Shown: piece after piece, positions 1 to 64,000 of the stretch
Numbering within the stretch: the stretch's first letter is position 1
How the letters are laid out: each line of letters opens with the position of its first letter
Source of the DNA: Corallococcus soli
GTDB lineage: Bacteria > Myxococcota > Myxococcia > Myxococcales > Myxococcaceae
Direction of reading: 5' to 3'
NCBI RefSeq assembly: GCF_014930455.1
Contig: NZ_JAAIYO010000007.1
Location: forward strand, 124,001 to 188,000
Length of the DNA stretch: 64,000 nucleotides
Notes under the pieces: generated by a model
Databases searched by the model: none
The model's input: only the letters and a program-made list of their open reading frames with translations
What the model was told of the DNA's origin: nothing
Position numbers and translations under genes: made by a program

Positions 1-20
1 TTCGCGCGTGAGGCCACCCC

Positions 21-1607
21 ATGGACACGTCGGGTCGCGGTGACTGGAAGCGTCGCGAGGGCCTGGGCAGTGCGTTGCTCCAGATTGGCGTCGTCGCGGT
101 GGTGCTGGCCGCCGGGGTGACCTGGTACGTCCACCGCGGACAGGTGCGCCAGGAGGTGGACGCGCACCTGCGCGCGGCCCGCGCCGCGGCCCTGAAGGGC
201 AACCCGAGCGACCTGGCCATGGCGCAGCAGCAGTTGGAGACGCTCTTCACGCTCTCCCCCGACTCGCGCGACGCGCGCGCCCTGTCCGCCGACATCCAGA
301 CGGTGCTGTGGCTGGACCACCACCAGCCCGGCGCGGACGCGAAGGCGCGCGAGCAGCTGGACAGGGCGGAGGCCATGGGCTCCCGCTCCGGGGAGCGCTA
401 CGGCGCGCGCGTCCTGCTGCTCGTGGGCGAGGGCAAGACGGCCGAGGCCCAGACGCTGCTGGACGGGCTCAAGGCGCAGGGCGCCAACAGCCCCAAACTG
501 ACGCTCGCGCAGGCGCGGCTGCTGCAACGGCAGGGGCGGCTGTCGGAGGCCCGGCAGGCCTTCGCGCGCGCGGCGGAGGGGGCCTGGAGGGACCCGCGCT
601 TCTCCACGGCCTACGGCGAGGTCCTGCTCGACGAGGGGCTGTTCCCCCAGGCGGTGGAGGCCTTCTCGCGGGCCACCTCCGCGAACCCGGACCACCTGCT
701 GTCGAAGGTGACGTCCGCGCTGGCGCAGCTGTACGCGGGCAGGAACCCGGACGGCGTGAAGGTGACGCTGGACGAGCTGCGCACGCGCGGCAAGGAGCTG
801 ACGCCCGCGCTGAAGGCCCGCCTCGCGGTGGCCCAGGCGGAGGTGGCGCTGGCGAGGGGCGCGCCCGACGAAGCCCTCCCGCTGACGGACGCGGCGCTCA
901 AGGACTCGCCGGACGAACACTACGCCCTCTTCACGCGGGCGCGCGCGCTGGCGGCGAAGCGCGCCCCGGAGGCCCGCGCGGCCTTCGAGGCGGCCGTGGC
1001 GAAGCATCCCACCGCGCCCCTGCTGGCCCTGGACGGCGCGCGCCTGCTCCAGGCCCAGGGGGACGGCGAGGGCGCGCTGGCGCTGCTGGAGACCTACGAG
1101 AAGACCTTCCGCGACGTGAAGGTGGGCACCTCGGACGGCAAGTCGGTGGCGGCGCTGGACCGGGATGACCGGTACTGGCTGGCGCGCGGCGGGGTGATGG
1201 AGCTGGCGGGCCGGCAGGACGACGCGCTCGCGGCCTATGACAAGGCGCTGGCGGCGCGCGGCGTGGGGCTGGCGAAGGCGCAGTACGCCAAGGGCGCGCT
1301 GCTGCTCGCGCGCAAGGACTTCGAGGGCGCCCGGGCGCTGCTGTCCGCCGTGGCCCCGGACACCGGCGCGGGCAGCATGCCGGAGGCGTACGCGGCGCTG
1401 GGTGAGCTGCTCTTCGCCCAGGGCGACTTCGCCGCCGGGTGCCAGCAGCACTACTTCGCCCTCGTGCGCGCCCGGGCCCAGGGCACGCCGCCGGAGCTCA
1501 TCGCCACGAAGGCCAACGACATCAAGAAGCGCCTGGAGACGTCCGGCCAGCCCGCCATGGCCAAGGCGTGGCTCACGGAGGCCGGGCCGCTGTTCCAGCA
1601 GAACTAG
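21..1607 (+). CDS. Membrane-anchored TPR repeat protein
   Basis: The 528-residue product has a short charged N-terminus, one transmembrane segment at about residues 20-40, and then an Ala/Leu/Arg-rich helical body of degenerate TPR-like repeats spaced about 34 residues apart (for example LLARKDFEGARALL near residue 440). The topology suggests a single-pass inner-membrane protein with a large soluble repeat domain that acts as a protein-interaction scaffold. No catalytic motif is visible and the binding partner cannot be named. The ATG at 21 is the first in-frame start in the window. It follows a TGA at 9-11 that could end an upstream gene just outside the window, so it may belong to an operon cut by the left edge. 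It converges on the next gene with a perfect hairpin between them. The TPR assignment is confident; the role is unknown. Confidence 0.8.
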   Translation: MDTSGRGDWKRREGLGSALLQIGVVAVVLAAGVTWYVHRGQVRQEVDAHLRAARAAALKGNPSDLAMAQQQLETLFTLSPDSRDARALSADIQTVLWLDHHQPGADAKAREQLDRAEAMGSRSGERYGARVLLLVGEGKTAEAQTLLDGLKAQGANSPKLTLAQARLLQRQGRLSEARQAFARAAEGAWRDPRFSTAYGEVLLDEGLFPQAVEAFSRATSANPDHLLSKVTSALAQLYAGRNPDGVKVTLDELRTRGKELTPALKARLAVAQAEVALARGAPDEALPLTDAALKDSPDEHYALFTRARALAAKRAPEARAAFEAAVAKHPTAPLLALDGARLLQAQGDGEGALALLETYEKTFRDVKVGTSDGKSVAALDRDDRYWLARGGVMELAGRQDDALAAYDKALAARGVGLAKAQYAKGALLLARKDFEGARALLSAVAPDTGAGSMPEAYAALGELLFAQGDFAAGCQQHYFALVRARAQGTPPELIATKANDIKKRLETSGQPAMAKAWLTEAGPLFQQN

Positions 1608-1623
1608 CGCGCGCCGGAGGCGT

Positions 1624-1650
1624 CATGCCTGGGACGTGCTCCCAGGCATG
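1624..1650. terminator. Perfect hairpin between convergent genes
   Basis: An 11-bp perfect inverted repeat (CATGCCTGGGA / TCCCAGGCATG) encloses a 5-nt loop, CGTGC. It lies 17 nt past the stop of the TPR gene and 18 nt past the stop of the convergent NTF2-like gene, so it could terminate both. No T-tract follows on either strand, so it would act as an atypical or Rho-assisted terminator. Confidence 0.6.
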
Positions 1651-1667
1651 CTCGCCGGCCGCGAGCG

Positions 1668-2159
1668 CTACAGGAGTTCGGAGGGGTCCAACCGGCGCTG
1701 CTTCGCCTTCATCACGCGCCACTCCCCGTCGGCTTCCTTCTCGAAGACGCCCTCGATGGAGTAGGCGTTGAGGACGCTGTCGCGCGCCAGGTCCTCCAGC
1801 TTGTCCGCCTGCGAGCGGCCGAAGATGAAGCGCGCCTCGAAGTCGGCCTGCGTGGGCGTCACCTCGTGCACCTGGATGTCGGTGGTGAAGATGCGGACCC
1901 ACTGACCGCGCAGCACCTGCGCGGCCAGGATGCGGTGCACGTCCTGGCGGCTCCAGCCGTCCGTCGTCTTGAAGCGCTCGGACACGCCCTCCATCACCCC
2001 GCCGACGTCCTTCTCCTCCGCGGAGCGCGTCATCGCGATGATGCGCCGGGTGACCGCGTCCTTCACCCCCGGCTCCTCCCGGGGCCAGAGGAAGAGCACC
2101 AGCCCGGCGGCCAACAGCGCCGCCATGCCGCTCACCACCCGCGAGCGCGTCACCACCAT
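1668..2159 (-). CDS. NTF2-like (SnoaL/DUF4440-type) membrane-anchored protein
   Basis: This 163-residue protein has an N-terminal hydrophobic segment (about residues 8-25, ending at WPREEP) that is probably an uncleaved anchor. A compact domain of about 130 residues follows. Its pattern, an early helix with the VMEGVSERFKT stretch, a WSRQDVHRIL segment and a closing strand EWRVMKAKQRRLDPSELL, resembles NTF2-like folds that bind small ligands or act as accessory domains. No catalytic residues can be assigned. The ATG lies one base after the stop of the upstream cNMP gene, so the two are almost certainly co-transcribed and translationally coupled. It is the last gene of a leftward three-gene unit with the FHA-TPR and cNMP proteins. 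The fold call is by pattern only. Confidence 0.65.
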   Translation of the reverse strand: MVVTRSRVVSGMAALLAAGLVLFLWPREEPGVKDAVTRRIIAMTRSAEEKDVGGVMEGVSERFKTTDGWSRQDVHRILAAQVLRGQWVRIFTTDIQVHEVTPTQADFEARFIFGRSQADKLEDLARDSVLNAYSIEGVFEKEADGEWRVMKAKQRRLDPSELL

Positions 2160-2160
2160 C

Positions 2161-3498
2161 TCAGGCCGCCCCGGTTTCCGGCTCCAGCATCATGTCGTCC
2201 GCGTCGATGATCTCCAGCGGACGCAGCGCTTCGCCAATCTGCTTCAGGCGCCGGTCGGACAGCTGCTCCAGGTACGTGCGGATGTTGGGGAAGGCCTGCA
2301 CCAGTTGGTGGAAGGCGTTGCGCTCCAGGTACGCCGACGCCGTCTTGCGCGGCACCAGCACCGTGGCCGTGGCGCGCAGGCCGGTGAGGAGCGAAATCTC
2401 TCCCGCCACCTCGCCCTCGCGCAGCACGCCCAGCGTCACCACGCCGCCCGCCGGGTCCTCCTTCTGGACCACCAGCTCTCCGGCCAGCACCAGGAAGAGC
2501 CCCGGCGAGTGCTCGCCCTCCACCAGCACCTTCTCGCCGGCCTGGAGGGGCCGGAAGGTGAAGCGCTGGAAGAGCGCGCCCCGCTCCGACTCCGGGAGCT
2601 GCTGGAACAGGGGCGAGTTCGCCATCAGGTTGCGCATCATGCGCTGCTGGGCGAAGTCCGCCAGCAGCTGTGGCACCGCCGGGTGGCTCTTGGCCACCGC
2701 GTTGAGGTGCTCGCGGCGGATTTCAAAGACCTCCGAGTCCGACACCGCCGTCACCGTGGCGGTGGGCGCCGCGCCCGTCAGCAGCGCCAGCTCCCCGAAG
2801 ATGGACCCGCCGCCCAGGAAGCCCAGGGTGCGGTCCTCGCCCTCCGCCTTGCGCGTCACCTCCGCCTTGCCCGCGACCAGCACGTACAGGTGGTCGTCCG
2901 GCTCTCCCTCGCGGCTGATGACCTCCTCCGCCTTGATGGTGCGCCACACCATGCGCCCCACCAGGTCGATGAACGCCTCCCGGTCCAGGTCCGCGAACAG
3001 CGGCAGCGGCGGCCGGCCCTGGGGGTCGGCGGTGCCGCCGGTGTCCGGCGCGGCCAGCACTTCGATGGCGCGGTTGGACAGCTCCTCGCCCAGCAGGCCC
3101 ATCAGGTCCGTGTCCACCTTGCCGTCATACAGGTGCTCCGGCGGCAGGGGCGGCGGCACCGCGGCGCGGCCCCGGGCGTGGCGCGCGGCGCGCGAGTGCA
3201 CCCGCGCCAGCGTCTCCTTCAGGCGCCGCTCGTTCGGCGACAGCTCCAGCGCCAGCTTGCACGCGGCCATCGCGCTCAACAGGTAGTCGCGGCGCAGCAG
3301 GCCCTCCGCGCACGCGTGGTACGCGGTGACGGCGCGCTCGCGCTCCCCCAGCTCCGCCAGGCACCGGGAGGCCAGCATGCGCGAGCGATGGTCCGCGGGC
3401 ACCCGACGCACGGCCTCCGCGAAGGCGGCGAGGGCGCGCTCGAACTGGCGCTCCTCGAACAGGTCCATGCCCAGCTCACGCAACGACGACTCACTCAT
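2161..3498 (-). CDS. TPR protein with two cyclic-nucleotide-binding-like domains
   Basis: The 445-residue protein has TPR-like helices (residues about 1-85), then two tandem cNMP-binding (CAP_ED) beta-roll domains, roughly 150-275 and 285-420. Each contains a phosphate-binding-cassette stretch: FGELALLTG in the first and AGEISLLTG in the second. The Arg that normally contacts the cyclic phosphate is not at its canonical place in either (AAPTATV and LRATATV), so ligand binding is uncertain. An upstream in-frame ATG would add 17 residues, but the start at 3498 has a GGAG-type ribosome site seven bases ahead and gives the sensible N-terminus MSESSLREL. There is no DNA-binding domain, so it is probably a cytoplasmic signalling adaptor. 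It sits 66 nt after the FHA-TPR gene and 1 nt before the NTF2-like gene. Confidence 0.85.
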   Translation of the reverse strand: MSESSLRELGMDLFEERQFERALAAFAEAVRRVPADHRSRMLASRCLAELGERERAVTAYHACAEGLLRRDYLLSAMAACKLALELSPNERRLKETLARVHSRAARHARGRAAVPPPLPPEHLYDGKVDTDLMGLLGEELSNRAIEVLAAPDTGGTADPQGRPPLPLFADLDREAFIDLVGRMVWRTIKAEEVISREGEPDDHLYVLVAGKAEVTRKAEGEDRTLGFLGGGSIFGELALLTGAAPTATVTAVSDSEVFEIRREHLNAVAKSHPAVPQLLADFAQQRMMRNLMANSPLFQQLPESERGALFQRFTFRPLQAGEKVLVEGEHSPGLFLVLAGELVVQKEDPAGGVVTLGVLREGEVAGEISLLTGLRATATVLVPRKTASAYLERNAFHQLVQAFPNIRTYLEQLSDRRLKQIGEALRPLEIIDADDMMLEPETGAA

Positions 3499-3564
3499 CC
3501 ATGTCTCCAGACCCACCACGACGAACCAAAAACCAACGAGGCCGCCCACCGGCGGCCGGGGGCG

Positions 3565-5622
3565 CTACGAACCGCCGGCCTTCTGCAGCTCGCTCAGCGC
3601 CATCTCCGCCTTGCGCTTCACGTCCGACCCCTCCGCGGACGACTCGATGACGATCTTGAACGTCTCCGTCGCCATCGAAGGGTCGCGGTCACGAGCGATG
3701 TACGCCGACAGGTACAGCTCTTCCACCTTCTTCTGCAGCTCGTCCAGCCCGTTCCTGGCGCGCGAGTCGCCGGGGTTGAGGCGCAGGGCCTCCCGGAAGC
3801 TGCGGCCCGCCGCCGGGTACTCCTTGCGCTTGAAGGCGGACTGCCCCGCCGCCACCGACGCGGACGCCAGCTCGTTGTCGAGCGTGTCTCCCAGCGAGCC
3901 CGCGAAGCCGATCTGCCGGTACACCTCCGCCGCGCGGCGCAGGGGCTTCACGGAGGCCTCCAGCGCGTTGCTCTCGTACTTCTTCTGGCCTTCCTCGAAG
4001 GCGGAGCGGAACTGGGGGATGAGCTTCTTGAGCGCCCGGGCCCGGGCCTGCACGTCCGCCTCCGCCCGGTACTTGTCCATCACCCGGTCCACCTCCAGCG
4101 TCGCGCGCTGGAAGTCCCCGCCGTTGAAGCGGCGCTCCACGTCCTCGAAGGCCTGCTCCACGAACTGCGCGCGCCGCTGCTTCGCGTTCTCCGCCGCCGC
4201 GGCCCGGTTGGCGCCGGCCTGTCGCACCGCCTGCGCCGCCTCCCTGGCGAGCGCCGCGTCCAGCTCCGCCAGCCGCGTCTCGTAGGGGGGACGGGTGTCC
4301 TCCTGGAGCTGCGGGATGAGCGTGCGGACCTGCTCCGCGTCGCGCGCCGTCAGCGCCGCCTCCACCAGCCCCACGGTGTAGGCCTGCTCCTTCGTCTCCA
4401 GCTCCTTCTTGAGCTCGTCGCGCTCCGCGTCCGTCCGCGCGGTGCCCTCCGGCGTGTTGCCCAGCCGGGCGCGCGCGTCGTCGTAGCGGTTCTCCGCGAT
4501 GAGGCCGCGCGCCTCCTTGAAGGCCTCCACGATGTCCTGCAGCCGCTGCGCGCCCTTGCCCACGCCGTCCGCGTCGATGCCGGCGTGCACCTTCTCCGCC
4601 TCCGCGGCGAAGCGCACGGCGTCCGGGTACTCGCCGTCACGCACCTTGTCGCGCGCCTTCTGCATCAGCTCCGTGGCGCGCTTCAGGCTGGGGTTCTCCG
4701 GCGGAGGCGGCGGCGGTCCACCGCGCCCCGACATCGCCAGGCCCACCATCATCAGCACCACCACCGTGCCGACGACGGCGGCGCCCACCTTCATCTTGAA
4801 GTCGAACTTGATGCCCTCGCGCGCCGGGGAGCGCACCGGACGTGGCCGGGGGACGCCCGCCTTGCGCGCCTTCTCGTCGCGCATCAGGTCCGCGAGCTTG
4901 TAGTTCGCGTTCGTCTTCTCATCCAGGCGCGGGTCCTTCTTCTGCTCCTCCTGCTTCTTCTTCTCCGCGTCGTCCTCGCCGGACTCCGCCTTGGCGCGCA
5001 TCTCCTTGATGAGCTCGCCCTCGTCCACGAACCTCAGGCGCGTCTTGCCCACGGAGATCTCATCCCCGTGCTTGAGGATGCACTCGTCGACCTTCTGGTC
5101 GTTCACCTGGGTGCCGCTGATGCCGCCCAGGTCGCGCATCACGACGCCGCTCTCGCCATAGACGAGCTCGATGTGGCGCCGGGACACCGTCTGGTCGCCC
5201 AGGGCGAAGTCGCAGTCCTTGCTGCGCCCCAGCACCATGCGCACGCCCTTGAAGCGCTTCTTGCGCCCCTTGTCGGGCCCGTCCAGCACCAGCACCAGCA
5301 CGGGGGGACCGGCGCGCGTCGTCTCGGAGTTGTCCTCGTCCTCCTCCGGGGCCTCCTCCGCCTCCGGGCGCACGTCCGCGATGGACGCCACCCGCGTCTC
5401 ACCCGTGCGCGAGCGCTGCGGCTCCGCCTCACCGTACAGCTCCGGGTCTCCGCCCTCATCCATCCCCTCTTCGCCCGACAGGGGCGCGGACCAGTCTTCG
5501 TCCGGGACGGCCACGCGGCGGGAGTCCCCACCGGCGGGAGATTTGGGACGGCGTTCCGCCGTCGAGCCACCGGAACGGCCGGTGCCCGAACGCGACGACG
5601 GTGATGGACGGCGAGGAGGCAT
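3565..5622 (-). CDS. FHA domain / transmembrane / TPR coiled-coil protein
   Basis: The 685-residue product starts with about 100 disordered, charged residues. An FHA phosphothreonine-binding domain follows at about 106-200, with the conserved GRS (132-134), SRRH (147-150) and Asn174. A Lys/Glu-rich linker leads to one transmembrane helix at about 279-297 and a Pro run. The rest is a long, mostly helical C-terminal region with TPR-like repeats near the end (AGQSAFKRKEYPAAGRSF...). With FHA in the cytoplasm and repeats across the inner membrane, it looks like a transmembrane adaptor that reads Ser/Thr phosphorylation, which is abundant in myxobacteria because of their many eukaryotic-type kinases. 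It is the first gene of the leftward operon and is transcribed divergently from tldD. The domain calls are firm; the partner is unknown. Confidence 0.85.
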   Translation of the reverse strand: MPPRRPSPSSRSGTGRSGGSTAERRPKSPAGGDSRRVAVPDEDWSAPLSGEEGMDEGGDPELYGEAEPQRSRTGETRVASIADVRPEAEEAPEEDEDNSETTRAGPPVLVLVLDGPDKGRKKRFKGVRMVLGRSKDCDFALGDQTVSRRHIELVYGESGVVMRDLGGISGTQVNDQKVDECILKHGDEISVGKTRLRFVDEGELIKEMRAKAESGEDDAEKKKQEEQKKDPRLDEKTNANYKLADLMRDEKARKAGVPRPRPVRSPAREGIKFDFKMKVGAAVVGTVVVLMMVGLAMSGRGGPPPPPPENPSLKRATELMQKARDKVRDGEYPDAVRFAAEAEKVHAGIDADGVGKGAQRLQDIVEAFKEARGLIAENRYDDARARLGNTPEGTARTDAERDELKKELETKEQAYTVGLVEAALTARDAEQVRTLIPQLQEDTRPPYETRLAELDAALAREAAQAVRQAGANRAAAAENAKQRRAQFVEQAFEDVERRFNGGDFQRATLEVDRVMDKYRAEADVQARARALKKLIPQFRSAFEEGQKKYESNALEASVKPLRRAAEVYRQIGFAGSLGDTLDNELASASVAAGQSAFKRKEYPAAGRSFREALRLNPGDSRARNGLDELQKKVEELYLSAYIARDRDPSMATETFKIVIESSAEGSDVKRKAEMALSELQKAGGS

Positions 5623-5668
5623 GGATGGGTCCAGGTTGAAGCGGACGCCATCTTAGAGCGCCGACCCC

Positions 5669-5692
5669 ACGGTGGGAATGCGCTCCCACCGT
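5669..5692. promoter_or_regulatory. Inverted repeat in a divergent promoter region
   Basis: A 9-bp perfect inverted repeat, ACGGTGGGA / TCCCACCGT, with a 6-nt spacer lies in the 171-nt space between the divergent FHA-TPR and tldD genes. It could be an operator serving both promoters or a transcript hairpin. No further promoter element is convincing apart from a TAGGTT hexamer near 5755, which could be the -10 for tldD. Confidence 0.35.
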
Positions 5693-5793
5693 TCCTTTCA
5701 GGGAAGACCGGGCCCCCGCGGACCGTTGGCCCGCAACGCCACCCCGTCCCGATGTAGGTTTACCCCATCCCCGCTCCCTCACGAGACACGCCC

Positions 5794-7278
<1,485 letters not shown>

Positions 7279-7306
7279 AGGCCGGCTCTTTCGAGGGAAC
7301 GACAAC

Positions 7307-8653
7307 GTGAACTACGAACAGCTCGCGAAGAAGATCGTCCAGCGCGCCGTGAAGCGGGGCGCCAAGCAGGCCGAAGCGTATCTGGAGGTGGGCCGCCAGA
7401 GCAGCGTGCGCGTCCGCGAAGGCCAGATTGAAGACCTCACGGAGGCCACCAGCAAGGGCGTGGGCGTGCGCGTCTTCGTCAAGGACCGGCTGGGCTTCGC
7501 GTACACCTCCGACTTCACCCCCGCCGGGCTGGAGCGCGTGGTGGATCTGGCCGTGCAACTGGCGGAAGCCGCCGCGCCCAGCAAGTTGAACGGCCTGCCG
7601 TCCGCGAAGGACCTGGGCAAGCGGGGCGACACCGGCCTGCTCTTCGACCCGAAGGTCGCGAACCTCCCCGGCGACTGGAAGATCAACGCGGCCCTGGAGG
7701 CGGAGCGCGCGGGCCGGGCCGAGGACGCGCGCGTGGCCACGTTCGACTCCGTGTCCGCGGGCGACTTCGTGTCGGAGGTGTACCTGGCCTCCAGCGAGGG
7801 CGCGACGGGCGGCTACTCCGGCACGTACGTGTACCTGGTCGCCGTCCCCGTGGCGGCACAGGACGGGCAGCTCCAGACGGGCTTCTGGCTGGACTACAAG
7901 CGCTTCTTCGACGACCTGGAGTCGCCGGAGTCCATTGGCCGGCAGGCCGCGAAGCGCGCCGTGCGCATGCTGGGCGCGAAGTCCGTCAAGACGTGCCAGG
8001 TGCCGGTGGTGTTTGATCCGCTGGTGGCCGCTAACTTCGTGCAGAACATCGCCCAGGCCGCGGACGGCAACGCCGTGTACCAGCGCTCCAGCGTCCTGGC
8101 CGCGCACGTGGGCAAGAAGCTGGCGGGCAACCACATCACGCTGGTGGATGACGGCCTGCTGCCCCGGGGGCTCGCCACCGCGCCCTTCGACGGGGAAGGC
8201 GTCCCCACCCGGCGCACCCCCATCCTGGACAAGGGCGTGCTGTCCGGCTTCCTCTACGACGCCTTCACCGCGCGCAAGGCGAAGGCGCGCACCACCGGCA
8301 ACGCGTCGCGCGGCTACAGCGCGCTGCCGGGCATCGGCACCACCAACCTCTACCTGGAGCCGGGAGCGCAGTCGCCGGAGGACATCGTCCGCCAGGTGCC
8401 CCGGGGCCTGTACGTCACCGCCCTGCTCGGCCACGGCGCGGATCCGGTGTCCGGCGACATGTCCTGCGGGGCCAACGGCCTCTGGATTGAAAACGGAGAG
8501 CTGACCCACCCGGTGCAGGAAGTCACCGTGGCGGGCAACCTCCTCCAGATGCTCAAGGACGTGGACGCGGTGGGCAGCGACCTCCAGTTCCGGGGCGGCT
8601 CGGCCGGAGCGCCCACTGTCCGCTTCCGACAGCTCACCGTCTCCGGAGCCTAG
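7307..8653 (+). CDS. pmbA: TldE/PmbA-family protease partner subunit
   Basis: The 448-residue protein is homologous along its length to TldD-type proteins (for example GVGVRVFVKDRLGFAYTSDF near residue 47, and the C-terminal half with SRGYSALPG and ALLGHGADPVSGDMSCGANG). It has no HExxxH motif, which is typical of TldE/PmbA, the non-metal-binding half of the TldD-TldE heterodimer. The GADPVSGD(M/F)S segment is characteristic of the PmbA branch. The start at 7307 is the GTG/ATG-region codon just after the GGGAACGACAAC leader and gives MNYEQLAKK. It follows tldD closely and is surely co-transcribed. Acts in the cytoplasm. Confidence 0.95.
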   Translation: MNYEQLAKKIVQRAVKRGAKQAEAYLEVGRQSSVRVREGQIEDLTEATSKGVGVRVFVKDRLGFAYTSDFTPAGLERVVDLAVQLAEAAAPSKLNGLPSAKDLGKRGDTGLLFDPKVANLPGDWKINAALEAERAGRAEDARVATFDSVSAGDFVSEVYLASSEGATGGYSGTYVYLVAVPVAAQDGQLQTGFWLDYKRFFDDLESPESIGRQAAKRAVRMLGAKSVKTCQVPVVFDPLVAANFVQNIAQAADGNAVYQRSSVLAAHVGKKLAGNHITLVDDGLLPRGLATAPFDGEGVPTRRTPILDKGVLSGFLYDAFTARKAKARTTGNASRGYSALPGIGTTNLYLEPGAQSPEDIVRQVPRGLYVTALLGHGADPVSGDMSCGANGLWIENGELTHPVQEVTVAGNLLQMLKDVDAVGSDLQFRGGSAGAPTVRFRQLTVSGA

Positions 8654-8716
8654 CCCGCGGAGCTTCGTGGCCTACGCTGACGGCCCTTCACGCTCCGGCA
8701 AGGAGGGTCCGTCCGC

Positions 8717-9727
8717 ATGGCCGCGAAGTCCGCCCGCAAGTCCGCCCCCGCGAAGTCGAAGTCGGCCACCCCGCGCAAGCCCCGGCGCAAGAAGGCCGAG
8801 CCGAAGTCGCGGGGCCTGTCCGCCTCCGACGTCGCCAGCGAGTCCGTCGCCTTCCCGGACGAGCTCCTCCAGGCGGTGCGCCAGGACGGCGGGGAGGTGC
8901 TGGCCGTCTACCGCGATCCGCTGGGCGGGCACCCCGTCGTCTTCGCCGTGCTGCCCATCGACAAGGTGGAGCCCACGCCCTACCAGCGCGACCTGTCCGA
9001 GCCCCACGTCAAGCGGCTCGCCACCGCCATGGAGCGCCTGGACCGCTTCCTGGACCCCGTCATCGCCGTGCGCGTGCAGGGCCGCTACTGGACGCCCAAC
9101 GGCAACCACCGCCTGCACGCGAGCCGCCTGCTGGGCGCGAAGTCCATCGTCGCGCTGCTGCTGCCGGAAGAGGACGTGGCCTATCAAATCCTGGCCCTCA
9201 ACACGGAGAAGGCCCACAACCTGAAGGAGCGCTCGCTGGAGGTCATCCGCATGGCGCGGGGCCTGGTGGGCGCGGGCCGCCCGGGCAGGGAGTCCGCCTA
9301 CGGGCACCTCTTCGAGGAGCCGTCCTTCCTCACCCTGGGCGCCGCCTACGAGAAGCGCCCCCGCTACTCCGCCGGCGCCTACCACCCCTTCGTCAAATTG
9401 GTGGAGGGCTTCCAGGAGCTGCCCCTGCCAGAGGCCCTGGCCCTGCGCGACGCCCGCGCGGAGCGCCTGCTGGAGCTGGACGACGCGGTGGTGGCCATCG
9501 TCGCGGCCCTGAAGGAGCGCGGCCTCCAGAGCCCGTACCTCAAGAACTTCGTCGTCGCCCGCCTCAACTTCCTGCGCTTCCGCAAGGACGGCGCGCCTCC
9601 CACCTTCGACGCCACCGTGGACCGCATGCTGGCCAGCGCGAAGCGCTTCAACGTGGACAAGGTCCGCCGCGAGGACATCGGTCGCATGGGTGGGGGCCCC
9701 CTGGAACCGGACGAAGAGCACGCCTGA
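8717..9727 (+). CDS. Stand-alone ParB/Srx-domain protein
   Basis: The 336-residue protein begins with a Lys/Arg/Ala-rich tail (residues 1-33) that could bind DNA non-specifically. A ParB N-terminal (CTP-switch/nuclease-like) domain follows at about 75-160, with IDKVEPTPYQRDLSEPHVKRL and the signature GNHR at 129-132. The remainder is helical, with an R-E-D-I-G-R-M tail. It lacks the helix-turn-helix arrangement expected of chromosomal ParB and no parA or parS is nearby, so it is not the segregation ParB. Related stand-alone ParB-like proteins are widespread and mostly uncharacterised. The ATG at 8717 is preceded by a strong AAGGAGGG site. It lies 46 nt before the response regulator and may share its transcript. 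Confidence 0.85.
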   Translation: MAAKSARKSAPAKSKSATPRKPRRKKAEPKSRGLSASDVASESVAFPDELLQAVRQDGGEVLAVYRDPLGGHPVVFAVLPIDKVEPTPYQRDLSEPHVKRLATAMERLDRFLDPVIAVRVQGRYWTPNGNHRLHASRLLGAKSIVALLLPEEDVAYQILALNTEKAHNLKERSLEVIRMARGLVGAGRPGRESAYGHLFEEPSFLTLGAAYEKRPRYSAGAYHPFVKLVEGFQELPLPEALALRDARAERLLELDDAVVAIVAALKERGLQSPYLKNFVVARLNFLRFRKDGAPPTFDATVDRMLASAKRFNVDKVRREDIGRMGGGPLEPDEEHA

Positions 9728-9773
9728 AGGGAATGGGGATTGCAGGGTGGGAGTAGAAGAGGCCTTGCACCCC

Positions 9774-11180
<1,407 letters not shown>

Positions 11181-11223
11181 GCGGCGGACTGACAGGCCGT
11201 CACACCGGCCCCCGCCCGCTTTT

Positions 11224-11234
11224 GACAAATTGTC
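11224..11234. promoter_or_regulatory. Palindrome upstream of gspC (candidate enhancer site)
   Basis: GACAA-A-TTGTC is a perfect palindrome around a central A, about 135 bp upstream of the predicted gspC transcription start. That is a suitable distance for an upstream activating site of an NtrC-type regulator. It overlaps a TTGACA-like hexamer (11222-11227), so it could alternatively be part of a sigma-70 promoter. Confidence 0.4.
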
Positions 11235-11282
11235 CGGACGCGTTGTCAGCCCCGCTCCCCTGGCCGGGCCCGCGTCCTATTC

Positions 11283-11295
11283 CGAAATAATTTCG
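11283..11295. promoter_or_regulatory. AT-rich palindrome upstream of gspC (candidate operator)
   Basis: CGAAAT-A-ATTTCG is a perfect 13-bp palindrome in an AT-rich island within very GC-rich DNA. It is centred about 75 bp upstream of the predicted gspC start site and 60 bp (about six helical turns) from the palindrome at 11224-11234. The helical phasing suggests both could be bound by one regulator. This is unproven. Confidence 0.4.
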
Positions 11296-11337
11296 CGTAC
11301 TTGACCGTAAGTCCTGGGTTTCCCACCCGCCCAGCGA

Positions 11338-11353
11338 TGGCACCTGCCTTGCT
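11338..11353 (+). promoter_or_regulatory. Sigma-54 (-24/-12) promoter of the T2SS operon
   Basis: TGGCACC-TGCC-TTGCT matches the sigma-54 consensus TGGCACG-N4-TTGCW at every position except the seventh. The invariant GG (11339-11340) and GC (11351-11352) have the required 12-base offset. Transcription would start near 11364, leaving a leader of about 29 nt with a GGAAG ribosome site before the gspC ATG at 11393. The gene immediately upstream encodes a sigma-54 activator. Confidence 0.75.
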
Positions 11354-11392
11354 CACGGTCCCATGTGGGGCTGGCTTTCTCCCGGAAGCGTG

Positions 11393-12307
11393 ATGGAACT
11401 CTTCTTTCGTAAATACTTCTGGAGCGTGAACCTGCTGTTCATCCTGCTCGTCGCCCTGCTGGCGGCGCGCACGGTGAACCTGTTCGTCGAATCCTCCATC
11501 TCCCCCTCCCCCGCGTCGGAGGCGCCCGCCCGCGTCGCGCAGCGCACCCACACCGCGGACACGGCGCTCGCGTCCATCGACGCGGAGCGGCTGTCCAGGC
11601 TCACCGGCGTGAAGCTGCCGGAGCCGGAGGTCGCGGTGAAGGCGCCGGACGAGACCCGGCCGGAGTTCGACGCCAACGCGCCGCCGGCCAAGAGCAGCCT
11701 GCGCGTGAAGCTGCTGGGCACGCTCGTCGCCAGCAATCCGGACTGGTCGTTCGCGTCCATCCAGGACATGACGACGCAGCGCTCGCAGACGTACATGATT
11801 GGCAACGACCTGATGGGCGCGACCATCATGGAGATCGAACGCGAGCGCGTCATCATCAACAACGGCGGCCGCAAGGAGTTCATCGACGGGCAGCCCGGGG
11901 ATGGCGCCGTCGCCGCCTACACCCCGCCCCCCGTCGCCGCGCCGGCCAACACCACGGGCATCGGCAACGGCATCAAGTCCACCGGGGAGAACGAGTACGA
12001 AGTCCCCAAGGCGGAGATCGACAAGACGTTGAGCAACCTCAACGACGTGGCCATGCAGGCGCGCATCGTGCCCGCCTTCAAGGATGGTCAGGCGGTGGGC
12101 TTCAAGCTTTTCTCCATCCGCCCGGATTCCATCTATTCGAAGATCGGCGTCCAGAACGGTGACGTCATCCGTCGCATCAACGGCTTCGACCTGAACAGCC
12201 CCGAGAAGGCGCTGGAGGTCTACTCGAAGCTGAAGGACTCCTCCCGCATCGAGATCGAGATCGAGCGCAACGGAGCGCCGATCCGCAAATCCTACAACGT
12301 CCGTTAA
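11393..12307 (+). CDS. gspC: T2SS inner-membrane clamp protein GspC
   Basis: The 304-residue protein has the GspC layout. It has a short cytoplasmic N-terminus, one transmembrane helix at about 9-28 (NLLFILLVALLAARTVNLFV), a Pro/Ala linker, a homology-region domain at about 95-165 (LRVKLLGTLVASNPDWSFASIQD) and a C-terminal PDZ-like domain (about 215-300, RRINGFDLNSPEKALEVYSKL). GspC connects the inner-membrane platform to the GspD secretin and helps select substrates. An in-frame ATG ten codons earlier lies at the predicted transcription start, whereas 11393 has a GGAAG site, so the shorter form is preferred. First gene of the gsp operon, 25 nt before gspD. Confidence 0.93.
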   Translation: MELFFRKYFWSVNLLFILLVALLAARTVNLFVESSISPSPASEAPARVAQRTHTADTALASIDAERLSRLTGVKLPEPEVAVKAPDETRPEFDANAPPAKSSLRVKLLGTLVASNPDWSFASIQDMTTQRSQTYMIGNDLMGATIMEIERERVIINNGGRKEFIDGQPGDGAVAAYTPPPVAAPANTTGIGNGIKSTGENEYEVPKAEIDKTLSNLNDVAMQARIVPAFKDGQAVGFKLFSIRPDSIYSKIGVQNGDVIRRINGFDLNSPEKALEVYSKLKDSSRIEIEIERNGAPIRKSYNVR

Positions 12308-12332
12308 ACACCCCGTCAGCGCCCGCTCCTCC

Positions 12333-14951
12333 ATGAAGACGCTCCCGTCCTGGATGCTCTGTCTGTGCCTCGCGCTCTCCGTCCCCGCGTGGGCCCAGCG
12401 CCGTCCTTCGCAGCCCGGTACGCCTCCCGCCTCGGATGAGCGCGACCGGACCATCACCCCGCAGCCCACCACCCCGCCGGCCCGCGGCACGGCCACCGCC
12501 TCCCCGGAGGCGAACCAGGGCCCGCGCCAGACGCCCTCGTGCGAGGAGGCCCGGCGCCGCGCGCGCTACGGCATCTACTTCGACAAGGTGGACATCGAGA
12601 AGCTCGTCCAGACCGTGTCGGACGCCACCTGCCGCACGTTCATCCTCCCGGAGAACGTGCGCGGGAAGATCTCCATCATCGGTCCGGAGAACGGCCGCGT
12701 GGAGGTGGACGCGGACTCGTTCTACTCCGCGTTCCTGGCCGCGCTCGACGCCAACGGGCTCGCCGTCTACCCGTACGGCCGCTTCCTGAAGATCGTGGAC
12801 AAGCGCTCCGCGAAGCAGAACCCCATCCCGACGATCGTGGACGAGTCGACGCCGTACACCACGAACGAGCAGATGATCACCAAGCTGTTCAAGATCAAGT
12901 ACGTGGAGGTGGAGCCCCTGCGCGGCGTGCTCCAGCAGCTCGTGTCCAAGGACGGCGACACCATCCCGTACCCGCCGGACACCATCATCATCAACGACGT
13001 GGGCTCCAACATCCACCGCCTGGAGCGCCTCATCAACCAGCTGGACAGCCGCTCCTCCAGCGATGAGATGCGCATCATCCAGGTGCAGTACGCCACCGCC
13101 CAGGACGTGGCCAACACCGTCCAGAAGCTCTTCGAGGCGAAGGCGGGCGCGCGCCCCGGCCAGCGCCCCGGCAGCTTCCCGCAGGGCACCCCCGGCCAGC
13201 CCCCCGGCCCCGAGGGCGGCGTCGCCCCGGGCAGCGGCGGCGACACGGGCGGCGCGGTGACGCTGTCGCAGATCATCCCGGACGAGCGCACCAACAAGCT
13301 CATCGTCGTCGCCAGCCCCGCGGCCTTCGGCCGCATCCAGGACCTGGTCAACGAGATCGACATCCCGTCGGAGACGGGCAACAAGATCCAGGTCTACCCG
13401 CTGGAGAACGCCAACTCGGAGGAGCTGGCCAGCACGCTCCAGTCGCTGGCGCAGGGCACCGCCAACCGCCCGCAGCGCGGCCCCGTGGTGCAGCAGCCCC
13501 AGGGCATCCCGCGCGGGAACACCACCCAGGCCGCGGAGCTGTTCAGCGGCGAGGTGAAGATCTCCGCCGACAAGGGCACGAACTCGCTCGTCATCGTCGC
13601 CAGCCCGTCCGACTACAAGAACATCGTCAAGATCATCCAGCAGCTGGATCAGCCGCGCCGCCAGGTGTTCGTGGAGGCCGTCATCATGGAGGTGAACCTG
13701 GACCGCAACAGCGAGTTCGGCATCAACTTCCACCAGGGCTTCAGCCTCAAGACGGACGACGGCGCCATCCCCGGCATCTTCGGCACCAACTACGGCGGCG
13801 GCGGCGTGCCCCCGTCCTTCTCCCTGGCGAACCTAGCCAGCATGGGCGGCTTCCTCGCCGGCATCCAGGGCCCCGTCCTGCCGGAGCTCAAGAACCTGGG
13901 CATCGACATCCCGGCGTTCGGCGTGGTGCTCAACGCCATGCAGCAGTCCTCGGACGTGAACGTGCTGTCCACGCCGCACCTGCTCACCAGCGACAACGAG
14001 GAGGCGGAAATCACGGTGGGCCAGAACGTGCCCTTCCAGTCCGGCTTCAACCCCACCAGCCTGGGCAGCTCCGTCACGGGCGGCGCCGGTGGCACGGGCG
14101 GCCTCGCCCCGTCGCTGCTGGGCTCGCTGGGCGGCCTGGGGTCGCTGTACGCGCCCATCACCCGCCAGAACGTGGAGCTGAAGCTCACCGTGAAGCCGCA
14201 GATCAACGAGAGCGACTACATCCGCCTCGTCATCACGGAGCAGACGGAGGAGATCGCCTCGTCGGACCCCGTGCTCGGCCCTACCACGTCGAAGCGCAGC
14301 GCGAAGACGACGGTCATCGCCAAGGACATGGAGACGGTCGTCATCGGCGGCATCATGCAGGACCGCACCCTGGAGTCCGTCTCCAAGGTCCCGGTGCTGG
14401 GTGACATCCCGCTCCTGGGCCACCTGTTCCGCGACACCACGCGCCGCAAGACGAAGACGAACCTGCTGCTGTTCCTCACGCCCTACATCATCCGCGGCCA
14501 GGAGGACTTCCGGCGCATCTTCGAGCGCAAGATGAAGGAGCGTCAGCAGTTCGTGGAGCAGTTCTACGGCCAGGTGCCCGGCTACGACGTGGCCGTGGAC
14601 TTCAGCCGCAAGCCCGGTCCGCTGTCGCGCATGAACCAGTCCGTCATCAAGGAGGAGCAGCGCGTGGAGAACGGCGGCCCCGGCACCTCCAACGAGCGCG
14701 TCATCCGCCCCGCCGGCAGCCCGGCCGCCCCCTCCCCGTCCCCCTCGCGGCCGGGTGGGCAGGCGCCCGCCTCGCCTGAAGGCACGGGCCCCGCCCCCGA
14801 GGGTGAGCAGGCGCCGCGAAATTTAGAGGCGGCGCCGGACGGTTCAGAAAGACCCGTACCCACGACACCGGCCCCGCAGCCCGAGGTGATCGCGCCCGCT
14901 CCGGACGCCGACACCGACCGGCTGCGCATCCAGCCGGAAGATGGGGAGTAA
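12333..14951 (+). CDS. gspD: T2SS outer-membrane secretin GspD
   Basis: The 872-residue protein has a signal peptide (residues 1-21, ending PAWA). The periplasmic ring domains N0-N3 (residues about 70-430) include YGIYFDKVDIEKLVQTVSDAT and two long Gly/Pro/Gln-rich loops inside N2/N3. The conserved secretin pore domain starts near VFVEAVIMEVNLDRN and contains VPVLGDIPLLGHLFRD and the closing TNLLLFLTPYIIRG. A disordered tail of about 130 residues rich in Pro, Ala, Glu and Gly follows the secretin core; it is longer than in many GspD proteins and might replace or augment a pilotin-binding S-domain. No pilotin gene is visible here. It forms the multimeric outer-membrane channel through which folded proteins leave. 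Its 3' end lies 4 nt before the preferred gspE start. Confidence 0.96.
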   Translation: MKTLPSWMLCLCLALSVPAWAQRRPSQPGTPPASDERDRTITPQPTTPPARGTATASPEANQGPRQTPSCEEARRRARYGIYFDKVDIEKLVQTVSDATCRTFILPENVRGKISIIGPENGRVEVDADSFYSAFLAALDANGLAVYPYGRFLKIVDKRSAKQNPIPTIVDESTPYTTNEQMITKLFKIKYVEVEPLRGVLQQLVSKDGDTIPYPPDTIIINDVGSNIHRLERLINQLDSRSSSDEMRIIQVQYATAQDVANTVQKLFEAKAGARPGQRPGSFPQGTPGQPPGPEGGVAPGSGGDTGGAVTLSQIIPDERTNKLIVVASPAAFGRIQDLVNEIDIPSETGNKIQVYPLENANSEELASTLQSLAQGTANRPQRGPVVQQPQGIPRGNTTQAAELFSGEVKISADKGTNSLVIVASPSDYKNIVKIIQQLDQPRRQVFVEAVIMEVNLDRNSEFGINFHQGFSLKTDDGAIPGIFGTNYGGGGVPPSFSLANLASMGGFLAGIQGPVLPELKNLGIDIPAFGVVLNAMQQSSDVNVLSTPHLLTSDNEEAEITVGQNVPFQSGFNPTSLGSSVTGGAGGTGGLAPSLLGSLGGLGSLYAPITRQNVELKLTVKPQINESDYIRLVITEQTEEIASSDPVLGPTTSKRSAKTTVIAKDMETVVIGGIMQDRTLESVSKVPVLGDIPLLGHLFRDTTRRKTKTNLLLFLTPYIIRGQEDFRRIFERKMKERQQFVEQFYGQVPGYDVAVDFSRKPGPLSRMNQSVIKEEQRVENGGPGTSNERVIRPAGSPAAPSPSPSRPGGQAPASPEGTGPAPEGEQAPRNLEAAPDGSERPVPTTPAPQPEVIAPAPDADTDRLRIQPEDGE

Positions 14952-14955
14952 GTCC

Positions 14956-16782
14956 ATGAACCTGACCGCCGACCCCACGACCCTTCAAGCCGCCGACGCG
15001 TCCACCGACGGTGTGGGCGGCCGCAACGACTCCACCCAGGTCGTCGCCCACGGGCAGGCGTACCTGTGCGGACGGCCGCTCGGAGAGATTCTCCGCGCGC
15101 TCGTCCCCGCCCTCACCCCGGAGAAGATCCAGGAGGCGCTCACCGCGCAGCCGGAGAAGGGCCTCCGGCTGGGCGAAATCCTGGTGGGCATGAAGGCGGT
15201 CACCGACGAGGACGTGGCGCGCGCGCTCGGCCACCAGCTGGACCTGCCCTACCTCCAGCGCATCTTCACGGAGGAGGTGGACGCGGACCTGGTCAAGCGC
15301 ATCCCCATCAACTTCGCCCGCCAGACGAAGCTGCTGCCCCTGTCCATGGAGGGTGACGAGGTCATCCTCGCGGTGGCGGATCCGCTGGACACCGCGGCCC
15401 TGGACCACGCGCGGCTGCTGCTGGGCCAGAGCATCCAGCCCCGCATCGCGATGGCCTCCACCATCGTGGACGCCATCAACAGCGTGTACGACCGCTCGGT
15501 CAACGAGACGGCGGACCTCGTGGACGAGATGGAGACCACGGAGGACCTGGACTCGCTGGCGCACGAGCTGGAGGAGCCCAAGGACCTGCTGGACGCGGAC
15601 GACGAGGCCCCGGTCATCCGGCTGGTCAACTCCGTGCTCTTCCGCGCCGCCAAGGAGCGCGCGAGCGACATCCACATCGAGCCCATGGAGCGCGAGCTCC
15701 TGGTGCGCTTCCGCATCGACGGCGTGCTCCAGGAGGTCATCAAGCCTCCCAAGCGCTACCAGAACTCCATCATCGCGCGCGTGAAGGTGATGGGGCAGCT
15801 CAACATCGCGGAGAAGCGCCTGCCGCAGGACGGCCGCATCCGCATCAAGCTGGCCGGCCGCGACATCGACATCCGTCTGTCCACCACGCCCACGTCCTTC
15901 GGCGAGCGCATCGTCATGCGTCTCTTGGACAAGACGGCGACGCTACTGGACCTGGCGGAAATTGGCATGAGCCAGCAGGTGCTGGAGTCCATGCAGTCCG
16001 TCATCAAGCGCTCGCACGGCATCGTGCTGGTGACGGGGCCCACGGGCTCCGGCAAGACGACGACGCTCTACGGCGCGCTCTCCAAGATCAACACCTCCGA
16101 CCTGAACATCCTCACCGTCGAGGACCCGGTCGAATACCAGCTCAAGGGCATTGGCCAGATGGCCATCGCCCCGAAGATCGGCCTGACGTTCGCGCAAGGC
16201 CTGCGCTCCTTCCTGCGCCAGGACCCGGACGTCATCATGGTCGGTGAGATCCGCGACAAGGAGACGGCGGAGATCGCCATCCAGGCCTCGCTCACGGGCC
16301 ACCTGGTGCTCTCCACCGTCCACACCAACGACGCGGCCGGCGCCGTCACCCGTCTGGTGGACATGGGCGTGCAGCCCTTCCTCGTGGCCTCGTCGCTCAC
16401 CGGCATCCTCGCCCAGCGCCTCGTGCGCCGGGTGTGCCCGGACTGCCGCGCGCCCTACACGCCCACGGACGCGGACCTGAAGGAGCTGGGCTTCACGTTC
16501 AAGAGCTTCAAGGAGCGCTTCAACACCGACCGCATCTACAAGGCGGTGGGCTGCCCGTCGTGCAACCGCAACGGCTACCGCGGTCGCTCCGGCATCTACG
16601 AGTTCCTCTTCGTGGACGACGACGTGCGCCAGCTGGTGCTCAAGAACGTGGACGCGTCCACCATCAAGAAGTCCGCGCTCGCCAAGGGGATGATCACGCT
16701 CCTGGACGACGGCGTGCGGAAGATCGCCCTGGGCGAGACGACCATCGCCGAAGTGCTGAGCATCACGCAGGAGGACATCTAG
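14956..16782 (+). CDS. gspE: T2SS assembly ATPase GspE
   Basis: The 608-residue secretion ATPase has an N-terminal MshEN/GspE_N region (about 35-200) that docks to GspL. The motor domain follows, with Walker A GPTGSGKT (361-368), an Asp box (TVEDPVEYQLKGIGQM), Walker B (DPDVIMVGEIRD) and the His box (LVLSTVHTNDA). The tetracysteine zinc module typical of GspE is present as Cys494/Cys497 and Cys533/Cys536. It powers pseudopilus assembly from the cytoplasmic face. An in-frame ATG at 14941 would overlap gspD by 11 nt. The ATG at 14956 has GGGGAG nine bases ahead and is preferred. Translation is probably coupled to gspD. Confidence 0.96.
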   Translation: MNLTADPTTLQAADASTDGVGGRNDSTQVVAHGQAYLCGRPLGEILRALVPALTPEKIQEALTAQPEKGLRLGEILVGMKAVTDEDVARALGHQLDLPYLQRIFTEEVDADLVKRIPINFARQTKLLPLSMEGDEVILAVADPLDTAALDHARLLLGQSIQPRIAMASTIVDAINSVYDRSVNETADLVDEMETTEDLDSLAHELEEPKDLLDADDEAPVIRLVNSVLFRAAKERASDIHIEPMERELLVRFRIDGVLQEVIKPPKRYQNSIIARVKVMGQLNIAEKRLPQDGRIRIKLAGRDIDIRLSTTPTSFGERIVMRLLDKTATLLDLAEIGMSQQVLESMQSVIKRSHGIVLVTGPTGSGKTTTLYGALSKINTSDLNILTVEDPVEYQLKGIGQMAIAPKIGLTFAQGLRSFLRQDPDVIMVGEIRDKETAEIAIQASLTGHLVLSTVHTNDAAGAVTRLVDMGVQPFLVASSLTGILAQRLVRRVCPDCRAPYTPTDADLKELGFTFKSFKERFNTDRIYKAVGCPSCNRNGYRGRSGIYEFLFVDDDVRQLVLKNVDASTIKKSALAKGMITLLDDGVRKIALGETTIAEVLSITQEDI

Positions 16783-16788
16783 TCCGCC

Positions 16789-18045
16789 ATGCCTGTCTTC
16801 GAATACAGAGGCCTCGACTCCCACGGCAAGCAGAAGAAGGGCTTGCTGGAGGCGGACTCGCCCAAGACGCTGCGCTCCAAGCTGCGCGCGGACGGCATCT
16901 TCCTGACCGACGTGCTCGGGCAGGCGGAGGGCAGCCGCGCGGGCGTGTCCAAGGGCGCCAACGCGTCGCTCGTGGCGCGCGACGTGGACCTGCGCAAGCT
17001 GGCCGGCGGCCGCGTCAGCACGGAGGACGTCGCCATCCTCACCCGGCAGCTCGCGACGCTGCTGGGCGCGGGCGTCACCATCGTGGACTCGCTCAACGCG
17101 CTGGTGGACCAGGCGGAGAAGGAGCGCTTGAAGCGCGCCCTGTCCGACATCAAGCAGCGCGTGAACGAAGGCTCGTCCCTGGCGGACGCCTTCAGCCAGC
17201 ACCCGAAGATCTTCCCCAGCATCTACATCAACATGGTGCGCGCGGGTGAGGCCTCCGGCGCGCTGGACACGGTGCTGCTGCGGCTGGCGGACTTCACGGA
17301 GAACCAGGCGAGGCTCCAGCAGAAGATCATCGGCACCATGCTCTACCCCGCCATCATGCTGCTGGTGGGCGGCGCCATCCTGGTGCTGCTGATGGTGTTC
17401 GTCGTGCCGAAGGTGACGAAGATCTTCGAGACGATGAAGGCCACCCTGCCCCTGAACACGCGCATCCTCATTGGCGCGTCCAACTTCATGCAGGCGTGGT
17501 GGTTCCTGGTGGTTCCGTCCATCGTGGCGGGCTTCATCTTCTTCATGCGCTGGACGAAGAGCCCCAAGGGCAAGCCCAAGTGGGACCGCTTCACGCTCAA
17601 GGCCCCCATCGTCGGCAGCCTGGTGCGCCTGCTGGCCATCTCCCGCTTCGCGCGCACGCTGTCCACGCTGCTCAAGAGCGGCGTGCCCATGCTGGCCGCG
17701 CTGGACATCGTCAAGGCGGTGATGACGAACTCGGTGCTGGCGGACGCGGTGGAGAACGCCCGCGAGTCCATCCGCGAGGGCGAAAGCATCGCCACGCCCC
17801 TCAAGCGGTCCGGCCAGTTCCCGCCGCTCGTGTACCACATGGTCGCCATCGGTGAGAAATCCGGCCAGCTGGAGGACATGCTCCTCTCCGTGGCGGACTC
17901 CTACGAGACGCAGGTGAACGTGCGCATCGGCGCGCTCACCAGCCTCCTGGAGCCCATGCTCATCGTGGTGATGGGCGTGATGATTGCATTCGTGGCGCTC
18001 TCCATCCTGATGCCGATTCTGCAGGTGAACACGGCCATCCATTAG
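16789..18045 (+). CDS. gspF: T2SS inner-membrane platform protein GspF
   Basis: The 418-residue polytopic protein has the duplicated T2SF domain. It has the N-terminal MPVFEYRGLDSHGKQKKG typical of GspF/PilC, a first domain with LTRQLATLLGAGVTIVDSLNALV, a transmembrane helix (MLLVGGAILVLLMVFVVP), a second near residue 235, a second T2SF repeat (FARTLSTLLKSGVPMLAALDI), and a C-terminal helix (LIVVMGVMIAFVALSILMPIL). It forms the membrane platform coupling GspE to pseudopilus growth. It begins six bases after gspE and is followed at 20 nt by a previously unmarked small membrane-protein gene. Confidence 0.96.
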   Translation: MPVFEYRGLDSHGKQKKGLLEADSPKTLRSKLRADGIFLTDVLGQAEGSRAGVSKGANASLVARDVDLRKLAGGRVSTEDVAILTRQLATLLGAGVTIVDSLNALVDQAEKERLKRALSDIKQRVNEGSSLADAFSQHPKIFPSIYINMVRAGEASGALDTVLLRLADFTENQARLQQKIIGTMLYPAIMLLVGGAILVLLMVFVVPKVTKIFETMKATLPLNTRILIGASNFMQAWWFLVVPSIVAGFIFFMRWTKSPKGKPKWDRFTLKAPIVGSLVRLLAISRFARTLSTLLKSGVPMLAALDIVKAVMTNSVLADAVENARESIREGESIATPLKRSGQFPPLVYHMVAIGEKSGQLEDMLLSVADSYETQVNVRIGALTSLLEPMLIVVMGVMIAFVALSILMPILQVNTAIH

Positions 18046-18065
18046 GAGGCGGAGAGCCCGAGCCC

Positions 18066-18212
18066 ATGATGAACGACACGCTCGACCGGTGGATCCAACG
18101 CGCGACGCTGGTGGGGATGCTGGCCCTGGCCGCCACGCTGGCGACGGTGGGGGCCTCGCTGTATGCCCACCGGGACCCTCCCGCGGCCTCCGGACACCAC
18201 GGCCCTCCCTGA
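18066..18212 (+). CDS. 48-residue single-pass membrane peptide inside the T2SS operon
   Basis: This is a short reading frame between gspF and gspG. The peptide begins MMNDTLDRWIQRATL, has a hydrophobic stretch of about 20 residues (LVGMLALAATLATVGASLYA), then a hydrophilic His/Pro-rich tail AHRDPPAASGHHGPP. A GGAG-type site (ggaggcggag) lies ten to fifteen bases before the ATG pair, and codon third positions are GC-rich like the neighbours. The position in the operon and the translation signal make it a likely real gene. I do not recognise the family. It could be an assembly or stability factor for the T2SS platform. Conservation across related gsp operons would settle whether it is translated. 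Confidence 0.55.
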   Translation: MMNDTLDRWIQRATLVGMLALAATLATVGASLYAHRDPPAASGHHGPP

Positions 18213-18284
18213 AGCGCCCCTGACATCCCGACACACCCCAGGCCGGGTGGCCTGCCAGAAAGTCACCCGAAGGTGAGTGAAGAC

Positions 18285-18704
18285 ATGACGACGACGAACG
18301 CGAAGAAGCAGCAGCGCCGCAAGAACCGCGGCATGACCCTCATCGAGATCATGGTGGTCATCACCATCCTCGGGCTCATCGCGGCGGCGGTGGGCGTGGC
18401 CGTCATTCCGAAGCTGGAAGAGGCCAAGCAGGACACCGCGCGCCTGGACATCCGCAACATCCAGAGCGCGATGAAGCTCTACTACACGAAGAAGGGCTCC
18501 TACCCGGACACGGCCACGGGCCTCAAGGCGCTGGTGGACACCCAGAACCTGGAGCGCATGCCCACGGACCCCTGGGGCAAGGAGTACGTGTACATGAACG
18601 AGGGCGGCAAGCCGGTCATCACCAGCTACGGCGCCGACGGCAACCCGGGCGGCGAGGGCTCCGACGCCGACATCTCCTCCAAGGACTCGGCGGCCAAGCC
18701 GTAG
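18285..18704 (+). CDS. gspG: T2SS major pseudopilin GspG
   Basis: The 139-residue prepilin has a basic leader (KKQQRRKNRG) and a prepilin-peptidase site after Gly16, then MTLIEIMVVITILGLIAAA with the obligatory Glu at mature position 5. The globular domain has the GspG hallmarks PDTATGLKALV and TDPWGKEYVY, plus an acidic GEGSDADIS stretch where GspG binds calcium. It forms the main shaft of the periplasmic pseudopilus that pushes substrates through GspD. A GTG four codons upstream is possible, but the ATG at 18285 has AAGGTGAG suitably placed. The peptidase (GspO/PilD) is not in this window and is presumably shared with type IV pili. Confidence 0.96.
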   Translation: MTTTNAKKQQRRKNRGMTLIEIMVVITILGLIAAAVGVAVIPKLEEAKQDTARLDIRNIQSAMKLYYTKKGSYPDTATGLKALVDTQNLERMPTDPWGKEYVYMNEGGKPVITSYGADGNPGGEGSDADISSKDSAAKP

Positions 18705-18765
18705 CCCGTCGATTCTTCGCGAAGCAAAGCCGCGCCTCCCGCGTGTTGTCGTAGGAATGCCCGAG

Positions 18766-19242
18766 ATGACTCCCGAGCACACTTCCTCACCGACGTCCGC
18801 GCGTGAGGCGCGTCCCGTTTCCGGCGCGCCCGGCCAGAAGGCCCGCGCCCCCTCCCCCCGCCTGGGCCGCCTGCTGCTGCTGGGCGTGTTCACCGGTGCC
18901 ACCCTGCTCGCGTTCGCGCTGGTGTGGGCCACCGAGGACAACACCCTCACGCCCACGCAGCGCCAGGCGCGCGAGCAGATCCGCCGCCTGGAGGGCTTCT
19001 TCAAGGCCCACCACCGGCTGATGGGCTTCTTCCCCACCCAGGAGCAGGGCTTCACCCCGCTCATCGACTCCAAGGTGCTGGAGGGGCCGCCCATCGACCC
19101 ATGGGGCAACCCGTACGTCTACCGGATGTCGGGCAAGACGGGCGCCGTGCTGTCGCTGGGCTCTGACGGCCAGCCCGGCGGCACCGGCGACGCCGCGGAC
19201 CTCTTCAGCGGCGGCATCGTGGCACAGGGGGTGCAGCCTTGA
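18766..19242 (+). CDS. GspG-like membrane protein lacking a prepilin-peptidase site
   Basis: The 158-residue protein has a Pro/Ala/Ser-rich cytoplasmic tail (about 33 residues), one transmembrane helix (about 34-54, LGRLLLLGVFTGATLLAFAL) and a C-terminal domain clearly related to the GspG head: FFPTQEQGFTPLI, PIDPWGNPYVY and SLGSDGQPGGTGDAADL align with GspG. The N-terminal G-[FM]TLIE motif is absent, so it cannot be processed or polymerised like a pseudopilin and should stay anchored in the inner membrane. An ATG three codons earlier is too close to the TAGGA site, so 18766 is preferred. It sits between gspG and gspH and overlaps gspH by a few bases. Possibly it nucleates or caps the pseudopilus. 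The family relationship is confident; the role is inferred. Confidence 0.85.
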   Translation: MTPEHTSSPTSAREARPVSGAPGQKARAPSPRLGRLLLLGVFTGATLLAFALVWATEDNTLTPTQRQAREQIRRLEGFFKAHHRLMGFFPTQEQGFTPLIDSKVLEGPPIDPWGNPYVYRMSGKTGAVLSLGSDGQPGGTGDAADLFSGGIVAQGVQP

Positions 19243-19970
19243 CGTCCGCCATGTCCCCTCGTCCTGCCCGCCGCCGGGGTGCGCCCCGCGGTCTGACGCT
19301 GATTGAGATCACCATCGCCATCGCCATCGCGGCCGTGCTGTTCGCGGCGGTGACGGTGGGCATCGGCGCGCTCACCGGGGCCAAGGCGAAGGGCAGCGCG
19401 ACGGAGCTCGCGGGCGTCATCCGCTCGCTCTACGACTCGGCGGCGCTCAGCGGCAAGACGTGCCGGCTGGTGTTCGTCATCCCGGACCCGAAGCGCGAGG
19501 AGCCCACGAAGTACCACGCCGAATGCGCCGCGGGCGGCATCACCACCGCGCGCGACCGGGACAACGCGCTGCGCGAGGACGAGCGCGACCGGGAGCAGGC
19601 GGCGCGCAGCGGCGGTGGACAGGATGACCGCAAGAACTACATGCGCTCGGACAATGCGTCACCGTCCGCGCAGGAGCTGATGGAGCAGGAGAAGACGCGC
19701 ATTGAATCCCAGTCCACCTTCTCCGCGCACACCGCGGAGGAAATCTCTCCGCGCGAGCTGCCGTCGGGCGTGGCGGTGTCGGTGTGGACGCGCCATCAGC
19801 GCGAGCCGGTGGAGAGCGGCGTCGCCTACCTCTACTTCTTCCCGCAGGGGTACACGGAGAAGGCCATGGTGTTCCTGCGCCAGGGCGACAACGCGTGGAC
19901 GCTGGACGTGTCACCCCTCACGGGCAAGGTGAACATCGCATCCGAGGCGCTGGAGGTGCCCCGCACATGA
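19239..19970 (+). CDS. gspH: T2SS minor pseudopilin GspH
   Basis: The 243-residue prepilin has a basic leader and cleavage site Gly|LTLIEITIAIAIAAVLFAAV with Glu at mature position 5. Two starts are possible. The TTG at 19239 overlaps the previous stop and has AGGGGG about seven bases ahead; the ATG at 19251 has a weaker site. I report the longer one. The head domain contains a strongly charged, probably disordered insert of about 75 residues rich in Arg, Asp, Glu and Gln, which makes it longer than typical GspH. It is expected in the pseudopilus tip complex with GspI, J and K. Its TGA is embedded in the gspI start (ATGA). Confidence 0.88.
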   Translation: MTSAMSPRPARRRGAPRGLTLIEITIAIAIAAVLFAAVTVGIGALTGAKAKGSATELAGVIRSLYDSAALSGKTCRLVFVIPDPKREEPTKYHAECAAGGITTARDRDNALREDERDREQAARSGGGQDDRKNYMRSDNASPSAQELMEQEKTRIESQSTFSAHTAEEISPRELPSGVAVSVWTRHQREPVESGVAYLYFFPQGYTEKAMVFLRQGDNAWTLDVSPLTGKVNIASEALEVPRT

Positions 19971-20899
19971 GACTTCCGACTCCGGGACGCGGCGGCTTCA
20001 CGCTGCTGGAGACGATGGTCGCCATGGCCATCCTCAGCGTGGCGCTGATGGCCATCTTCGACCTCAACGCGGGCGCGGTCTCCAACCACGTCTACACCAA
20101 GCGGCTCACCGTCGCGTCGCTGCTGGCCCGCTCGAAGATGACGGACCTGGAGCAGACGCTCTACGACGACGGCTTCGACGTCGACGACGACGAGCAGTCC
20201 GGCGACTTCTCCGACGAGGGCTGGCCCCAGTTCAAGTGGCGCGCGCGCATCATCGCGCCCAAGACGGACGGCGTGACGCCGGACCAGCTCATCGGCGCCA
20301 TCTTCAACCTGCCCATGGGCGGCGGCGGCGACAGCGGCGACCCGCTGGGCGGGCTCGCGGGCCTGTTCGGCGGCGCGGGCGGGGGTGACAAGGGCGGCGG
20401 CTCAGGCACCACCACGGCCAGCCCGCTGGGCGGGGCCGCGATGGGCATGGCGCAGCCCATGTTCACGCAGATGGTGGATCAGCTCACCAAGGCCGTGCGC
20501 GAGGTGCACCTCACCGTGTACTGGAAGGAAGGCACCCAGGTGGAGAGCGTGGACGTGGTGACGCACGTGGTGTCGCTGGGGCCCGGCGGCGACCGCAACG
20601 GCGGCTTCACGCCCAACGCGGCGGGCGGCGGCACGGCGGGCGCCCGGGACCAGTGGGTGGACGCCACCGGCCGCGTGGTGGACAACCCCATCCCCGGCCC
20701 CAACGGCGGCATGTTGGATCCGAACACGCGCCAGCCGCTGCGCAACCGCCAGCAGGTGCTGGATGAACTCAACCGGGGCGGCGGTCAGCAGCCGGGCACG
20801 GGCGGCATCAACCCGCGCGCGCCGGGCGGCGGCATCTTCGGCGGCGGACGCGGGGGCTTCCCCAACCTGCCGCTGCCGGGACGGGGGCCCATCCGATGA
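19967..20899 (+). CDS. gspI: T2SS minor pseudopilin GspI, enlarged
   Basis: The 310-residue prepilin has the leader MRLPTPGRGG and then FTLLETMVAMAILSVALMAIFD, the standard class III signal with Glu at position 5. GspI is usually about 120-130 residues. Here it carries a Gly-rich insert (about residues 112-160, many GGG runs) and a Gly/Pro/Arg-rich C-terminal extension of about 100 residues ending LPLPGRGPIR. The canonical parts (SLLARSKMTDLEQTL, VREVHLTVYWKEG, VVTHV) are still recognisable on both sides of the insert. GspI initiates the tip complex of the pseudopilus. It overlaps gspH and gspJ by ATGA junctions, implying tight translational coupling. Confidence 0.9.
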   Translation: MRLPTPGRGGFTLLETMVAMAILSVALMAIFDLNAGAVSNHVYTKRLTVASLLARSKMTDLEQTLYDDGFDVDDDEQSGDFSDEGWPQFKWRARIIAPKTDGVTPDQLIGAIFNLPMGGGGDSGDPLGGLAGLFGGAGGGDKGGGSGTTTASPLGGAAMGMAQPMFTQMVDQLTKAVREVHLTVYWKEGTQVESVDVVTHVVSLGPGGDRNGGFTPNAAGGGTAGARDQWVDATGRVVDNPIPGPNGGMLDPNTRQPLRNRQQVLDELNRGGGQQPGTGGINPRAPGGGIFGGGRGGFPNLPLPGRGPIR

Positions 20900-21570
20900 G
20901 ACGGCACGCACGCGGCTTCACGCTGATGGAGATCATGGTCGCGGTGTCCATCACCGCGCTCATGGGCACCGTCGTGGCCATGGCCTTCCAGACGGGCATC
21001 AACGCCAAGGAGGTGGTGGAGGGCGAGGCGGAGCGCTACCGCATGGTGCGCGTGTCGCTCAACCGCATGGCGCGGGAGATCGGCTCCGCCTACGTGAGCG
21101 ACCGCTACGACCTGCGCCGCTTCCGCGACCAGAACGACCGGCCCACCAACTTCGTGGGCGAACGCGACAAGCTGCTCTTCACCACGTTTTCGCACCAGCG
21201 CCTGTACACGGACGTGAAGGAGTCCGACCAGGCGGTGGTGGAGTACTTCGTGGAGAACTCCACGGAGCGCGCCACGCGCCAGCGCCTGGACTTGAAGCGC
21301 CGGGTGAACCCCAACGTGGGTGAGCGAATGGACCGGGGCGGCACCACGGACGTGCTCTTCGAGGGCGTCAAGAGCGTGGAGTTCGCCTACTGGGATTCGG
21401 AGAAGAAGGAGTGGGATGACGAGTGGGACACGCGGCGCACGGAGAAGAAGTCCATCCTCCCCACGCGCGTGCGCATCACCGTCGTCGCCCTGGACGAGTC
21501 GGGCAAGGAGGCGCGCTACACCACGCAGACGCGCATCGTGCTCAACACGGAACTGCCGAGGTTCAACTGA
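20896..21570 (+). CDS. gspJ: T2SS minor pseudopilin GspJ
   Basis: The 224-residue prepilin has the short leader MRRHARG and FTLMEIMVAVSITALMGTVVA, with Glu at mature position 5. The head contains RMVRVSLNRMAREIGSAYVSD and a long beta-rich body ending with the typical VRITVVALDESGKEARYTTQTRIVLNTEL. GspJ joins GspI and GspK in the pseudopilus tip. It overlaps gspI by four bases (ATGA), and its TGA shares one base with the gspK start (TGATG). Confidence 0.95.
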   Translation: MRRHARGFTLMEIMVAVSITALMGTVVAMAFQTGINAKEVVEGEAERYRMVRVSLNRMAREIGSAYVSDRYDLRRFRDQNDRPTNFVGERDKLLFTTFSHQRLYTDVKESDQAVVEYFVENSTERATRQRLDLKRRVNPNVGERMDRGGTTDVLFEGVKSVEFAYWDSEKKEWDDEWDTRRTEKKSILPTRVRITVVALDESGKEARYTTQTRIVLNTELPRFN

Positions 21571-23018
21571 TGGCCCCCTCCTTCTTCCGGCAGGTGTCCC
21601 GCCGTCGCAAGCAGGCCCCGGCCGCCGTCCAGGCCCCGGGCGCGCTGACCACGAAGGCCGTGCGCCGCGACAAGCGCTCGCGCGGCGTGGCGCTCATCAT
21701 CGCCATCGTCTCCATCGCGCTGCTCACGGTGGTGGCCACGGAGTTCGCGTACAACAGCCGGGTGGACCTGCAGCTGGCGGCCAACCAGCGTGATGAAGTG
21801 CGCGCCTACTACATGGCCCGCTCGGGCCTGGCGCTGGGGCGGCTGTTGATGCGCTTCCAGAAGCAGGTGGACCAGACGCCCATCCCCAACCCCATGGCCA
21901 TGCTGGGCCAGCTGGGCGCGATGATGGGCGGGGGCCAGGCGCCCGGCGCCGCGGGGCAGGCGTTCCAGCCGCAGTCGCTCAACATCCAGCTGTGGAAGCT
22001 GGCGCGGGTGGACTGCCACATGCTCAAGGGGCTGGTGAAGAGCGAAGGCGCGCAGGTGGAGGACGACAGCGGCGGCGGCACCCGGAGCCGGCTGGAGAAT
22101 GATCCGGTGGACGTGGACCCGAACTTCCAGATGGAGGACGGGGACGGTGCGGGCGGCGCGGCCGCGCAGATGGCGTCGCAGATGCAGCGCCGGTCCTTCG
22201 GCGGCTTCGAGGGCTGCTTCCTGGCGACCATCACCGACGAGGAGGAGAAGCTCAACGTCATGCGCCTGAACACCGGCGGCGCGGAGGCGCAGGCCACCGC
22301 GGCGCGCATGCTGGACATGCTCGGCGACAAGCGCTTCGAATTCCTCTGGCAGCAGGACGACGCGAACAAGGTGCGCTCCACGCCGGAGGAGACCCTCATC
22401 GCGCTGAAGGACTGGGCGGACGAGGACCCCTCGCAGTCGGCGCTCAACCGCCAGGACCCCACGAACCCCTTCGCCGTGGGCTTCGCGGACGAGGGCTCCC
22501 CCTACAGCCGCTACGAGCCGCGCTACGAGGTCAAGAACGGGCGCTTCGACAGCCTGGACGAGCTGTACCGCGTCCACGGCGTCAACGACCGCTTCATGGC
22601 GGCCTTCCGCGACCGGCTCACGGTGTATCCGGACATCAACTCCAAGCCGAACATCAACACCGACGACCCCATCATGCTGGGGCTGGCCATCATGTCCGCG
22701 GCGGACCCGAACCGTCCGGACCCGCGCCTGACGGATCCGGTGTTCCTCAACGAGCTCATCAGCCGCATCCGCGCCGCGCGCATGTTCAGCTTCTTCGGCA
22801 TGTCGGTGCAGGACTTCCTGGGCGTGGTGGAGCAGGCGGGCATCGCGGTCAACCCGCTCATCAAGGGCAACGTCGCGCAGAACCGCTACCTGGGCGACAA
22901 GAGCAAGACATTCACCATCAAGTCCGTGGGAGAAGCGGGCAGCGTCCAGAAGACGCTCACCGCGGTCATCCGCCTGGACGACGGGCTGGGCAAGCTCGTG
23001 TATTACAGAGAGGAATAG
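21570..23018 (+). CDS. gspK: T2SS minor pseudopilin GspK
   Basis: This 482-residue pseudopilin is the largest of the set, as expected for GspK. It has an unusually long basic leader of about 38 residues before the processing site Gly|VALIIAIVSIALLTVVATEF. Like other GspK proteins it has no Glu at position 5, which fits a position at the very tip. The body includes ANQRDEVRAYYMARSGLALG, the Asp-rich region that can bind calcium, and the two-lobed domain typical of the T2SSK family (PNINTDDPIML). It has a Gly/Met/Ala-rich insert near residues 105-135. The start is the ATG overlapping the gspJ stop. Confidence 0.94.
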   Translation: MAPSFFRQVSRRRKQAPAAVQAPGALTTKAVRRDKRSRGVALIIAIVSIALLTVVATEFAYNSRVDLQLAANQRDEVRAYYMARSGLALGRLLMRFQKQVDQTPIPNPMAMLGQLGAMMGGGQAPGAAGQAFQPQSLNIQLWKLARVDCHMLKGLVKSEGAQVEDDSGGGTRSRLENDPVDVDPNFQMEDGDGAGGAAAQMASQMQRRSFGGFEGCFLATITDEEEKLNVMRLNTGGAEAQATAARMLDMLGDKRFEFLWQQDDANKVRSTPEETLIALKDWADEDPSQSALNRQDPTNPFAVGFADEGSPYSRYEPRYEVKNGRFDSLDELYRVHGVNDRFMAAFRDRLTVYPDINSKPNINTDDPIMLGLAIMSAADPNRPDPRLTDPVFLNELISRIRAARMFSFFGMSVQDFLGVVEQAGIAVNPLIKGNVAQNRYLGDKSKTFTIKSVGEAGSVQKTLTAVIRLDDGLGKLVYYREE

Positions 23019-23019
23019 C

Positions 23020-24627
23020 ATGGCCCGCATTCTTGGCCTGGACCTCGGCAGCCACTCCGTGAAGGGGGTGGTGCTGGACTCCGGAACGAAAAGCCACACC
23101 ACCCAGGCCTTCGCCGAGGTGCGCCGCGCGCAGGAAGGCGAGCGCCCGGAGACGCTGCGCGCCGCGGTGGAGGCGCTGCTCCAGCAGATGCCGGAGGGGC
23201 ACGTGGATCAGGTCGTCATCGCCCTGCCCGGCCCGTCGCTCACCACGCATACGGTGAGCCTGCCCTTCTCCGACGCCAAGCGCGTGGAGGCGACGCTGCC
23301 CTTCGAGGTCGGCAGCCAGCTGCCGTTCGACATCTCGGAGGTCGTCTACGACTACCAGGTGGTCGGCCAGAAGGACACCGGCGGCAAGGACAAGGCGGCG
23401 GACCTGCTGGTGGGCGTGGTGCGCAAGGAGGAGCTCCAGTCGCTGCTGGCGCTGCTCACGGGGCTCAACCTGGACCCGCGCGTCATCACCCACCCGGCGC
23501 TCGCGTACCAGAACCTCTTCGCCCAGGCGCCCGGCCTCTTCGAGAGCGTGGGCGAGGGCGGCAGCGTGGCGGTGGTGGACATCGGCCATGAGCGCACGTC
23601 GGTGGCCATTGGCCGGCCGGGCCAGGGCGTGGAGTTCGCGCGCACCTTCTCCGGCGGCGGACGCGACCTGACGCGGGCGCTCGCCGCGGAGTTCCAGACG
23701 GCGCTGCCGGAAGCGCACCAGTGGAAGGAAGCGCACGGCGCCATGGCCAGCGCCGCGCAGGGCCCGGACGCCGAGCGCGCCGCGAACGCCTTCGTGCGCG
23801 GCCTGCAGCCGGTGCTGCGCGAACTGCGCCCGTCCTTCAAGGCCTTCACCGCGCGCACCCGGCGCCAGGTCACCGCGGTGGTGCTGGCGGGCGGCACGGC
23901 GCGGATGCCGGGCCTGGCGGAGCAGCTGTCCAAGGATTTGAACGTGCCGGTGCGCGTGCTGGCGCTGCCGGCGGACGCGGCCGGGAAGATCCCCGCCTCG
24001 GAGGCCCCCTCCGCGGCGCAGGCGTACGCGCTCGCGATGCGCGGCAACGCGGCCGGGGCCCGGGCGCCGCGCTTCAACCTGCGCCGGGGTGAGTTCGCCT
24101 TCAAGGGCGGCTACGACTACGTGAAGGACCGGCTGGGCCTCCTGGCGTCGTTCGCCGTGACGCTGCTGCTGCTGCTCGTCGCCTTCGGGGTGGTGCGCAA
24201 CACGGTGCTGGCGCGGCGCGAGGCGGAGGTGGACGCGGTGCTGTGCAAGACGACCCAGCGCATCCTGGGCACGTGCGAACAGAACTACGACCGCGCCATC
24301 AACATGCTCAAGGGCGTGGAGAGCCCCGCCGCGGCGCTGCCCTCCATGTCGGCCGTGAACCTGCTGGCGGAGATCACCCAGCGGGTGCCCCCGGAGGTGC
24401 CGGTGCGGTTTGATCGCATCCAGGTGGACCTGGACCGGGTGATGCTCCAGGGAGAGACGGACAGCTCCAAGCAGATCGACACGCTCTCCACCGCCTTGAA
24501 GGGCCACCGGTGCTTCAAGGACGTGAAGGAGGGCGAGGTGAAGAAGACGCGGGACGGGCAGAAGGTGACCTTCCGCCTGGACGTGCAGGTGCAGTGCCCC
24601 GGCGAGACGCAGGGGGGGGAGACCTGA
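23020..24627 (+). CDS. gspL: T2SS inner-membrane platform protein GspL (PilM-like)
   Basis: The 535-residue protein starts with an actin/FtsA-like ATPase-fold domain resembling PilM: MARILGLDLGSHSVKGVVLD (nucleotide loop), a VDIGHERTSVAIG phosphate-2-like loop near residue 189, and VVLAGGTARMPGLAEQL adenosine motif. A transmembrane helix at about 375-395 (LGLLASFAVTLLLLLVAFGVV) leads to a periplasmic ferredoxin-like domain. GspL recruits the GspE ATPase to the membrane and binds GspM. The ATG lies two bases after the gspK stop and has GAGAGGAA ahead of it. The full-length actin-like fold with the PilM motifs preserved is closer to PilM than in enterobacterial GspL. Confidence 0.93.
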   Translation: MARILGLDLGSHSVKGVVLDSGTKSHTTQAFAEVRRAQEGERPETLRAAVEALLQQMPEGHVDQVVIALPGPSLTTHTVSLPFSDAKRVEATLPFEVGSQLPFDISEVVYDYQVVGQKDTGGKDKAADLLVGVVRKEELQSLLALLTGLNLDPRVITHPALAYQNLFAQAPGLFESVGEGGSVAVVDIGHERTSVAIGRPGQGVEFARTFSGGGRDLTRALAAEFQTALPEAHQWKEAHGAMASAAQGPDAERAANAFVRGLQPVLRELRPSFKAFTARTRRQVTAVVLAGGTARMPGLAEQLSKDLNVPVRVLALPADAAGKIPASEAPSAAQAYALAMRGNAAGARAPRFNLRRGEFAFKGGYDYVKDRLGLLASFAVTLLLLLVAFGVVRNTVLARREAEVDAVLCKTTQRILGTCEQNYDRAINMLKGVESPAAALPSMSAVNLLAEITQRVPPEVPVRFDRIQVDLDRVMLQGETDSSKQIDTLSTALKGHRCFKDVKEGEVKKTRDGQKVTFRLDVQVQCPGETQGGET

Positions 24628-24628
24628 C

Positions 24629-25195
24629 ATGGCGGACATGGGAAAGCTCAAGGAAGTCTTCGCGCCCCTGCAGACGTGGTTCGAGCGGCTGAGCGACCGC
24701 GAGCGCAAGCTCGTGGGCATCGCGGGCGCGGGCGTGACGGTGTTCATCCTCTTCATCCTGCTCTTCAGCTTCGCCACCAGCGCGTCGGCCTACCGCCGGC
24801 GCACGCAGGACAAGCTGGCGAAGCTCCAGGAGGTGCAGGCGCTGGCGGCCAGCTACGGCGTCGCCCAGCAGGAGCGGCAGGCGGTGGAGCAGCAGCTCAC
24901 CAGCAGCAACGTGCGGCTCATCACGTACATCGAGGACAAGGCCACGGCCGCGGGCCTCACCGTGCCGAACATGTCGCCCAAGGGTGACGTGGGCGTGGGC
25001 GACGGGAAGATCATCGAAAGCTCCGTGGAGCTGACGTTCACCGACGTGGACCTGCGCAAGCTGACGGACTTCCTGCGCACGGTGGAGACGGGCCCGGGCA
25101 TCGTGAAGGTGAAGTACCTGCGCGTGGAGCCCCGCCCGGCCACGGACACCCTGACGGCGTGGACCACCGTCGCCACCTACCGGATGAAGCAATAG
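24629..25195 (+). CDS. gspM: T2SS inner-membrane platform protein GspM
   Basis: The 188-residue protein has a cytoplasmic N-terminus containing FERLSDRERKLVGIAG, a pattern common to GspM, one transmembrane helix (about 31-52, VTVFILFILLFSFA), a coiled-coil stretch rich in Gln and Leu, and a small ferredoxin-like periplasmic domain (VELTFTDVDLRKLTDFLRTVE). It stabilises GspL and the platform. It begins one base after the gspL stop and is followed two bases later by gspN. A second ATG three codons in is an alternative start. Confidence 0.92.
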   Translation: MADMGKLKEVFAPLQTWFERLSDRERKLVGIAGAGVTVFILFILLFSFATSASAYRRRTQDKLAKLQEVQALAASYGVAQQERQAVEQQLTSSNVRLITYIEDKATAAGLTVPNMSPKGDVGVGDGKIIESSVELTFTDVDLRKLTDFLRTVETGPGIVKVKYLRVEPRPATDTLTAWTTVATYRMKQ

Positions 25196-25197
25196 CC

Positions 25198-26178
25198 ATG
25201 GCCTCCGAAACCAAGACTGCCCGCTGGAAGCTCATCGCCGGCTACGCCGCGTTCTCGCTGGTGGCGTTCATCCTCTGCGTGCTGCTCACCTTCCCGTACG
25301 ACGCGGTCCGCACGCGCATCGTCACGGAGGCCGCGGCCCGGGGGCTCGCGGTGCGCATTGGCGGCCTGCGGCCCGGCCTGTCCGGCGTCACCGCCACCAA
25401 CGTGCGCGTGAGCAAGCCGCCCACGCCGCTGGGCGCGGAGTCCGTGGCGGCGCTCGCCCGGGGCGAGGCCGGCGGCCTGGGCCCCGAGGAGCTGGGCGAG
25501 GCGCTCACCTTCGACAGCGTGGCGCTGCGCCCCTCCCTCTTCCCGCCCGGCCTGGTGGTGAACGCGAAGGCCATGGGCGGCACGGTGCACGTCGCCGTGG
25601 GCGGCCTGAGCGCCACGTCGCTGGACGTGAACGTGAATGGACTGCAGGCGGGCGCGGGCAACCTGCCCGGCTACACCGGCGTGGACATGGAGGGCGTCCT
25701 CAACGCGAAGGTGGCGCTCACGGCGCCGGGCGCGCTCGTGCGCGGGCAGCCGGCGGACTGGTCCCAGGCGACGGGCACGGTGGCGCTGGACACGCAGGGG
25801 CTCACCATCAAGGGCGGCAAGGCGGCCATTCCCATGGGCGGAGGCCCCGCCATGCCCATGGACCTGCCGCGCGTGCTGCTGGGAGAGCTGAAGGGCGACC
25901 TCCAGTTCGACAAGGGCCTGGGCACCGTGAGGGATTTGAACCTCAAGAGCGAGGACCTGGAGGGCACGGGCTCCGGCACGGTGAAGCTGGGCAAGCGGCT
26001 GGAGTACAGCGAGCTGGGGCTCGACGTGCGGCTGAAGTTCGAGCAGGCCTTCCAGCAGCGGCTGGGCCCCCTGGCCATCGCGGTGAACATGCTGCCGCAG
26101 GACCGGGAGAACCCGGGCTACCGTGGCGGCCGGCTCACCGGCATGGTGAGCAGCCCCCGCTTCGGGCCCAAGCGCTAG
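25198..26178 (+). CDS. gspN: T2SS protein GspN
   Basis: The 326-residue protein has one N-terminal transmembrane helix (about 11-33) and then a long beta-strand-rich periplasmic region with repeated patterns such as GVTATNVRVSKPP, VHVAVGGLSATSLDVNVNGL and GDLQFDKGLGTVRDLNLKS. This layout matches GspN, an optional T2SS component distantly similar to AsmA/TamB-type proteins. Its function in secretion is not settled. The ATG at 25198 follows the gspM stop by two bases. It is the last gene of the operon, followed by two strong hairpins. Confidence 0.88.
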   Translation: MASETKTARWKLIAGYAAFSLVAFILCVLLTFPYDAVRTRIVTEAAARGLAVRIGGLRPGLSGVTATNVRVSKPPTPLGAESVAALARGEAGGLGPEELGEALTFDSVALRPSLFPPGLVVNAKAMGGTVHVAVGGLSATSLDVNVNGLQAGAGNLPGYTGVDMEGVLNAKVALTAPGALVRGQPADWSQATGTVALDTQGLTIKGGKAAIPMGGGPAMPMDLPRVLLGELKGDLQFDKGLGTVRDLNLKSEDLEGTGSGTVKLGKRLEYSELGLDVRLKFEQAFQQRLGPLAIAVNMLPQDRENPGYRGGRLTGMVSSPRFGPKR

Positions 26179-26189
26179 GCCTGGCTCCC

Positions 26190-26249
26190 GGGGACGGCGG
26201 CGGCCGTCCCCTCCTCCCGCGCCGGGGCCCGGAGTCCCCAGGGCCCCGG
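26190..26249 (+). terminator. Tandem hairpins ending the T2SS operon
   Basis: Two inverted repeats follow the gspN stop. GGGGACGG / CCGTCCCC with a 6-nt loop lies at 26190-26211, and CCGGGGCCC / GGGCCCCGG with a 10-nt loop at 26222-26249. Both would form stable GC stems. Neither is followed by a T-run. Confidence 0.6.
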
Positions 26250-26323
26250 GTTGATGCCCGCGCACGCGCCGTGTAAAGCGCTGGCGGCTGCCCCCGGTGC
26301 CGGGGGCGTTGGGAGAGGTTGGA

Positions 26324-27955
<1,632 letters not shown>

Positions 27956-27959
27956 CACC

Positions 27960-27994
27960 GCGTCAGGGGCGCCGCGCTCCGGCGCCCCTGACGC
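27960..27994. terminator. Perfect 15-bp hairpin between convergent genes
   Basis: GCGTCAGGGGCGCCG and its exact reverse complement flank the 5-nt loop CGCTC. It lies 4 nt after the FHA activator stop and 3 nt before the end of the convergent permease gene, so it probably terminates both. No T-tract is present. Confidence 0.7.
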
Positions 27995-27997
27995 GCC

Positions 27998-29974
27998 TCA
28001 CGGCTGCGCGTCGGGCGCGTGCCAGGCCGAGTGCGGCGCCGTCTGTCCGGCGCTGCGCAGGTACCAGGGCACGCTGACCACCACCAGCCGGCGCTCCCCG
28101 GACAGCAGCAGCGCGCTGCGCAGCAGCTCCGAGCGGCGGCCGTACAGCATGGCCCGGTACCAGCGCGCCTCCAGCAGCTCCGGCAGCACGATGGCGACGG
28201 TGCGCTCCGGGGACTCGGCCAGCAGCGCGTCCAGGTAGTCCAGGAGCGGCCACACCAGCGCGCGGTAGGGCGACGCGACGTGCACGAGCGGCGGAGGCCT
28301 GCGGCCGGCCTCCAGCAGCGGCCCCTGGACGAAGTGCTGCCAGTGCGAATCCAGCTCCTTCTCGTCGGTGTCCCCGCTGCAGATGTGCACGGCCCGCACG
28401 TCGTCGCTGAGCTCCAGCGCGAAGCGCAGCGCCGTCTCCGACGCATGGGACCAGCGGTCCACCGGCACCACGGCGACCATCGGAGGCGCCGGGGACAGGT
28501 GCACGGGGCGGCGCAGCTCCGTGTCCTGCCGCGTGCGCGTGTAGGCCGCGTGGACGCGCGACAGCAGCAGGATGCCCGCGGGGACGATGACGAACGCGGC
28601 CCAGCCCCCGTGCGCGAACTTGGACACGCCGACGATGACCAGCGTCAGCGCCGTCATCACCGCGCCAAAGCCGTTGAGCGCGCGGCGCCACCGCCAGCCC
28701 TCGCCCCGGTGTCGGTTCCAGTGCACCACCATGCCCGCCTGCGACAGCGTGAAGGCCATCAGCGCGCCAATGGCGAACAGCGGAATCAGCCGGTCGGTGA
28801 TGCCCCGGCAGGCAATCAGCAGCAGCGCCGCGAGCCCCGACAGGGTGAGGATGCCGCGCGACAGGGCCAGCCGCCGTCCCCGGTGCGCGAAGCCCGGCGG
28901 CAGGTAGCGCTCGCGCGCCAGCACCTGGCAGACGAGCGGGAAGCCCGCGTAGCTGGTGTTCGCGGACAGCGCGAGCACGCAGAGGATGGCGGCCATCGCC
29001 ACGAAGTAGAAGGCGCCGCGCCCCATCACCGCGGCGATGAGCTGGGACAGCACCGTCTGGTAGCCCGCGGAGCCGGGGACCGTCGCGCCCACGCCGTAGG
29101 CCCGGCACAACAGCGCGATGCCCAGCAGCATCGTGACGAGCACGCCCACGATGATGGCCAGCGTGAGGCGCGCGCGGCGGATGGCCGGGTCCCGGAAGAT
29201 GGGCACCGCGTTGCTGATGGCCTCCACGCCCGTCATCGCGGTGCAGCCGCTGGCGAAGGCGCGGATGACGAGCCACGCGCCCACGGACGCGGTGGGCAGC
29301 GCCAGGGGCGGCGGCGCCTGGATGGGCGTCGCGAGGCCCATGGCGAGCTTGTACAGGCCTACGAGCAGCACCACGGAGAGCGACCCGATGAAGAACCAGG
29401 TGGGCACGACGAACACCGCGCCCGCCTCGCTCACCCCGCGCAGGTTCACCAGCGTGAGCAGCGCCAGGATTCCCAGCGCGATGGGCAGCACGTGGGGCCT
29501 GAGCGCGGGGAACGCGGACACCAGCGCGCCCGTGCCGGCGGAGATGCCCACGGCCACGTTGAGCATGTAGTCGAGCATCAACGCGGTGGCGGCCAGCAGC
29601 CCCGCGCCCCGCCCCAGGTTCTGCCGCGCCACGGTGTAGGCGCCGCCGCCGCTCGGGTACGCGGCGATGGTCTGCGCGTAGGAGCCCGCCACGATCATCA
29701 GCAGCCCGACGATGGCGGCCGTGATGGGCAGCAGCAGCCACACGCCCGCGGGCCCCAGGGGCCGCAGCACGGTGAGGGCGGCCTCCGGCCCGTACGCGGC
29801 GGAGGACAGCGCGTCCAGTCCGAGCAGGGCCACGCCGGTGAGGACGCCCGTCTTCTCCTGCATCGCCTGGGCGCTGGTGAGCGGGCGCCCCAGCAGCAGA
29901 TCCACGAAGCCGTTGCCCCCCCGTCGCCGGGGCAGGTACGGCCTCCTGCTCCCCATGTCCGCCGTCTGAGCCAT
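27998..29974 (-). CDS. APC-superfamily permease with C-terminal UspA-like domain
   Basis: The 658-residue protein has about twelve hydrophobic helices. The first includes the amino-acid permease signature GVLTGVALLGLDALSSAAYGPEAAL, and a later one SYAQTIAAYPSGGGAYTVARQNLG matches APC transporters of the KUP/amino-acid branch. A soluble C-terminal domain of about 190 residues follows (PPMVAVVPVDRWSHASETALRFALELSDDVRAVHIC...), with the alternating strand-helix pattern of universal-stress-like domains. The start at 29974 was chosen because AGGGGG precedes it and the residues upstream are Arg/Pro-rich non-coding translation. The substrate (amino acid or potassium) cannot be read. It is divergent from an ECF sigma factor across 224 nt. 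Confidence 0.88.
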   Translation of the reverse strand: MAQTADMGSRRPYLPRRRGGNGFVDLLLGRPLTSAQAMQEKTGVLTGVALLGLDALSSAAYGPEAALTVLRPLGPAGVWLLLPITAAIVGLLMIVAGSYAQTIAAYPSGGGAYTVARQNLGRGAGLLAATALMLDYMLNVAVGISAGTGALVSAFPALRPHVLPIALGILALLTLVNLRGVSEAGAVFVVPTWFFIGSLSVVLLVGLYKLAMGLATPIQAPPPLALPTASVGAWLVIRAFASGCTAMTGVEAISNAVPIFRDPAIRRARLTLAIIVGVLVTMLLGIALLCRAYGVGATVPGSAGYQTVLSQLIAAVMGRGAFYFVAMAAILCVLALSANTSYAGFPLVCQVLARERYLPPGFAHRGRRLALSRGILTLSGLAALLLIACRGITDRLIPLFAIGALMAFTLSQAGMVVHWNRHRGEGWRWRRALNGFGAVMTALTLVIVGVSKFAHGGWAAFVIVPAGILLLSRVHAAYTRTRQDTELRRPVHLSPAPPMVAVVPVDRWSHASETALRFALELSDDVRAVHICSGDTDEKELDSHWQHFVQGPLLEAGRRPPPLVHVASPYRALVWPLLDYLDALLAESPERTVAIVLPELLEARWYRAMLYGRRSELLRSALLLSGERRLVVVSVPWYLRSAGQTAPHSAWHAPDAQP

Positions 29975-30198
29975 GGCGCCCCCTGGGCAGCAACGTGCGC
30001 ACCGGGGGCGCTGGCGGGGCCAGGGGGCCCGGCCCCGTGGATGGAGTCCGGTGGGCCGCCCGGGAGCATGGCCGCCCCAGGGTCCCTCCCTGGAGTCGCA
30101 AGGACAGCCCGGCGGCCTCCACACCCCTGCCCCCGGGGGCGATAGACCCTTTCGCGCGCCCGTTCGTTCCAGGAGGCAGACACAGGAGACCGTCCGCC

Positions 30199-30714
30199 AT
30201 GGGCCCGTACGCCGCCGTCCTTCCCTTCCCCACCCTCAATGACCTCTACGCCCATCACCGGCCGCGGGCCCTGGCCATCGCCCGGCGCATCGTGGGGGAC
30301 ACCGACGACGCGGAGGACGTGGTGCAGGACGTCTTCCTGCGCCTGTCGCGGCAGCCGCCGGGGCTGGACGGCCGGGCGACGTGGACGACGTGGCTGCACC
30401 GGGTGATGGTCAACAGCAGCATCAACTGGCTGCGCGCGCGCAGGCGCCGGGAGCGGCTGGCACACGCGCCCCAGGAGCAGGTGTCCCCGGAGGCGCACGC
30501 CATGGGCGCACAGATGCAGCGCCACTTCCACGAAGCGCTGGAGGAGGTGAACCCCCAGCAGCGGCAGGTGCTCTACCTGCGCGAGGTGCGCGGCCTGGGC
30601 GCCGCGGAGATCTCCCGGCTGCTGCGCATCCCGGAGGGCACGGTGAAGAGCGCCCTGCACCGGGGCCGCCAGCGCGCCCTCACCGTGATGGAGGAGCGCG
30701 GCCAGCGGCCGTGA
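30199..30714 (+). CDS. ECF-type RNA polymerase sigma factor
   Basis: The 171-residue protein has region 2 (LYAHHRPRALAIARRIVGDTDDAEDVVQDVFLRL) and region 4 (VNPQQRQVLYLREVRGLGAAEISRLLRIPEGTVKSALHRGRQRAL) with a short linker, the classic ECF layout. No anti-sigma factor gene is adjacent: the downstream neighbour is convergent and the upstream one is a divergent permease. The ATG at 30199 gives MGPYAAVLPFPTLNDLY and follows AGGAG by about ten bases. The translated region upstream is Pro/Arg-rich and unlikely to be coding. The shared upstream region may let it control its own gene and the permease. Confidence 0.93.
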   Translation: MGPYAAVLPFPTLNDLYAHHRPRALAIARRIVGDTDDAEDVVQDVFLRLSRQPPGLDGRATWTTWLHRVMVNSSINWLRARRRRERLAHAPQEQVSPEAHAMGAQMQRHFHEALEEVNPQQRQVLYLREVRGLGAAEISRLLRIPEGTVKSALHRGRQRALTVMEERGQRP

Positions 30715-30717
30715 GCG

Positions 30718-31374
30718 CTACTCGTCGCCCTTGCTGCCGACGAACTGATCCGCCTTCTCCTTGAAGAGGACGTTGAAGCTGGTGAGCGACCCGTACACGC
30801 GGGTGATGTAGCTCTGCATCTCCACCTTCTCCGCTTCGGAGAGCTTGGGGTGGGCGTTGAGCTTCTGCTCCAGCACGCGCAGGCGATCTCGCACCATCGT
30901 GACCTTGTGGAACAGGTTGTCGATGGGCAGGTCCTTCGCCTGCAGCTCCGGGTTGCCCGGGACCAGGCGCACCGTGCCGCCCTCCCACTTGGCGGCCAGC
31001 GGCGGCTCACTGAGGCCGGACGCCTCCCGGAAGATGTCCATCAGCTCTTCGCGCGTCATGTTCAGCCCTTCCAGGTCCACCACGTCGTTGGGGTCCGCGC
31101 GCCGCCGCACCACCACGGGCGCCACGCTGCGCGCCGTGCGGCCCCGCGTGCTGCCTTGAACGACAGGGAGCGGGGCCGCGGAGCCCTTGGGCGCGTACTT
31201 GTCACAGAGGGGAGCGGAGGGCGGGAACATGCCGCGCGAGTTCTGCAGGCGGCACGGCCCCACCCAGCCCCGGTGATCCACGGAGTGCGGACTCCACAGC
31301 TTGCAGTTGCCGCACACCCGCTCCTCGGGGCGGAAGGTGGGCAGCGCTGGCGACCCCTCTTCCGGGCCCGACAT
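30718..31374 (-). CDS. Four-cysteine protein of unknown function
   Basis: The 218-residue protein has an N-terminal cysteine cluster at residues 21, 24, 41 and 57 in the pattern C-x2-C-x16-C-x15-C (CGNCKLWSP, GPCRLQNSRG, PLCDKYAP), suitable for a zinc or iron-sulfur site. A flexible Lys/Arg-rich linker leads to a helical C-terminal half (about 110-218) with coiled-coil character. The CxxCxxW...CxL...CD pattern resembles small HiPIP-like or zinc-binding modules, but I cannot name the family with confidence. Its ATG lies one base from the end of the S46 peptidase gene, so the two form an operon. It converges on the ECF sigma gene with only three bases between. Confidence 0.75.
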   Translation of the reverse strand: MSGPEEGSPALPTFRPEERVCGNCKLWSPHSVDHRGWVGPCRLQNSRGMFPPSAPLCDKYAPKGSAAPLPVVQGSTRGRTARSVAPVVVRRRADPNDVVDLEGLNMTREELMDIFREASGLSEPPLAAKWEGGTVRLVPGNPELQAKDLPIDNLFHKVTMVRDRLRVLEQKLNAHPKLSEAEKVEMQSYITRVYGSLTSFNVLFKEKADQFVGSKGDE

Positions 31375-31375
31375 G

Positions 31376-33553
31376 TCAGCGCGCCTCCTTCACCACCGGC
31401 GAGCCCTTGCGGACGTTGAGTTCGCGCAGGAGCGCGTCCGCGTCCTCGACCTGGTCGAGGTTCCACAGCAGGTAGCGCACGTCCACGTTGACGTTCCGGG
31501 CCACGTCCGGATTGTAGCCGAAGTCGTTCGCGACGTTCTCCCACACGCGGTCGAAGTTCACGCCCACCAGCTCGCCCTTGCCGTTCACCGTGGGGCTGCC
31601 GGAGTTGCCGCCCGTGGTGTCCGCGTCCGACAGGAAGTCCACCGGCACGTCCTTGAGCCGGGGGTCCACCCACGGGCCGAACTTCTTCGCCTCCGCGGTG
31701 GCGCGCAGCTTGGGGGGCGCGTTGAAGGGCTCCTCGCCGGTGTGCTTCTGGAGCATGCCCGTCAGCGTCGTCTGCGGCAGGTACACCGCGCCGTCGCGCG
31801 GCGTGTAGCCCTGCACCTTGCCGAACGACACGCGCAGCGTGCTGTTGGCGTCCGGCGCGATGGGCTTGCCCGCCTGCGCCATCACCGCCGCGCGCCACGC
31901 CGGCCGCAGCCGCGACGCCGCGCCCTGGCGCCGGTCGCGGACCTCATCCAGCGCCGCCTGGTCCTTCGCCAGGTCCATGCCGAACGCGAGCAGCGGGTCC
32001 TTGCGCGCGGTGAGCTGCGCCGGCGTTTCGCCCGCCATCTTCATGCGCTCCGCCTGCGTCAGGACCTTCGTGTTCGCGTAGAGCGCGTCGATCTTCGCGG
32101 TGACGTCCTTCTCCACGTAGGACTTGCCGAAGTGGGTGTCCACGGCCTGGATGCGCTCATCGGGCCGCAGCGCCTGCGCGCGCTTGACGAACGCGTGCAG
32201 CAGCGCCTTGTCCGCGGCGGGGAAGAGGTTCTTCTGGGCGCGCTCCAGGCTGTCCTTGATGCGCGGCAGCTCGCGGTCCATGTACTCCGGGCGGCGCTCC
32301 AGGTCCGGCTTCGCGCGCTCCATGGACAGCCGGGCCACCCTCGTCGCGAGCGCGGGCCCCTGCGCCAGACGCCCGGACACGCCGAGCAGGAAGTCGCGCT
32401 CGAAGGTCTTCGCGGACGCCTGCTGTTCGGTGAGCAGCGCGTCGCGGGCCTTGAGCGCGTCGCTCCACTTCGCGCCGCCCTTCTGGGCCCAGCCGACGAC
32501 GGCGTCCTCGGCGGCGCGCTGCTTCTCCACCAGCTGGCCGCGCCGCATGCCGGCAAGCTGGCCGCCCGCGTTCTTGTAGACGTTGTGCAGGCTCTTGAGC
32601 TGCGAGGCCACGGCGATCTTCCCGGCGGGGTCCTTCTCACCGGCGGCCTCCAGCAGGGAGATGGCCTCGCCCAGCACGTCGCGGATGCGCGGGTAGTAGC
32701 GCGCCTGACGCTCGGCCATCTCGTCCGCGAGCAGCGTGCGGTAGGTCATGCCCGGGTAGCCCAGCACCATCACGAAGTCGCCCGGCTTCACGCCCTGGGT
32801 GGACAGCGGGAAGAAGAACTCCGCCTTGTAGGGGACGTTCTTCTCGCTGTACGCGGCGGAGCTGCCGTCCGGCGCGGTGTACGCGCGGATGATGGCGAAG
32901 TCGCCGGTGTGGCGCGGCCAGGACCAGTTGTCCTCTTCCCCGCCGTACTCGCCCACCGCGCGGGGCGGCGCGTAGACGAGCCGCACGTCCTGCAGCTCCA
33001 CGGCGTCCACCAGCGTGTAGTTGACGCCGCCGTCGAAGGTCGCGACCTGGCAGCGGGTGGCGGGGCGCTTCTCGCACTCGGCGACCAGCTCCTTCTGCTT
33101 GCGGTCCACGGCCTTGTAGCGCGCCAGGTCATCCGCGCCCGGGGGCACCGCGGCGTTGATCTTCGCCGTCACATCCGTGAAGGCGCGCGGCACCTGCACG
33201 CGCGAGCCCTTGCCCGGAAGCTCCTCCGCGCCGGCCTTCGCGAGGAAGCCGCCGGTGATGAGGTCCCGCTGCGGCGAGCTGTGCTCCTGGATGATGCCGA
33301 AGGCGCAGTGGTGGTTGGTGATGATGAGGCCGGTGGCGGAGATGAACGACCCGGAGCAGCCGCCGGTGTTCACCGTGCCCGCCAGCAGGCCGGTGCCCCG
33401 CTTGGGGTCCCACAGCTTGTTGGGGGGCAGCTTCAGGCCCTGGGCCTTGAGCCAGGCGGGGCTCAGTTCCAGCACCTGTTGGGGGGTCCACTTGCCTTCC
33501 CCGGCGAAGGCCGGGGCCGCCACGAGACACAGCAGGAGGAGCGTCTTCTTCAT
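31376..33553 (-). CDS. S46-family dipeptidyl-peptidase (DPP7/DPP11 type)
   Basis: The 725-residue secreted protease has a signal peptide (MKKTLLLLCLVAAPAFA). The trypsin-like half has the GCSGSFIS stretch and the catalytic His in TNHHCA (about residue 81-82). A large helical insert is characteristic of S46, and the catalytic Ser lies in TGGNSGSPT with the following GVNFDRVWE. S46 enzymes remove dipeptides from the N-termini of peptides in the periplasm. The residue 18 positions after the catalytic Ser is Arg, which corresponds to Arg673 that gives DPP11 its Asp/Glu preference, so an acidic-residue specificity is inferred. It is the first gene in a pair with the four-cysteine protein and is divergent from the M50 gene. 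Confidence 0.93.
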   Translation of the reverse strand: MKKTLLLLCLVAAPAFAGEGKWTPQQVLELSPAWLKAQGLKLPPNKLWDPKRGTGLLAGTVNTGGCSGSFISATGLIITNHHCAFGIIQEHSSPQRDLITGGFLAKAGAEELPGKGSRVQVPRAFTDVTAKINAAVPPGADDLARYKAVDRKQKELVAECEKRPATRCQVATFDGGVNYTLVDAVELQDVRLVYAPPRAVGEYGGEEDNWSWPRHTGDFAIIRAYTAPDGSSAAYSEKNVPYKAEFFFPLSTQGVKPGDFVMVLGYPGMTYRTLLADEMAERQARYYPRIRDVLGEAISLLEAAGEKDPAGKIAVASQLKSLHNVYKNAGGQLAGMRRGQLVEKQRAAEDAVVGWAQKGGAKWSDALKARDALLTEQQASAKTFERDFLLGVSGRLAQGPALATRVARLSMERAKPDLERRPEYMDRELPRIKDSLERAQKNLFPAADKALLHAFVKRAQALRPDERIQAVDTHFGKSYVEKDVTAKIDALYANTKVLTQAERMKMAGETPAQLTARKDPLLAFGMDLAKDQAALDEVRDRRQGAASRLRPAWRAAVMAQAGKPIAPDANSTLRVSFGKVQGYTPRDGAVYLPQTTLTGMLQKHTGEEPFNAPPKLRATAEAKKFGPWVDPRLKDVPVDFLSDADTTGGNSGSPTVNGKGELVGVNFDRVWENVANDFGYNPDVARNVNVDVRYLLWNLDQVEDADALLRELNVRKGSPVVKEAR

Positions 33554-33593
33554 GGTGTCCCCTCCCTACCCCGTCCGGTGCCCGGGCGCGACC

Positions 33594-33655
33594 GTTCCGG
33601 TGTCAGCGGAAGGCGTTTTCGCGGAAGATGGAACGCCCTTGGATGTTCCGGTGTC
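33594..33655. repeat. Direct repeat GTTCCGGTGTC in a divergent promoter region
   Basis: The 11-mer GTTCCGGTGTC occurs at 33594-33604 and again at 33645-33655, 51 bp apart (close to five helical turns), in the 130-nt gap between the S46 peptidase and M50 genes. An inverted pair GGCGTT/AACGCC lies between them. They may be binding sites for a shared regulator. Confidence 0.4.
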
Positions 33656-33683
33656 CAGGCAGGCAGGGGCGAGGGAGTCAGCG

Positions 33684-34427
33684 ATGCGGACAGCGAGCGG
33701 AGCAACCCTGGACGTCGGACGGCTGGCGCTGCTCCTGCTGATGCTGGGGGCGTCCTGGTACTTCTGGGACTCGCCGGTGCTCTATCCGGTGAAGCTGCTG
33801 GTGGTGATGATGCATGAGAGCGGGCATGCCATCGGCACGCTGGTCATGGGGGGCTCGGTGGACCGGGTGCACCTGGCGATGAACGAGGGGGGCGAGTGCA
33901 TGTCGCGCATCCCGCCGGGCTTCCTCAACATGGTGGTGCTGTACTCGTCCGGCTACCTGGGCAGCGCGGTGGCGGGCGCGGGGTTGATGGTGGCCACGTT
34001 CCGCTTCCAGCTGGGCCGCGCGGTGATGGGGGCGGCGGCGGTGTGGCTGGCGGTGATGGGCGTCTTCTATGCGGGGGATGCCTTCACGCTGGCGTTCTGC
34101 CTGGGCATGGCGGTGGCGTTGGGCCTGGGGACGCGCTTCCTGCCGTCGGTGATGGTGGACGGGCTCAACCTGTTCCTGGCGGCCTTCACGTCGCTCTACG
34201 CGCTCTTCGACCTGCGCTCGGACCTGTGGGACAGCACCCGGCGGAACATGACGGACGCGGCGCTGCTGGCCAACGTCACCTGGGTGCCGTCCATCGTCTG
34301 GGCGGCGCTGTGGTCGCTCCTGTCGGTGCTCCTGCTCGTCGCGGCGGCGTACTGGTCGCTGCACGCGAAGCCCCAGGGCGGCGGCGGCGTGCGCATGCCG
34401 CCCGTGGCCCGCGCGCGGCGGGTGTGA
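33684..34427 (+). CDS. M50B-like membrane zinc protease
   Basis: The 247-residue multi-pass protein has about six hydrophobic helices. Helix 2 contains the zinc motif HESGHA in VVMMHESGHAIGTLVMGG, and a later segment VMVDGLNLFLAAFTSL supplies a likely Asp ligand. It matches the M50B branch of site-2-protease-like membrane metallopeptidases, small versions without PDZ domains. The substrate is unknown; relatives act in regulated intramembrane proteolysis. The start at 33684 is preceded by GAGGGAG. A much longer in-frame upstream translation exists but is antisense to the S46 gene and is rejected. Confidence 0.87.
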   Translation: MRTASGATLDVGRLALLLLMLGASWYFWDSPVLYPVKLLVVMMHESGHAIGTLVMGGSVDRVHLAMNEGGECMSRIPPGFLNMVVLYSSGYLGSAVAGAGLMVATFRFQLGRAVMGAAAVWLAVMGVFYAGDAFTLAFCLGMAVALGLGTRFLPSVMVDGLNLFLAAFTSLYALFDLRSDLWDSTRRNMTDAALLANVTWVPSIVWAALWSLLSVLLLVAAAYWSLHAKPQGGGGVRMPPVARARRV

Positions 34428-34440
34428 CGGGGACGCGGGC

Positions 34441-35100
34441 CTACCTGCGCGGCCGCATCCGGAACGCCACGAACGACGCCATGTCCGGAAAGGCGAAGTA
34501 CGGGTTCTTCTGGCGCACGGCGTCCATGCCGGCCACCGGCACGTCGCCATAGTCGTGCCCCGGGAACAGGCGCGCCGTGTCCGGCACCTTCAGCAGCACC
34601 TGCGACAGCGAGCGGTACATCGCCTCCGGGTTGCTGCCCGGCAGGTCGCACCGGCCGCACCCGTTGATGAACACCGTGTCCCCGGACACCAGCGCGTCAT
34701 CCGCCAGCAGGCAGTGAGACCCCGGCGTGTGCCCCGGCGTGTGCAGCGCCTGGAACGTGCGCGAGCCCACCGGCACCGGATCCCCGGCCTTGAGCGGACG
34801 CAGCGCGTCCCCGCCCCACTTGCGCAGCTCGCGGGAGAAGGCGACCTCCTCCTCGTGCGCGTACACCGGCACGTCGTGGCGCGACAGCAGCTCCTCCAGG
34901 CCGTTGATGTGATCGCCGTGGCAGTGGGACACGAACGCGCCCACCACCCGCTTGCCGTCCTGGGCCACCGCCGATTCGATCTCCATCACGTCCCAGGCGG
35001 GATCCACCACCACCACCTCCGGCCCGTCCGCGGGCCCCACGAGGTAGACGAAGTTGTCCATCGGTCCCAGCTTCAGCTGTCGTACGTACGGTGTGGGCAT
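34441..35100 (-). CDS. MBL-fold hydrolase (glyoxalase II / persulfide dioxygenase type)
   Basis: The 219-residue metallo-beta-lactamase-fold protein has the metal motif HCHGDH, then HTPGHTPGS, GDTVF and FPGHDYG, and the GRxD-like element CGRCDLPGSNPEAMY that follows the GDTVF motif in ETHE1-type enzymes. This favours a hydroxyacylglutathione hydrolase or sulfur (persulfide) dioxygenase over a lactamase; the two cannot be separated without structure comparison. GGAGGA lies five to six bases before the ATG at 35100, supporting this start over the longer frame. Cytoplasmic, no signal peptide. Convergent with the M50 gene and divergent from the secreted protein. Confidence 0.88.
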   Translation of the reverse strand: MPTPYVRQLKLGPMDNFVYLVGPADGPEVVVVDPAWDVMEIESAVAQDGKRVVGAFVSHCHGDHINGLEELLSRHDVPVYAHEEEVAFSRELRKWGGDALRPLKAGDPVPVGSRTFQALHTPGHTPGSHCLLADDALVSGDTVFINGCGRCDLPGSNPEAMYRSLSQVLLKVPDTARLFPGHDYGDVPVAGMDAVRQKNPYFAFPDMASFVAFRMRPRR

Positions 35101-35212
35101 GGCTGTCCTCCGGGCGACCACTCTATGACCAAGGCTTGCCGCCCTGGGTCTGTTCCCGTTGAATGCCCCTTTTGACGCGGCGCCGCCCGTCCCACCCGGA
35201 GGTCTCCTCACC

Positions 35213-35926
35213 GTGAAGCGCCTGCCCACCCTGCTCGCCTGCTCGCTGCTCGCCAGCGCGAACGTCTCCGCCGCGGGCCGGGGGAACTCGACCTTCCGCT
35301 ACAAGCCCTCCCCGGATGACGAACGCCCCGTCGTCGTGGACGCCACCATCGGCCCCCAGGGCAGTGACTTCGGGATGCGGCTGCGGTTCGACAAGCTGCC
35401 CTTCGGCGAGGAGTGCAAGCAGCGCTGCGCCAACGTCACCCTCTTCCTGGACACCGACGCCAGCACCCAGTCCGGCCTCCAGCTGACCACCAAGGGGCCG
35501 GAGACCGGCGCCGACCTGGCCGTCGTCATCCAGGGCGTGCGCGAGTACAAGCGCCAGGACGCCCCGCCGGAGATGATGCTCCGCGTGAAGGTGCGCCAAC
35601 TGGGCACCGACGCCAGCAGCACGGACGGGGGCGAGCTGCTCGCGGACCTCAACAACATCCAGGACCCCGAGCGCATCCAGTTGGACGGCAACACCGTCTA
35701 CCTGCTCGTGGACGCCACCAGCGCCCTGCTGCCCTCCGCCCGGAAGGTCCGCGTCATCTACCACCCGCCCGGTGGCAAGGCCGTCCAGGCGACCATCGCC
35801 GGCATGCTCGGAGGCAGCTCCGGCAGGGGCGTGCAGATCTTCAAGCACGGCAGCGGCAACTGGGGCAAGGCCCCGAACGCCGACCCCAAGAAGTCCCGCA
35901 CGCCCCCCGCTGGCGACAACGGCTAG
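35213..35926 (+). CDS. Secreted protein of unknown function
   Basis: The 237-residue protein has a signal peptide (KRLPTLLACSLLASANVSAAG) and a mature part rich in beta strands with two close cysteines (EECKQRCANVTLFLDTDAS). The LFLDTDASTQSGLQL pattern resembles carbohydrate- or metal-binding beta-sandwich folds, but I cannot name a family. The start is the GTG at 35213, nine bases after a clear GGAGG; upstream in-frame codons are not supported. It stands alone, divergent from the MBL gene. Confidence 0.7.
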   Translation: MKRLPTLLACSLLASANVSAAGRGNSTFRYKPSPDDERPVVVDATIGPQGSDFGMRLRFDKLPFGEECKQRCANVTLFLDTDASTQSGLQLTTKGPETGADLAVVIQGVREYKRQDAPPEMMLRVKVRQLGTDASSTDGGELLADLNNIQDPERIQLDGNTVYLLVDATSALLPSARKVRVIYHPPGGKAVQATIAGMLGGSSGRGVQIFKHGSGNWGKAPNADPKKSRTPPAGDNG

Positions 35927-36206
35927 ACCCCCTCCCGGAAGCAGCCCGCCAGCCGGCTGGCGGTGAAGCACCCTTCGGAATTCCGGGGGGTTGGCGGCGC
36001 GTTTCAAGCAGGAGGAGGACTGCACGGACGTGCAGGATTCTGGCCTTGGAGCCGACGCAACCTCCCGAATTCGTTCTCAATGTCAGAGGGCCATGGTAGT
36101 CCCGCCGACCTGACGTTTTGGGTCCGACCCGACCGGTCGTGGCGCGCTGGAAGGCCGCGCGCCGCGTCATGGGCGGGGCCGGGTCCGTAAAAACCATCTG
36201 GATTTC
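35927..36206. promoter_or_regulatory. Promoter and leader region of parC with two palindromes
   Basis: This 280-nt gap has no convincing gene. It holds a perfect 18-bp palindrome (CCGCCAGCCGGCTGGCGG, 35946-35963), which could terminate the upstream gene, and TGCACG-GA-CGTGCA at 36021-36034, a possible operator. A relatively AT-rich stretch just before the parC ATG (gtaaaaaccatctgga) is a likely ribosome-binding and leader segment. A -35/-10 pair cannot be assigned with confidence. Confidence 0.4.
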
Positions 36207-38594
<2,388 letters not shown>

Positions 38595-38604
38595 CGGGAA
38601 GGCC

Positions 38605-40536
38605 ATGGCGACCAAGAAGGAAAGCTACACAGGCGCGGACATCCAGGTGCTGGAAGGCCTGGAGCCGGTGCGCAAGCGCCCGGCCATGTACATCGGTGGC
38701 ACCGACACCACGGGCTACCACCACCTCTTGTGGGAGATCCTCGACAACTCGGTGGACGAGGTCATCAACGGCTACGCCACCACCGTCGAAGTCACGCTCC
38801 ACAAGGGCGCCAAATCCATCACCGTCGTGGACAACGGGCGCGGCATCCCGGTGGACATGATGCCCAAGCACAAGAAGCCCGCCGTGGAGGTCATCCTCAC
38901 GACGCTGCACGCGGGCGGCAAGTTCGAGCAGGGCAACTACATCCACTCGGGCGGTCTGCACGGCGTGGGCAGCTCGGTGGTGAACGCGCTCGCCAGCAAG
39001 CTGCTGGTGGAGATCAAGCGCGACGGCAAGCGCCACGTGCAGTCGTACGCGCGCGGCAAGGCGACCAGCCCCCTGAAGGTGGAGGGCCCCGCGCGCGGCA
39101 CCGGCACGTCGCTCACCTTCGAACCGGACGCGGAGATCTTCGGGGAGAAGCAGAAGTTCGACGCGGAGCTGGTGCGCGAGCGGCTGGAGGCGAAGAGCTA
39201 CCTGCACAAGGGCATGACCGTCATCTGGAAGGATGAGACGGCCACCCCGCACACCACGGTGACGTACAAGCACGACGGCGGCATCGCCGAGTACCTCACC
39301 AAGGTCGTCTCCGAGCGCCAGAAGCCCATCGTCCCCACGGGCAGCACGCCGTTCTACTACGCGCGTGACAACGAGGTCCGGCTGGAGGTGGCGCTCGCGT
39401 GGACGGAGGCCACGGACGAGCACGTGCGCTCGTACGTCAACGGCATCCCCACGGCCATGGGCGGCACGCACGAGGCGGGGTTGAGGGCCGCCATCGTCAA
39501 GGCGATGCGCAACTACATCGACACGCACGACCTGACGCCCAAGGGCGTGACGCTCACCGCGGAGGACATCCGCGAGGGCATCACCGCCATCCTGTCCGTC
39601 TACGTGGTGGAGCCCCAGTTCCAGGGGCAGACGAAGGGCCGCCTCAACAACCCGGAGACCTCGGGCCAGGTGGACGGCGCCATCCGGCCGGCCCTGGAGA
39701 AGTGGCTCAACGACAACAAGTCCATCGCGGAGGCGCTGCTGGCGCGCATCATCCTGGCCGCCCGCGCGCGCGAGGCGTCCCGCGCGGCCTCCGCCGCCAT
39801 CAACCGCAAGACGGCGGTGAGCCACCGGCTCAACCTGCCCGGGAAGCTGGCGGACTGCTCGTCCACGGATCCCCAGTCCAGCGAGCTGTTCATCGTGGAG
39901 GGTGACTCCGCAGGCGGCTCCGCCAAGCAGGGCCGCGACCGGCGCACCCAGGCCATCCTCCCGTTGCGCGGCAAGGTGCTCAACGCGGAGCAGGCGTCCA
40001 CCGACAAGGTGGCCACCAACAAGGAGCTCCAGGACATCGTCAGCGCGCTGGGGTGCGGCATCGGCTCCGACTTCGACATCACGAAGCTGCGATACGGCCG
40101 CGTCTTCCTGCTGATGGACGCCGACAGCGACGGCCACCACATCGCCACGCTGCTGCTCACGTTCTTCTACCGCCACCTGCGGCCTCTCATCGAGGCGGGC
40201 GCGGTGCACATCGCCCAGCCCCCGCTGTACCGGGTGGACATTGGCAAGGAGACGTACTGGGCCCTGGACGAACCGGACCGCGACCGCATCATCCGCGAGA
40301 AGGTCCGGGGCAACGCCAAGCCCAACATCATGCGCTTCAAGGGTCTGGGCGAGATGACCGCCGATGAGCTGAAGGAGACCACGCTCGATGCGAAGAACCG
40401 CATCAGCCTGCGCGTCACCATCGACAACGCCCTGGAGACCGACCGCATCATCAACGACCTGATGGGCAAGGACGTCTCCGCGCGTTACAAGTTCATCACC
40501 GAGATGGCCGGCGAAGTGCAGGAACTCGACGTCTGA
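38605..40536 (+). CDS. parE: DNA topoisomerase IV subunit B (ParE/GyrB family)
   Basis: The 643-residue protein has the GHKL ATPase domain ([67 protein letters not shown]), the transducer, and the TOPRIM domain ([41 protein letters not shown]). The C-terminus is the usual [18 protein letters not shown] tail. ParE is about 630 residues in E. coli, against about 800 for GyrB, which supports ParE. It provides ATP-driven strand passage with ParC. It lies ten bases after parC and ends just before a stem-loop. Confidence 0.88.
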
Positions 40537-40558
40537 AAAAACGGGAGTCCAGGCACAC

Positions 40559-40584
40559 CCCGGGACGGCCCTGCCCGTCCCGGG
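40559..40584 (+). terminator. Stem-loop after parE
   Basis: CCCGGGACGG / CCGTCCCGGG, a perfect 10-bp stem with the 6-nt loop CCCTGC, starts 22 nt after the parE stop. It likely terminates the parC-parE transcript. A run of six A residues overlaps the stop codon upstream, but no T-run follows the stem. Confidence 0.6.
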
Positions 40585-40591
40585 CGGGGCA

Positions 40592-40622
40592 TTGGTCTTC
40601 CGCCCCGCCGGTCGGCTAGCAT
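40592..40622 (+). promoter_or_regulatory. Candidate promoter for the first PEGA gene
   Basis: TTGGTC (40592-40597) and TAGCAT (40617-40622) are separated by 19 nt, just after the parE hairpin. Predicted transcription would start about four bases before the GTG at 40633. A GGTGGA sequence between also resembles a ribosome site, so the leader could be slightly longer. Confidence 0.35.
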
Positions 40623-40632
40623 TGGTGGAATC

Positions 40633-42093
40633 GTGAACACGACCCGCCTTGCCCTGACTTTCGCGCTCGCCTGCGTGCTGAGCGCCCCTGCTGCCGACGC
40701 TGCCACCAAGCGGAAGAGCGCCAAGAAGAAGCGGCCCTCCGCCACGAAGCCCGTGCCGGCGCCCGAGGACACCTTCACCCCTCCGGACGACCCGGGCCCC
40801 GCGGCGGATGCGCCGGTGGCCCCGGTGAAGCCGGAGGCGACGGTGAAGGCGCCCGTCGCGCCCGCGCCGGCCCCTGCCCCCAACCCCGCGGCGTCCACGG
40901 CGGCCGCCGTGCGCACGGCCTCGTCCAGCGCGGTGGCGCTGTTCGGCGTGGCCCGCCAGCCGGCCGCGGCGGACCACGCGGCGAAGCTGGAGGACACGCT
41001 CTCCCGGAAGCTGGGGGCCGCGGGCGACGTGACGTTCGTGGACCTGGCCACGGCCTTCCCGGCCCCGGAGCCGCAGGGCATCCCCAGGGGGGACGCGCTC
41101 TTCGACGAGGGCCGCTCCGCGTATGACAACCTGGACCCGGACACCGCGGCGGTGAAGTTCAAGGCGGCCGCGGACGCCTACGTGCAGCGTCCGGGGGACC
41201 TGCGCCCGGAGAAGCTGGGCGAGGCGTACCTCTTCCAGGGCGCGTCCCAGCTGCTCAACGGCGACGTGGCGGGCGCGAAGGTGTCCTTCACGAACGCGCT
41301 GGTGGCGGAGCCGTCGCTGCGTCCGGACGCGGGCCAGTTCGGCCAGGACGTGCAGCGGGTGTTCACGGAGGCCCAGAAGGAGCTGGAGGCGCAGCCCCAG
41401 GGCTCGCTGGTGGTGACGTCCCAGCCGCAGGGTGCGCGCGTGCTGGTGCGCGGGCGCGACGTGGGCGCGACGCCGCTGACCGGCCTCAAGCTGGCGCCGG
41501 GCCGCTACCCCGTGCAGGTGGTGCTGCCGGGCTACGCCCCGTCCGTGACGTACTCGGAGGTGAAGGCGGCGGCGCACACGGAGGTGAAGGCGAAGCTCGC
41601 GTCCGCGCCCGGCCTTGCCGCGCTGCGTGACGTGGCCACCAAGGCGGGCACCCAGCAGGCCTTCTCCGCGGATGGCGTTCCGCCGGAGGTGGGCGCCATC
41701 GGCGAGCGGCTCAACGCGCGCTACGTGGTGCTGGCGGCGACGTTCCAGGACAAGAAGGGCCGGCTGCACGGCGAGGTGCAGGCGTGGGACCTGCGCACGA
41801 AGAACCGGCTGCGCGGCGTGGAGGTGGACTTCAGCAAGCGCGACGGCAAGTACAGCGCGGACGCCGCCGCGGATCAGGTGCACACCTTCCTCACCGGCGC
41901 CGCCCTGCCCAAGGGCGGCACCCAGGAGCGTGAGTCGCTGGTGTCCGGGGACTCGGTGCTGCGCAAGCCCTGGTTCTGGGCGGCGGCGGCGGGCGTCGCG
42001 GCGGTGACGGCCGGGGTGGTGTACGTGGCCACGACGGACCGCGCCCCCGGCTTCAACCCCGTGAACGGGCTGCCCGGTGGAATTTCCTTCTAG
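40633..42093 (+). CDS. PEGA-domain envelope protein with TPR-like region
   Basis: The 486-residue protein has a signal peptide (MNTTRLALTFALACVLSAPAADA) with a GTG start and a Lys-rich, Pro/Ala-rich linker of about 80 residues. A helical repeat region (about 150-250; VKFKAAADAYVQRPGDL) and a PEGA domain follow (about 257-315; GSLVVTSQPQGARVLVRGRDVGATPLTGLKLAPGRYPVQVVLPGY). The C-terminal part includes an FlgO-like stretch and one transmembrane segment near residue 450. PEGA domains are surface or periplasmic modules thought to bind peptidoglycan-associated or protein partners. It is paralogous in design to the next gene. Confidence 0.85.
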   Translation: MNTTRLALTFALACVLSAPAADAATKRKSAKKKRPSATKPVPAPEDTFTPPDDPGPAADAPVAPVKPEATVKAPVAPAPAPAPNPAASTAAAVRTASSSAVALFGVARQPAAADHAAKLEDTLSRKLGAAGDVTFVDLATAFPAPEPQGIPRGDALFDEGRSAYDNLDPDTAAVKFKAAADAYVQRPGDLRPEKLGEAYLFQGASQLLNGDVAGAKVSFTNALVAEPSLRPDAGQFGQDVQRVFTEAQKELEAQPQGSLVVTSQPQGARVLVRGRDVGATPLTGLKLAPGRYPVQVVLPGYAPSVTYSEVKAAAHTEVKAKLASAPGLAALRDVATKAGTQQAFSADGVPPEVGAIGERLNARYVVLAATFQDKKGRLHGEVQAWDLRTKNRLRGVEVDFSKRDGKYSADAAADQVHTFLTGAALPKGGTQERESLVSGDSVLRKPWFWAAAAGVAAVTAGVVYVATTDRAPGFNPVNGLPGGISF

Positions 42094-42121
42094 CCGCCGC
42101 GTCCAGCTTCCAGGACTCCCC

Positions 42122-43330
42122 ATGAAAGCCCTCTCGCTCGCGTTCTTGCTGCTGCCCGCCCTGGCGCTGTCGGCCTCGCCCCCACCGGGCCGCATCTCCG
42201 CGCTGATCATCCCCATGGACCCGTCGTCCGAGTCCTCGGGGGTGCAGATGGAGAGCTACATGAACGACGCGCTGGACCACTTCGCCAACTACTCCGTGCG
42301 AAAGCCCCGCGACCTGTTCGGCCTGCCGGACGACGCGGCGGCCCAGGCGTCGTTCAACCGCGCGAAGAAGGGCTTCGAGGAGACCCTCAAGGCCTTCGAG
42401 GCGCGCGAGTACGAGGACGCGGAGCGCAAGGTGCGCGCCACGCTGAAGGAGCTGGACGGCTCGGTCGCGGCCATGCGCTCGTGCTTCCCGCTGTGCGACG
42501 CCCTGGCGGTGCACGGCGCCATCCTCCAGCTGCGGGGGGACGTGGAGGAGGCGAAGCTGCTGCTCATCGACCTGATGGCGCTCAACCCCACCTTCGAGCT
42601 GAGCCCCAAGCGCTTCAGCCGGGAGTTCATCAGCCTGCGCGCGCAGGTGGCCACCAGCCGCACGTCCCAATTGCGCGGCACCGCCACCTTCAAGTCGCGG
42701 CCGGCGGGCGCGCGCGTCTACGTGGACGGCGAGGCGGTGGGCTACACGCCCGTGACGCTGCCCGCGCTGCCCGTGGGCAAGCACCTGGTGCGCATGGAGC
42801 GCGCCGGCTTCCGGCAGTTCGGGCAGATCGCCGAAGTCACCCCGGACGACGTCGAGGTCACCGCGGGGCTCGTCCCCACGGCCACGTACAAGGCCTACGA
42901 CGTCCAACTGGACAGGGTGTTGGGGGACATGGCGCGCCCCAGCGACAAGCCGGCCAGCTCCGTGGGGGCGCTGGGCAAGTCGCTGGGGTTGGACAAGACG
43001 CTGGTGGGCACCGTGCGCGTCATCCCGGAGCGCGGCACGGAGCTGGCGGTGGGCCTGTTCGACGTGAAGAGCGGCAAGCGCCTGGGCTCCAAGCGGCTGG
43101 TCCTCCAGGGCGACGAATACGGGCAGCTCAAGCTGGAGATGGAGCGGGTGGTCAACCAGCTCCTCAACACCGAGGGCGAGCGGGTGCAGAAGGTCCGGGA
43201 CCCGCTCGACGGCAAGAGCGGCGCGGAGGACTGGAGCGCGGAGGACCGCGGCGGACAGCGCAAACAGTCCGAGAAGCGGCAATCCGGGGATGATCCGTTG
43301 GATTCGATGTCGGGAACCGAGGACTGGTAG
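42122..43330 (+). CDS. PEGA-domain envelope protein with a duplicated C-terminal motif
   Basis: The 402-residue protein has signal peptide MKALSLAFLLLPALALSA, a helical region (about 20-190) and a PEGA domain (about 195-255; RGTATFKSRPAGARVYVDGEAVGYTPVTLPALPVGKHLVRMERAGF). Its C-terminal end carries the same 12-residue motif twice, DPLDGKSGAEDW and DPLDSMSGTEDW, the second forming the C-terminus. The start at 42122 is the ATG of the signal peptide; the longer frame from 42077 overlaps the previous gene. It lies 28 nt after the first PEGA gene, so they form one operon. Both share helical-repeat-then-PEGA architecture and are probably partners in the periplasm. Confidence 0.85.
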   Translation: MKALSLAFLLLPALALSASPPPGRISALIIPMDPSSESSGVQMESYMNDALDHFANYSVRKPRDLFGLPDDAAAQASFNRAKKGFEETLKAFEAREYEDAERKVRATLKELDGSVAAMRSCFPLCDALAVHGAILQLRGDVEEAKLLLIDLMALNPTFELSPKRFSREFISLRAQVATSRTSQLRGTATFKSRPAGARVYVDGEAVGYTPVTLPALPVGKHLVRMERAGFRQFGQIAEVTPDDVEVTAGLVPTATYKAYDVQLDRVLGDMARPSDKPASSVGALGKSLGLDKTLVGTVRVIPERGTELAVGLFDVKSGKRLGSKRLVLQGDEYGQLKLEMERVVNQLLNTEGERVQKVRDPLDGKSGAEDWSAEDRGGQRKQSEKRQSGDDPLDSMSGTEDW

Positions 43331-43340
43331 CAGGCGGCGC

Positions 43341-43368
43341 TTGTCCCGGGGCGGGCTGCCCCTAGAGT
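43341..43368 (+). promoter_or_regulatory. Candidate promoter for the SppA fusion gene
   Basis: TTGTCC (43341-43346) and TAGAGT (43363-43368) are 16 nt apart. The -10 ends ten bases before the ATG at 43379, so the mRNA would have a leader of only about four bases. There is no clear Shine-Dalgarno site. Confidence 0.45.
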
Positions 43369-43378
43369 CCCGGGCCGT

Positions 43379-45862
43379 ATGCGCCTCCTGCCGCTGCTGA
43401 CCCTCCTCCCGACGTTCGCGCTCGCCCAGACGGGCACCGTCAGTCGCTCGCCCACCCCGCCCCGGGGCGTCACGCTGCCGCCCACCAACGCGGCGCTGGT
43501 GGACGAAGCGCCCGCGCTGTCGCTCAACCCCGCGGGCCTGGGCTTCCTGGACTCGGGCCAGCTCTTCTACCTGCACGAGCGCAACCTGGAGTCGGACTCC
43601 GTGGGCGACGCCGTGTTCCTGGGCACCCACTTCCTGGGCCTGGGCGCGGGCTTCTCCCTGGAGTGGATCCGCGGCGAGAACGCGCCGGACTACCGCAAGA
43701 CGTCCTTCGGCCTGTCGCTGGGGCCCCGCACGCTGCAGCTGGGCGCGGCGCTGCACGACTTCAGCTCCGACGACCGCGCCATTGGCGGGCTCACCAGTTG
43801 GGACGTGGGCCTCACCGCGCGCCCCGCCCGCTTCCTGTCGCTGGCCGCGGTGGCCAGGGACCTGAACGCCCCGGAGAGCGGCGGCATCAAGCTGCCGCGC
43901 CGCTACAACTTCGGCGTGGGCCTGCGCCCGCTGGACGAGCGCTACACGCTGGGCGTGGACTGGCTCTTCTCCGAAGGCGGCTTCCGGGAGGGCCTGGCCA
44001 CGTACACGGTGCAGGCGGAGGTGCTGCGCGGCCTGCGGCTGGGCGGCGGGCTGTCACACGGCTTCGTCAGCGGCATCCCCCTGGCGCTCCAGTTCTCCGC
44101 CACGGTGGACCTGGGCCACGCGGGCCTGACGTACGCGGCGGGCGGCGCGGGCAACGGCCTGGACCACGTGCTGGCGCTGCGCCTGTCGTCGGAGCGCTAC
44201 CGCTCCGTGAGCGGCCCCAAGGGCATCGTGACGCTGCTGGACCTGGACGACATGCTGGCGGGCGGCGTGAGCCCGGTGCTGTCGGTGCTGGGCGTGAGCG
44301 AGTCGGATCCATTCCTGCGCCTGCTCAAGTTCCTGGACCTGGCCACGCGCGACGAGCGGCTGCGGGGCGTGGTGGTGAAGATGGAGGGTCTGCCCGGCGT
44401 GGGCTGGGGCGGCGCGGAGGAGCTGCGCAAGGCGTTCCTGCGGCTGCGGCAGGCGGGCAAGAAGGTCGTGGTGGTGATGCTGTCGGGGGATGACCGTTCG
44501 TACCTCGTGGCGTCGGCGGCGGACGGCGTGTACGCGCTGACGGAGGCGTCGCTGCCCATCAACGGCCTGGCCATCAGCGTGACGGCGCTGGGCGGCACCA
44601 TGGACAAGCTGGGCGTGCACTGGGACGTGGCGCGCGTGGGGGAGTACAAGACGGCGACGGACATGCTCACCCGCTCCGACATGAGCCCCGCGGAGAAGGA
44701 GTCGCTGGACGCGTACCTGGACGCCCAGGTGGCGCACTACGAGCAGGCCGTGGAGGCGGGCCGCAAGCTGTCGCCGGACAAGCTGCGCGCGGCGTGGACG
44801 GGCGGCATCCTGTCCTCGCGCCGGGCCCAGGAGGCGGGGCTGCTGGACGGCGTGGTGTCCGCGACGGAGCTGGACGCGCGCGTCGCGGAGTGGTTCCCCG
44901 GCCAGCGCTTCCAGCCGACGTACTCCCCGCGCGACGAGCGCGAGGACCGCTGGGGCCTGCGCCGCCGCATCGCGGTGGTGCCGGTGATTGGCGACATCAC
45001 CGGGGGCCGCAGCCGCGAGGATCCGCTGGGCTTCGCGCGGATCGCCGGCGCGGAGACGGTGGTGCGCGCGCTGGCCCGGGCCCAGGAGGACCCGTCCGTG
45101 GTGGCCATCGTGCTGCGCGTGGACTCCGGCGGCGGCGACGTGCTGGCGTCCGACTTGATGTACCGCGCGGTGCTGGAGGCGAAGCGGCACAAGCCCGTCA
45201 TCGCGTCCATGGGCGACGCGGCGGCGTCCGGCGGCTACTACGCGGCGGTGGGCGCGGATGAGGTGTTCGCGGAGCCCACCACGCTCACCGGCAGCATCGG
45301 CATCTACTACGTGAAGCCCGCGCTGGAGGGCCTGGGCGCGAAGCTGGGCGTGCACCAGGAGACCCTGAAGCGCGGCGACATGGCGGACCTGCTGGAGTGG
45401 TGGCGGCCGTGGACGCCGGAGCAGCAGGTCGCGGTGCAGAACTGGGTGGACGACTCCTACGACACGTTCATCACCGAGGTCGCGCTCAACCGGAAGATGG
45501 ACAAGGCGAAGGTGGACGCCGTCGCCCGGGGCCGGGTGTGGAGCGGTCAGGACGCGCTCGCGCGCGGGCTGGTGGACGGCCTGGGCGGCCTGCACGAGGC
45601 GGTGGCCGCGGCCCGGAAGCGCGCGAAGATTGCCCCGTCGGAGGAGCTGGACCTGGACGTGATGGGCGGCGCGCGGGGCTTGTTCTCCGGCCTGGGCGGC
45701 GAGCCCGGGGTGCACGCGCTGGCGGGGCTGCTGCTCCCGGTGCTGCCGGAGCGTCCGCCGGAGGCCCTGTCCACGCTCGCCCGGGAGGTGGGCCTGGGGT
45801 CGCCCGAGCTGCTGCGTCCCGGCCTGAAGGCCATGCTCCCCTTCACGGTGCGCATCCGCTGA
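43379..45862 (+). CDS. SppA signal-peptide peptidase fused to a predicted outer-membrane barrel
   Basis: The 827-residue protein has signal peptide MRLLPLLTLLPTFALAQ, then a domain of about 250 residues that looks like a PorV/FadL-type beta-barrel (PTNAALVDEAPALSLNPAGLGFLDSGQLF; alternating strands, Gly/Tyr-rich; ends near residue 272). The 67K-type SppA follows in two tandem S49 halves (about 280-525 and 530-800). The Lys general base is Lys424 (VGEYKTATDM), and the Ser nucleophile is Ser617 (ASGGYY). E. coli SppA is 618 residues and anchored in the inner membrane; here the catalytic part would be on the periplasmic side of the outer membrane. It lies after the PEGA pair, perhaps with its own promoter. 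Confidence 0.9.
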   Translation: MRLLPLLTLLPTFALAQTGTVSRSPTPPRGVTLPPTNAALVDEAPALSLNPAGLGFLDSGQLFYLHERNLESDSVGDAVFLGTHFLGLGAGFSLEWIRGENAPDYRKTSFGLSLGPRTLQLGAALHDFSSDDRAIGGLTSWDVGLTARPARFLSLAAVARDLNAPESGGIKLPRRYNFGVGLRPLDERYTLGVDWLFSEGGFREGLATYTVQAEVLRGLRLGGGLSHGFVSGIPLALQFSATVDLGHAGLTYAAGGAGNGLDHVLALRLSSERYRSVSGPKGIVTLLDLDDMLAGGVSPVLSVLGVSESDPFLRLLKFLDLATRDERLRGVVVKMEGLPGVGWGGAEELRKAFLRLRQAGKKVVVVMLSGDDRSYLVASAADGVYALTEASLPINGLAISVTALGGTMDKLGVHWDVARVGEYKTATDMLTRSDMSPAEKESLDAYLDAQVAHYEQAVEAGRKLSPDKLRAAWTGGILSSRRAQEAGLLDGVVSATELDARVAEWFPGQRFQPTYSPRDEREDRWGLRRRIAVVPVIGDITGGRSREDPLGFARIAGAETVVRALARAQEDPSVVAIVLRVDSGGGDVLASDLMYRAVLEAKRHKPVIASMGDAAASGGYYAAVGADEVFAEPTTLTGSIGIYYVKPALEGLGAKLGVHQETLKRGDMADLLEWWRPWTPEQQVAVQNWVDDSYDTFITEVALNRKMDKAKVDAVARGRVWSGQDALARGLVDGLGGLHEAVAAARKRAKIAPSEELDLDVMGGARGLFSGLGGEPGVHALAGLLLPVLPERPPEALSTLAREVGLGSPELLRPGLKAMLPFTVRIR

Positions 45863-46121
45863 AGAAGTGGCCCGGGAGGTCGCCCGGAGAACACGCCAGG
45901 CGCACGGACGGCGAAATTTGGGGCGCCGAATCCGGGCGCTCTGTTAGGGTGGTGAGTGCCTCCCGGCCGGCGCTAGGGCCGTCGGGGGGTTTCAGGAACC
46001 GGCGGTTTCGGCCTTCTCGCAGGCCCCGCGTCCGGCTTCCTGTCCCAAAAACCTGCCTCCTGACGTCCCCGGCGGCCCCCTGTGGCCGCCGCCCTCCAGG
46101 GCCGTCATGGCGTGGAGCCCC
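45863..46121 (+). promoter_or_regulatory. rho leader region with C-rich segment and stem-loop
   Basis: This 259-nt gap has no gene. It contains a C-rich, G-poor stretch about 46035-46070 that resembles a Rho-loading (rut) site, and a perfect 8-bp stem CGGCGGCC / GGCCGCCG (46070-46091), 30 nt before the rho start. In other bacteria, rho is autoregulated by attenuation in a leader of this kind. Whether it happens here is inference. Confidence 0.45.
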
Positions 46122-47720
46122 ATGAGCGAGAATTCCGACAACCCCGAGACCCGCAACCCGCCGCCGCCGCCCGTGGCCGCCCGCCCCTCCCCGCCCCCCG
46201 AGGCGGACGACGAGGGAGGCGACGACGAAGGCGACGAGGGCCCCGACGAGGGTGATGCTTCCGCGGGAGGCCCCCAGCAGGGTGGCGCGCCCGGAGGCCC
46301 CGCCGGCCAGGGAGGCCGCCGCCGCCGCCGTCGCCGCCGCCGCCGTGGCGCGCAGGTGCACTTCACCCCGGAGGGCCAGGCCTACCGCATGCAGCCGGGC
46401 CCGGACGGGCAGCAGGTGCAGGTCTTCCTGACGCCGCAGGAGCTGGAGCAGTACAAGCAGCGCCAGGCCCAGCAGCAGCAGCAGCCCGCCGCGAACCCCC
46501 AGGCGCCGCAAGCGCAAGAGGGCCGCCCCCCGCAGCAGGAGGGCCGGCAGCAGCAGCCGCAGCACGAGCACCCCCGGCACGCGCGCGGAGGCGGCCAGGC
46601 CCAGCAGCAACAGCAGCAGCAGAACCTGGCGCCGGTGGAGGGCGTGCTGGACACGGAGGCCAAGGGCCCCAACGCGTTCCTGCGTCAGGTGAAGCGCAAC
46701 CTGCTGGCGTCGCCGGACGACCCGGAGCTGCCCAAGAACCTGGTGCAGAAGCTGCGCCTGCGTCAGGGGCAGTACCTCACGGCGTTCGCGCAGATGCGCG
46801 GCCACAAGGGCGTCATCCAGAAGGTGGACACGGTGGACGGGCGTCCGCTGGACTCCGCGCCCCGGCTGCCGCACTTCGCGGACCTCACCTCCGTGGACCC
46901 CACCGAGCGGCTGAAGCTGGAGAACGGCCACAAGGAGATGGTCACGCGGGTGTTGGATCTCATCGCGCCCATCGGCAAGGGCCAGCGCGCGCTCATCGTC
47001 GCCCCGCCGAAGACGGGCAAGACGATCATGCTCCAGCGCATCGCCCAGGCGGTCCTCAACAACCACCCGGAATGCCACGTCATGTTGGTGCTCATCGACG
47101 AGCGCCCCGAAGAAGTGACGGACATGCGCCGGAGCATCAAGGCGGAGGTCATCGCCTCCAGCTCCGACCGGCCCACGGGCGACCACCTCAAGGTGGCGGA
47201 GCTCGCGCTGGAGCGCGCCCGCCGGCTGGTGGAGGGCGGCAAGGACGTGGTCATCCTGCTGGACTCCATCACCCGCCTGGCGCGCGCCTACAACAAGGAG
47301 GTCGACAGCTCCGGCCGCACCATGACGGGCGGCGTGGACAGCCGCGCCCTGGAGCGCCCCAAGCGCATCTTCGGCGCCGCTCGCGCGACGGAAGAGGCCG
47401 GCTCGCTCACCATCATCGGCACGGCGCTCATCGACACCGGCAGCCGGATGGACGAAGTGATTTTCGAGGAGTTCAAGGGGACCGGTAACTCGGAGGTCAC
47501 CCTGGACCGCCTGCTGGCGGAGAAGCGCGTCTTCCCGGCCATCAACATCCCCCAGTCCGGCACCCGCAAGGAGGAGAAGCTCTTCACCCTGCGCGAGTAC
47601 GAGAAGGTGAAGAAGCTGCGGCAGATGCTCTTCTCCGTGAAGCCGGTGGAGGCCATGGAGGCGCTCGTCAAACGGCTCGCCCGGTACACCTACAACGACG
47701 AGTTCTTCGACGAGATGTAG
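46122..47720 (+). CDS. rho: Transcription termination factor Rho with a disordered N-terminal extension
   Basis: The 532-residue Rho is longer than the usual about 420. Residues 1-65 are acidic, Pro/Gly-rich. Residues 66-75 are ten consecutive Arg, and 110-168 are strongly Gln-rich. The RNA-binding OSB-like region (GVLDTEAKGPNAFLRQVKRNLLAS) has a poorly conserved RNP1, and the usual N-terminal helical bundle is absent. The motor domain is intact: Walker A APPKTGKT 294-301, LLDSITRLARAYN, ERPKRIFGAARATEEAGSLTIIGTALIDTGSRMDEVI. It terminates transcription by tracking along C-rich RNA. The ATG at 46122 has GGAG close ahead. An ATG five codons earlier is the alternative. Confidence 0.95.
   Translation: MSENSDNPETRNPPPPPVAARPSPPPEADDEGGDDEGDEGPDEGDASAGGPQQGGAPGGPAGQGGRRRRRRRRRRGAQVHFTPEGQAYRMQPGPDGQQVQVFLTPQELEQYKQRQAQQQQQPAANPQAPQAQEGRPPQQEGRQQQPQHEHPRHARGGGQAQQQQQQQNLAPVEGVLDTEAKGPNAFLRQVKRNLLASPDDPELPKNLVQKLRLRQGQYLTAFAQMRGHKGVIQKVDTVDGRPLDSAPRLPHFADLTSVDPTERLKLENGHKEMVTRVLDLIAPIGKGQRALIVAPPKTGKTIMLQRIAQAVLNNHPECHVMLVLIDERPEEVTDMRRSIKAEVIASSSDRPTGDHLKVAELALERARRLVEGGKDVVILLDSITRLARAYNKEVDSSGRTMTGGVDSRALERPKRIFGAARATEEAGSLTIIGTALIDTGSRMDEVIFEEFKGTGNSEVTLDRLLAEKRVFPAINIPQSGTRKEEKLFTLREYEKVKKLRQMLFSVKPVEAMEALVKRLARYTYNDEFFDEM
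46317..46346 (+). repeat. Trinucleotide repeat encoding ten arginines
   Basis: Codons 66-75 of rho are (CGC)4-CGT repeated twice. Such repeats in coding DNA can change length by replication slippage and would alter the poly-Arg tract of Rho. The repeated unit (15 bases, copied once) is an obvious tandem duplication. Confidence 0.9.
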
Positions 47721-47727
47721 TGGCCCG

Positions 47728-47739
47728 CCCCGCGCGGGG
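47728..47739 (+). terminator. Short GC palindrome after rho
   Basis: CCCCGCGCGGGG lies 8 nt after the rho stop codon. The 12-bp palindrome could form a short hairpin but leaves almost no loop, so it is a weak terminator candidate. Confidence 0.25.
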
Positions 47740-47776
47740 GTGGTGTGGCGAGCCCTGGATTGCGTAAGGTGAGCGC

Positions 47777-48043
47777 ATGATTCAGGGCTCGGGCCGCTGC
47801 CACTACCACCCCGACCGCGCGGGCCTGGGCGTCTGCGTGGAGTGCCGGCGCGTCATCTGCCGCGAGTGCACCACGCAGTTCGAGGGCATCAACCGCTGCG
47901 CCGCCTGTCTGGACACGCGCCGCAAGGCGCTGGAGGGGCCTCCGCCCCGGCGTGAGTGGAGCGTCACCAACGTGGTGCTGGCGCTGGTGGGCGCCGTCCT
48001 CCTGTGGGGCGGCGTCCTGCTCGCGGCCCACGCGGTGGGCTGA
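47777..48043 (+). CDS. Small B-box/zinc-ribbon-like membrane protein
   Basis: This 88-residue protein has a Cys/His cluster at its N-terminus (CHYHPDRAGLGVCVECRRVICRECTT, then RCAACLD) like a B-box-type zinc finger. A Pro/Arg linker and one transmembrane helix follow (about 64-85, VTNVVLALVGAVLLWGGVLLAA). The ATG has AAGGTGAG just ahead. It begins four bases before the DUF4129 gene, so it belongs to the cluster that follows. A zinc-bound head attached to the membrane suggests protein-protein interaction on the cytoplasmic side. Confidence 0.8.
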   Translation: MIQGSGRCHYHPDRAGLGVCVECRRVICRECTTQFEGINRCAACLDTRRKALEGPPPRREWSVTNVVLALVGAVLLWGGVLLAAHAVG

Positions 48044-48046
48044 CCC

Positions 48047-49939
48047 ATGGCCGTCTCCGCGCTCGAATTGCGCCCCCGGGGTCCGGTGGCCTTGATGGAT
48101 GCGGCGCTGCGGCTGTGCGCGCGCAACGCCGGCCTGTGGGCGCTCACCCTTCCCGGAGGCGCTGGGGTGGTGGCCGCGCTGCTGCACCTGGTGGACGCGG
48201 TGGACCACGGCCGCTCGCCCACCCTGCCCGCCCTGTACCTGACGCTCGCGTGGCTCGTCCGGGGCGTGGGCCAGGGCGCGGCGTGCCACTACGTGCAGGA
48301 GGTGCTGCTGGGCACGCGGGCGGAGCCGCCCGTGGGGGCCTCCGTGCGCGCGGCGCTGGGGCGGCTGCCCAGCCTGGGCATCGCGGTGGCGTACCTGGCG
48401 TTCTTCAACCTGTTCACGGTGACGCTGTCGCTGGGCATCGCGCTGTTCGTGCTCTCCGCGCAGGGCGTGGGCTACGCGGCCATGATGCAGGGCCGGGGCA
48501 GCCCGCTGAAGCTGTACGGCCTGTGCTCGCGGCTGCTGGGCCCGTCGCGCGGGACGGCCACGGGGGTGCGGTGGCTGATGGCCGTGCAGGTGCTGGTGTT
48601 CCTCAACCTGCACATCGGGATCAACTTCCTGCTGTACCTGGGGCGGCAGCTCTTGGGCATCGACCTGACGTTCACGGAGCGGTTCGCCTCGCTGGACAAC
48701 CCGCCGTGGCTGATGTTCCTCGCGGCGACGACGTTCGCCCTCTTTGAACCGCTGCGCGCGGCGACCGCCTCGCTGCTGCTCGTCGACGGGCGCGTGCGGC
48801 AGGAGGGGTTGGATCTGCTGGCCGCCGTGCAGCAGCTGCCGGACCGGAGCGCGAAGCGGGGCGTGGAGTCCTCGAAGGGGGTCGCCGCCGCGCTGCTCGT
48901 GGCGGTGGGCCTGCTGTTCCTGGTCCCCGCCCCGGCCGAAGCCGCGCCCGCGAAGCCCGCGTCCACCTCCGAGCGCGGGGCCGTGCGCGCACGGCTGGAG
49001 AAGGTGACGGAGGCGTGTGAGATGCCCGAGCTGTTGGAGGGCCCCGCGCTGAAGGACTTCGACGCGCTGGGCGCGTCCGAGGGCGCGAAGCTGGAGCGCT
49101 TCGTGCGCCACCTGGAGCAGCAGGCCTACGACGACGACGACTGCGAAGCCGCGGCGACGACGCTGGAGACGGGGCTTGCGCAGGTGACGGCCACGGCGGA
49201 GGCCCAGGCGCGCGTGGATGCGCGGGCGGCGACGGACCGGGCGCGGACCATCCTCGCGCGGCCGGAGTTCCAGGACCGCCCGGAGAAGGACCCGAAAGAG
49301 CCGAAGGAAGAGACCGTCCCCGACGGGCCGGGCTGGTGGCGCAGGTTCATCGACGCGCTGGGCAAGTGGCTGGAGGAGCTCTTCCGCCGCAGGGATCCGT
49401 TGCCGCAGCCCAGGGACTCGGCCCTGCCGGTGAGTGGGGGCGCGGCGGCGAACGTCCTGGTCGTGGCGCTGGTGGCGCTGACGCTGGCGGTGCTGGGCGT
49501 GGTGGTGGTGAACGTCCTCAAGCGGAGGGGCGGAGGCACGGACCCCACGCTGGAGGTGCGCACGGTGGACGCCGCGGCGCTCGCGGGCAAGACGGACCAC
49601 GCGCTGTCGCGGCCGCCCGAGGGCTGGGCGCACCTGGCGGACGCGCTGGCGGCCCGGGGCGAGTACCGCGAGGCGGTGCGCAACCTGTACCTGGCGCTCC
49701 TGTCCCGCCTGCACCGCGACGGCGCCATCCTGTACGACGAGACGCTGAGCAACTGGGACTACCTGCGCGCGTTCCGGGGCCGGCCGGAGGTGAAGGCCCC
49801 TTTTCGCGAGCTGACGCGCCGCTTCGACTTCGCCTGGTACGGCAACGTGCCCGTGGGCCGCGAGGGCTACACGGAGTTCCGCGCCATCACCGCCCCGCTG
49901 CTCGCCGCGCCGCCCGCGCAGGAGGCCGCCGGTGCGTGA
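48047..49939 (+). CDS. DUF4129-containing membrane protein
   Basis: The 630-residue protein has about six transmembrane helices in its N-terminal half (about 30-270, including GIAVAYLAFFNLFTVTLSLGIALFVLS). A second membrane anchor (about 290-310) and a periplasmic-looking charged linker follow. Another transmembrane helix (about 465-487) leads to a soluble C-terminal domain (about 515-620; EREAVRNLYLALLSRLHRDG, then LRAFRGRP...FRELTRRFDFAWYG) characteristic of DUF4129, often found beside MoxR and DUF58 genes. The first of four genes joined by overlaps: its end overlaps the next gene by eight bases. Confidence 0.82.
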   Translation: MAVSALELRPRGPVALMDAALRLCARNAGLWALTLPGGAGVVAALLHLVDAVDHGRSPTLPALYLTLAWLVRGVGQGAACHYVQEVLLGTRAEPPVGASVRAALGRLPSLGIAVAYLAFFNLFTVTLSLGIALFVLSAQGVGYAAMMQGRGSPLKLYGLCSRLLGPSRGTATGVRWLMAVQVLVFLNLHIGINFLLYLGRQLLGIDLTFTERFASLDNPPWLMFLAATTFALFEPLRAATASLLLVDGRVRQEGLDLLAAVQQLPDRSAKRGVESSKGVAAALLVAVGLLFLVPAPAEAAPAKPASTSERGAVRARLEKVTEACEMPELLEGPALKDFDALGASEGAKLERFVRHLEQQAYDDDDCEAAATTLETGLAQVTATAEAQARVDARAATDRARTILARPEFQDRPEKDPKEPKEETVPDGPGWWRRFIDALGKWLEELFRRRDPLPQPRDSALPVSGGAAANVLVVALVALTLAVLGVVVVNVLKRRGGGTDPTLEVRTVDAAALAGKTDHALSRPPEGWAHLADALAARGEYREAVRNLYLALLSRLHRDGAILYDETLSNWDYLRAFRGRPEVKAPFRELTRRFDFAWYGNVPVGREGYTEFRAITAPLLAAPPAQEAAGA

Positions 49940-51209
49940 CCGCTTTCCGCTGCTCGTGCTGGGGGCGCTGCTGCTCGCGGGCGTGCTGGGCGCGTTCCTG
50001 GTGCGCGGCGCCCAGCGCGGCGGCTTCGCGGATCCCCTCTCCACCTTCCGGGCGGAGCCGGACGGCGCGCGGGCCTTGTACCTGCTCGCGCAGGAGAGCG
50101 GCCTGCCGGTGACGCGGAACATGGCGGACCTGCGCCTCGTCTCCGGCCCGGACACGCTGGTGCTCTTCGCCGTCGACGTGGAGGGCGCGCACGAGGAGGA
50201 TCCGGATCAGACGCGGCTCGCGTCGGATCCGGACGCGGGCGTGGACGACGAGGAGGCGCCGCACCTGGGCTTCAACGCGCTCCGGGCCCAGCAGCTGGAG
50301 GACGCCGAGCGGGAGCGGGTGCTGTCCCACGTCCGCGCGGGACACTCGCTCGTGTACGTGCCCTGGGGCTCCAGGGAGAACCCGCTGCTGGACGAGCTGG
50401 GGGTGAAGCTGGACAAGGCGGACACGTCCCTGCCCATGCGCACGCTGGTGGCGCCGCTGCCCACGCCGTACACGCTGGGCGTGGAGCGCGTGGAGACGAA
50501 GGTCCAGGCCTACCTGCGGCTGCCAGGGAACGCCGTCCCGGTGCTGGAGGACGAACGCATGGGCCTGCCGGTGGCGGCGGTGATTCCGTTGGGCGCGGGC
50601 CGGGTGCTGGTGGTGGGCGCGCCGGAGCTCGCGATGAACCAGGCGCTCGCGCGGGCGGACAACGCCCAGTTCTGGCTGAGCGCGCTGGGCGCCCTGGGCC
50701 CCGGCCCCTACGCCTTCGACGAGTTCCACCACGGCTTCACCAACGAGCGCTCGCTCGTGGACTTCGCGCGCCGCTACGGCCTGCACTTCGCGGTGGCGCA
50801 GCTGCTCTTCGGCGTGGTGCTGTGGGCCGGCGCCCTCAAGCGCTTTGGCCGTCCGACGCCGCCCCCGGAGGCCCTGCGCGTGGGCGCCACGGACGCCCTG
50901 TTCGCCATGGGCCGGCTGTACCGCGAGGGCCGGCACCACGCCTTCGCCGCCGGGCTCATCTCCCGGGGCCTCACGCAGCAGTTGGCGCCGCTCGCGGGCC
51001 TGCCCTCGCACTCCACCGTCGCCGCGGTCAGCGAGGGGCTGCGGGCGCGGGGACGCCAGGACCTGGCGGACGGGCTCACCGACGTGGCCCGCCAGTCCGA
51101 CGCCGTGCAGAAGGACGCCGACCTGCAGGCCCTCGCCACTTCCGCCGCGCACCTGCGCGAGCGCATCCACCCCGCCGGCACAGGCCGGCCCCGCCCCGGA
51201 ACCCCATGA
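49932..51209 (+). CDS. DUF4350-containing membrane protein
   Basis: The 425-residue protein starts with a signal-anchor helix ([20 protein letters not shown]). A lumenal domain with [19 protein letters not shown] and the DUF4350 hallmark ([15 protein letters not shown] near residue 258) precedes a second transmembrane helix (about 280-296). A cytoplasmic C-terminal helical region follows. DUF4350 proteins occur in MoxR/DUF58 operons and seem to form part of a membrane complex. The start is GTG at 49932, overlapping the previous gene by eight bases. Its TGA overlaps the moxR ATG (ATGA). Confidence 0.85.
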
Positions 51210-52207
51210 ACGCCCCGCCCTTCTCCCCTCCTCCCGCCCCGGCCGGCGGCCACGCCGTGCGGGCCGCCAACGCCATCCGCGAGGGCGTCCTCCACGAGGT
51301 GCGCAAGGCCGTGGTCGGGCAGGACGAACCGCTGGAGCTGATGCTCTGCGGGCTCGTCGCCGGAGGCCACATCCTGCTGGAGGGCGTGCCCGGCGTGGCC
51401 AAGACGCTGATGGCCAAGGCGCTGTCGCGCAGCGTGGGCGCGGACTTCAAGCGCATCCAGTTCACCCCGGACCTGATGCCCGCGGACATCCTGGGCACCA
51501 GCGTCTTCGACCTGAAGACGCAGACCTTCGTGCTGGCGCGCGGCCCCATCTTCACGGACCTGCTGCTGGCGGATGAGATCAACCGCGCCCCGGCCAAGAC
51601 GCAGTCCGCGCTGCTGGAGGCGATGCAGGAGCGCGCCGTGTCGCTGGAGGGCCGCAACCTGGTGCTCTCCCCCATGTTCACGGTGTTCGCCACGCAGAAC
51701 CCGGTGGAGTCCGAAGGCACGTACCCGCTGCCCGAGGCGCAGCTGGATCGCTTCCTGCTGAAGATCGACGTGGGCTACCCCGCGCCCGAAGAAGAGGACG
51801 CCATCCTCGACGCCGTGCACCGGGGCTTCGACGCGGGCGACCTCGCGCGGGCGGGCGTGAACGCGGCGGTGACGAAGGACGGCCTGCTCCAGGCGCGCGC
51901 GGCGTTGAGCGAGGTGAACGTGGAGCCCGCGGTGCTGGGCTACATCCGCAAGCTGGTGTCGGCGACGCGCGCCTCGCCCAACATCCGCCTGGGCGCGGGG
52001 CCGCGCGCGGGCGTGCACCTGCTGCTCGCGTCCAAGGCGCTGGCGGCGCTGCGGGGCCGCGACTTCGTCACGCCGGACGACGTGCGCTTCCTCGCGGGCC
52101 CGGTGCTGCGCCACCGCCTGCTCCTGTCGCCGGACGCGGAGCTGGACGGGGCCACGCCCGCGGACGTGCTGCGCGAGGTGGTCCAGGGCGTCGAGGTCCC
52201 CCGGTGA
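51206..52207 (+). CDS. MoxR-family AAA+ ATPase
   Basis: The 333-residue AAA+ protein has Walker A GVPGVAKT (about residue 54-61), Walker [12 protein letters not shown] and the MoxR segment [36 protein letters not shown], with a lid domain ending in [14 protein letters not shown]. MoxR ATPases act as chaperones that insert metal cofactors or assemble complexes with VWA/DUF58 proteins. The start is the ATG overlapping the DUF4350 stop. Its TGA overlaps the DUF58 GTG, so ATPase and effector are coupled at equal levels. Confidence 0.94.
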
Positions 52208-53511
52208 TTCCCTCCGAGCGCCTGTGGGGGCTGCTGGCCCTGCTCGCGCTGCCCATGGCGTTGGCGGGCTTCTTCCCGGGCCTGGGCGGCGCCGTGCTGG
52301 CGCTGGACGCCCTGGCCCTGGCCCTGGCCGCGTTCGACTTCCTGCTGGCCCGCCGCGTGAGGCTGGAGGTGCACCGCACGCTGCCGGAGCGCCTCAACGT
52401 CGGCGTGGCCAACCGCGTGGAGGTGCACCTGGTGCACCGGGGCCAGGGCACCGTGCGGGTGCGCGTGAAGGACGACGCGCCGGCGGACTTCACCACCGAA
52501 CCGGGCGAAGCCACGCTGCGCCTCACGCCGGACAGCCAGACGCAGTGGGTGTACCGGGCCACGCCGGTGAAGCGCGGCAAGTTCGCCTTTGGCGACGTGC
52601 ACGTCCGGGTGAGGGGTCCGCTGGGGCTCGTGTCGCACGAGCGCACCTTCGCCGCCGCGAAGTCCGTGTCGGTGTACCCGGACCTGCGCGGGGCCCGGCG
52701 GCTGCTGCTGTCAGGCGCCGCGCTGGACCTGGTGAACCTGGGCCTGCGGCAGCTGCGGCGCGACGGCCGGGGCAGCGAGTTCGCGCGCCTGCGCGACTAC
52801 GCCCAGGGCGACAGCGTGCGCGACGTGGACTGGAAGGCCACCGCGCGCCGGGGCCGCCCGGTGACGCGCGTGCTGGAGTCGGAGCGCTCCCAGGCGCTGC
52901 TCATCTGCGTGGACGCGGGCCGCTCCATGGCGGCGCAGGTGGACGGGCTCACCAAGCTGGACCACGCGGTGAACGCGGCGCTCTTCCTCGCCTTCGTGGC
53001 CATCCGCAACGGGGACCGCGTGGGCCTGGCGCTCTTCGCGGACGGCGTGAAGGCGTACCTGCCCCCCGCGGCGGGCCGGGGCCAGTACCGCAAGCTGGTG
53101 GACACGCTGTACTCCGCGACGCCCAGCCTCACCTACGTGGACTACCTGGCGCTCTTCAAGGAGCTGAACGTGCGCCTGAACCGGCGCAGCCTCCTGTGCG
53201 TCTTCACCGACTTCCTCGACGAGGAGCAGGCCAACACCCTGGTCGCGCCGCTGCACCGGCTGGCCCGCCGTCACGTCCCGCTGTGCCTGTCGGTGAAGGA
53301 CACGGCGCTGCAGAAGCTGCTGCGCACGCCGCCCTCCGGCCCCGAACAGGCCTTCCAGCACGCGGTGGCCTCGGAGCTGCTGTCGGACCGCGAGGTGCTC
53401 AAGGCCCGCGTGAGCCGGGGCGGCGTGCAGATGCTGGACGTGGCGCCGGATGAGCTGAGCCTCGCCGCGGTGAACCGCTACCTCGACATCAAGGCGCGCG
53501 GGGTGCTGTAA
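52204..53511 (+). CDS. DUF58 (VWA-like) protein
   Basis: The 435-residue protein has two membrane helices at its N-terminus (about 5-45) and then a beta-rich domain. The DUF58 signature [27 protein letters not shown] is followed by a VWA-like domain with MIDAS-type DAGRSM in [20 protein letters not shown]58 proteins are the usual partners of MoxR ATPases and bind metal through the VWA site. The GTG start overlaps the moxR stop (GTGA). It ends 9 nt before the GNAT gene, which may be transcribed from the same promoter. Confidence 0.92.
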
Positions 53512-53520
53512 CGAAGCGCC

Positions 53521-54042
53521 ATGGACTTCAGGTTCCAGGCGGGCGAACTCACGGCGGAGCGCGTCCCCGACACCGAGGCGGAGCGCTTCCAGCCGCTGCT
53601 CGATGGCTGCGAGGACTTCCACCAGCTCACCTACGGGCGCCCCGCCCTGCCGGATCAGGCCCGCCTGATTCCGTCCGAGCGCCCGCCAGGGCTCGTCTCC
53701 GGACAGGGACACCTGCTGGCCCTGAAGACGGCGACCGGTGAAGTCGTGGGGCTGCTCGAAGCGCTGCGCGACTTCCCGACGCCGGGCGAGTGGTACATCG
53801 GCATCCTGCTCCTCGCGCCCCAGGTGCGCGGGCAGGGCCGGGGCCAGGCCGTGCTCCACGCCTACGAAGCGCTCGTGCGCGCCAGCGGCGGCACGCGGCT
53901 GCGGCTCGCGGTGCTGGAGCAGAACGAAGCCGCCCACCGCTTCTGGACGCGGATGGGCTTCCAGCCGGAGAACTGGGTGGGGCCGGTGGAGCAGGGCCTG
54001 AAGCGCCATCGGCTGCTGCGGATGACCAAGGCGCTCGGCTGA
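53521..54042 (+). CDS. GNAT-family acetyltransferase
   Basis: The 173-residue protein has an N-terminal arm and a GNAT core with GEWYIGILLLAPQVRGQGRGQAVLHAYEALVRASGGTRLRLAVLEQNEAAHRFWTRMGF, where QVRGQGRGQA is the acetyl-CoA loop and AAHRFW the usual GNAT motif B. The acceptor cannot be predicted from sequence; small molecules, peptides and proteins are all possible. Short gap from the DUF58 gene and convergent with the pyrophosphatase gene. Confidence 0.88.
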   Translation: MDFRFQAGELTAERVPDTEAERFQPLLDGCEDFHQLTYGRPALPDQARLIPSERPPGLVSGQGHLLALKTATGEVVGLLEALRDFPTPGEWYIGILLLAPQVRGQGRGQAVLHAYEALVRASGGTRLRLAVLEQNEAAHRFWTRMGFQPENWVGPVEQGLKRHRLLRMTKALG

Positions 54043-54060
54043 CGCGAGCGCGAACCGCCG

Positions 54061-54522
54061 TCAGGCCTCCGGACCTTCGCGCAGCCAGCCCACGAAGCGC
54101 GTGTCGGGCACGGCGCCGCGCACCCGGTGCAGCCCGCGCTTGAACAGCGCATAGACGCGGAAGAAGCGCTCCAGGCCCGCGCGCTCCGAGTCCGTCATCG
54201 GGTGCGTGCCGCACACCACCTTCGGGTCGCCCCTCCCCGCGTCGACGAAGCCCAGCACGGCCACCACCGGCACGCGCACGCGCTGCCCCTGCGACAGGCG
54301 CGGCCCCAGCACCACCGCGTCCAGCGGGTCGCCGTCGTCGGACAGCAGCCCCGGGATGGAGCCGTAGTTGTACGGGCACGGCAGCGGCGACACGAAGTCC
54401 ACCGTCCCATCCGCGCGCCGCTTCACCATCGAGAAGCGCGGGCACTCGATGAGCACCTCCGGCTCGCGCGGCAGGGGCGGCACGGACAGGTCCGGCAAGG
54501 GAGCGCTCCGCCCCGTGCTCAT
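54061..54522 (-). CDS. ppa: Inorganic pyrophosphatase (family I)
   Basis: The 153-residue protein has the family I pyrophosphatase signature DGDPLDAVVLG (Asp-x-Asp-Pro-x-Asp), the PCPYNYGSIPG substrate region and the Lys/Glu residues of the active site. It is slightly shorter than the E. coli enzyme (175 residues). It hydrolyses pyrophosphate to phosphate in the cytoplasm and drives biosynthetic reactions. The ATG at 54522 overlaps the stop of the SpoIIM-like gene by four bases, so translation is coupled to it. Confidence 0.93.
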   Translation of the reverse strand: MSTGRSAPLPDLSVPPLPREPEVLIECPRFSMVKRRADGTVDFVSPLPCPYNYGSIPGLLSDDGDPLDAVVLGPRLSQGQRVRVPVVAVLGFVDAGRGDPKVVCGTHPMTDSERAGLERFFRVYALFKRGLHRVRGAVPDTRFVGWLREGPEA

Positions 54523-55538
54523 CCCGGCGTCCCCACCGGGGCGTCAGCCCGCGCTCCGCCGCGCCGGCCGCGCATCCAGTCCGACAGCAGGTACGCGTAG
54601 ACGCCCGCGCCCACGGTGAGCGCGAAGGAGATCTTGAAGCCCACCGACAGCTTCGGCGGGTGGATCTGCGACACGGTGCCTTCGATGAAGCCCGCGAGCA
54701 CGAACAGCACGAGCGTGCCGAACAACAGCTTCACCGCCGTCACCGCCTCCTTGCGCAGCGCCTGTCCCCGCGACAGTCCGCCCGGCGCCACCATGCCGCG
54801 CGCGATGACGAGCCCCGCCGCCCCCGCGATGCAGATGGCGGACAGCTCCGGGATGCCGTGCGGGAGGATCCACGCCCAGAACCACCCGCTCATCCCCTTG
54901 GCCGCGTACACCTGCGCCAGCGCGCCCAGGTACAGGCCGTTGACGAACAGCATCATCGTCGTGCCCAGCCCCAGGGTGATGCCCAGCGCGAACGCCAGGA
55001 AGGCCACCTGGATGTTGTGCGTGAACAGGAACGTGGTGAATTGGGCCTGCTCCTCCACGGACATGCCCTTGCCTGCGGCCTCGTCGGCGGCGCGCTTCAC
55101 CGGGTCCAGGCTCACGTGCTGCTCGGGCACCAGGTAGTGCGCCGCGTCCGGATCCACCACCATGCCCACGTAGCCGAAGCCCGCGCCCGCCAGCATCAGC
55201 AGCACCGACGCCAGGTACATGCGCCACTCGCGGTGCATCAGCGCGGGGAAGCCGCGCGCCACGAAGGCCCACACGTCCGCCAGGCGGGGCCGGGTGCCCG
55301 GATACGTCAGCGCGTACGCGCGGCCCACCAGGTCGTTGAGGTACGCGCTCACGTCCGCGGAGCCGCTGCGCGCGCGCACCCACAACAGGTCGCTGGAGAC
55401 GGCGCGGTACAGCTTCCCCAGCGACCGCGCCTCCTCCAAGCTCAGCTTGCGCAGCCCGTCCGCTTCGGACTTGTCCAGCAACGACTCCAGTTGCTGCCAG
55501 CGCGGGCGCCGCGTCTCGATGAACTCCGCCATCTCCAT
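54519..55538 (-). CDS. SpoIIM-like (stage II sporulation protein M family) membrane protein
   Basis: The 339-residue protein has an N-terminal helical region (about 1-90) and then five to six hydrophobic helices. The SpoIIM-family core includes FTTFLFTHNIQVAFLAFALGITLGLGT, and a later helix carries ILPHGIPELSAICIAGAAG, the conserved His/Glu/Pro stretch of the family. In Bacillus, SpoIIM acts in peptidoglycan degradation at engulfment, but relatives occur widely and often accompany MoxR/DUF58 clusters. It is co-transcribed with ppa. The start is ATG at 55538 (second ATG two codons on). Confidence 0.85.
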   Translation of the reverse strand: MEMAEFIETRRPRWQQLESLLDKSEADGLRKLSLEEARSLGKLYRAVSSDLLWVRARSGSADVSAYLNDLVGRAYALTYPGTRPRLADVWAFVARGFPALMHREWRMYLASVLLMLAGAGFGYVGMVVDPDAAHYLVPEQHVSLDPVKRAADEAAGKGMSVEEQAQFTTFLFTHNIQVAFLAFALGITLGLGTTMMLFVNGLYLGALAQVYAAKGMSGWFWAWILPHGIPELSAICIAGAAGLVIARGMVAPGGLSRGQALRKEAVTAVKLLFGTLVLFVLAGFIEGTVSQIHPPKLSVGFKISFALTVGAGVYAYLLSDWMRGRRGGARADAPVGTPG

Positions 55539-55632
55539 GGCGCCACTCTAGCCGAGCCCTCCAAACGGCGAGGCGCCGGTCGCCCTCCCCGTTGAAGGGA
55601 GGCGCCGGCGCCCCGTGACTCCAGCCGATGCA

Positions 55633-55651
55633 CCGGGCGACAGGCGCCCGG
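55633..55651 (-). terminator. Stem-loop after the nucleotidase-like gene
   Basis: CCGGGCG / CGCCCGG, a 7-bp stem with loop ACAGG, lies 14 nt past the stop codon of the leftward nucleotidase gene and probably terminates it. The rest of the 126-nt gap holds other GC-rich repeats (GGCGCCGG, CCTCCC/GGGAGG) but no gene. Confidence 0.45.
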
Positions 55652-55664
55652 CACGCGCGCTACG

Positions 55665-57224
55665 CTACTTGATGAGCTTCTCCAGCGGCTTCGCCTCGGT
55701 GGAGGCCTGGCCCTGGGTCCACTCCACGACGGGCGTCTGCCACGCCATGCCCGTCTCGGCCGGGTCGGCGTCCAGCTTCTCGAAGCCGAAGCCGTCACCG
55801 CCGAAGTACAGGTACTCCACGGTGGCCACCGTGTACTCCTTCTTCGGATCCAGCGGCTTGCCCTTGGCGTCCTTGAACTTGCCCTTGCCCGCTGGGGTGA
55901 GGCCCGCCACGAGCGCGGTGGGGTTCTCCAGCTGCTTCGCCAGGTCCTCGCCCTTGAGCTTCACGGTGAGCAGCGAGTTCTCGAACGGCATCACGGAGTA
56001 CACGCTGCCCAGCGTCACGTCGCCCGCCGGCAGGCCGCCGCGCAGGCCGCCCTTGTTGAGGATGGCCACGTCGGTGTTGAGCTGCGAGCGCACCGCGCCC
56101 GCCACCCACTTCGCCATCAGCGGCGACTCCTGGGGGATGCCCGCCTTGGTGAAGCCGATCTTCCGGCCCAGCGCCTCGTCCACCTTCGTCTGCCACTCGG
56201 CGATGCGCTTCGCCGTCTCCGCGTCCGGCGTGCCGCCCGTGACGTCCACGACCTTCGTCTCCACGCCCGTCAGCTTCTGGCCCGCGCCCTTCGCCGGGTC
56301 GAACTTGAAGTGCGCGCGCAGGTACGAATCAAAGCCGCGCCCCAGCGACACGTACGTGGTGTCGCCTTCCGTCTTGGGGCCGGTCGCCTCCGCGCAGCGG
56401 CCACCGGCGACCAGCGACACCTTCCAGTCGGGGTGCTTGGCGACGACGGGCTGCAGGTCGGTGGGGCACTGGTCCGCCACCACGACGATGACGTCCGCGC
56501 CCGCCTTGCGCGCCTCGGGGATGGCGGTGTTGAGCGCGTCCTCGGAGGGGGTGATCTCCAGGCCCTCCGCGCGGCCGGACATCGCCGTGCGCACCGTCTT
56601 CTGCGACGTGAGGCCCACCACGCCAATCTTCAGGCCGCGCCGGTCGAAGACCTGGAACGCGGGCATGGACAGGTCCTTCGCCAGCGCCGCGTCCGTCACC
56701 TTCAGGTTCGCCGCCAGGAAGGGAAAGCCCCCCGCCGTGCGGTTCTTCAGGAAGGAGTCCTTGGCGTACGACAGCTCGTGGTTGCCCAGCGCGGAGGCCG
56801 CATAGCCCATGTGCCCCATCACCTCGGCCGTCGGAGCGCCCAGGAAGAACGAGGAGATGGCCGGGCCCGTCCACAGGTCGCCCGTCGCCAGGGCGAGCGT
56901 GCCGGCCTCCGGACAGGTCGCCTGGCCGTCCTTCAGCGGACCGGCACAGTGCTTTTCATCATTCACCCAGCGGCCCATCAGCTCCGCGGCGCCGCCCTTG
57001 CCGTCGGCGGGCAGGAGCTGGCCACGGGTGCTGCCGGTGACGAGCACCGTCACCTCGGAGGGCACCGCGGGCTTCGTGGCCGCGGGAGGCGCGGCCGGGG
57101 CAGGCGGAGGGGTCTTCTCACAGCCCGCGAGGGCTCCCAAGGCGAGGACCAGCGCGCCGGACGACAGCCGGAGCTGGCGGGTAGGACGACGGAACGGACG
57201 CAGCGAGAGAGGGTTCGGGTTCAC
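55665..57224 (-). CDS. 5'-nucleotidase-like lipoprotein with degenerate metal site
   Basis: The 519-residue protein has a GTG start and a lipobox LAGC (Cys35), then a Pro/Ala-rich linker. The metallophosphatase domain (about 55-310) keeps TGD (114-116) and GNHE (147-150), but the first motif, usually NDxHG, is TGSTRG (63-68), and the later SHxG and GHxH motifs read ADQC and AGGRCA, so several metal ligands are missing. The C-terminal 5'-nucleotidase domain (about 340-510; NKGGLRGGLPAGDVTLGSVYSVMPFENSLL) looks intact. It may bind nucleotides or peptides without the usual hydrolysis. A lipid-anchored periplasmic location is likely. Confidence 0.85.
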   Translation of the reverse strand: MNPNPLSLRPFRRPTRQLRLSSGALVLALGALAGCEKTPPPAPAAPPAATKPAVPSEVTVLVTGSTRGQLLPADGKGGAAELMGRWVNDEKHCAGPLKDGQATCPEAGTLALATGDLWTGPAISSFFLGAPTAEVMGHMGYAASALGNHELSYAKDSFLKNRTAGGFPFLAANLKVTDAALAKDLSMPAFQVFDRRGLKIGVVGLTSQKTVRTAMSGRAEGLEITPSEDALNTAIPEARKAGADVIVVVADQCPTDLQPVVAKHPDWKVSLVAGGRCAEATGPKTEGDTTYVSLGRGFDSYLRAHFKFDPAKGAGQKLTGVETKVVDVTGGTPDAETAKRIAEWQTKVDEALGRKIGFTKAGIPQESPLMAKWVAGAVRSQLNTDVAILNKGGLRGGLPAGDVTLGSVYSVMPFENSLLTVKLKGEDLAKQLENPTALVAGLTPAGKGKFKDAKGKPLDPKKEYTVATVEYLYFGGDGFGFEKLDADPAETGMAWQTPVVEWTQGQASTEAKPLEKLIK

Positions 57225-57250
57225 GGCCCGGCCTTTAGCACATCCCCGCC

Positions 57251-57260
57251 ATGGTAGCGT
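57251..57260. promoter_or_regulatory. Back-to-back -10 elements of a divergent pair
   Basis: The 42-nt gap between the nucleotidase and the unknown membrane gene contains TAGCGT on the plus strand (57255-57260) and TACCAT on the minus strand (57251-57256), sharing the TA. The plus-strand hexamer ends six bases before the ATG at 57267, fitting a leaderless mRNA. No clear -35 is visible. Confidence 0.35.
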
Positions 57261-57266
57261 GACGCA

Positions 57267-58790
57267 ATGACGGGCATGAAAGGCAAGGATTTCAGGCCTT
57301 TACGAGAGGAAACAGAGCGCGGCCCTGGCTCCGCTCCAGGCGCTTCGCCGCTGCGAGACGGGGTGACGAAGTGGTGGAACGAGGCGCGCGGTGGCGCCGA
57401 GCACTTCCAGGCGTCGCGGGGCGCGCTTCCGGAAGGCCGCATCCGCCAGTTCTTCTACGGCGCGAGCCTGCCGTTCCACATCGCGAAGGCGACGCTGGCG
57501 GATGCCCCGACGCGCGCGCGCTACCTGCGGGTCACCTGCATCCAGACGGCGTTCCTCGTGGCCCTCGCGGGCGTCTGGGCGGCGAACAACTTCCAGGACG
57601 AGGAGGTGAGCCAGCCGAAGCACTCCGCCAGGGCGGCCCAGCCCTTGAGTCCGGAGGCCAGGCCCTTGAGCCCGGAGGCCGAGGCCCGCCTCACCCAGGC
57701 GACCCGGGACCTTCAAGCGGCGATGGAGGCCACGCTCCACCCAGATGCGGCGAAGGGTGACACCCCTTCCGTGGGCGAGGCGTTGAGCGCGCTCACGGTG
57801 ATCGCCATCGAGGTGGGGACCGCGGATGATGGAACACAGGAGGAAGCCGCGATCGCCGCCGGAAACGCGGCGAAGACAGCCGCTGAACGCGCCAGGGCCA
57901 CCACCGGCGCCCCCCCGGACGAGGGCGCGGCGGAGGACCCGGAGGAGCTTGGCGAGCAGGTCGCCGCCGCCGTCCGCGCCAGACTTGAAGAAGAGGGCAT
58001 CGCAGTCCCCCGGCGCCCGAAGGCCAGGGGCCTCCCCATCCAGAGTGAGCCCCAGAAGAAGGGGTTCAACATCGAAGCGCCCCAGGTGCACGAGGGCGTC
58101 TTCTTCCTGGGCAGCTGGGAGTTCTGGGTGTTGTTCTTCACGTCCCTGAGCGCGGCGCAGTGGGTGGTCGTCGTCCTGTCGCGCGACTACCACACGATGA
58201 TCTCCCGCGAGGCGAGCCTGGCCACCGGCGTCACCCCCGAGGATCCCCAGCTCACCCCGCGCGTGCGCCTCAACGTCCCGTGGATGAAGGCCAAGCTCCA
58301 GCGCCGGTGGAGGGCCTACGTGCTCTTCGTGCTGGGCCTCCCGGTGGTGGCGGTCGTCACCGCGCCAGTGCCCTGGAAGGAAGTGCCGTTCACCCTGCTC
58401 AGCTCTGCCTGGGCCTTCTGGTGGCTCTCCGTCTTCACCTCCGCCAAGAGCGACCGCGCCTGGGTGTCCCCTGTCTCCGGCCCCCCCTGGTTCCTTCGCG
58501 GCTGGGACAGGGCGGCCCGGGTGGTGCCGCTGCTGCGCTGGGGGCCCATCGGCTGGTACGAGCGGCTGCTGACGCGAAAGACGCAGAGCGTCGTGGCCCC
58601 CATCGCGAGCGTGGAGCGGCAACCGTGGGTCTTCGCGGGCCTCGCGTTGACGCGCCTCGTGGGCACCCTGCCGCCCTTCCGCTGCTTCACGCGGCCGTTC
58701 ATCCCGGTGGCCGCCGCCCACCTGCACAGCCTGGATCCGGTGCAGCCGGCGAAGGACACCCCGCAGCCGCCCCACCACGCGGAGGACTGA
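57267..58790 (+). CDS. Unrecognised multi-pass membrane protein
   Basis: I do not recognise this 507-residue protein. It has an N-terminal hydrophilic region (1-85), a first transmembrane helix at about 88-107, and then about 170 mostly hydrophilic residues with a repeated LSPEA element (127-138) and Glu-rich helices. Further helices lie near 284-304, 350-366 and 373-391. The C-terminal part is Trp-rich (KSDRAWVSPVSGPPWFLRGWD). No catalytic motif stands out. The ATG has no Shine-Dalgarno site, but a TAGCGT -10-like hexamer lies six bases ahead. It converges on the transporter-HEAT gene with a seven-base gap. Confidence 0.7.
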   Translation: MTGMKGKDFRPLREETERGPGSAPGASPLRDGVTKWWNEARGGAEHFQASRGALPEGRIRQFFYGASLPFHIAKATLADAPTRARYLRVTCIQTAFLVALAGVWAANNFQDEEVSQPKHSARAAQPLSPEARPLSPEAEARLTQATRDLQAAMEATLHPDAAKGDTPSVGEALSALTVIAIEVGTADDGTQEEAAIAAGNAAKTAAERARATTGAPPDEGAAEDPEELGEQVAAAVRARLEEEGIAVPRRPKARGLPIQSEPQKKGFNIEAPQVHEGVFFLGSWEFWVLFFTSLSAAQWVVVVLSRDYHTMISREASLATGVTPEDPQLTPRVRLNVPWMKAKLQRRWRAYVLFVLGLPVVAVVTAPVPWKEVPFTLLSSAWAFWWLSVFTSAKSDRAWVSPVSGPPWFLRGWDRAARVVPLLRWGPIGWYERLLTRKTQSVVAPIASVERQPWVFAGLALTRLVGTLPPFRCFTRPFIPVAAAHLHSLDPVQPAKDTPQPPHHAED

Positions 58791-58797
58791 CGCGGGC

Positions 58798-61700
58798 CTA
58801 GGCGTCCGAGGGCGCGTTGCCCTCGGGAGGCAGTCCGCCAATGCCCTCCAGCGGCACCTGGGGCTGCTGCGCGACGCCCAGCTCCAGCCGCTGTCCCGTC
58901 TCCCGCCGCGCGGGCAGGTCGATGACGCTCTGGAGCTGCTGGCTCACGGAGCGGAAGAAGCCCGTGAGCAGCTCCGGCCGGTCCGCGAGCAGGTCCAGGA
59001 AGTCGCGCCGGTCGATGACGAGCACGCGCGAGTCCACCGCGGCCACCATGTCCGTGGGACGGGGCGCGCCATCCAGCAGGCTCACCTCGCCGATGGCCTC
59101 CTTCGCCTGGAAGCGCAGCACGTGCTCGCCGTTGCGGAACGCGTCCACCGCGCCCTCGACGATGACGTAGAGCGCGTCGCCCGGGTCCCCCTGGCTGTAG
59201 AGGCGCTCGCCCGTGCGGTACAGGGCCTCGCGCGCCACCTCCGCGATGGCGGCGATGTCATCCACGTCGCTCTGGGAGAAGACGCTCACGCCCTCCAGCG
59301 CGAACATCCGTTGGACGATCTTGTCGCTCAATTCACCCTCCTGCGGGAGCACGTCCAGGCCATTCACCCGCGCCACGTGGCGGGCACACGCGCGCAGCAC
59401 CACGTCCTCGCTCTGCACCAGCCCCGCCAGCCGCCGCCACAGCCGGCCCGGCGCTCCGGGCGGCAGCTCGCGGTGGTGGGCCTCCACCTGCTCCATCACC
59501 AGCTCGCGCTCCTCCACCGCCACCAGGTTCTCCAACAGCTCCAGCGCGTACGCGCGGCGCCGGGAGTCGGAGCCCACCAGGTGCTGGTGGATCCGCCGCA
59601 TCGCCTGGGGCGGATGCAGCAGGCCCAGCAGGAAGAACGACAGCTCCAGCGCCTGATCCAACCGGTCACCCACCGCGCGCGTGAGCAGCGACTGCGGGCC
59701 CAGCGCCGCCTGCACGTCGCGGAAGGCCCCGACGAGCTGACGGTACGTGTCCCGCCGGCGGCCCAGCGCCTCGTGGATCCGGTCCACGTCCACCGGGTGG
59801 TCCGGCTGCTCCTCGCGAAGCCGCGACAGCTGCGCGCCAATGCGGAAGTGCAGGGCCGCGTCGTCGCGCACGTTGGAGAACAGCAGCGCGTTGAGCGCCG
59901 CGGACGTCCCGATGCCGCGCAGCACGCGGGGCAGTTGCATCCGCATGGCCAGCGGCGCGGCCTTGTTGTTGAGCTGCAGCTCCAGCAGCGGCGTCACCGC
60001 GTCGCCCAGCTGCACCAGCGACTCACGCGCGGCCGGACGCTCCTCGCGCCAGGTGAGGAACGGCAGCAGCCGCGGCGCCAGCTCCACGTAGCCGCCCTCC
60101 CCCACCGCCATCAGCGCCACGCGCCGCACGGAGATGTCCATGTCCTCCAGGTAGAGCGACAGCGGCCCCGCGAAGCGCGGATCCTTCAGCCGGCCCAGCA
60201 GCCGCGCCACCTCGCGCCGCTCCGCCACCGGGGCATGGTCCCCCTTGGACAGCAGCTCGCGCAGCGACTCCAGCGCGGAGGAGTTCACCTGCGTGCGCAG
60301 CAGCGCACCAATCGCCGCGCACCGCAGCCCCACGTCGGAGCTCGACAGCAGCGGCGGCAGCAGCCGCTCCGCGCGCTCCGGGGACAGCCGCGCCAGGGCC
60401 CACACGGCCTGGTCGCGGGGGCGCCGGGGCCCCTCCTCCACCAGCCGCTCCAGCATGGGCGCCAGCTCCCGCGCCTCCAGGCTCAGGGCCAGCGTGACGC
60501 CGCGCTCCTGCACGCGCTCGTGGGGGTGGGCCAGGAGCGCGGCCAGGTGCTGGCGCAGCGGCGCCTCCGCCTGCTCCAGCATGTCCACCGCGCGCAGCAC
60601 GCGCTCCGGCGTGGGCGCGCCCAGCGCCTCCACCAGCAGCTTCTGCGAATCGACGCCCAGCTCGACGTCCTCCTCCTCGTGCGCACCCACCTGCTCGCCC
60701 AGCGCCGTGAGGTACGCGGGTTTGAGGCGCACGAGCAGCAGGCCCAGCGCGGCGCACAGCCCCACCACCGCCACCGCCATGGTGATGCCGTTGGCCCCGC
60801 GCCCCGCGCCGATGAGCAGCAGGCCCGCCAGCACCACGCCACCCTTGCGCAAGAGGCCGTCCACCGCGCTGCGCAGCCCCTCGCGCTGCTCGTCCGGCAC
60901 CGCCGCGTAGAGCAGCTGGATGCCCACCGGCAGGATGGAGTAGCTCACCGCCGTCTCCACCAGCCGCAGCAGGTGCACCGGCCACAGCTCCCCCGTCGCC
61001 AGCGTGGCCCCCGCCAGCGGCGCGAGCACCACCGGCACCAGCGCCAGGTACATGAGCAGGCCCATGCGCTTGAGCAGCCGCTCCGCCACCAGCAGTTGGA
61101 AGGCCACGCAGAACAGGCCAATCCACAGCTGGAGTGAACCGAAGAGCGCCGCCAGCCCGTCCTCGCTGAGCGTGCCCTCCACGCGCAGGCGGAACAGGTA
61201 GTCCACGAAGGACGACAGCACCGCGAACGCGATGCCCAGCGCCGCGAGCACCTGCGCGTACGGGCTCTGCCCCAGGTAGCTCCACGCCGGGAACCACGCC
61301 TGCAACGAGCGCGTGCGCTGAGGCGGCGCGGGCTCCGTCTGGTGCAGGTGGTGGTAGATGGCCCCCGCGGCCAGCAGGCTCACCGCGCCGCTGACCACGA
61401 CGACGGGCGTGCCCAGCCGCACCGCCAGCGCCTGCACCAGCAGGCCGCCCGCGATGCCGCCGCCCATGCCGAAGCCGTTGAGCACCGTGAACGCCCGGCG
61501 CGCCTCGCGCGCGTCGAACTCGGACGCCATGCGGCCCCAGAAGCGGAACGACACGAACGTGCTGAAGCAGTCCGCGAACAGGTACAGCGCCAGCGCCGGC
61601 ATGCGCTGCCCCGCGGACAGCGCCGCCGCCAGCCCCAGCGCCAGGATGCCGCCCACCCCGGTGAGGATGCCGGGGGACTCGGTGGGCGCGTCGGGCCGCC

Positions 61701-61944
61701 CCCGGGGCAGCAGCGTGAGCGCCGCCGTCATCAACGCGCCCAGCAGGTACAGGTACGGCAGCGCCTGCGACTCGAAGCGCGACAGCACCAGCGCGTTCGC
61801 CGCCGTCTTGAGCTGCGTCACCCCGGCGATGAGCGCGAACTGGAAGGCGCCCGCTGGCAGCACGCGGCGGTTCCAGGATGAGGTGTCGGAAGAGGCCACG
61901 GGCGCGGGAGTGCGGACAGGATAGCGTGGGAGCCCGCTATTCAC
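58798..61944 (-). CDS. MFS/TLC-like transporter fused to HEAT repeats and a cNMP-binding domain
   Basis: The 1048-residue protein begins with about eleven hydrophobic helices (about 30-430) arranged as a major-facilitator-like or nucleotide-transporter (TLC/NTT-like) unit. About 450 residues of HEAT-like helical repeats (LRCAAIGALLRTQ..., VRRVALMAVGEGG) follow. The C-terminal cNMP-binding domain (about 890-1010) has phosphate-binding cassette IGEVSLLDGAPRPTD, including the canonical Arg. The GTG at 61944 has GGAAGG eight bases ahead; longer upstream frames include a TTA codon and no ribosome site. The fusion suggests transport controlled by a cyclic nucleotide. Similar fusions are known in other bacteria but I know no studied example. 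Confidence 0.82.
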   Translation of the reverse strand: MNSGLPRYPVRTPAPVASSDTSSWNRRVLPAGAFQFALIAGVTQLKTAANALVLSRFESQALPYLYLLGALMTAALTLLPRGRPDAPTESPGILTGVGGILALGLAAALSAGQRMPALALYLFADCFSTFVSFRFWGRMASEFDAREARRAFTVLNGFGMGGGIAGGLLVQALAVRLGTPVVVVSGAVSLLAAGAIYHHLHQTEPAPPQRTRSLQAWFPAWSYLGQSPYAQVLAALGIAFAVLSSFVDYLFRLRVEGTLSEDGLAALFGSLQLWIGLFCVAFQLLVAERLLKRMGLLMYLALVPVVLAPLAGATLATGELWPVHLLRLVETAVSYSILPVGIQLLYAAVPDEQREGLRSAVDGLLRKGGVVLAGLLLIGAGRGANGITMAVAVVGLCAALGLLLVRLKPAYLTALGEQVGAHEEEDVELGVDSQKLLVEALGAPTPERVLRAVDMLEQAEAPLRQHLAALLAHPHERVQERGVTLALSLEARELAPMLERLVEEGPRRPRDQAVWALARLSPERAERLLPPLLSSSDVGLRCAAIGALLRTQVNSSALESLRELLSKGDHAPVAERREVARLLGRLKDPRFAGPLSLYLEDMDISVRRVALMAVGEGGYVELAPRLLPFLTWREERPAARESLVQLGDAVTPLLELQLNNKAAPLAMRMQLPRVLRGIGTSAALNALLFSNVRDDAALHFRIGAQLSRLREEQPDHPVDVDRIHEALGRRRDTYRQLVGAFRDVQAALGPQSLLTRAVGDRLDQALELSFFLLGLLHPPQAMRRIHQHLVGSDSRRRAYALELLENLVAVEERELVMEQVEAHHRELPPGAPGRLWRRLAGLVQSEDVVLRACARHVARVNGLDVLPQEGELSDKIVQRMFALEGVSVFSQSDVDDIAAIAEVAREALYRTGERLYSQGDPGDALYVIVEGAVDAFRNGEHVLRFQAKEAIGEVSLLDGAPRPTDMVAAVDSRVLVIDRRDFLDLLADRPELLTGFFRSVSQQLQSVIDLPARRETGQRLELGVAQQPQVPLEGIGGLPPEGNAPSDA

Positions 61945-62113
61945 GAATAACACCCTTCCAGTCCAGCCCGCACCTGCCCCCAGGGAGGGCGGCGATGCTC
62001 GCCCGGCTGCCCCTCCCCCAGCGGCTCCAAAACCGCGCCGGCGCCGCTCCAGAATCCTTGCGGCCCCCACGGAATCCGTCGGTGAACGGCACAGGAAGGC
62101 GGTCCGGGTGGCA

Positions 62114-62119
62114 TACACT
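62114..62119 (+). promoter_or_regulatory. -10-like hexamer of the RDD gene
   Basis: TACACT ends seven bases before the GTG at 62127, the spacing expected for a leaderless transcript. There is no Shine-Dalgarno site and no clear -35. A similar TACACT precedes the TPR lipoprotein gene at 63536. Confidence 0.35.
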
Positions 62120-62126
62120 GCGCGCC

Positions 62127-62972
62127 GTGACGCCCGCCCCCGACACCCTGCTCGACGGCACCCACACGGTGCTGACCCCGGAGTACGTGGAGTTCCGCTT
62201 CACGCTCGCGGGCGTGTACTCGCGCTTCCTCGCGTGGCTGGTGGACGCCATCATCGTCGGGCTGGCCACCCTGGTGGTGCTGCTGGTGTTCCAGGTCGCG
62301 ATGGCCGCGTTCCCGGGGTTCGCCAGCGCACTGGGCATCGTCGTCTACTTCCTCGTGGACTGGGGGTACGCCATCACGCTGGAGACCGCCTGGGCCGGGC
62401 AGACGGTGGGCAAGCGCGCCCTGTCCCTGCGGGTCATCCAGGAGAGCGGCGTGCGCATCGGCTTCTACCACGCGGCGCTGCGCAACCTGGCGCGCGTCGT
62501 GGACCGGCTGCCGTTGCTCTACCTGGTGGGCGGCACCACCGCGCTCGTGTCGCGCTCGCACCAGCGGCTGGGGGACCTGCTCGCCGGCACCATCGTCGTG
62601 CGCGAGCGCCGCCTGAAGGTGCCCTCCGCCCTGGAGACGCGCGGCGACGAGGGGCTGCTGGCGGATCCGCTGTTCGTCTCCCGCGTGAAGCGGCTGTCCA
62701 CCGAGGAGCGGGAGCTGGTGCTGTCCGCGGCCCTGCGGCGCGAGGAGCTCCGGATGGAGGCCCGCCTGCGGCTGTTCTCCGCGCTGGGGGCACGGCTCCA
62801 GGACTCGCTCGCGATGGAGAAGCCCTCCCACCTCTCCGACGAGAAGTGGACGCTGCTCGTCGCCGCCACGCTGCTGCCCGCCCCGAACACGCGCCCGGGG
62901 CGGCCGGGCACGCCTAGAAGTACGCCGCCACGCCCACCGAACCGGTCAGCGACGTCTGCGTATCCTCGTTGA
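62127..62972 (+). CDS. RDD-family membrane protein
   Basis: The 281-residue protein has the RDD domain at about 15-165: a helix RFLAWLVDAIIVGLATLVVLLVF with its Arg and Asp, a further helix, and the closing GQTVGKRALSLRVIQESG...RSHQRLGDLLAGTIVVRE. The C-terminal part (about 170-265) is soluble and helical. RDD proteins are small membrane proteins often linked to MoxR/DUF58/SpoIIM clusters. The GTG at 62127 follows a -10-like TACACT with no Shine-Dalgarno, so the mRNA may be leaderless. Its last 59 bases overlap the 3' end of the convergent outer-membrane-protein gene, encoding a Pro/Arg/Ser-rich tail that could be an extension. Confidence 0.85.
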   Translation: MTPAPDTLLDGTHTVLTPEYVEFRFTLAGVYSRFLAWLVDAIIVGLATLVVLLVFQVAMAAFPGFASALGIVVYFLVDWGYAITLETAWAGQTVGKRALSLRVIQESGVRIGFYHAALRNLARVVDRLPLLYLVGGTTALVSRSHQRLGDLLAGTIVVRERRLKVPSALETRGDEGLLADPLFVSRVKRLSTEERELVLSAALRREELRMEARLRLFSALGARLQDSLAMEKPSHLSDEKWTLLVAATLLPAPNTRPGRPGTPRSTPPRPPNRSATSAYPR

Positions 62973-63432
62973 GGGCGATGTAGAAGTTGTACTGCGCGCG
63001 CACGCCCAGGCTCACCGTGTCCGTGACGAAGTAGTCCAGCCCCACGTTGGGCCCGATGCCCACGAAGTTGCTGATGCTGTCCTTGAAAACGATGAGGTAG
63101 CTCACGTCCGTGCCGACGTACGGACGCAGGGTCTCCTCCATCAGCAGGTAGCGGATGCCGATGGACGGCGCCAGGCCGATGACCCGCTTCTCCGGGGTGG
63201 CGAAGGTGTCCTTCGGGAACATCAGCTTCGACAGGGAGACGACCTCGAAGCCGTTCTCCACGTAGAGGCTGCCCTCCAGGCCCAGGAAGGGCGTGCCCGC
63301 GAGTCCCGCGGTGCGTTTGAAGTCCATGTAGCCCACCGAGAGCCCCAGGCTCCGGTTGGAGAACTGGGCGTGGGCGGGAGTCGCGCCCAGCAGGGCGGCG
63401 AGCAAGCCAAAGGCACAAAGAGAGGTCCGCAT
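62914..63432 (-). CDS. Small outer-membrane beta-barrel protein
   Basis: The 172-residue protein has signal peptide MRTSLCAFGLLAALLGATPAHAQ and then eight predicted amphipathic strands (GLSVGYMDFKR, FLGLEGSLYVENG, LAPSIGIRYLL, LRPYVGTDVSYLIVF, VGIGPNVGLDYFV, SLGVRAQYNFYIAL, SLTGSVGVAAYF), ending in a C-terminal Phe, the usual signal for outer-membrane insertion. It resembles OmpA/OmpW-like eight-stranded barrels. The start at 63432 is the ATG of the signal peptide; an ATG 17 codons earlier is unsupported. Its last bases overlap the convergent RDD gene by 59 nt. Confidence 0.85.
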   Translation of the reverse strand: MRTSLCAFGLLAALLGATPAHAQFSNRSLGLSVGYMDFKRTAGLAGTPFLGLEGSLYVENGFEVVSLSKLMFPKDTFATPEKRVIGLAPSIGIRYLLMEETLRPYVGTDVSYLIVFKDSISNFVGIGPNVGLDYFVTDTVSLGVRAQYNFYIALNEDTQTSLTGSVGVAAYF

Positions 63433-63496
63433 GGCGCGGCACTCTACAGCCGGGCTAACCCCTGGAAAACAGCGCTGATTCATCCAAAGGCCGGCG

Positions 63497-63526
63497 TTGC
63501 CTCATGGGGTGGCGCTCTCCTACACT
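63497..63526 (+). promoter_or_regulatory. Candidate promoter of the TPR lipoprotein gene
   Basis: TTGCCT (63497-63502) and TACACT (63521-63526) are separated by 18 nt. Transcription would begin near 63533, about three bases before the ATG at 63536, giving a nearly leaderless mRNA. An AAGG just before the ATG is a weak ribosome-site alternative. Confidence 0.45.
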
Positions 63527-63535
63527 CCCAAGGCC

Positions 63536-64000
63536 ATGCGTCTTCGCCGCCTTGTCACGCTGACCGCCGCCGCTGCCCTGTCCACCACCGCCTGCCTCAA
63601 CACGCCGCCGCCGCACGAGCGGGCGCTCATCAACAATGAGCTGTGCGCGCAGGAGATGGCCAACGGGGACCTCCAGAAGGCGGAGACCTACTGCAACCTG
63701 GGCCTGGAGTTCTCCCCGCAGTACGCGGACCTCTGGGCCAACAAGGGCCTCATCGCCATGTATTCGGGCAACAAGCCCAAGGCGAAGGACTTCTTCATCA
63801 AGGCCCTGCGCTACAACCAGGAGCACCTCCAGGCCTACCAGAACCTGGGCGTCCTCTATCTGGAGGAAGGCGCCTACGGGAAGGCCCACGACAACTTCAA
63901 GCGCGCCCTGCAGGTGAACCCGGACAACCTGGAGTCGCGCTACGACCTGGGCCTCACCTTCATGAAGATGGGCAAGAAGAAGGAGGCGCGCAAGGAGTTC
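63536..64000 (+). CDS. TPR-repeat lipoprotein (truncated by window end)
   Basis: The visible 155 residues begin with a lipoprotein signal (LTAAAALSTTAC, lipid-modified Cys20). TPR repeats follow (NGDLQKAETYCNLGLEFSPQY; NKPKAKDFFIKALRYNQEHL; GAYGKAHDNFKRALQVNPDNL; and a fourth starting at GKKKEARKEF) with the canonical Gly/Ala/Pro positions. Such proteins are periplasmic or outer-membrane-attached scaffolds; PilF/PilW and Tgl-type pilotins of type IV pili share this layout, but I cannot assign it to either. The reading frame is open at the right edge. A promoter-like TTGCCT/TACACT pair lies just ahead of the ATG. Confidence 0.85.
   Translation, partial: MRLRRLVTLTAAAALSTTACLNTPPPHERALINNELCAQEMANGDLQKAETYCNLGLEFSPQYADLWANKGLIAMYSGNKPKAKDFFIKALRYNQEHLQAYQNLGVLYLEEGAYGKAHDNFKRALQVNPDNLESRYDLGLTFMKMGKKKEARKEF

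Follow-up and report, generated by a model that had tools for sequence, protein, structure and literature searches.

A conserved sigma-54 promoter with paired operator sites before the type II secretion genes of myxobacteria, and a probable dedicated response regulator

Secretion machines under sigma-54 and a dedicated activator have been described for type VI systems, with their cognate activators, and for type III systems, with HrpR/HrpS (work cited in PMC3162934). Regulators of the NtrC class such as AtoC, ZraR and NtrC (solved relatives 4l4u and 1ny5) share their domain order, and a -24/-12 promoter, with the regulator described below. At least 27 NtrC-like response regulators are present in Myxococcus xanthus (PMC6211767), and at its nla19-pxr locus, as here, a sigma-54 promoter lies just 3' of the gene for an NtrC-like regulator (PMC5568312). 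A 2025 survey based on a scoring matrix reported that COGs of the type II secretion system (T2SS) are enriched behind predicted sigma-54 promoters in Myxococcia (PMC12316311). The T2SS of M. xanthus brings MYXO-CTERM proteins, for example the kin receptor TraA, to the cell surface (PMC11980579), and sigma-54 is reported to be essential in this species, for reasons left unexplained (PMC2725144; PMC12316311).

The locus considered here, from Corallococcus soli, places a predicted sigma-54 promoter and a pair of operator sites between the gene of an NtrC-type response regulator and a gsp operon. Comparison of genomes indicates that this predicted promoter and the paired sites are ancient and strongly conserved before myxobacterial gsp genes. 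The features are as follows, with positions counted in the whole 64-kb stretch of DNA that was analysed (the window).

9774 to 11180, plus strand: NtrC-type response regulator, here named GspR (Pfam domains, orthology, conserved residues).
11190 to 11202, no strand assigned: operator I, TGACAGGCCGTCA, predicted distal activator site (footprint, pair spacing, genome-wide uniqueness of the pair).
11223 to 11235, no strand assigned: operator II, TGACAAATTGTCC, including GACAAATTGTC at 11224-11234, predicted proximal activator site (footprint).
11236 to 11248, no strand assigned: imperfect third copy, GGACGCGTTGTCA, found in a subset of Corallococcus only.
11283 to 11311, no strand assigned: AT-rich palindrome CGAAATAATTTCG (11283-11295) with the CTTGACCGTAAG block, conserved in much of the family.
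11338 to 11352, plus strand: predicted sigma-54 -24/-12 promoter, TGGCACCTGCCTTGC (exact consensus match and conservation).
11393 to 12307, plus strand: gspC, start ATG 11393, predicted 5' leader of about 29 nt (T2SSC and PDZ; NCBIfam GspC_delta above cut-off).
12333 to 26178, plus strand: gspD (12333), gspE (14941), gspF (16789), gspG (18273) and further gsp genes to gspM (24629) (Pfam).
25159 to 26178, plus strand: presumed gspN, from gene order only, with no Pfam match.
26297 to 27955, plus strand: FHA-type sigma-54 activator, directly 3' of the gsp operon (Pfam).

The genes gspC, D, E, F, G, J, K, L and M stand in one run and make up a T2SS operon, the gspK match being slightly below the Pfam cut-off. 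In the predicted promoter, TGGCAC-CTGCC-TTGC, the GG at 11339-11340 and the GC at 11351-11352 have the 12-bp offset that marks a sigma-54 promoter. Exact matches to TGGCAC-N5-TTGC are rare: this is the single one in the window, and the whole genome (9.44 Mb) holds 11, compared with 4 for the reversed pattern. The genome has a single rpoN gene (Sigma54_DBD match, E 2.7e-64). Counted from the -12 C at 11352, the predicted +1 falls at about 11364, 29 nt 5' of ATG 11393. The gspC start is placed at that ATG, whose GGAAGCGTGATG context is conserved; the longer reading frame that an ORF caller would propose, from ATG 11363, begins at the base immediately 5' of the predicted +1. A second T2SS that would include the M. 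xanthus secretin MXAN3106 (PMC3222651) was considered and dropped; MXAN_3105-3107 are assigned to a Tad-like pilus (PMC10196010).

For the comparison, named genomes supplied gspC loci, as did whole genomes drawn from the family and the class. Of 103 distinct upstream regions in the class Myxococcia, 86 have the motif TGGCA[CT]-N5-TTGC no more than 75 nt from gspC. Related genomes are not independent, and the statistical weight of the counts given here lies less in their size than in the spread over about 10 families, the fixed position and, for the operator pair described below, a reversed control with zero matches. Five of the 17 regions that lack the motif belong to gspC paralogues, which brings the figure for main loci to 86 of about 98, and several of the motif-less loci carry one-letter variants such as CGGCACCTAGCTTGC and CGGCATGGAGCTTGC. 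From the background rate of the sequence, about 0.005 matches per region would be expected by chance, or about 0.5 in all, and 37 of 206,000 shuffled upstream regions matched. The motif is kept in other Myxococcia families in which GspC identity falls to about 30%. Such conservation, far beyond chance, supports the prediction that gspC is driven by a sigma-54 promoter. Cappable-seq data exist for M. xanthus (E-MTAB-11042, as cited in PMC8844925). At one locus (L078), the -24 and -12 halves are apparently split by a GC-rich palindromic insertion, at about -75 to -35 of gspC; the genome is metagenome-derived, and the split could be an assembly artefact.

The original prediction, made from the window alone, had placed a -24/-12 promoter with the GG-GC offset at this position, and both the exact core and the retention of TGGCAC-N5-TTGC in relatives through the class bear it out. 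Its remark that sigma-54 control of a gsp operon is not standard fares less well, as the arrangement holds throughout Myxococcia and the 2025 survey had already reported T2SS genes as enriched behind predicted sigma-54 promoters in that class (PMC12316311).

Alignment of the 212-bp gap between the regulator gene and gspC (the footprint) reveals two conserved TGAC-N5-GTC palindromes whose starts are 33 bp apart in the window. Of 73 regions with the pair, 70 have the starts of the two sites 31-33 bp apart. This corresponds to three helical turns, the arrangement expected when two activator dimers share a face of the DNA, and tandem palindromic sites at about this distance give the gsp operators the likeness of NtrC-type enhancers. 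Operators and promoter are most often 63-65 or 115-117 bp apart, two distances that differ by about five helical turns. Operator II is the more conserved of the two and stays at gspC even when the regulator gene is distant: in some lineages the latter lies about 1-8 kb upstream, and operator II keeps its place before gspC together with the promoter. Family f3 includes several genomes that retain promoter and regulator but whose operators are degenerate or unscored. In many genera the regulator gene ends with the TGA that opens operator I, and in Archangium (L049, L050, L052) both operators apparently lie within the 3' end of the regulator reading frame.

The enhancer pair proposed originally consisted of palindromes at 11224 and 11284. 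Both palindromes exist and the one at 11224-11234 belongs to the conserved pair, but that at 11283-11295 is conserved to a lesser degree, is missing outside the family and was set aside as an enhancer. The pair is corrected here to 11190-11202 and 11223-11235, the partner at 11190-11202 having been overlooked, so that the interval 11224-11393 was about 34 bp too short on its left side. Between the operators and the promoter, the AT-rich palindrome is followed by a conserved CTTGG-CCGT block. Within the family, most loci at which the regulator gene adjoins gspC keep this element (11283-11311), which is not clear in other families; it is possibly an architectural site or the site of an additional factor. 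An IHF site at 11283-11311 was considered and is not convincing, with a mean best score of 6.3 that is weakly above the 5.6 of shuffled sequences. An intergenic RNA element was likewise rejected, the sole Rfam match being a chance one far below the cut-off.

GspR has a complete set of domains by Pfam: a receiver, an AAA+ sigma-54 activation domain and a Fis-type helix-turn-helix (HTH). The phospho-acceptor D54 is present in 93 of the 93 orthologues that cover the position, the loop reads GAYTGA in the window and in 26 of 93 orthologues in all (GAFTGA in the other 67 of 93), and the HTH is intact with conserved recognition-helix residues. Invariant residues in this helix are common in the NtrC-like family and do not by themselves prove specificity. 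The original description of the upstream gene as a complete NtrC-type response regulator is thereby confirmed. A single-copy orthologue occurs in nearly all Myxococcia genomes, with identities of 71-99% in the family (about 50% for the next paralogue) and 61-72% in other families of the class, and in most genomes of the class its gene precedes gspC by about 200 bp. In sequence comparison the conserved tandem palindromes lie upstream of the gspC promoter. In G008 and G086, gspC and GspR are both missing. Single-copy orthology, linkage and this joint absence support the earlier proposal of GspR as the likely activator and make it the best candidate.

Among 25 NCBIfam matches listed, GspR passes none of the equivalog cut-offs for AtoC, ZraR, NtrC, NtrX and GlrR, and the best match listed is AtoC, at 467 of 714 bits. 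The kinase had been predicted not to be local, which agrees with the findings: the window ORFs scanned gave no HisKA match and no cognate kinase next to GspR, and in other families no kinase was seen among the GspR flanking ORFs examined with an H-box pattern and a few Pfam scans. Upstream of GspR, at 8717-9727, lies a gene for a 336-aa protein without a Pfam or NCBIfam match. The M. xanthus GspR is presumably MXAN_2516, given that GspD is MXAN2514; no paper on MXAN_2516 was found in the literature searched.

The distribution of the operator pair points to a very small set of targets. The window's genome contains 42 matches to the single site TGACANNNYGTC, and close pairs occur at two loci only, both before gspC genes. 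The second pair (G000:C14:76849/76881) precedes a lone gspC paralogue (L141:6999-7898) that begins with GTG, has a predicted sigma-54 promoter, TGGCCCTCGTCTTGC, 48 nt upstream of this codon and passes the NCBIfam GspC_delta cut-off (217 vs 150 bits). At this locus, the one examined in detail, no other gsp gene lies beside it, and a convergent ABC-F-type gene follows downstream. A full second T2SS was considered here and rejected: the 765-aa plus-strand ORF that follows the lone gspC is the antisense of the ABC-F-type gene, and gspC2 stands alone. Other lone gspC genes were seen at L191, L188 and L190, likewise preceded by the operator pair and a predicted sigma-54 promoter, and some Myxococcus-type genomes have two lone gspC genes in tandem.

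A search of 96 whole genomes of the family with the paired pattern TGACNNNNYGTC-N17..23-TGACANNNNGTC returned 92 matches, compared with 0 for the reversed control. Seventy lie before the main gspC, and since the pattern was defined after the main-gspC alignment these are to some extent built in; independent evidence comes from the paralogue loci (18 matches, with 2 more on inspection) and from the near-absence of matches elsewhere. The remaining 2 look like chance, one being a repeat in G058 and the other apparent coding sequence in G091. As the pair is nearly always before gspC genes, the apparent regulon is the gsp operon together with orphan GspC genes, and as paired sites elsewhere occur only at lone gspC copies, a single dedicated response regulator probably switches on all of them. 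The original claim of control over the gsp operon is supported and widened, for it had been overlooked that lone paralogue loci carry these operators together with a promoter of this type. A looser search, for one operator plus a sigma-54 promoter, found a gspC homologue in G191 (L214) and a gene for a GspC-like PDZ protein in G148 (L193), both genomes being from other classes of the phylum. Two genes of G008 and G011 whose products are apparently exported came up as well, as did a single gene of G006. Before the exported-protein genes (L198:1501-1572 on G011:C86, and L196 on G008:C283) stands TGACACATTGTC with a -24/-12 match; these genes are possibly extra regulon members or targets of another activator. 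G008 is without the main gspC and without the regulator.

Several other explanations can be set against this evidence. The -24/-12 match might be accidental, with gsp expressed instead from a housekeeping promoter or through read-through transcripts of the regulator gene. The motif is single and short, and control counts show that -24/-12-like sequences arise randomly at such composition. That it recurs at a fixed position throughout the class contradicts an accident, however, and a housekeeping promoter is opposed by the lack of any sigma-70-like site in 11100-11450, where no terminator-like site was found either; this explanation is extremely improbable. Alternatively, promoter and operators may be real and bound by another, unlinked activator of the NtrC family, with GspR serving other targets. 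The operators that stay at gspC when GspR is kilobases off would fit this, as would G011 (estimated complete, 130 contigs), which has gspC with operator and promoter and no GspR orthologue at the threshold used, and so would the 10 GspR homologues checked outside the class, none of which adjoins gspC. The class-wide one-to-one linkage of GspR and its joint absence with gspC nevertheless point to GspR, and an unlinked activator appears improbable.

The FHA-type protein encoded at 26297-27955 offers a further candidate, which would be driven by serine/threonine kinases and would leave the response regulator a bystander. It is a complete sigma-54 activator with GAFTGA intact, and it adjoins gsp throughout most of the family. 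Its linkage is, however, largely confined to that family: no match passes the threshold in family f2, and in sampled f3 genomes it lies far from gsp (about 3 Mb away in G108), whereas in f2 and f3 the promoter, and often the operators, persist beside the response regulator. Moreover, it is kept in G008 and G086. Phylogeny thus weakens the case for the FHA-type protein as the gsp regulator, which we regard as quite improbable, and GspR is favored because the linkage of its rival is restricted and because that rival is retained where gspC and GspR are missing.

Taken together, genome comparison documents the conservation of the predicted promoter, the conservation and specificity of the predicted operators, one-to-one GspR orthology and linkage. 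We consider it likely that the gsp operon is transcribed from a sigma-54 promoter under GspR bound to the operator pair, with lone gspC genes co-induced. Sigma-54 RNA polymerase would transcribe gsp from 11338-11352, where it would wait in a closed complex. A kinase encoded elsewhere would phosphorylate GspR, which would then bind the pair of TGAC-N5-GTC palindromes, spaced by three helical turns, form a ring and, through DNA looping, remodel the closed complex with ATP. With the same operators and promoter at lone gspC genes, one signal may co-induce the machine and alternative GspC subunits. The lone GspCs may plausibly be alternative adaptors for the same channel. T2SS genes of M. xanthus rise during predation (PMC10196010). 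A broader picture, in which one class-wide activator serves every GspC gene, the T2SS is re-tooled with alternative GspCs on a signal that is perhaps prey contact and promoter dependence partly explains sigma-54 essentiality in M. xanthus, is speculative and on balance unlikely.

The T2SS exports surface and extracellular proteins of predatory, social bacteria, and a conserved, dedicated sigma-54 switch with a tiny regulon would give a handle on the timing of its production. The lone GspC proteins are thereby defined as an unstudied group. A sigma-54-dependent main T2SS is also a candidate for one testable contributor to the essentiality of sigma-54 in M. xanthus, and an old puzzle so becomes open to experiment.

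The link between promoter and T2SS was predicted before (PMC12316311); the survey reaches the same conclusion at the promoter level and, in its accessible text, names no activator, operator or lone-GspC regulon. The operators, GspR and the lone-GspC regulon were not found in the literature searched, which was mostly open-access. The nla19-pxr system (PMC5568312) is a different locus with a small RNA as its target, whereas the gsp target is a secretion operon. In contrast to AtoC, ZraR and NtrC, GspR has a predicted TGAC-N5-GTC site of its own, T2SS and GspC genes as putative targets and no adjacent kinase found. Finally, while type VI and type III systems likewise pair sigma-54 with a dedicated activator, the machine here is of type II, its candidate activator is of the response-regulator type and its apparent regulon takes in satellite gspC genes.
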